DNA of 27,434 nucleotides from Chrysochromulina tobinii (Eukaryota > Haptophyta > Prymnesiales > Chrysochromulinaceae). Made by a program: the position numbers and the translations under genes. A model generated the notes under the pieces. It searched no databases and was not told the DNA's origin. It was given only the letters and a program-made list of their open reading frames with translations. Position 1 is the stretch's first letter; each line of letters opens with the position of its first letter. The DNA lies in contig JWZX01002323.1 in the NCBI GenBank assembly GCA_001275005.1, positions 1 to 27,434 of the forward strand, read 5' to 3'. This document shows positions 1 to 27,434 of the stretch, in pieces.

Positions 1-2
1 CC

Positions 3-1953
3 GTCCCCCCCAAGCTCCCGCCATACCCGCCCCCCCCCGGCGACCCCGGGAGGTTGCACTGGGAGCGCCTGTTCACACCTCTCCTCCTCCTCACCACCCT
101 CGTCCTCGGCCTCAATATTGGGACGGCCACGTGGAACCCCGCCGCCGAGGTCGACAATGGCGAGATTATCCTCTCCATGCCCGCCGCCGGCTCCGGCTCC
201 GGCCCTTGCGCCCAATGCCAAATGGTGAGTCGCATGCTGATTACCTCCCTCATCAGCCTCGATGGTGGGCAGTACACGGCCCTCGCGATGGCGGGTCTCG
301 CTTGCCAACTGACGTCCTCTCGGCATGCAACTGCCCACCACGGCGCGTACTCACTCACAATACCTTACCTATCTCTCTCTCTTTCCCCACAGGTGGGTCG
401 GCTTGCAACTGACGTCCTAGCGGCACTGCCAGAGACCGCTCAGCTCATCACCCGCCCGGCCAAGCTACTTGAGCTCTCGCAGCTCCAGGCCCTCAGAGAT
501 GGTGGCCTTCTTGACCTGAACACCGGGCTGGCTTTTGCTCGATCTCTGGTCCGTCCTTTGCATGCAGCTTGCCATCTTGAGATTGAGATTGAGATTGAGA
601 TTGAGATCGAGGCTAAGATCGAGGCGTTTGCTCGATCTCTGGTCCGTCCTTTGCATGCAGCTTGCTATCAGAACCTCCTTGAGTGCCATTCGAGTGCCTA
701 TGACGACCTCCTCTGATTGCTCCCCTCATCAGAACCGCTATCATTACTGATTGCTCCCCTCATCAGATCCGCCCGTTGTACCTCAAGCTGTGGACTTGAT
801 CACTGATTGCTCCCCTCATCAGATCCGCCCGTTGTACCTCAAGCTGTGGACTTGATCACTGATTGCTCCCCTCATCAGATCCGCCCGTTGTACCTCAAGC
901 TATGGACATGGCACACCGCCCTCCGGCCACAGAAAGCCTATGTCGTCGCGAGTGGCGCTGGCTGGTGGCTCGAGCTGCTCGGCCTCTACGCAGGTGCGCT
1001 TGCATGCATGCTGATTGCCCTCCCCACTTGCATGCAAGCTGCTCGGCCTCTACGCAGGTGCGCTTGCATGCATGCTGATTGCCCTCCCCACTTGCATGCA
1101 TGCTGATTGCCCTCCCCATTTGTACAATTCAAGTGGCTCGGGGTAGAGGCCGTCGTCTCCCATCGCCTCTGAGCGCATCTGCGTGCATCCGATCGCCTCT
1201 GATTGCCGCTGTTGGCCTGTACGCTCTCGGCTATCCGGTTGATGATCACTGATTGCCTCTGATTGCCGCTGTTGGCCTGTACGCTCTCGGCTATCCGGTT
1301 GATGATCACTGATTGCCTCTGATTGCCGCTGTTGGCCTGTACGCTCTTGGCTATCCGGTTGATGATCACTGATTGCCTCTGATTGCCGCTGTTGGCCTGT
1401 ACGCAGGGTTCCTCTACGGCTATCCGAGTGCGCTGGGGCTGCTGGATAGCAAGTATCTCGGCGTGAATCTCGGCCCTTTGACTGTGGGGATCGGGGCCTC
1501 AATGGCATTCTCGATTCAGCTCGTGGGCATCTCGCTCGCAGGTGATTGCCGTTGACTGCCGCTAATTGTCACTGATGGTCTCTGGTTGCACGAGAGGCCA
1601 CTGATTGCAAGAGATTGCACCTCGCGCTCGCAGGTTACGTGTTGTTCTGGGCGGTGCTGCATGCTCGTGGAAACCATGCTGCGGAATACCAGCTCCTCGC
1701 GATGGTAGTCTACATCGCTCTGGCCACTGTCCATCTCCTCTTTGCCATCTCGTGCCTTGTCGGCGGCATCCAACACCTGCGCTTCGTCATGTACGCCCTC
1801 AAGACGGCCTGCGCGGCGGCATGTGCCATGTACGCAGGCCAGCTGCGCAAGTCCTTCTTTGGCAAGAGCGCCGGCGCGGCCAGGGTCGCAGCAGCAAAAA
1901 GCAGCGGCGCGGCGGCCCTGCCGTCCCCGGCTCGCCCTCGTGAGCTCATCTAA
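3..1953 (+). CDS. Multi-pass membrane protein, 5'-truncated, five exons
   Basis: Proposed exons are 3-224, 393-548, 879-993, 1407-1541 and 1634-1953. They sum to 948 nt, giving 315 residues and a TAA stop. The frame is already open at the left edge (a Pro-rich stretch) and position 54 is TTG, so the true start lies outside the window. The joined protein shows a hydrophobic segment after HWERLF, a CAQC motif, a soluble helical part, then WWLELLGLYAGFLYGYP and two to three further membrane segments (around LTVGIGASMAF, GYVLFWAVL and LLAMVVYIALATVHLL). It ends in a basic, Ala/Ser-rich tail. All splice sites are GT-AG and phases match at every junction. I recognise no family. An in-frame alternative donor exists at 642 because the end of exon 2 is duplicated in the intron, so the 3' boundary of exon 2 is uncertain. 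Function is unknown; a membrane role is inferred from hydrophobicity only. Confidence 0.68.
534..665 (+). repeat. 39-bp direct duplication of exon 2 end inside intron 2, gene A
   Basis: Positions 534-572 and 627-665 are near-identical 39-bp copies 93 bp apart. Each carries the CTG|GTCCGTCC donor. Between them lies a (TTGAGA)n microsatellite at about 577-608. The 93-bp spacing keeps frame, so either donor could be used. Confidence 0.85.
746..905 (+). repeat. 56-bp tandem repeat, three copies, each a full 3' splice site plus exon start
   Basis: Units begin at 746, 802 and 858. Each holds CTGATTGCTCCCCTCATCAG followed by the first bases of exon 3 (ATCCGCCCGTTGTACC). Only the third copy leads into open coding sequence; the first two carry a TGA shortly after, in frame with the exon. 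Visible directly. Confidence 0.92.
974..1101 (+). repeat. 64-bp tandem duplication across the exon 3 donor of gene A
   Basis: The end of exon 3 (CTGCTCGGCCTCTACGCAG) and the start of its intron at 974-1037 are repeated at 1038-1101. The filler CTGATTGCCCTCCCCACTTG is part of the unit. Confidence 0.88.
1201..1405 (+). repeat. 60-bp tandem array, 3.4 copies, at the end of intron 3 of gene A
   Basis: Units start at 1201, 1261, 1321 and 1381 and are almost identical. Each contains TTGGCCTGTACGC, close to the end of exon 3, followed by CTCGGCTATCCG, close to the start of exon 4. The unit therefore looks like a decayed copy of the exon 3-exon 4 junction. The last, partial unit supplies the real acceptor (GTACGCAG). 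Confidence 0.92.
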
Positions 1954-2125
1954 TGAAGGCAATGGCGGCCCTGCCGTTCCCGGCGCGCGCCCTCGTGAGC
2001 TCATGATGACTGTGTAGCCAGCTCACGCCCGCGTCGTCGTGAGCTCTCCCTCAGCTCACGCCCGCGTCGTCGTGAGCTCTCCCTCTACTTGTACGAGGCG
2101 TCGTCGTGAGCTCTTCCTCTACTTG
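1911..2125 (+). repeat. Duplicated C-terminal coding sequence and 33-bp repeats after gene A
   Basis: The last codons of gene A (GGCGGCCCTGCCG ... GTGAGCTCAT) recur imperfectly at about 1966-2004 beyond the stop. Then CAGCTCACGCCCGCGTCGTC repeats with 33-bp spacing (2019, 2052), with a partial third copy. This is the 3' UTR or flank, showing the same duplication habit as the introns. Confidence 0.75.
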
Positions 2126-2877
2126 TACGGTATTGAAAGCCGAGCCATTCTTGGGTCGGGGGTTCGGGTGGAAGTGTTCGGGTTCACTACGTAGGGTTCA
2201 GGCGCTAGGGGTACATTATTACGGCTTCGCCGCGCTCGCCGGTATGTGCTAGCTTATCATGTTGTGTGCATTGTCACATCATGAGGCTGGCTGGCGGATG
2301 CTCGAAAATAGGGGCACAGGGGGTGCGTCCGGGGCATTGGGGGTGGGCGGTATGCTAATGTGAGGCGTCAATTTGACGCACAAAAATGGTGCGATGCCGG
2401 TTGAACCCGACCATGAACCCGACCAGTACCCGGCCCGGCTCCACAACGCTGTACGCTCCTGGCGCACACCACACGTCCTCGGACGGACCCGAATCCCGTC
2501 CCAAATTGTCAATAGCACGTGGTCCGGTCAGTGCATGATTGTCGTGGGGTGCGGGCATTGCATTCAGGCTTCATTCCCTCGCCACCACCGTCCCCCCCTC
2601 CGTCTCCCCCTCCGTCACCACCGCCATCTCCACCGCCATCACCGCCTCCCTCGCCGCCGCCACCCTCCCCGCCACCCTCACCGCCGCCATCACCACCACC
2701 GTCTCCACCGCCTTCACCTTCTCCCTCGCCACCACCCTCGCAAGGTAGGTGAGCGACATGTGTTCTCTCGTACCTCCAGATCGGGCACTAGAGCTCTCCA
2801 GTTTCGTCACTTGTGCTTCCAGTTTCGTCACGTGTGCTCTCCAGTTTCGTCATCGTGCTTTTCTCGTGCTCGTGATT
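2126..2877. other. Intergenic stretch between convergent genes A and B
   Basis: No convincing gene. It holds a lower-GC part at 2140-2290, a small tandem GAACCCGACCA repeat near 2402-2425, the Pro-coding tract at 2568-2744, and three 20-25 bp copies of a CTCCAGTTTCGTCA unit at about 2796-2853 that probably lie in the 3' UTR of gene B. Confidence 0.6.
2568..2744 (+). other. Possible exon encoding a (PPPS)n tract
   Basis: The + strand reads as a pure SPPPSPPPSPPP tract, preceded by a good acceptor (TTGCATTCAG) and followed by a good donor (AAG|GTAGGT). Extensin- or pherophorin-like hydroxyproline tracts look like this. No partner exons were found and the tract may be a non-coding CCN microsatellite. 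Confidence 0.25.
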
Positions 2878-5800
2878 TCACGCATCGAGATGTGCCTCAG
2901 AGGGCTCCTTGGACCCTCGGCGGCCCCTGTCGGAGCCCAAGTTCGCCAGCCAAGTCATCACCGAGAGAGGCGCCGTCGAGTGCAGCTCGGGCGTCGAGAT
3001 TGATTCAGATTGAATCGTCGAGTGCAGCTCGGGCGTCGAGATTGATTCGGACGAGCCGTTGGCGCCGCCACCAACGCCATCCCGAGCGTCCGAGTCTCGC
3101 GGAGCCATTCCAGCGAGAGCGCGCTTGTGATTGGCCGCAAGGTAGGTGTCACGCCACTGTTCGAAGGCGGCGGGCACCATGCGGTGTTGCGTCCGCAGTA
3201 GTGCCTTGTGCACGATGGCTTGGATGTGCTGGACCTTGTGCAAAGCCTGCAGCAAAGGGGCCAGCTCCAGGCGCTCCGACGCACTTCTTGTTTGCACCAA
3301 GCGCAGGAAGATGACGAGCATCCTCTGCATGCGCTCATAGTCGTGATCAGCATGCTTGACAGCCTCGAGTTCGCGCGTAAAGAGTCTGAGGACCGCACGG
3401 AGCTCGGCGAGGCCCTCGAGTGAGTCTCCAGAGTCAACGAGCTCCCAGGGAGGCCCGCCAGGGGCTACGGTTGCCCGCCAGGAGCCAGGAGCCTCGGAGA
3501 CCTGATTGCCTCCCTCATTGCATGCAGGAGCCTCGGAGACCTGCTTTGTCTCGCCCAGGCTGCGGAGCTCGGTTTCGAGAGCTGTGGGGTCGAGTTGGAG
3601 CAGATGGTTCATCACGGCCTTGTCTGCCTTGGCTGCCTTGGCTGCCTTGTCCACTGGCGCATTGTCCACCACTTTAGCCGCCGCTGCCGCTACGGCCGTT
3701 CGATTCGAGAGAAAAGTCCAGGGGGCCAACGTCTTGTTGACTAACATGGAGTGGCCATCAGGAACCGGCGTCTTCTTGCCCTCGCCGGCCACGGTCATCG
3801 CAGCGGCAAAGGCGGCGGTGGCCTCCTGGTTGGCTTGGTCGGCCACGTGTACGAGAGTGCGCAGGTTTCCCCGTACCTGCAGGACCTGTGCCCGCACCTT
3901 CGGCGCCGCGCCCCCGTCGTTGGGAGATTGTTGGGAGATCGCCGCGCCTCCGTCATTGGGAGCCAAACGTTCTGAAGGGCCGGCTACAGGCATGTCTGCA
4001 TGCCTCGCCGAGGGTTCGGACGTCGACAAGGTCGTGAACGAGGATTGGGACGAGCGGACGCGCACCAAGGCGGAGGCTCCAAGCTCTTTGCTGTGCTCCT
4101 CCCACACGGCGCGCATGCCTGACTTGGCCTCTTCTTGCCCGACAGCGCCAACGAGCCTATCCGTGATCCGGAGGGTGTGACGGCGGAAGGCGAGGATAAA
4201 CTGGCCAACCAGGCCGACGTTGCCCTCCTTATCAGGTTCGGTGAAGCTACGCAGGAACTCTAGCAGCGGCGTCTCGAAGATGAAGGTGAGGATCACGGGC
4301 ACGGCGAGGAGCGCTGGGAGCAAGACTCTCATCAACGGATCCTCGGGGAACGCATTGGTCACCACGGAGCTGACCAACGAGAAGAAGATGATGACCTGCG
4401 CCACCTGAGCAAGGAAGTCGTCATCATCTCTGATGTATGGAGAGCAGACGCAGTAGGCACCATAGCTGAGGAAGCAGATGATTAACCCGAAGATGAGCTG
4501 CGGCGGCGACCCCGGCGGGAAAAAGATGGGCAGCCCGATGAGAGTGATCTTGCGTAGGCATTCAAAGATCTCGAACCAGTACGTGCGGAGCTCGTAGCCA
4601 GCGGTCAGCTTGCGCAGCGTCGTCGGCAGCTCGCCACGTAGATTCTCGAGGGCTTCGCCGCTGGCCTTGTGCACTTCGATGGCCCTGCGCACCATCTCGT
4701 CCGTCTCCTCCGGGGTGGCAGCGGCCTCCGCCTCAAGCTTCGCTAGCGCAAAGTCCGTCTCCAGAGTGAGCTCAATGCGGCGCATCTCGTGAAGCTGGTG
4801 GCGCGAACGGTGGAACATGAGCGCATAGAGGAGGGGCACGCCGATCGGGTAGACGACGAGCATGGCGATCGCGTACGCCGTGAAGCTCTGGTAGAGGGGC
4901 TCCTCGCGGTTGATGGAGCGGTCGGCTCGCATCAGGTCCACATACACCTCCCCAGGTTCGTCATACGCCTCGCGCATGAAGAACATGAAGGTCATGGTAG
5001 AGCAGCTCGGGTAGACGAGAAAGATGATGAAGAACCAAAGATCCGAGCATGCATCAGCAAGGAAGACCCCAAAGCCGCTACCGCCAGAGCGCGCGCGCAG
5101 GACTTTGCTGAAGAAGGAGAGCATCAGCACGAGTATGATAGGCGTGGCCGTCTTCAGCACGAGATCGAAGATGAAGTTATTCAGCGACGGAAAGATACAG
5201 CCAAAGGGCAGCAACTGGAAAGGGATGTTGATGTTGCTGATGCTCTTGAGGGTTTCAGTGTAGAAGGCCGGGTAGGTCACGTCAAAGATCAACCCCAGCT
5301 GCCCGACCACCTGGCAGAGCGAGATCAAAATCCGGATCTTGACCCCGAACGACCCCACAAGCGCCGCCAACTGAGCCAACCTCGACCACGTTGCTTCCGA
5401 AACCCCAGCGGACGCGGCGAGACTTTGAGCCGCTTCCTCTGTCAACTTAATCCTTGAGGTGGCTCGCCTCTTTATTCTGCCATGCCTGCCGTCCTTCCCT
5501 TCCTCATCTTTGCGTGCGAGAGCGAGCGCGGTCTTTGCAACCCGAGTTGCTCTGCGCTTGCAAATGGCCATGGCCAGCGCAATGGCGAGAAGAACCACTA
5601 CGCCGCCAACAGCGTAGAAGGTGATTGTGAACATGGGGTCGCCCACGTCGGAGCACAATTGGCAGGGCGCTCCGCGACCGCCAAAGTGCAGCGGATCCTG
5701 CACGCAAAGATCGCACACCGGCCCAGTGTGACCGTTTGCGCACGACGTGTCGCCCGCGATTTCGCCGCCGAGGCACGCCTCCTCGAGGTCGCACATTCGA

Positions 5801-8800
5801 ACGTATTGCGCAATCGGGTTCTGCCGCCAGTGGCCCGGCGTGACGGGGATGGTGTCGAGCATGACACCCAGCGCAGTGCAGTTGGTCATCTGACTGCCGC
5901 CAGAGTCCTGAATGCTCACGCAGGACCTACACTCGAAGGCATCTGCTGCGACGCCGCTGCTGTCGTTGGTAGCCTGCATCATCTCGGCGCGCGTCAGGCT
6001 GGCAAACGTGCCCACCTCGCACACGCATTGGGAGATCGAGTCGGCGCCTTCCTGCTCCGTGGTCGTCTGAGGCACAGGGCAGTCGAGGCACTTTTGGGGG
6101 CCAAGAGGGTTGCGTAGAAAGTTCTCGCCCGTCCAGTCCTTGTACGTGCCGATCTTGCACGGGGCGCACTGCACGCCGCCTATGAGCTCACGGCCCGCCG
6201 CACAGACGCACTGGGGGCTGCCCGCTGCATCCATCTGGCGCACGAAGCTCGCTTGGCACACGCATTCGCTGACGTTGGTGGCTGCGGTGCCATTGGTGGT
6301 TGAGAACTCGGGGCAGCGCAAGCAGGCTGTTTGGCTGGCGGCGTTTGTGTTCGGGTTGTAGAAACCCTGCTCGCACGCCACCTCAACCCCGGCAGTGCAC
6401 CAGAAGCCCCTGGGGCACACGCGCTCTCGAATGACGGTCACGGTCTGCTGGACCACGGTTGCGGTGGGTGCCATGAGGGCGGCCACAGACACGCCGAGAG
6501 CGGCTCCGAGGACCGCGGGATCGAGGTTGTTGAGAGCAAAGGATGGGGCCACGAACGGTGGGCCGCTCGTGGTGACGTTGCTCGTGGTGGCGTTGCTGGA
6601 ATTGGTGTCCGGGCGCGGAGCGGTCGGATTCGTGGTCACCGTCCGAACGATGATGTACGTGAGGACGGTGGAGCCAGTCTGAAGCCGACGCCCAGCAGAC
6701 GGCGGAGCCTCCGAAAAGTCGAGCTGCAGGTCCTGCCACGGAATGCCGAGCTGCGCAGCGAGGGTCTGACGATACTGGAGCTGCAGGGCCGTGTCGTTCA
6801 GGAAGGAGGAGAGAGGCGCGTTGAGCGAGATAGAGCCCGTGATCGTCTCGACCGTCTGCGTCTCGACCGCGACCACCGGGGTCAGCCCGCCCGTTGGGAG
6901 AATGAGGGGCTGGGAGCCGGACGTATTGACGTCGTTGAAGTACCCAGGACATGAGAAGCCCGAGGGGCAAGGGATGGGAAACACGCTCCCCGTCGGAGCC
7001 CAATAGCCAAAGCCGACCGGCACGCAGCCATCTGCGGACTCGAGACCCGTCCGGTTGTTGAACTTACCGCCAGGGCACGGCACAGGGGTGGCGGCGCCCT
7101 CGGCGCAGTAGTAGCCCGGCGTGCACGGGCTGCACGAGGTCTGACCAGCCAGCATTTGGAAGGAGCCCGCTGCGCACTTGAGGCACGTCTCCTGCCGCGA
7201 CCGGTTGTTGTACGTGCCCGGAGCACACGGCACCGCCACGGCCGAGCCCACAGAGCACGACGTGCCGATCGGGCAGGCGACGCACTGATCGGGGGATGTC
7301 ATCAATGTCACATCGCTCAGTGACGGGTTCCTGCGCGTGCCGCCAGGGCACGGAAGTGCCGCCGCCGCGCCCTGGGTGCAGTAGTAGCCGCCGGCCGTGC
7401 ACGGGATGCACGATGTCTGACCGGTACGGTCTTGGTAGAAGCCCGCTGGACACTTGAGGCACGCTGCTTGCCGTGTCTGGTTCTGGAACGTGCCCGGTGC
7501 ACACGGCACTTCAACAGTGGAGCCCACAGAGCACGACGTGCCGACTGGGCAATCGACACACTGGTCGACGGACGTCATCACGCTGAGCGAGGGGTGCTTT
7601 TTCGTGCCGGCAGGGCATGGCAGCTCGGCTCCCGCGCCCTCGGCGCAGTAGTAGCCCGGTGAGCACGCGTTGCACGATGTCTGTCCTTCAAGGTTCTGGA
7701 AGGAGCCCGCAGCGCACTCGACGCACGTCCGCTGTCCTGGTTGGTTGTTGTACGTGCCTGGAGCACACGGCACCGGCACGGCCGAGCCCACAGAGCACGA
7801 CGTGCCGACCGGGCACGCGACGCACTGACTGACGGATGTTATCACGCTGAGCGAAGCGTTCTTATGAGTGCCGGCTGGGCAGGGCATCGCGGCTTTGGCG
7901 CCCTCGGGGCAGTAGTAGCCGCCTTGGGCAGAACTCGGGCAAGCTGAGCACGTGAGCGAGTTCAAGTCCGATGTGAATGTACCGGGCGCGCAGGGCGTGC
8001 ATGTGCTCGCACCGAATGTCGGGCTGTACGAGCCTGGGAGGCAGGGCAAGCACGACGATGGATCAAAGAGGCCCTGGAAGTTCACGTACTCTCCCGGAGA
8101 GCAGGCGATGCAGCCGGTGCCTTTGGCCGCGTGGCGCTTGCCCGCGGGGCAGCGCGTGCACCGGGTTGCACCGAGGAAGCGCTCGCTGCCCTCGGTGCAA
8201 GCGACGCACTCGCCGGAGCCATCGACCTGGCTGTGCTCGTCGCACTCGGAGCAAACGTCGAAGGCATCGTCACGGCGCGAGGACGGAGCTGGGCAGCGCA
8301 CGCATCCGTTGCCATAGCGGCTGCGTGCGGTGCCAAAGGCGGAGCACCGGGTGAAGGGCACCACACGGCTGCGACTGCCTTGGAAACTGCCATCGTTCCC
8401 TAGCAGCACATCGAGGTCGCCGTCGCCGTCCACATCCGCTGCCGCGATCGAGCGCGTCCACGCGCTGCCGCCGGGCAGCTCGATGCTCAACTGTTGCGGG
8501 AATGTTGAGGCGGTTACGGTTCCACCACCCGAGTTGAGCATCACTCCGCTAAAGCCTTTGTTCCCAAGCAGCACATCGAGGTCGCCGTCGCCGTCCACAT
8601 CCGCCGCCGCGATCGAGTACGTTTTCGTGCTGCCGCCGGGCAGCTCGATGCTCACGAAGGTGCCGCCGCCGTCGTTGCGCAGCACTTGGTTGGGACTGCC
8701 CTCGTTCCCAAGCAGCACGTCCAGGTCGCCGTCTCCGTCCACATCTGCGGCTGCGATCGAGTACGTGAGAAATCGAGGGCCGCAGTCGGCGCAGTCGGTG

Positions 8801-11800
8801 CCGAGCCCGCAGCCCACTCCTGCCGTGTAAAGTGAATACGAATTGGGTCCGCCGTCGTTGCAAATCCCATTCTCGGCTCCGAAGTTCTCAGGATCGGAGA
8901 TGGAGAGGGGACCGCCGCAGGTATTTTCGCACACGCCCAAGACGTTCAGCGAGATGTTCGTCGAAAAGTTGGAGCAGCTGGCCGTAAAGGGCGTTAGCGG
9001 CGAAGGGGAGGGTGGCATGTAGGAATTGGTTGGCTGATTGTTGGATGGTGTCGCTGTGCAGTTTCCGTTGAGCAGAATTCGGCTGCGATCGCCAGAGATC
9101 CCAAGCAGCACGTCAAGGTCGCCGTCACCGTCCATATCCGCCGCCGCAATCGAGTACGTGTTCGTGCTGCCGGGTAGCGTGATGCTCGTCGGGAAGGTGC
9201 CGTCGCCCGCGTTGAGCAACACTCGGCTGGGACTGTCAGCATTCCCAAGCAGCACGTCGAGGTCGCCGTCGCCGTCCACGTCCGCCGCCGCGATCGAAGA
9301 AGTGACCGCGACGTTGCCGGGCAGCATGGTGCTTAGGTAACTGTTGCCCGTCTTGCGCAGCAATCGGCTGGGACTGTTCTCGTTCCCAAGCAGCACGTCG
9401 AGGTCGCCGTCACCGTCCAGATCCGCCACTGCGATCGACCTCGTGTTTGCGCTGCCGCCGGGCAGCGTGACGCTCGTCGGGAAGGTGCCGTCGCCCGCGT
9501 TGAGCAGCACTCGGCTGGGACTGCCAAGGTTCCCAAGCAGCACGTCGAGGTCGCCGTCGCCGTCGATGTCCGCCGACACGATCGAGAACGTGTTCGACAG
9601 GTTGCCGGGCAACACGGTGCTCGTCGGGAAGGTGCCGTCGCCTGTGGTGAGCAGCAATCGGCTGGGACTGTTATCGTTCCCAAGCAATAGGTCGATGTCG
9701 CCGTCGCCGTCCAGATCCGCCGCCGCGATCGAGTTCGTGTCCAAGCTCTCTTTGGTCAGCTCGATGCTCGTCGGGAAGGTGCCGTCGCCCGCGTTGATCA
9801 GCACTCGGCTGGGAATGCCATCGCCATAGTTCCCAAGCAGCACGTCGAGATCGCCGTCGCCGTCCACGTCTGCTGCCGCGATCGAGCGCGTGGGCGCGGC
9901 GCCACCGGGCAGCTCGGAGCTCGTCGGGAAGCGAAGCGGCTGGCGCGGGCCGCAGTCAAAGCAGTCGGTGCCGTACGGGCAGATTGAGGAATATGATAAG
10001 GGGCCACCGTCATCGCAAGCGGCGTTGGATGCGTCCTCGCATGTGTTCGAGCAGCCGCCGCCCTGCCCGCCGCCCGCGTTGAAGAGGACTCGACTGGGAG
10101 TGCCAGAGATCCCTAGCAGCACGTCGAGGTCGCCATCGCCGTCCACGTCCGCCGCCGCGATCGACTCCGTCTCCGCGCTGCCACCGGGCAGCGTGATGCT
10201 CGTCGGGAAGGTGCCGCCGCCCGCGTTGAGCAGCACTCGACTGGGACTGCCCGCGTTCCCAAGCAGCACGTCCAGGTCGCCGTCGCCGTCCACGTCCGCC
10301 GCCGCGATCGAGCTCGTGTCCGCGAGGGGGGCAGGCAGCGCAACGTTCCTTGGAAAGCACGCTGCTGCTTGGCATCCGCTGAGATGAGTCGAGTTGAGTT
10401 GAGCCACGTTGAGTACCACTTGGCTGGTCGTGAGCACCACTCCAGAGCTCAGAGTAGGTGAGTTCGAGTTCCCCAGCAGCACATCCAGGTCGCCGTCGCC
10501 GTCCACGTCCGCCGCCATGATCGAGTTCGTCTGCGCGTTGCCGCCGGGCAGCAAAAAGCTCAGCGACGAGGTGAAGTTTGTGGCGGTTACGGCTCCGCCG
10601 CCCGCGTTGAGCAGCACGCGGCTGGGACGGCCAAAGTTCCCAAGCAGCACGTCGAGGTCGCCGTCGCCGTCCAGATCCGCCGCCGCGATCGAGCGCGTGA
10701 TTTCACCCGCAACGTATGGCAGCGCGATGCTCGTCGGGAAGGTGCCGCCGCCCGCGTTGAGCAGCACTCGGCAGGGGCCGCCTTCGATTGCAACCAGCAC
10801 GTCGAGGTCGCCATCGCCGTCCACATCCGCCACCGCGATCGACTTCGTGTTCGCGCTGCCGCCGGGCAGCATGTTGCTTAGGAATCGGGTCACGATTTGG
10901 GTGCTGCCCAGTGGCGAGGACGTCAGAGCGATTCGCGCCAACGGCTTCGGCAGGCGCAGGCATCCGGGCTCGGAGGACGACGTGTTCCAGAGCCGTACTC
11001 CATTCAAGGAGCACGCCGGCGGCAGGAGCGCAGCTCTGACTCCTGGCGCGGGCTTCGGGCGAGCAGGCCTGGGCATGGCGACGCAGCCCACTCGCCCTGG
11101 CGCCGAGCAGTTGGGCGGTGCGAACGCCGTCGGGTGGCCGCCCGGCCGGAGGTCCCGCGCATAGTCCCGCGGCGGAGGGTACTGCCGGCGACCTCGGGGT
11201 GGAACGTAGGTCCAGCCAGGCTGCGCTGGTCGGGGAGGCTGTGAAGGCGGGCGCGAGGGTGGCGAAGGCGGGCACGGGGGTGGTGATGGCGGCGGCGGCG
11301 AGGGCGGCGGCGAAGGCGGCTCGGGCGGTGGCGATGGGGGTGGCGATGGCGGAGGCGGCGAGGGCGGTGGAAATGGCGGTGCTGGCGGCGCCGCTGCCTG
11401 CGTTCGAGGTCCGCAGTCCCCGCAGTCGGTGCCGAGGAGGCAGTCCGAGAACTCTGCACCGGGTCCACCATCGTCGCACAAACCATCCGAGGCGTAAGCT
11501 GGGTGTCCGACGCACGTGTTGGCGCAGGAGAGAAATGGCGGGGGCGCCGGTGGGGACGCTGCCACAGCCTCCGGTGAAGGAGGTGCCTGTAAGCTTTGAC
11601 GATTTCGAGTCCCGCAGTCGGAGCAGTCGGTGCCATACTGGCAACTTGTGTGCGCGGAGCCCGGGCCGCCGTCGTCGCAGATGCCGTCCGAGGCCCACTG
11701 AGGGTTTCCGATACACGTCTCGGCGCAGAGCAAGGTCGAAGGTGGAGGCGGGCGAAGCGCGGGTGGAGGCCGATTGTCGCCGCCGGCAGTAGTTCGAGGG

Positions 11801-12744
11801 CCGCAGTCGGCGCAGTCGGTGCCGAAGGGGCAGTGCGAGAACTCGGATCCGGCGCCACCATCGCTGCAGATCCCATCTGAGGCGTACACGCACGTCTCCT
11901 GGCAGCCCGCGTCAAAGGGGGCCGAGGGCGGCGCACGAACCGGCTGCCCTGTCGAGTTGGCCGAGGTGTCTGAGCTGGGCGCGTTGGCCACAGCGCAGAT
12001 GGTAAAGCCCGACGCTACGACCGAACCATCGGTCAACCAGGTCATGATGGTTCCGGCAGCCACTTGCACATTCATCGGCCCATTGGTCAGAGCACCGCCC
12101 TGGTATTTTCCCCCGTTGAGAGTGATGAAATCGTAGCCATACTCGGTGGAAAACTCAGTGGTGGTGATCGTCATCGATTGTTCCACGCGCATCTGGCAAT
12201 ACTCGTTGTTGCCGTAGGGTCCCCAACCATCGGTGACGCACATGCCGTCCCACGAGACCTCACAATACGATGAGCCTTGAAGAATCGTCCACTTGACAGT
12301 CGGCGATGGCGGCGGCGGCGGTGACGCCACCACCGGTGCCAGGGGAGGAGATGGTAACGGTGGCGATGGTGGTGGTGGTGGTGGTGATGGTGATGGTGGC
12401 GGTGGTGGCGATGGGGATGGTGGCGGTGGTGATGGTGATGGTGGTGGTGGAGATGGTGATGGTGGTGGTGGTGATGGTGGTGGTGGCAACATTCGAGGGC
12501 CGCAGTCGGCGCAATCGGTGCCGAAGGCGCAATCAGAATACGCGGATCCGGGTCCGCCATCGTCACAATAACCATCCGAGGCATACTGAGGAGCTCCGAT
12601 GCACGTTAACAGGCACAGCTGCGCATCGGCGTAGCCCATCATCAGGACGAGGAAGAGCATGCGGGCGAGCCGAGGCGCGGCCCCGAAGCGGCCCACCGAT
12701 CTGCGCCAAGCAGATTCATGATCTGGCGTGGTGAAGCTCACCAT
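2878..12744 (-). CDS. Giant FG-GAP/LNR-like/GCC2-GCC3 cell-surface membrane protein, 3,288 aa
   Basis: One uninterrupted reading frame. The first ATG is 12744; a later ATG at 12660 begins directly at a short signal-like MLFLVLMMGYADAQ. The frame is open further upstream, but only from GTG. Order (residues approximate): signal 29-42; LNR-like Cys module (ASDGxCDDGGPG...GTDCxDCGPR) 44-84; SPPPP tract 86-149; CUB-like domain 149-254; three more LNR-like modules 279-447; second Pro tract to 510; fourteen FG-GAP/VCBS repeats 630-1460 with DVDGDGDLDVLLGN calcium-loop cores and two LNR-like modules inserted; GCC2/GCC3-type repeats (CPAGTY/CxxC) 1470-1900; a region with the RRLQ motif; and from about 2370 some eight hydrophobic segments. 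The cytoplasmic tail is Ala-rich. FG-GAP and LNR modules are extracellular adhesion or calcium-binding folds, so an adhesin or surface receptor is inferred. The partner is unknown. Confidence 0.9.
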   Translation of the reverse strand: MVSFTTPDHESAWRRSVGRFGAAPRLARMLFLVLMMGYADAQLCLLTCIGAPQYASDGYCDDGGPGSAYSDCAFGTDCADCGPRMLPPPPSPPPPSPSPPPPSPSPPPPSPSPPPPPSPSPPPPPPSPPLPSPPLAPVVASPPPPPSPTVKWTILQGSSYCEVSWDGMCVTDGWGPYGNNEYCQMRVEQSMTITTTEFSTEYGYDFITLNGGKYQGGALTNGPMNVQVAAGTIMTWLTDGSVVASGFTICAVANAPSSDTSANSTGQPVRAPPSAPFDAGCQETCVYASDGICSDGGAGSEFSHCPFGTDCADCGPRTTAGGDNRPPPALRPPPPSTLLCAETCIGNPQWASDGICDDGGPGSAHTSCQYGTDCSDCGTRNRQSLQAPPSPEAVAASPPAPPPFLSCANTCVGHPAYASDGLCDDGGPGAEFSDCLLGTDCGDCGPRTQAAAPPAPPFPPPSPPPPSPPPSPPPEPPSPPPSPPPPSPPPCPPSPPSRPPSQPPRPAQPGWTYVPPRGRRQYPPPRDYARDLRPGGHPTAFAPPNCSAPGRVGCVAMPRPARPKPAPGVRAALLPPACSLNGVRLWNTSSSEPGCLRLPKPLARIALTSSPLGSTQIVTRFLSNMLPGGSANTKSIAVADVDGDGDLDVLVAIEGGPCRVLLNAGGGTFPTSIALPYVAGEITRSIAAADLDGDGDLDVLLGNFGRPSRVLLNAGGGAVTATNFTSSLSFLLPGGNAQTNSIMAADVDGDGDLDVLLGNSNSPTLSSGVVLTTSQVVLNVAQLNSTHLSGCQAAACFPRNVALPAPLADTSSIAAADVDGDGDLDVLLGNAGSPSRVLLNAGGGTFPTSITLPGGSAETESIAAADVDGDGDLDVLLGISGTPSRVLFNAGGGQGGGCSNTCEDASNAACDDGGPLSYSSICPYGTDCFDCGPRQPLRFPTSSELPGGAAPTRSIAAADVDGDGDLDVLLGNYGDGIPSRVLINAGDGTFPTSIELTKESLDTNSIAAADLDGDGDIDLLLGNDNSPSRLLLTTGDGTFPTSTVLPGNLSNTFSIVSADIDGDGDLDVLLGNLGSPSRVLLNAGDGTFPTSVTLPGGSANTRSIAVADLDGDGDLDVLLGNENSPSRLLRKTGNSYLSTMLPGNVAVTSSIAAADVDGDGDLDVLLGNADSPSRVLLNAGDGTFPTSITLPGSTNTYSIAAADMDGDGDLDVLLGISGDRSRILLNGNCTATPSNNQPTNSYMPPSPSPLTPFTASCSNFSTNISLNVLGVCENTCGGPLSISDPENFGAENGICNDGGPNSYSLYTAGVGCGLGTDCADCGPRFLTYSIAAADVDGDGDLDVLLGNEGSPNQVLRNDGGGTFVSIELPGGSTKTYSIAAADVDGDGDLDVLLGNKGFSGVMLNSGGGTVTASTFPQQLSIELPGGSAWTRSIAAADVDGDGDLDVLLGNDGSFQGSRSRVVPFTRCSAFGTARSRYGNGCVRCPAPSSRRDDAFDVCSECDEHSQVDGSGECVACTEGSERFLGATRCTRCPAGKRHAAKGTGCIACSPGEYVNFQGLFDPSSCLPCLPGSYSPTFGASTCTPCAPGTFTSDLNSLTCSACPSSAQGGYYCPEGAKAAMPCPAGTHKNASLSVITSVSQCVACPVGTSCSVGSAVPVPCAPGTYNNQPGQRTCVECAAGSFQNLEGQTSCNACSPGYYCAEGAGAELPCPAGTKKHPSLSVMTSVDQCVDCPVGTSCSVGSTVEVPCAPGTFQNQTRQAACLKCPAGFYQDRTGQTSCIPCTAGGYYCTQGAAAALPCPGGTRRNPSLSDVTLMTSPDQCVACPIGTSCSVGSAVAVPCAPGTYNNRSRQETCLKCAAGSFQMLAGQTSCSPCTPGYYCAEGAATPVPCPGGKFNNRTGLESADGCVPVGFGYWAPTGSVFPIPCPSGFSCPGYFNDVNTSGSQPLILPTGGLTPVVAVETQTVETITGSISLNAPLSSFLNDTALQLQYRQTLAAQLGIPWQDLQLDFSEAPPSAGRRLQTGSTVLTYIIVRTVTTNPTAPRPDTNSSNATTSNVTTSGPPFVAPSFALNNLDPAVLGAALGVSVAALMAPTATVVQQTVTVIRERVCPRGFWCTAGVEVACEQGFYNPNTNAASQTACLRCPEFSTTNGTAATNVSECVCQASFVRQMDAAGSPQCVCAAGRELIGGVQCAPCKIGTYKDWTGENFLRNPLGPQKCLDCPVPQTTTEQEGADSISQCVCEVGTFASLTRAEMMQATNDSSGVAADAFECRSCVSIQDSGGSQMTNCTALGVMLDTIPVTPGHWRQNPIAQYVRMCDLEEACLGGEIAGDTSCANGHTGPVCDLCVQDPLHFGGRGAPCQLCSDVGDPMFTITFYAVGGVVVLLAIALAMAICKRRATRVAKTALALARKDEEGKDGRHGRIKRRATSRIKLTEEAAQSLAASAGVSEATWSRLAQLAALVGSFGVKIRILISLCQVVGQLGLIFDVTYPAFYTETLKSISNINIPFQLLPFGCIFPSLNNFIFDLVLKTATPIILVLMLSFFSKVLRARSGGSGFGVFLADACSDLWFFIIFLVYPSCSTMTFMFFMREAYDEPGEVYVDLMRADRSINREEPLYQSFTAYAIAMLVVYPIGVPLLYALMFHRSRHQLHEMRRIELTLETDFALAKLEAEAAATPEETDEMVRRAIEVHKASGEALENLRGELPTTLRKLTAGYELRTYWFEIFECLRKITLIGLPIFFPPGSPPQLIFGLIICFLSYGAYCVCSPYIRDDDDFLAQVAQVIIFFSLVSSVVTNAFPEDPLMRVLLPALLAVPVILTFIFETPLLEFLRSFTEPDKEGNVGLVGQFILAFRRHTLRITDRLVGAVGQEEAKSGMRAVWEEHSKELGASALVRVRSSQSSFTTLSTSEPSARHADMPVAGPSERLAPNDGGAAISQQSPNDGGAAPKVRAQVLQVRGNLRTLVHVADQANQEATAAFAAAMTVAGEGKKTPVPDGHSMLVNKTLAPWTFLSNRTAVAAAAAKVVDNAPVDKAAKAAKADKAVMNHLLQLDPTALETELRSLGETKQVSEAPACNEGGNQVSEAPGSWRATVAPGGPPWELVDSGDSLEGLAELRAVLRLFTRELEAVKHADHDYERMQRMLVIFLRLVQTRSASERLELAPLLQALHKVQHIQAIVHKALLRTQHRMVPAAFEQWRDTYLAANHKRALAGMAPRDSDARDGVGGGANGSSESISTPELHSTIQSESISTPELHSTAPLSVMTWLANLGSDRGRRGSKEPSEAHLDA
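2975..3058 (-). repeat. 42-bp in-frame duplication in the gene B tail
   Basis: A 14-codon unit (SESISTPELHSTIQ) occurs twice, 42 bp apart, at the C-terminal end of gene B. The frame is kept. Confidence 0.85.
3486..3543. repeat. 39-bp in-frame duplication carrying intron-type filler inside gene B
   Basis: A 19-bp direct repeat (CAGGAGCCTCGGAGACCTG) at 3486-3504 and 3525-3543 flanks ATTGCCTCCCTCATTGCATG. On the + strand this reads CTGATTGCCTCCCTCATTGC, the same element that fills the introns of genes A and C, but here antisense to the host gene. In gene B it encodes VSEAPACNEGGNQVSEAP. Confidence 0.9.
12340..12490 (-). repeat. Ser/Pro-coding microsatellite (first hydroxyproline tract of gene B)
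   Basis: On the + strand this is a GGTGGTGAT/GGTGGCGAT run. On the coding strand it gives PPPPSPSPPPPSP, typical of O-glycosylated wall or surface proteins. Confidence 0.85.
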
Positions 12745-13080
12745 CAGGGTGAGGTAGAGGTCGCGCGCAAGACGGACAAATGCTGGCGAACAAGAGGGCA
12801 GCAGCCGGCAGCGCGAGAGAACCCCGCAACCTGCCGATCGATTCCATTCTTGGACGAGCACATTCCGCGTTTTCCCCACAGGGGTGCCTAAAAAGGTTTG
12901 GGAATGTGGTTGTGAGCCAGGTCATATCAAAGAGTCCCTACCACAACGAGAGAGTACCGAACTTGGCTCCTTTGGCTAGCCAAATATAAACAAAGGGCGG
13001 AGATTCAAGAGTCAAGTCCGCAAAAGAGTAATCCCCTCAAGGTCAGTTGCACAGCGAGAGGCCTCGCAGAGGATTCTCAG
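12745..13080. promoter_or_regulatory. Upstream region of gene B, shared with divergently transcribed DNA
   Basis: Lower GC than the coding flanks. On the - strand a TATA-like GTTTATATTTG lies at 12981-12991, about 240 nt before the first ATG of gene B. Nothing else is recognisable. The promoter call rests on position and one weak motif. Confidence 0.3.
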
Positions 13081-13109
13081 ATGGTTCTGTCGGGCTATCT
13101 TCCTGCTGA

Positions 13110-13420
13110 TGGCTGCGGCGAGTTTGCGTTGCTCCGTTCCCGGCCTCACGCGATGCCCCCCTCATCAACGACCCCGACGCACTCCTTCGAGAATACGCCG
13201 GTGTCGACAGTCATCTCAGGTAAGACCCGACATCTGCACCAAGGTTGAGAATCGTACGAGTTCCCGAAGCACTCCATACCCCTTAGAGCCGAAGTTACAG
13301 GTTTACTCTTTTCCACTCGACCAATCGAGAGTTCGAAAGTTCCGCGACAAAAACAACATTTAAACCATTGACATCCTCAGACGACCCAGCGTTACAAGCG
13401 TGACGAGGACGAAATGCTAA
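13110..13420 (+). CDS. Possible short gene or gene fragment, 3' end, two exons
   Basis: A coding-looking stretch (INDPDALLREYAGVDSHLR) ends at 13219 on a strong donor (CTCAG|GTAAGA). An acceptor (ACATCCTCAG) lies at 13380. Joining in phase adds RPSVTSVTRTKC and a TAA at 13418-13420. The upstream frame meets a TGA at 13107-13109, so a 5' exon or loss of the 5' end must be assumed. It could be a decayed fragment or the tail of a small gene. An alternative is a 5' UTR intron of gene C. Not recognised. Confidence 0.3.
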
Positions 13421-13553
13421 AAGCGACTCGGGGGGCGAACGTCAGGAGCCTTGCGCGATCCGCGCTCCAACCTCTTCTCCCCCCCCTTGAGGCCCCTTTG
13501 TGTGACGGAACGAGCACCGCACACTTTTTTTTTGTCGTCTCCCGCGGGCCGAC

Positions 13554-16500
13554 ATGGCCGACAGCGACCTGGCCGCACTCGAGCGGTGCGTGGCGGCCTT
13601 CTACTCCGGCTCGCAGGAGCACATGGCGCAGGCGGACGCGGCGCTCGCGCCTGCGCGCGAGCACCCGCGGCCGTGGGAGCTACTGCAGGCCATGGCCGCG
13701 AGGGGCGCGAGCACTCCCGCCGTGCTCTACTGCACCACGCTCGTCGACACGTGGGTGCAGCGGCGGTGGCGGTGGGCGAGCGCCGAGGAGCACGCAGCGT
13801 GCAAGGGCACACTCGCACCGCTCGTGGTCGGCGCGGCCGCTGCCCAGCTCGGCAAGGAGGCCGAGATCCGGGCGGCGAAGCTCGAGGGCGTGCTCGTGCG
13901 GCTGCTCCGGCATGACTGGCCCGACGGCTGGCCCGACTTTGTGCCGTCGCTGCTCGGCGCGGCGCTGCCACCGGCCGCCGTGCTGCGCATCTTCCACCAC
14001 ATTGGCGAGGACGCCCTCCGCCACGGCGGCCCGCGCCGCGCCGACGCGGTGCGCGCGGCGCTCGCTGCGCAGTTCGGGCCTGTGCTCGAGTTGTGCGGGC
14101 ATGCCCTCGGCGGAAGCGAGCCGCCCGCGGCGGCGCTCGCGGCTGGCGTGCTCGCCCGCTTCGCCCCTTGGCTCCCTGAGCACGCCATCCTCCAGCCTGG
14201 CCTACTCGCGCCGCTGCCATCGTTGCTCGGCACGTCCCTCACGCGGTCGGCGGCGCTGCAGCTCGTCGCGACCCTCGCAGCAATGGCACCGCCGCCACTG
14301 CTGGCGTCTCAAGAGGCGGGTGCGGCGGCGGCGGCGGCGGCGGCGCAGGTGCACTTCGAGGCGCTGCGGAGTGCTGTCGGCATGCTCCACGTACACATCC
14401 CGCTCGAGCGTCTCGCAGGTGATGGCATGCTGATTGCATGCTGATTGCATGCTGATTGCATGCTGATTGCATGCTCCACGTACACATCCCGCTCGAGCGT
14501 CTCGCAGGTGATGGCATGCTGATGGCCTCCCTAATTGCACCTGATGGCCTCCCTAATTGCGCCTGATGGCCTCCCTAATTGCACCTGATGGCCTCCCTAA
14601 TTGCACCTGATGGCCTCCCTGATTGCACCTGATGGCGTCCCTAATTGCACCTGATGGCCTCCCTGATTACACCTGATGGCCTCCCGCTCGATCGTGTCGC
14701 AGCGACCGGTAGCATCCCGGGGTGGACGGAGGCGCAGCTTTCGCATGCCGCCGCGGCGCTCGCTTTCCTATGGCACCCGGGCCGGCACGCGCTGTGTCGG
14801 TCACCATCGGGCGCGGCGGTGCTGGCGCAGGTGCGATGGCCTCTCATGTCACCTGATGGCGCCTGATGACGTTTGATGACGTCTGATGACGTCTGATTAC
14901 GATGGGATGGATCCTCCGCCTGATTACGTCTGATGACGTCTGATGACGTCTGATTACAGGTGCTCAGCATGATCGCCGCGTTTGCCGACGGAGCGGCGCA
15001 CTCGGGCGATGACGAATCTCTCAAGCTCGGCTTCGAGATCGCGACCTCATTAGCGGAGGAGGCGCCCTCATTCGCGGCCTCATTAGCGGCGTCATCAGCC
15101 TCATTAGCGCCCTCCTCAGCGTCCGCCTCGCTCACCACGGCGCTTCACGAGGCGCGCTCGGCTTCGGTGAGTGCATGCTGATTGCCGCCCTCATTAGTGC
15201 CGGCCTCGGTGCGGCTGTTGTGCCAACGCATGCGAATACCCGCCCTCATTAGTGCATGCTGATTACTGCCCTCATTAGTGCCAACGCATGCGAATACCCA
15301 TCTTGAACCCGCCATGAGCGCCGCCTCGAGCGCCTGAGTGTGGGCTGACGTGATTGCGTGTGATCAGGTGAGGCTGCTCTGCCAGCGCTGATTGCCCCCC
15401 TCATCAGGCTGATGACGTGATTGCGTGTGATCAGGCGAGGCTGCTCTGCCAGCGCTGATTGCCCCCCTCATCAGGCTGAGTGCCCCCCTCATCAGGCTGA
15501 TGACTCCCTCATCAGGTGAGGCTGCTCTGCCAGCGCATGCCGCGTCCACCCTCAGTCTATGTTTGGGCAGATGATGCGCTCGAGGATCACTCAAACTGGT
15601 GAGTGGCCAGCTCGCCTGCTTCCAGGCTGAGTGCCCCCCTCATCAGTCTGATTGCCCCCCTCATCAGGCTGATTGCCCCCCTCATCAGGTGGGATGCCGG
15701 CTCGCCTGCTTCCGGCGTCCAGCACAGTGCCCGGCACGGCGCGTCGCAACCCAAGGTGGTGCATGAAGACGATGTCGACGAGGAGGTGGTGGAGCTGGAG
15801 GTGGAGCTCCCTTCGGAGGCAAGCGATCTCGACGCTGAGCTCACACCGTGCTCACACCCTTACCCCCCTTCCCTACCCCGACTCTGCTCCTCCCCCTCCC
15901 TGCCTAATTAGGCAAGTGACGCCGACGAAGAGCTCCATCGCATTGCCGCCACAACGCTCGCCAGATTGCTTCTCCACGCAGGCACGCCCGCCACGACGCT
16001 CGCCAGATTGCATCACCACTAACGCCCGCCACGACGCTCGCCAGATTGCATCTCCACGAACAACCCGCCCACCGCACTCCTCCGCGCGCATGCAAGTGCT
16101 CACCACGGCGCCATCCCATCCCTCCCTAATTAGGCACGCCCGACGCTCACCACGGCGCCCCCGCGCTCCTCCGCGCCCTCTACGACGAGCTCCAGCGCGC
16201 CACCGGCCGCGGTGGCAACGGGTGCGCGCCTGATTACGTCTGATTTCTTCGGATTACGGCTGATTACGTCGGATGACGGCTGATTACGGCCGCGGTGGCA
16301 ACGGGTGCGCGCGCGCCTGCCGTTACTCATGGGCCCTCGGCATGCAAGTGCTCACCACGGCGCCCTCGCGCCTCTCCCCACAGGTGCGCGCGCGCCTGCC
16401 GTTGCTCGTGGGCGCTCTGCGCCGCCGCCGACGGCGCGCCGGCCGAGATTGCGATCTCGACCTTGGGAGGTGCGCTCGCGCTCGTGCTCACGGCGGCGCG

Positions 16501-19500
16501 CGCGGCGGCACGTGCCCACGGCGGCGCGGGCGACGCGTCGATCTGCTTCGCGAGGTGAGATCACACGAGATCGCATGAGATCACACGAGATCGCACGAGA
16601 TCGCACGAGATCACATGAGATCACCCCTCCTGAGTGCCCCTGGCCCCCTGAAGCCCCCGCCGAGCCCCCTGTCTACCTCTGCTGATTACCCTATGATGCC
16701 CTCCATTACCCTATGATTCCCTCCATTACCGTATGATGCCCTCCATTACCCTTTGATGACCTCCATTACCGTATGATTCCCTCCATTACCGTATGATGAC
16801 TTCCATTACCGTTGTGGATCACCGCTCACCGAGGTGCTTGTCCGCTGCGTGTGCTCACCACGGCGCTGCGTGTGCTCACCACGGCGCTCGCAGCTGCGTG
16901 TGCGTACTCGTCACCCTCCATCCGCGCTGCGGTGTGGTGACGAATGTGGTGACGAGTGCGGGCAGCGCCGAGAGCGTCGGCAGTCTGGTAGAGGCTCTCT
17001 ATGAGTACGTCCGCTGTCGATTTGCCATGCTGATTGCCATGCTGATTGCCATGCTGATTGCCTACCTCATCAGGTATGTCCGATCTCCCTCCGAGCCACT
17101 ATGCTGATTGCCTCGCTGATTGCATGCTGATTGCCTCCCTCATCAGGTATGTCCGGTCTCCCTCCGAGCCACTTTGCCGCATGGCGGGGCGTGCGCTGTG
17201 TGCCCTCTGCACCGAGCCCGCCGCGGCCACAGCACTGGTGAGTGGCCCGAGTGCCCCCCTCATCAGGCTGAGTGCCTCCCTCATCAGGCTGAGTGCATCC
17301 CTCATCAGTCTGATTGCCTCCCTCATTAGTCTGATTGCCTCCCTCATCAGTCTGATGTCAAGCTATGGTGTGCCCATTGCCAAGTCTGATTGCCTCCCTC
17401 ATCAGCCCGATTGCCCCCCTCAGGTGAGCGGCCCGTCGCCACCGCTTCTGATTGCCTCCCTCATCAGGCCGATTGCCCCCCTCATCAGGTGAGCGGCCCG
17501 TCGCCACCGCTTCTGACGATCTTGCACTCGCTACCCGCCGTCCTGGGCACCCCACCTTTCCTCTCCGACGGTGCCCTCGGCGCCTTGCATGCCGCCCTCG
17601 CGAGCTCCGTGCGCGAGGCGGCGCGGCATGCGCCCGGGACGGCGCCGGGCGCCGCGCCGGGCGAGGCGACCGAGCAGACCCTCCAAGCGCTCACCACGGC
17701 GCTCCTCGCCTACGCGGATGGACGATGGGACGCGCTCACCACGGCGCTCCACGGCGCTCTCATTGCCACCGGCGCTGGTATGGAAAGCGCTCACAACGGC
17801 GCTGGCCTGGGCGGCGGCGGCATGGGCGGCGGCGGCGGCGCAGCAGCAGCAGCGAGCGTGCTTCCTAATTTGGCGAAGGAGGCAGCGAGCGTGCTTCGGC
17901 TCTACCGGCACGTGGTCGTGCAGCTCGGCGGTCGGAGATTGCAACCTCGCTTGATCTCGATGCTCCCTGCGATTCGAGCGTTGGTCGACGCCGCTGCAGC
18001 CGAGCAGGCGAGTCTCGTTAATTGCCTCTCATCTGGTCTCTGATGGCCTCTGATTACCACCGACTGCCACTGATGGCCTCTGATGGCCCTCTGATTGCCA
18101 CTAATTGCCACTGATGGCCACTGATGGCCCTCTGATGGCCTCTGATGGCCACTGATGGCCACTAATTGCCACTGATGGCCCTCTGAGCAGGCTAGGCTGT
18201 ACGTCGCGACGGGCGCCGTGTTGGGCTACGCGCATGCTACCGGTACGAAGGAGGCGCGCGCGCTCAGGACGGCGCGCACCGAGGCGCTCCGTTTGCTGAT
18301 CGCGTGCGCTCATCATTTTGAGGCGCCACCGCCGCCATCAACGGCTTCGTCAACGCCATCAACGGCGGCCCTCGGCGCTCCCGTCGATGCCGCCGCCGAC
18401 GCTGCCGCCGGTGGCGGCGGCGGTGGCGGAGGCGGAGTTGGTGGTGGTTATGGAGGAGGAGGCGGAGGCGGCGCTCGAGGCGGCGCTCGTGCGTTCACAG
18501 CTCGTGCGTTCACAGCTCTGGACAGTGCCGAGACAGAAGCGGCGGCGGCGGCTGTGTTGCATCGACCTCCACGCTCGTCCAGCGAGAGAGAGCTTCATCG
18601 CAGCCATGCGGAGGGTGCCCAAGCGCTCCTTCCACTGCTCTCGGGCTGGCTGCAGGTGATTGCATGCTAATGACCCCCCTGATTGCATGCTATAGTGCCC
18701 AAGCACTCCTTCCACTGCTCTCGGGCTGGCTGCAGGTGATTGCCTGTGATTGCCTCTCTGAGTGCCACGCTGATGACCAACGATGACTGGTGACCAGATT
18801 ACGATCATTTCGTCACTGTGAACCATTGAGAGCACGCCCCTGTGGCGAGGCGCACGATGACGAACCCTGTGGCACCACTGACGAACCCTGTGGCACCACT
18901 GACGAACCCTGTGGCACCACTGACGAACCCTGTGGCACCACTGACGAACCCTGTGGCACCACTGACGAACCCTGTGGCTCCACTGACGAACCCTGTGGCA
19001 CCACTGACGAACCCTGTGGCTCCACTGACGAACCCTGTGGCTCCACTGACGAACCCTGTGGCTCCACTGACGAACCCTCACGCCCCTGTGGTCGCACGGT
19101 CGCAGGAGCTTGTGCCTTTGTGCGCGCGTGAGCCAGCGGCCGTCCGTTCCCCACAGCTGATCACCCTCGTCGCCGCCCTCTCGCCCGCCCTACCGGCGTC
19201 AGCCCTCGCCGCTGCCCTCGCTGCCCTCCTCGCCCCCGCGCTCGAGTCGGCGCGCATCGAGGGCAGCCTCACTGGCGCCGGCGGCGGCGGCGGAGGCGGC
19301 GGCGGAGGAGGAGGAGGCGGCGGAGGAGGCGGAGGAGGCGGCGGCGGCGGCGACGGCGGCAGCGGCGGGACGCACGCGGCGGCCGTGCTCTGGCCTGTTG
19401 GAGAGTGCAGCGATCCGACATGACCATCCGATTGCGAGCGCCGCGCCTCCCGAGCTGCGTGCCGAGATCGGTGTGCAATCAACTGATGGCCTTTGATTGC

Positions 19501-20123
19501 GATTCCGATTTGCGAGCCTGATCGCGCGCCTCAGTGCGTCCCTCTCCCCTCTCGATTGCATGCATCATCAGACCTCTCCTCTTGATTGCATGCTTCATCA
19601 GACCTCCCCTCTTGATTGCATGCTTCATCAGGAGTCGCGCTGCTCCAGCTGCTCGACACGCCCGACACGGCGCGGCGCGCCCTCTTCCTCGCCCACACCC
19701 TCGCGAGCACCGGAGCGCTGTCCCAGGCGCCCGAGCACGCCGCCGCACTGCTCGCACCGATGCGACGTGCCCTCGCTGCACTCCCAACGGCAAGGGAGGT
19801 GAGTCTCGTTAATGACCTCTGATGACTGCCCTCGCTGCGCTCCCAACGGCAAGGGAGGTGCGTCTCGTTAATGACCTCTGATGACCTCTGATGACCTCTG
19901 ATGACCTCTGATGACCTCCCAACGGCTCCCTCAGGTGCGCGCGCTGTGCGTCGACGTGGGCGCCCTCCCTGAGACGGGCGACGGCGGCGCCGCGCTATCC
20001 CGGGCGGCGTTGCATGCACGGTTCCTCGGCATGAGCGAGATTGCGTTCTCGCAGCTCGGGGAGGAGTTCTCTGTGGAATCGGAGGCGGAGCACGAGTGCT
20101 TCTGGCAGGCGGAGGCGGATTGA
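13554..20123 (+). CDS. Exportin-type karyopherin (Xpo1-domain), 15 exons
   Basis: Exons: 13554-14418, 14703-14830, 14960-15166, 15516-15598, 15689-15818, 15912-15981, 16134-16221, 16384-16554, 16834-17004, 17147-17237, 17489-18007, 18191-18655, 19157-19470, 19632-19798, 19935-20123, about 1,218 residues. The ATG (GACATGG) opens MADSDLAALERCVAAFYSGS. The first ~290 residues follow the CRM1/exportin N-terminus: VRLLRHDWPDGWPDFV matches the family's EWPxxWPxF helix, then IFHHIGEDALRH and LARFAPWLPEH. Exportins carry cargo out of the nucleus with RanGTP. Length (~1.2 kb codons) is nearer exportin-5 than exportin-1, so the subtype is left open. Introns after exons 5, 6 and 11 use GC donors. Reading phase agrees at all junctions except within exon 13, where a +1 shift falls in a Gly microsatellite. 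Exons 9 and 13 are the least certain. A CCAAT lies at 13321. Confidence 0.72.
14424..14682 (+). repeat. Tandem arrays filling intron 1 of gene C
   Basis: First four GCATGCTGATT units (about 14424-14475). Next a second copy of the exon 1 end (14488-14507, identical to 14399-14418). Then seven 22-bp units of TGATGGCCTCCCTAATTGCA type starting at 14520, 14542, 14564, 14586, 14608, 14630 and 14652. The intron ends at 14683-14702 with an 18/20 copy of the exon 1 end, which provides the acceptor. Confidence 0.93.
14857..14957 (+). repeat. 10-bp array in intron 2 of gene C
   Basis: Repeats of TGATGACGTC/TGATTACGTC, interrupted once near 14900 by GATGGGATGGATCCTCC. The last unit becomes the acceptor TGATTACAG. 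Confidence 0.88.
15167..15515 (+). repeat. Composite repeat intron 3 of gene C with exon 4 start copies
   Basis: Contains CTGATTGCCCCCCTCATCAG-type units, two copies of an AACGCATGCGAATACCC unit, and two near-exact upstream copies of the first 20 bases of exon 4 (GTGAGGCTGCTCTGCCAGCG). Exon 4 itself begins at 15516. Three alternative acceptors are therefore present, each with the same following bases. Confidence 0.88.
15947..16070 (+). repeat. Exon 6 end repeated into intron 6
   Basis: Three copies of a CGCTCGCCAGATTGC-containing unit of about 40 bp. The first is coding (TTLARLLLHAG); the next two are intronic and degenerate, with stops. Confidence 0.85.
16205..16345 (+). repeat. Uninterrupted exon 7-exon 8 junction copy inside intron 7
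   Basis: The last bases of exon 7 plus donor (16205-16229) are repeated exactly at 16288-16312. There they run directly into a near-copy of the start of exon 8 (GCGCGCCTGCCGTTACTCAT versus the exon's TTGCTCGT version). The intron thus holds what looks like the ancestral intronless junction. Confidence 0.87.
16557..16624 (+). repeat. 10-bp GAGATCACAC/GAGATCGCAC array, intron 8 of gene C
   Basis: About seven units directly after the donor AG|GTGAGATCACAC. The donor itself is one unit. Confidence 0.9.
16684..16812 (+). repeat. 20-bp array, six copies, intron 8 of gene C
   Basis: Units of ATTACCCTATGATGCCCTCC with point differences, lying upstream of the exon 9 acceptor. Confidence 0.9.
17238..17488 (+). 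repeat. Filler array and exon 11 start copies, intron 10 of gene C
   Basis: Seven or more CTGATTGCCTCCCTCATCAG-type units. The donor side (GTGAGTGGCCCGAG) resembles the exon 11 start (GTGAGCGGCCCGTC). A full 24-bp copy of that start also sits upstream, behind its own acceptor (CCCCCCTCAG). Confidence 0.9.
18013..18190 (+). repeat. CTGATGGCC-type array, GC-AG intron 11 of gene C
   Basis: Runs of CTGATGGCCA, CTGATTGCCA and CTAATTGCCA make up nearly the whole intron between donor CAG|GCGAGT and acceptor CTGAGCAG. Confidence 0.9.
18615..18735 (+). repeat. 41-bp exon 12 end copied into intron 12
   Basis: Positions 18615-18655 (exon, ending GGCTGGCTGCAG|GT) and 18695-18735 (intron) differ at one base, and both are followed by GTGATTGC. 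Confidence 0.93.
18859..19078 (+). repeat. 21-bp array, eleven copies, flanked by 13-bp direct repeats
   Basis: Units GACGAACCCTGTGGCACCAC start at 18859 and recur every 21 bp to 19069, differing only A/T in GGCACC/GGCTCC. CACGCCCCTGTGG occurs exactly on both sides (18833-18845 and 19079-19091). I place it in intron 12, but it is open in two forward frames (TNPVAPL and TDEPCGT), and one of them continues into exon 13. Confidence 0.93.
19279..19352 (+). repeat. GGC/GGA microsatellite in exon 13 of gene C
   Basis: In the frame entering exon 13 this codes poly-Gly. The frame leaving the exon (HDHPIASAAPPELRAEIG) is shifted by one base, so an indel or a tiny unrecognised intron lies in or near this tract. 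Confidence 0.85.
19557..19631 (+). repeat. 30-bp array, intron 13 of gene C
   Basis: Three units containing GATTGCATGCTTCATCAG; the last one is the acceptor for exon 14. Confidence 0.88.
19769..19857 (+). repeat. Exon 14 end plus donor duplicated in intron 14
   Basis: 30 bp at 19769-19798 recur at 19828-19857 with one mismatch. Each is followed by GTGNGTCTCGTTAATGACC, giving a 59-bp unit that carries a complete AG|GT junction. Confidence 0.93.
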
Positions 20124-20991
20124 TTGAGGTGGCGGGGAGGACGCACGGCACACGAGTGCTTTGGCTGCAGGAGGTCGCGCCGTACCGAGCTCACAAACTT
20201 CTGTGTCTGTGTGGGAAAATAGTAACTTTTGTCCAAATTTCCAATGAGAACTTCATCAGCTCAGTACTTTCCCAATTGTACTTTCCATGCCTACTTTGAT
20301 TAACGTTGGGCAACAGGCCGACACGCCGACTACCCATCATGCGCCAAATCTCCAAATGGGGTCTGAGAGTATGCGATCATGGCAGACTGGTATGCGAGTT
20401 TCGTATTGCCCGCCCGCCGGCGCACCTAGCTCGTGGAGCTGGTGTGCTTCTACCGCCCTGGCCCCTGCACCACTCCCCGCTTGCCCTGGAAGACATCAAC
20501 TAATCTCGAGTGCGCTCCGGTGGATCGGATTTGTGGATGGTACATGGTTCGCACCGGAGAAGTCTGGGCTCGCGTTACTCGTTTCGGACGTTAAGCACAC
20601 GGTTGCTCACGACTACACTCACCACCCGAACATTCTTCCATGCCTACTAAGAGGCCCAACACCGTCACCGACGTTGCCGCTCAGCGACATTACTCTGCTG
20701 CTGCTGCTGTTCCCCGCACGGCTTCCAGCACCTGCTGCTAGTCCCCCCGTGCTCCCCCCGTGCTTCCCCGGCATACTCCCCCCGTGGTGCCCCCTGGTGC
20801 CCCCCGGTGCAATTATAACATGGAATCGAAGGCCTTGGAGGCAGTGGCCTTGGAGTCACGACTTAATCAGTATTTTGATCTGAGACCCCAATCGCAATGT
20901 CGAATGCCTCCTGCCACAGACCCTGATGGCCCGGCCGCCCTCAATCCCATGCTCGTTGCTCTTTCACGCTCCATGCGCACGCAGTTGTTCC
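20124..20991. other. Intergenic stretch between convergent genes C and D
   Basis: The 3' flank of gene C holds an AT-richer part (20200-20300). A C-rich imperfect repeat of GTGCTCCCCCC/GTGCCCCCTG type lies at about 20744-20812. Only short ORFs are present; none has recognisable protein features or partner splice sites. No RNA gene was recognised. Confidence 0.6.
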
Positions 20992-21295
20992 TCAGAAAAG
21001 CAGCTCAAATCCAGCCTTTCCTTGCAGGGCCTCACGGATCAAGGCCTTCCCATTCTCGCCAAAGAAGTTGCTCGACAGCCTGTAAAGGGATGCAGACAGG
21101 AAGGTTGTTCACACAGGAGGTATCGTTCTGTGGCCATCAGCTAGGCACGTGGTGCTTACAAATCAAAGTTTGGGAATTGGGCGACAAACTTACTCGATTT
21201 TTGTCAGCGCGCCATTGATGCGCAGAGCGTCGGCAATCGCTGTGATCCCCTCTGCAGTGATCTCTCTGTTAGTCGTTCCACCACTCTTGATGCTC
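20992..21295 (-). pseudogene. Orphan duplicate of the terminal LRR cassette of gene D
   Basis: Two exons: about 21295-21194 (EITAEGITAIADALRINGALTKIE) and 21079-20992 (LSSNFFGENGKALIREALQ, then GKAGFELLF and stop). They are joined by a GT-AG intron at 21080-21193. Both exons and the intron (GTAAGTTTGTCGCC ... CTCCTGTGTGAACAACC) closely match exons 2-3 and intron 2 of gene D. It lies after the gene D stop, so it is either a duplicated remnant or an alternative 3' end that would bypass the acidic tail. Confidence 0.6.
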
Positions 21296-21298
21296 CTC

Positions 21299-21403
21299 CT
21301 AGGAGGAGTGGGAAAACTGTCCGTCCTCGTCGGAGCAGGAAAACTGTCCGTCCTCGTCTTCCTCTTCCTCAGCATCTTCGTCCTGGTCCTCGTCCTGGTC
21401 CTG

Positions 21404-21451
<48 letters not shown>

Positions 21452-24400
21452 CCATTCCAGCTCTTCCTGATATCTGTCCTCGTCCTCTGCCGTCCATCTA
21501 ATATCAGGAACAGCTGCTCCAAGTGATTGTGCAGCCCTAAATATGTTTGTCTCAACCATTCCTGCTCCAAGTGATTTTGCAGCCCTTGACTCAACCTTTT
21601 TTGAAGGCTCTTCTCCCTCCTCGCCGTCCTCCTCGTCCTCGCCATCCTCAAATACAGCCTTACCTTGCAGTGCCTTACGAATCAAGGCCTTCCCTTCCTT
21701 GCCAATGAAGTTTCTCGACAGCCTGTACAGGAAGCAGACAGGAAGGTTGTTCACACAGGAGGTATCCTTTCGCACTGGCCGTCACGCGTGAGCAAGGCAA
21801 GTGGCGGTTACAAATCAAGTTCGGTTTTGGGGCGACAAACTTACCCGATTTTGATCAGCCCGCCATTAGCAGTGAGTGCTGGAGCTAGAGCTGCTGCCCC
21901 CTCTGCACCAAGAAGGTTCTGGCTGAGACTGCGCAACAAACGAGAGCATGCAACGGGCCGTCAGCAGGCAAATGGCGGTTCCGGATCTTGAGCGACAAAG
22001 TTACTTGATTTCCGTCAGCGAGCCTGTGACGCTCGTGCGGAGCGCCTCGGCGATCAGCTTGACACCAGCAGGGCCGATGTCCTCGCCGGACACGTCCATG
22101 GACATGATCTTGCTGTCCTTGTTGCCACAGATGGCGGCGAAGATGGCACCCCAGCCCTCGCCCCCGAGCATGTTGCTCCTGAGCTTGATGGACGTCAATG
22201 CGCCATTGACGCGCAGGGCGTCGGCGATTGCAGTGATGCCCTCTGCGGTGTAGATGCCTTGTTGGTCTCGTCTCCAGTCAGTCCAGATGCCGCACAGCAG
22301 GGTTCCGGAGAGGTCGATGCTTGTCAGCCCGCCATTAACACGCAGGGCGTCGGCAATTGCAGTGATGCCCTCGGCGGTGTAGGTGACTAGTTGGTTGCCA
22401 TTGCCGTCAGTCCAGGTGGTGCCACACAGCAGGTTCGCGGAGAGGTCGATGCTTGTCAGCCCGCCGTTGACGCAAATCATATTGGCAACATGCTTGGCTT
22501 CTGCTGTCCCTCTGATGTTGCCGCTGATGTCAAGCTCCTTAAGCGTCTTGTTCTGTTCGAGTGCCTCGCAAATGGCCTTGATGCCCTCCTCCCCAAAATT
22601 GTTGTGGGCGAGTGACATTTTGGTCAGCCCGCCATTAACGCGCAGGGCATCAGCGATTGCAGTGATGCCCTCTGCAGTGTAAGTTCCTCTTTCACAATCA
22701 TCGAGGCCGCACAGCTGGTTGTCGCTGAGGTTGAGGCTCGTCAGCCCGCCTGTGACAACGGCCTGTGACAGGTCCGACGCCAGCAGGATCGCTTCGGGCG
22801 GCTTGAGGCCTTTTTTGGAGAAGTCAGCGGTGGTCTGGTCGCGCTGGATGCCGCAGAGCGAGATACCCTTCTGCTTGGCGACGTCAGCGAGCATCTTGGC
22901 GGACTCTGCATCAAGCTTATTGCCCAGGAGGTCGGTCACCGTCAGCCCGCCAGTGACGCTCGTGCGGAGCGCCTCGGTGATCAGCTTGACACCAGCAGGG
23001 CCGATGTTCTCGTAGTACGTGTTCAAGGACGTGATCTTGCTGTCCTTGTTGCCGCAGATGGCGGCAAAGATGGCGCCCCAGCCCTTGTCCCCGAGCTGGA
23101 TGTCCCTGAGGTTGACGGACATCAATGCGCCATTGACACGGAGAGCGTTGGCAATCGCTGTGATCCCCTCTGCAGTGTAAGTTCCACTCCCAAAATGTTC
23201 GAGGCCGCACAGCTGGTTGCTGGAGAGGTCCAGGCTCGTCAGCGCGCCTGTGACAACAGCCTGTGACAGGTCCGACTCCAGCAGGATAGCATCGGGCGGC
23301 TTGAGGTTCTGGTTGGAGAAGTCAGCGGTGGTCTGATCGCGCTGGATGCCGCAGAGCGAGATGCCCTTCTGCTTGGCGACTTCGGCGAGCATCTTGGCGG
23401 ACTCCGCATCAAGCTGATTGCCCAGGAGGTTGGTCACCGTCAGCGCACCTGTGACAACGGCCTGTGACAGGTCCGACGCCAGCAGGATCGCTTCGGGCGG
23501 CTTGAGGTTCTGGTTGGAGAAGTCAGCGGTGGTCTGGTCGCGCTGGATGCCGCAGAGCGAGATACCCTTCTGCTTGGCGACGTCAGCGAGCATCTTGGCG
23601 GACTCCGCGTCAAGCTGATTGCCCAGGAGGTTGGTCACCGTCAGCCCGCCAGTGACGCTCGTGCGGAGCGCCTCGGCGATCAGCTTGACACCATCAGGGC
23701 CGATGTCCTCGCCGGACACGTCCATAGACATGATCTTGCTGTCCTTGTTGCCGCAGATGGCGGCAAAGATGGCGCCCCAGCCCTTGTCCCCGAGCTCGTT
23801 GCCCCCGAGGTTGACGGATGTCAACGCGCCTGTGACGCTCGTGCGGAGCGCCTCGGCGATCAGCTTGACACCAGCAGGGCCAATGTTCTCGGAGGACGCG
23901 TCCATAGACATGATCTTGCTGTCCTTGTTGCCGCAGATGGCGGCAAAGATGGCGCCCCAGCCCTCGTCCCCGAGCTCGTTGCCCCCGAGGTCGACGGACG
24001 TCAACGCGCCTGTGACGCTCGTGCGGAGCGCCTTGGCGATCAGCTTGACACCAGCAGGGCCGATGTCCTCGCCGGACACGTCCATAGACATGATCTTGCT
24101 GTCCTTGTTGCCGCAGATGGCGGCAAAGATGGCGCCCCAGCCCTCGTCCCCGAGCTTGTTGCCCCTGAGGTCGACGGACGTCAACGCGCCAGTGACGCTC
24201 GTGCGGAGCGCCTCGGCGATCAGCTTGACACCAGCAGGGCCGATGTTCTCCCAGAACGCGTTCATAGACATGATCTTGCTGTCCTTGTTGCCGCAGATGG
24301 CGGCAAAGATGGCGCCCCAGCCCTCGTCCCCGAGCTTGTTGCCCCTGAGCTTGATGGACGTCAATGCGCCATTAACGCGCAGGGCATCGGCGATTGCAAT

Positions 24401-25618
24401 GATGCCCTCTGCGGTGTAGGTGCCGCGGACGCGGCCGCGGTGGTCAATCCGGACGCCGCAAAGCTGGTTGTCGGAGAGGTCGATACTCGTCAGCGCGCCC
24501 ATGACAGGCACGAGGTACGCAAGAAGCATGCCCCCCTCGACGCCGATATTTCTATCTTGTATGACATCTTGCAGGTCGAGCTCAGAGACGGAGTCGTCGC
24601 GCATCATCTGCACCGGTATGCCACGAACCTCGCCAGAGCCGGCACAGGCGACAGCTGCAAGCAGTAGCTCGAGCGGCGGCTCGCCCTCTCCCTCGATGCA
24701 GCTGAGGAGAGCGGCTTTGGCACGGCCTCCAAGGAACTCTCGTTCTTGTCTGGGCGTTCTCAGATCCACCTCGCGGACCGCGGCCACATTCACCGTGAAG
24801 CCCTCCCAGCGCAGTCGGGCCAGGCTGGGCAGCATCCGCCCCGCCGCCGCCGCCTCCCATGGCCGGCCCGCGTCGACGAGGACCTTGATGTTGAGATCGG
24901 TGATCTCAGCCATCTGAGTCGGCGCGGGCAGACCCTCGCAGCGGCCGAGGCGGGAGCAGAGCACGCGCCGCGCGAGCGCCAACCACGATAGGCTCACGCC
25001 TTTGAGCTCGGCCAGCGTGCCCACGTCGACCATGCCCAGCGCCACCTCCTTGGCATCGTCGGTGACTGCCATCCCCGACAGCGAGGGCTGCGGCTGCAGC
25101 GCGGGTGCTCCCCCTGCATAGCCCAACGTGAGCTGCGGCTGCAGCGCTGGTGGCCCCGCCGCAGAGCCCGCCGCGGCTACTGATAGCTGTCCCTCCGGCG
25201 AGAACGCCGGCTCGGCGAGTGCCGCCACACGATTCTCCGCACTGCCAAAGTCATCCGTTGCGCCGAGCAGCTCTCTCAGCTCATCGGCACGTTTGCCGTT
25301 GAGGCGTGTGGCGAGGGCGCGCTGCGCGTGATTGAGCGCCCCGGGGGCATCGAGGAAGCTGGCGCCCTCGACGAGCCTGAAGAGCTCCGAGATCGAGCAC
25401 TGCTCGAGTCTCGCCGGCATGGAGTCGGCCTCGCACATCTCCCGGAGCAGTGCCAGCTCTGCCGCCGCAATCATCGGCACCGGGTAGACGCCATCTTCGG
25501 TTGGAGCGTCGTCCATCATGTCTTTGAGCGTGCCTGCTCGCTGGGCCACCCGGCGCGTCCACTCGACAGCCTCGCCCTCGCGCGCCCGCAAGCGCACGCG
25601 CTCCTGTCCGTCAGTCAT
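21299..25618 (-). CDS. SKP1-like / F-box-like / leucine-rich-repeat fusion protein, 1,373 aa
   Basis: Exons 25618-22005, 21928-21845 and 21722-21299 sum to exactly 1,374 codons. Residues 6-130 follow SKP1: GTLKDMMDD, YPVP, ELFRLVEGASFLDAPGAL, LNGKRADELRELLGATDDF. An Ala/Pro/Gln linker with a repeated PALQPQ follows, then an F-box-like helix set at 186-222 (MVDVGTLAELKGVSLSWLAL). From about 345 to 1,230 come ribonuclease-inhibitor-type LRRs (ITAIADALRVNGALTSIDLS) mixed with a CGIQRDQTTADFS/SDLSQAVVTG module. The last exons complete an LRR (LTEIN-LSQNLLGAEG-LIKIG-LSRNFIGKEG) and add a Glu/Asp tail. SKP1 links F-box proteins to cullin-1; F-box/LRR proteins choose substrates. The start at 25618 is chosen because it opens the SKP1 domain; in-frame ATGs also lie at 25702 and 25831. 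A ubiquitin-ligase role is inferred. Confidence 0.83.
21379..21452 (-). repeat. CTCGTC microsatellite coding the acidic tail of gene D
   Basis: A hexanucleotide run on the + strand that reads as Glu-Asp alternation on the coding strand, with a few Gln-Asp units. Confidence 0.9.
23641..24360 (-). repeat. Four 180-bp LRR-coding tandem repeats in gene D
   Basis: Units at 23641, 23821, 24001 and 24181 are nearly identical in DNA, including synonymous sites. Each is 60 codons and covers two LRRs (KLIAEALRTSVTGALTSV, LGDEGWGAIFAAICG). Such homogeneity points to recent amplification or gene conversion. Confidence 0.92.
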
Positions 25619-26276
25619 GTTTAGCAAGCAGACTCTCCTTTCTTGATTACCCCTCTCCTTTTGTCGCCCCCACAGGGAATCCAGGGTACGACCTTTTTCC
25701 ATGACATTAACTTGGGGCGGGGTAAAGCTGGGGGAAAAGCGGTGCGAGTGCAGTGAAGGATCGGTGGAGTGGATTCTCGATAGATTCTCGAAGTAGAATT
25801 GATTTGGAGCTGTAGATGTGCGTGCGAGCATTGTTTGTGGTTCTCTGCTTTGAAGTGTTTTTCATAACGTTATCATAACGTTCGTCATGCGAAGCTGTGA
25901 ACGCGCGTCCTCTCTCTTTTTTCGTGGCACTTTCGTCGACGGGACCCAAACGTTAGCGAGCGCGAAATCTTTAGATTAAAGTTTAAACGCTTGCGAAATT
26001 TAACGCGAAATTTGGTGTCCGTGGCCTCTTCCAACCCAGTCTAGAGGTCGTCGCGACACCCTGACGCGAACACACACGCTCTCGCTCTCCGAGGTCACAC
26101 TGGAGGACCAGTCAATAGATCAACCCCTAGGGACCTAAAGTCAACATGAGGCCTGAGAGGGAGACTATGGAGGGAGGGACTGAGTGTGTGCGCGATCCCG
26201 ACGACCTGCCCACCACCTCCGCCGCCGCCGCCGCCGCCGCCGCCTCGTCCATCTCCATCTCTCCTTCGCACGGGCG
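25619..26276. promoter_or_regulatory. Upstream region of gene D and 3' flank of SPT4
   Basis: 658 bp without a convincing gene. AT-richer at 25840-26000. It contains a perfect 17-bp palindrome (separate entry) and a CCG microsatellite near 26217-26246. A promoter for gene D is inferred from position. Confidence 0.4.
25866..25882. promoter_or_regulatory. Palindrome AACGTTAT-C-ATAACGTT upstream of gene D
   Basis: Perfect inverted repeat with 8-bp arms and a 1-bp centre. It lies about 250 nt upstream of the chosen start, or 35 nt before the earliest in-frame ATG. A dimeric regulator site is possible; the binding protein is unknown. Confidence 0.4.
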
Positions 26277-26826
26277 CTAGCTCGGCTCGTCCTCGTCGAG
26301 CGGCTTGTACCGGATGCCATTCTCTTCCAATGTGACGATGTGCTCCGACCGCAGCGTGCCTTTGACGCGCAGCGCGTAGCAGCCCGGCACCCAGTTGGTG
26401 ATTCCCTGCCATCGCGCGACCCAGCTCTCGTGTGGCTTCATCATCGCGACCATCCTGCGGAGCGCACGGGCCGGGAGAGGTGCGTCGGTCACGTGGCCAG
26501 GAGGAGGTGTGCGAGGGGCGCAAACGAACGAACGCCCGCACCCGTCAAAGTTTGCCGACGTGCACTCGTACACCATCTCGCGGTCGCCCGCCATCGACAG
26601 GCACGGCACGTTGTCATTGCCCTCTCGAAAGAACTGCGCGAGAGCACGCATGACCGGCGTCAGTCGTGGACGCCGCTGCTCAGCCGGCGCAAAGGCCAGG
26701 GCGGCGGCGTGCCTGGTCCTCGGTTTTGACCAATCCAGTGACCAGGCAGGCGCGCAGCTTCTTGTCGCCGAGCGGCACCACCGGAAGCGCGTCAAACTCC
26801 TCGTCGTCGTCCGGCCCGGCGTGCAT
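26277..26826 (-). CDS. SPT4: Transcription elongation factor SPT4, 127 aa, three exons
   Basis: Exons 26826-26713, 26633-26542 and 26454-26277 sum to exactly 128 codons. Intron 1 (79 nt) has a GC donor (CAG|GCACGC); intron 2 (87 nt) is GT-AG. The product shows the SPT4 hallmarks: KKLRACLVTGLVKTEDQ, then GDREMVYECTSANFDG, then MVAMMKPHESWVARWQ and VPGCYALRVKG. Length agrees with the human protein (117 aa). SPT4 pairs with the SPT5 NGN domain (DSIF) on RNA polymerase II in the nucleus. Oddity: family members carry two zinc-binding CxxC pairs (RACLLC and GCDNC in human). Here the first pair reads CLVT and the second NDNV, leaving one of four ligands. The SPT5-binding half looks intact. Confidence 0.9.
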
Positions 26827-27087
26827 TTGTGCGGGGCTCCCTCCGAGCGGTGGTGCGGGCTTGGGCGTGTGCGTGAAGAGGGGTCGGCACGACGACGAGG
26901 AGGGGAGGGGAAAACTATAGAAACTTGTTTCCCCCGTGCTCTTCTCCCAACGAGCAGGTCACCTCGGCGGGCTTGCGTTGCCATGTGCGGGCCGAGGGCG
27001 ACGCGAATGAGGAATTAGTCGTGGAGCCTGGGTGTCGTAGAAACATAGGGTATATCAGTTTAAATGACGAGGGAAGAAAGGTGCTGA
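26827..27087. other. Spacer between SPT4 start and tRNA-Gln
   Basis: Holds the divergent upstream regions of SPT4 (- strand) and the tRNA (+ strand). A TATA-like CTATAGTTTT on the - strand lies about 90 nt before the SPT4 ATG; this is only a weak promoter hint. Confidence 0.35.
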
Positions 27088-27201
27088 GCTCTTGTAGTGT
27101 AGTGGTCATCACTGAGGACTTTGAATTCTCGATTCGCTAAATTGCGAAAAATTGCGAAAAGAAGATATCCTCCAACCGCGGTTCGAATCCGTGCAGGAGC
27201 T
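27088..27201 (+). tRNA. tRNA-Gln(TTG) with a 42-nt intron
   Basis: Acceptor arms GCTCTTG (27088-27094) and CAGGAGC (27194-27200) pair with one G-U. The D stem is GTG/CAC. The anticodon stem GAGGA/TCCTC is fully paired after intron removal, with loop CTTTGAA and anticodon TTG at 27121-27123. The T arm is CGCGG-TTCGAAT-CCGTG. The intron, 27125-27166, sits after position 37, the canonical eukaryotic tRNA site. The mature length is 72 nt. It reads CAA glutamine codons. Confidence 0.94.
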
Positions 27202-27204
27202 TTT
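27201..27204 (+). terminator. RNA polymerase III T-run after tRNA-Gln
   Basis: A TTTT run directly abuts the acceptor stem; its first T also serves as the discriminator base. Confidence 0.7.
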
Positions 27205-27206
27205 AC

Positions 27207-27434
27207 CACCGCCATCGCCGCCGTCGCCGTCGCTTCCGCCGGCGCCGCCGCTGCCGCCGCTTCCGTCCGCATCCACCAAGCCGCCTTCATCATCCATGTC
27301 CTCGTCCACCTCCTCCTCATTCTCCTCCACCTCCTCCTCTTCGCCCGCCATCGCCTCGGGCTCGCAGCCCACGTCCGCCGCTGCCGTGGCGACCGCCGCG
27401 TTGGCGGCCGCTGCGGCTTCGCCGCCCACGGCGG
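27207..27434 (-). CDS. Partial acidic and Gly/Ala-rich reading frame at the right edge
   Basis: Open from the window edge on the - strand: an Ala-rich stretch, then EEEEVEENEEEVDEDMDDEG, then a Gly/Ser/Asp tract. A possible donor (GGTG|GTAAAAGC) lies at 27205-27206, just before the tRNA. No family recognised; the acidic and Gly runs are triplet repeats, so it may be a disordered exon or non-coding. Confidence 0.28.

Follow-up and report, generated by a model that had tools for sequence, protein, structure and literature searches.

Described routes of intron gain

Where introns come from is a long-standing question, one that is hard to settle because the footprints of gain usually decay. Introners, as described by Gozashti et al. 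2022 (PMC9860276), are flanked by target duplications of 3-9 bp; in some families the element brings only the 3' splice site, the 5' one being drawn from the duplicated target, and in the example from Chrysochromulina sp. the duplications are 4 bp and the element carries the 5' splice site. For Daphnia neointrons, attributed to the repair of staggered breaks, the excerpted account (PMC4202315) gives repeats of this kind of 4-12 bp. Tandem genomic duplication of AGGT is reviewed in PMC3443670, and the accessible part of a report on a potato case (PMC4974935) describes a 5' site derived from an exonic copy together with a branch site and a 3' site derived from an existing intron. Direct repeats near intron borders, as abstracted from PMC11782384, were collected for 213 introns of several classes, have lengths of 4-30 bp (mean 11.4), and are read there as insertion footprints.

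An exportin-1-like gene with exon copies in its introns

The gene considered here lies on the forward strand at positions 13554..20123 of the window, that is, positions 1 to 27,434 of contig JWZX01002323.1 of Chrysochromulina tobinii. It is exportin-1/CRM1-like and has 15 exons and 14 introns, as judged from Pfam, CRM1 chains, the orthologue P0001, and the exon table. Exon 1 matches Pfam Xpo1 (E 1.2e-8), the gene product matches CRM1 chains (E 3e-14), and the rebuilt product is 43% identical to P0001, a single 1028-aa protein listed on a single 6255-bp contig. Exon limits were rebuilt and then checked against this single orthologue; in the first gene model, 11 of the 14 junctions (introns 1-7, 9-11, and 14) fall within blocks aligned to it. 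Two features of that model, a GA-AG intron 13 and an exon 9 start at 16834, were dropped after P0001 had been read by eye, which favours a GT donor at 19471 and a later start, respectively. Intron 13 now starts at 19471 and intron 8 ends at 16893, both revised by eye from reading frames and the P0001 sequence, and the permutation tests were repeated on the revised model.

An earlier sequence-only reading had held that most introns of this gene carry near-copies of adjacent exon sequence. This is borne out: exon copies are clear in 10 of the 14 introns (1, 3, 4, 5, 6, 7, 9, 10, 12, and 14) and slight or absent in introns 2, 8, 11, and 13. The six alignments that it quoted, in introns 1, 4, 5, 9, 12, and 14, were re-measured and agree with its figures; the resulting identities are given with each intron below. 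Many introns begin with a copy of the following exon. Intron 4 (15599..15688) opens with a donor-flush copy of the exon 5 start (22/27), followed by three 21-nt modules of acceptor A, the first of the two dispersed cassettes described in the next section. The GC-AG intron 5 (15819..15911) likewise has a donor-flush copy of the exon 6 start (18/24), and the insert within it is pyrimidine-rich, ends CTAATTAG, and belongs to neither family A nor family B. In the GC-AG intron 6 (15982..16133), a copy of the exon 7 start is accompanied by two 38-nt copies of the exon 6 end and by an exact match to the core of element B at 16088-16111. Intron 7 (16222..16383) has a flush 8-nt copy of the exon 8 start and a second one at 16305-16341 (33/37), the latter immediately after a copy of the exon 7 end (16287-16304) and followed by the element B core (16340-16363) and then CCCCACAG; by its sequence it is evidently the product of nested events. 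An unbroken junction of exons 7 and 8 lies within this intron; it was set aside as extra proof and not counted separately, because any flush intron shows such a junction after a second duplication upstream. Intron 9 (17005..17146) carries the exon 10 start flush with its donor (8/9) and again at 17074-17104, with acceptor A, and intron 10 (17238..17488) combines a flush copy of the exon 11 start with a perfect 28-nt copy at 17424-17451 and acceptor A modules.

Copies also occur inside introns or at their ends. In intron 1 (14419..14702) the exon 1 end reappears at 14461-14507, with a copied donor region after it, and once more at 14682-14702, where it is flush with the acceptor (18/20 on re-measurement of the intron end); arrays of 11- and 22-nt repeat units lie between the two. 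The exon 4 start is copied three times within intron 3 (15167..15515), at 15209-15233, 15368-15388, and 15437-15455, again with acceptor A modules. Intron 12 (18656..19156) holds a copy of the exon 12 end at 18695-18735 (40/41) and an array of 10.5 units of 21 nt at 18858-19078, while intron 14 (19799..19934) holds a copy of the exon 14 end at 19827-19857 (30/31, earlier given as 30-bp) and an 11-nt copy close to its acceptor. The acceptor A module at 15670..15688, of the TGATTGCCYCCCTCATCAG type, is one of several in the gene, further ones starting at 15179, 15389, 15456, 15477, 15628, 15649, 17128, 17269, 17311, 17332, 17387, and 17449; all the features named here are on the forward strand. 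The internal copies in introns 1, 3, 9, 10, 12, and 14 look like later duplications that enlarged an existing intron.

In 10 of the 14 introns, among them all three GC introns (5, 6, and 11), the intron and the next exon open with the same two bases. The comparison with shuffled controls that the earlier reading had called for came out in its favour on the start side, where similarity to the intron's own exon lies far above that of re-paired introns: the anchored score was 76.5, against 31.9±6.2 on re-pairing (reached in 0/100,000 permutations), and with the first 6 bases ignored it was 36.5 against 10.5±5.0 (7/100,000). The similarity of intron ends to the previous exon end was weaker (43 against 29.6±3.8, p 0.011) and comes mainly from introns 1 and 11, while intron 14 is conspicuous only if the first 6 bases are left out. 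Copies of the flanking 60 nt sought without anchoring outscored every one of the 100,000 permutations, whichever side was compared.

Two dispersed cassette families

The anatomy of these cassettes and their occurrence throughout the genome are matters of direct observation. Across the 53.15 Mb searched, exact matches number 590 for acceptor A followed by GT and 461 for the core of element B, in each case on many contigs and with 0 in reversed controls; GC at the sampled loci is 0.60-0.69. Similar introns, so called on the basis of reading frame and homology, therefore stand at many unrelated genic sites, seven of those sampled lying in recognised domains. Family A inserts have a terminal TGATTGCCTCCCTCATCAG and a common part of ~20 nt and form tandem arrays. 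Family B inserts, GCATGCAAGTGCTCACCACGGCGC...CCCCACAG, measure ~42 nt from the start of the core to the AG. Inserts end exactly at AG, and those of family B begin near GCATGC with some variation; inspection by eye of the family B rows revealed no terminal inverted repeats between GCATGC... and ...CCCCACAG. Selection on splicing, too, would fix the 3' end of an insert at AG. In most flush introns the cassette, whether A or B, carries the AG, a pyrimidine tract, and a branch-point-like sequence, and elements within a locus share a strand (133 vs 7). The acceptor A-GT sequence had no match in viral contigs and a single one in bacterial and archaeal genomes, in a Lachnospiraceae MAG, which was taken as chance. 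At the four strongest reverse transcriptase loci, RNase H is present in two, and the stretch read contained no endonuclease domain.

Blind samples comprised 42 A loci and 40 B loci, chosen by exact cassette match, which favours young copies; the control relied on was a mispaired null, which is blind to local repetitiveness. Among the A loci, the upstream copy of the exon start scored at least 15 at 24/42 (mispaired, 0/1722) and at least 8 at 33/42 (49/1722). The left copy was flush with exon-like sequence in 30 of these 33 and followed another acceptor, without being flush, in the other three (L030, L054, and L074). For family B, splice-anchored scores of at least 15 were obtained at 19/40 loci (2/1560), and a splice-blind comparison of the flanks gave at least 15 at 25/40 (25/1521) and at least 20 at 23/40 (7/1521); one left copy, which came after another acceptor, was not flush. 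An anchored copy was absent at 9/42 A loci (score below 8) and at 20/40 B loci (score below 10). The duplications are thus specific to their locus, as in introners, and a repeat of the adjacent exon end, variable in length, stands at the opposite end of the intron, as in gain of the Daphnia type. Ordinary YAG|GT sites of 20 non-blind loci were rejected as a clean background, 55 of these 298 other sites scoring at least 8. Of the 33 that scored at least 12, 14 end CCCCACAG or CCCCATAG, through which family B came to light, and the others include simple repeats.

Strictly flush duplications measure 11-41 nt in family A (22 single-copy loci) and 14-47 nt in family B (19 loci), and clean duplications are perfect in 13/40, with a mean identity of 94.8%. 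Upstream exons at the 40 clean loci end in G in 35 cases and have A before that last base in 22. A fixed intron length, suspected from the correlation of duplication with insert length (r -0.64 and -0.76), was rejected: measured from the fixed family B core, r is 0.02, so that the correlation is, for family B at least, an artefact of where the decayed repeat ends. The consequences for coding, had the introns been retained, are likewise read from the sequence. Retention would break the frame in 41 of 49 strictly flush introns (A, 28/30; B, 13/19) and keep it in eight. When ten joined peptides were picked from 53 for their long frames, a Pfam domain spanned the junction in seven, L033 being below the Pfam curated cut-off, and the phosphatase, RFC1, and asparaginase alignments continue across the joined junction. 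That splicing from the first copy would restore the protein is, as far as sequence can tell, supported.

Proposed origin and alternative explanations

These segments are probably introner-like spliceosomal introns that were gained recently, each arising from insertion of a cassette with a direct repeat of the downstream exon; the recent look of the gain and the part played by exon duplication in their formation are both supported. A short dispersed cassette, A or B, would be copied into an exon, and its insertion would leave a direct repeat of 11-47 nt of the exon immediately downstream. The cassette would supply the 3' half of the intron, namely the branch-point-like sequence, the pyrimidine tract, and the AG, and the left copy of the repeat, which starts with an exonic GT or GC, would serve as the 5' splice site. 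Splicing out the left copy with the cassette would then restore the coding sequence, and the intron may lengthen later by duplication of modules and splice junctions. For the copying step, staggered nicks and fill-in at insertion are favoured, and the cassette itself could be copied from intron RNA by target-primed reverse transcription or else arise by template switching linked to repair. We infer the direction of change, the splicing itself, and the copying step; gain over loss is among these because neither an intron-less allele nor a close relative was found. A more specific reading, tentative and somewhat short of an even chance, is that the cassettes, with common parts of ~20 nt in family A and ~42 nt in family B, are mobile 3' splice sites spread by RNA- or repair-templated copying. 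The two strands of the target would be cut tens of bases apart, and the exon sequence duplicated in this way would suffice for both a 5' splice site and a minimum intron length.

The alternative that fares best concerns the copying alone, which may have been break repair with template switching and not reverse transcription: a patch is taken from the 3' end of another intron, and the return is made through GTRCG microhomology. An insert of ~60 nt common to loci on two contigs suggests as much, since a 23-nt part of it (at most 2 mismatches) is confined to them across the genome, in 1 and 3 copies, and GTACGG begins the sequence after the AG at both loci; moreover, the end of the repeat overlaps the first bases of the cassette by 1-4 nt in 9/40 B loci. 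However, the exact AG ends and the family B starts near GCATGC look like those of a unit rather than of an arbitrary patch, and GTRCG may merely reflect a 5' splice-site preference. This route is conceivable yet rather doubtful.

The sequence-only reading had proposed that an exonic AG|GT is duplicated in tandem, by which the whole intron and both splice sites come from exon sequence. Its recent look of gain, its involvement of exon duplication, and its protein restored by splicing stand, but a single duplicated AG|GT giving both sites is not the general route, because it predicts a copy of the previous exon end at each intron end, at which only introns 1, 11, and 14 hint. Introns do start like the next exon, and the expected exon-end copy is at or near the acceptor in introns 1 and 14; intron 6, mostly made of the 38-nt repeats of the exon 6 end together with fragments of exon 7, comes nearest to an intron built of local exon sequence only. 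Elsewhere, copies of the insert are scattered over the genome, the acceptor half being common to hundreds of loci, intron ends resemble the previous exon weakly overall and in few introns, and the base counts at the 40 clean loci indicate that an upstream exonic AG is not required. As a general account it is improbable, and for flush A and B introns it is contradicted already.

It is about equally improbable that junction-spanning duplications merely lengthened old introns and made no new one. The internal copies that follow intron sequence in introns 1, 3, 9, 10, 12, and 14 fit such enlargement, as do sampled loci with two or three copies or with a left copy right after another acceptor, and copies are less well preserved in longer introns (r -0.59 in the 22 single-copy flush A loci). 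A junction duplicated inside an old intron would, however, leave older intron sequence ahead of the copy, whereas the flush copy begins at intron base 1, and in 16 of the 23 B loci scoring at least 20 the core follows within 8 nt of it, so that nothing of an older intron remains. DNA-transposon introners of the ordinary type, whose target duplications are short and of fixed length, met by chance in tandem-repeat-rich DNA, are very unlikely, for although PMC9860276 records introners from a Chrysochromulina sp. metagenome genome, duplication length here varies (11-41 nt in A, 14-47 nt in B) instead of falling within its 3-9 bp, and no terminal inverted repeats were seen in the search by eye.

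Significance and comparison with known systems

Many introns here keep a readable footprint, in which a host-derived splice site can be told from an insert-derived one and the length of the duplication can be read. Identical copies stand beside decayed ones, so that gain, maturation, and lengthening may be traced in one genome. A rule by which the insert gives only the 3' half and the target the 5' half lends itself to clear predictions, both for the splicing of minigenes and for presence/absence polymorphism among strains. If the reading as mobile 3' splice sites is true, they would offer a way of gaining introns in large numbers that is distinct from DNA-transposon introners, AGGT tandem duplication, and short-overhang break repair.

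Judged by sequence, the case appears to be introner-type gain in a new variant, with long variable duplications and short 3'-half cassettes. As far as the available portions of the sources go, it resembles introners (PMC9860276) in its dispersed intron-making families, the 3' site on the element, and the presence of GC donors, and differs in its longer and variable duplications (11-47 nt), the shortness of its common parts (A, ~20 nt; B, ~42 nt), and its A arrays; in the Chrysochromulina sp. example there, the element carries the 5' splice site, in contrast to the 3' half here. The duplications in neither family (11-41 nt in A, 14-47 nt in B) have the fixed 3-9 bp of DNA-transposon introners, and because long variable duplications are unlike those reported for the latter, the copying enzyme becomes a specific question. 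Compared with target-primed retro-insertion of the LINE/SINE type, the 3' end here is fixed at AG, as splicing selection would also fix it, the 5' end near GCATGC varies somewhat, and the duplication is variable. With Daphnia neointrons, in the excerpted account (PMC4202315), the introns share lengthening by later internal repeats, but their repeats are several-fold longer and their inserts fall into two families. The AGGT duplications covered by the accessible text of PMC3443670 and PMC4974935 likewise obtain a splice site from exon duplication, with the protein restored by splicing, whereas here a dispersed cassette, rather than a neighbouring intron or the exon, provides the 3' part. Finally, the direct repeats abstracted from PMC11782384 also lie at intron/exon borders, but those described here belong to one genome and two cassette families and are mostly longer, starting at the splice site.

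An exportin-1-like gene rich in introns

The protein-coding gene on the plus strand at 13554–20123 is exportin-1/CRM1-like, as judged from Pfam (exon 1, Xpo1, E 1.2e-8), structure matches and the single orthologue found, P0001. In a first gene model, the joined protein matched exportin-1/CRM1 structures (E 3e-14) and aligned with P0001 (1028 aa, one 6255-bp ENA contig) at 43% identity across 73% of the query, with the junctions of introns 1–7, 9–11 and 14 (11/14) within aligned blocks and those of introns 8, 12 and 13 outside them. The model was revised by eye against P0001 and the reading frames, moving the start of exon 9 to 16894 and that of intron 13 to 19471. The final version has 14 predicted introns and 15 exons, including three GC-AG introns, each followed by an exon that begins with GC (3/3). 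Exon 13 (19157–19470) carries a frame shift near 19390, after which similarity to P0001 resumes, by eye, in another frame; a decaying exon, a very small indel or a mistake in the assembly might each account for it. On either side of the gene lie two very long uninterrupted ORFs on the minus strand, one of 3347 aa with FG-GAP and ephrin-receptor-like repeats (2878–12921) and one of 1286 aa with leucine-rich repeats (22001–25861).

Introns resemble their own exons

The sequence-only reading had claimed that most introns of this gene contain near-copies of adjoining exon sequence, and this is borne out. Aligned from base 1, intron starts score 76.5 against the starts of their own next exons, compared with 31.9 ± 6.2 when introns and exons were re-paired 100,000 times, and no re-pairing reached that value; without the first six bases, the score is 36.5 against 10.5 ± 5.0 (7/100,000). 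The resemblance of intron ends to previous exon ends is weaker (43 against 29.6 ± 3.8, p 0.011). Unanchored comparisons, both exceeding all 100,000 permutations, find the upstream exon end copied within introns 1, 6, 7, 12 and 14, and the start of the downstream exon within introns 3, 4, 6, 7, 9 and 10. Together with intron 5, whose copy starts flush at the first intron base (18/24), 10/14 introns have an exon copy; the same comparisons found no clear copy in introns 2, 8, 11 and 13. The identities quoted earlier were correct in the six re-measured.

Introns 4, 5, 6, 7, 9 and 10 all open with sequence copied from the start of the exon that follows. Anchored comparison finds no resemblance between their ends and the end of the exon before. 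Introns 3, 4, 9 and 10 terminate in a TGATTGCCYCCCTCATCAG-type module, often in tandem at a 21-nt period; exact GCATGCAAGTGCTCACCACGGCGC occurs in introns 6 and 7, continuing into CCCCACAG in the latter. These modules are read as an intron 3' end: a possible branch point (CTGAT or CTCAC), a pyrimidine stretch and AG. The terminus of intron 5 is pyrimidine-rich and of neither family A nor family B type. Intron 12 holds a nearly perfect array of a different unit (TGACGAACCCTGTGGCACCAC, 21 nt × 10.5) at 18858–19078. Near-element-B sequences (GCTCACCACGGCG) also lie within coding exons at 15130, 16145, 17689 and 17734, where they read as LTTAL or AHHGA; exon 3 has additional residues relative to P0001 at its copy. 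In the neighbouring region 238–1404, an acceptor A module at 238 is accompanied by arrays containing TGATTGC units (56 nt, 746–907; 64 nt, 973–1105; 60 nt, 1191–1404), perhaps introns of the same kind.

Two element families across the genome

The genome (53.15 Mb in 2253 contigs, the window being one of them) was searched for both families. For family A, an acceptor module with a common part of ~20 nt, TGATTGCCTCCCTCATCAG followed by A, C or G has 851 copies and TGATTGCCTCCCTCATCAG followed by GT has 590, GT coming next in 69% of the 851; reversed control sequences gave 0 in the genome. The sample consisted of 52 sites, each from a different contig. The first 100 places listed fall on 54 contigs, all of which were used except two examined before; in multi-site contigs, one site was hand-picked before its flanks were viewed. 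Ten of the 52 were put aside because the stretch after AG was too short or itself a repeat. In the remaining 42, the downstream exon was matched to its best GT-anchored copy upstream, which scores at least 8 in 33, at least 12 in 26 and at least 15 in 24, compared with 49, 1 and 0 of 1722 mispaired comparisons. A strict recount of the 33 left (upstream) copies found 30 flush with exon-like sequence and three directly behind another acceptor. The strict single-copy loci (n = 22) have duplications of 11–41 nt, inserts of 42–177 nt and predicted introns of 68–198 nt. Among 35 sites of an earlier, non-blind sample, 15 scored at least 12, against 0/516.

The 24-nt core of element B has 461 genome copies, and its reversed control has 0. 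The first listed place in each of the first 40 contigs was sampled, and all 40 were counted. Comparing left with right flanks blind to splice sites, scores of at least 15 were reached in 25/40 (mispaired, 25/1521) and of at least 20 in 23/40 (7/1521); the splice-anchored comparison gave at least 15 in 19/40 (2/1560). An anchored copy at 10 or more is absent in 20/40 loci, and among the 20 that have one, 19 are strictly flush, with duplications of 14–47 nt. The 18 strictly flush loci with introns of up to 110 nt show a spacing of 40.1 ± 7.0 nt (28–59) from donor to core and 42.2 ± 3.4 nt from core to AG. Two sampled stretches, L096 (contig C101) and L109 (contig C235), look identical around the element and may be duplicated or allelic segments in the assembly.

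Retention would disrupt the reading frame in 41/49 strictly flush loci (A, 28/30; B, 13/19; before the strict recount, 31/33 and 14/20), and intron length is divisible by three in 12/30 and 6/19, respectively. Ten joined peptides, chosen out of 53 for long frames, were run against Pfam: a domain spans the junction in seven, one of them (locus L033) below the curated cut-off, and three have no match. At locus L090, a dual-specificity phosphatase, the junction falls in VSRSASLVI^AYVM, which aligns across it without a gap to a solved structure; the alignments of L057 (RFC1) and L029 (asparaginase) continue through the junction with small gaps nearby.

Probable gain, growth and candidate mechanisms

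Intron gain, as the sequence-only reading had proposed, is likely on this pattern; pure duplication of an exonic AG|GT providing both splice sites mostly does not hold. Exon copy and core are at most 8 nt apart in 16/23 high-scoring B loci, so that an older intron is unnecessary for these 16. The duplications are young, 13/40 clean ones being perfect (mean identity 94.8%). Copies lying after intron sequence, in introns 1, 3, 9, 10, 12 and 14 and at sampled loci that hold two or three of them, are most plausibly explained by later duplication, by which the intron would be lengthened. Such growth fits the greater length of introns whose copies are more decayed (r −0.59 across 22 A loci).

In the proposed gain, the exon copy would become the donor, and the insert would bring the branch region, tract and AG. 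The last exon base is G in 35/40 clean loci, and GTRCG is favoured at donors. Within loci having three or more elements, one-strand arrangements prevail (133 vs 7), which is what one would predict if the insertions that persist are chiefly splice-compatible. A cut-and-paste transposase is spoken against by the long, variable duplications. An insert of ~60 nt is common to L029 (contig C19) and a second locus, L075 (contig C395), and thus inserts can be copied from locus to locus; GTACGG opens the sequence past AG in both, and a 23-nt part (at most 2 mismatches) occurs genome-wide only in C19 (1 copy) and C395 (3 copies). Candidate routes of copying would be target-primed reverse transcription and repair-linked template switching. 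The genome has 26 matches to reverse transcriptase domains, 22 over the cut-off; at four such loci (L126–L129), most domains lie in long open frames and RNase H is present in 2/4, and no endonuclease domain was found in the stretch read.

Comparison with known systems

Among the titles and abstract openings listed in literature searches with limited coverage of subscription papers, none dealt with long-duplication cassettes in haptophytes. We consider the arrangement quite probably a form of introner-type intron gain, one with an unusually complete footprint. PMC9860276 describes introners with 3–9 bp duplications, some families of which supply the 3' site themselves and obtain the 5' one from the target duplication, as well as a Chrysochromulina sp. 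example of opposite polarity with 4-bp duplications. Daphnia neointrons have 4–12 bp repeats, according to PMC4202315; the AGGT model is among the matters reviewed in PMC3443670, and a potato case outlined in PMC4974935 combines an exonic donor with the acceptor of a pre-existing intron.
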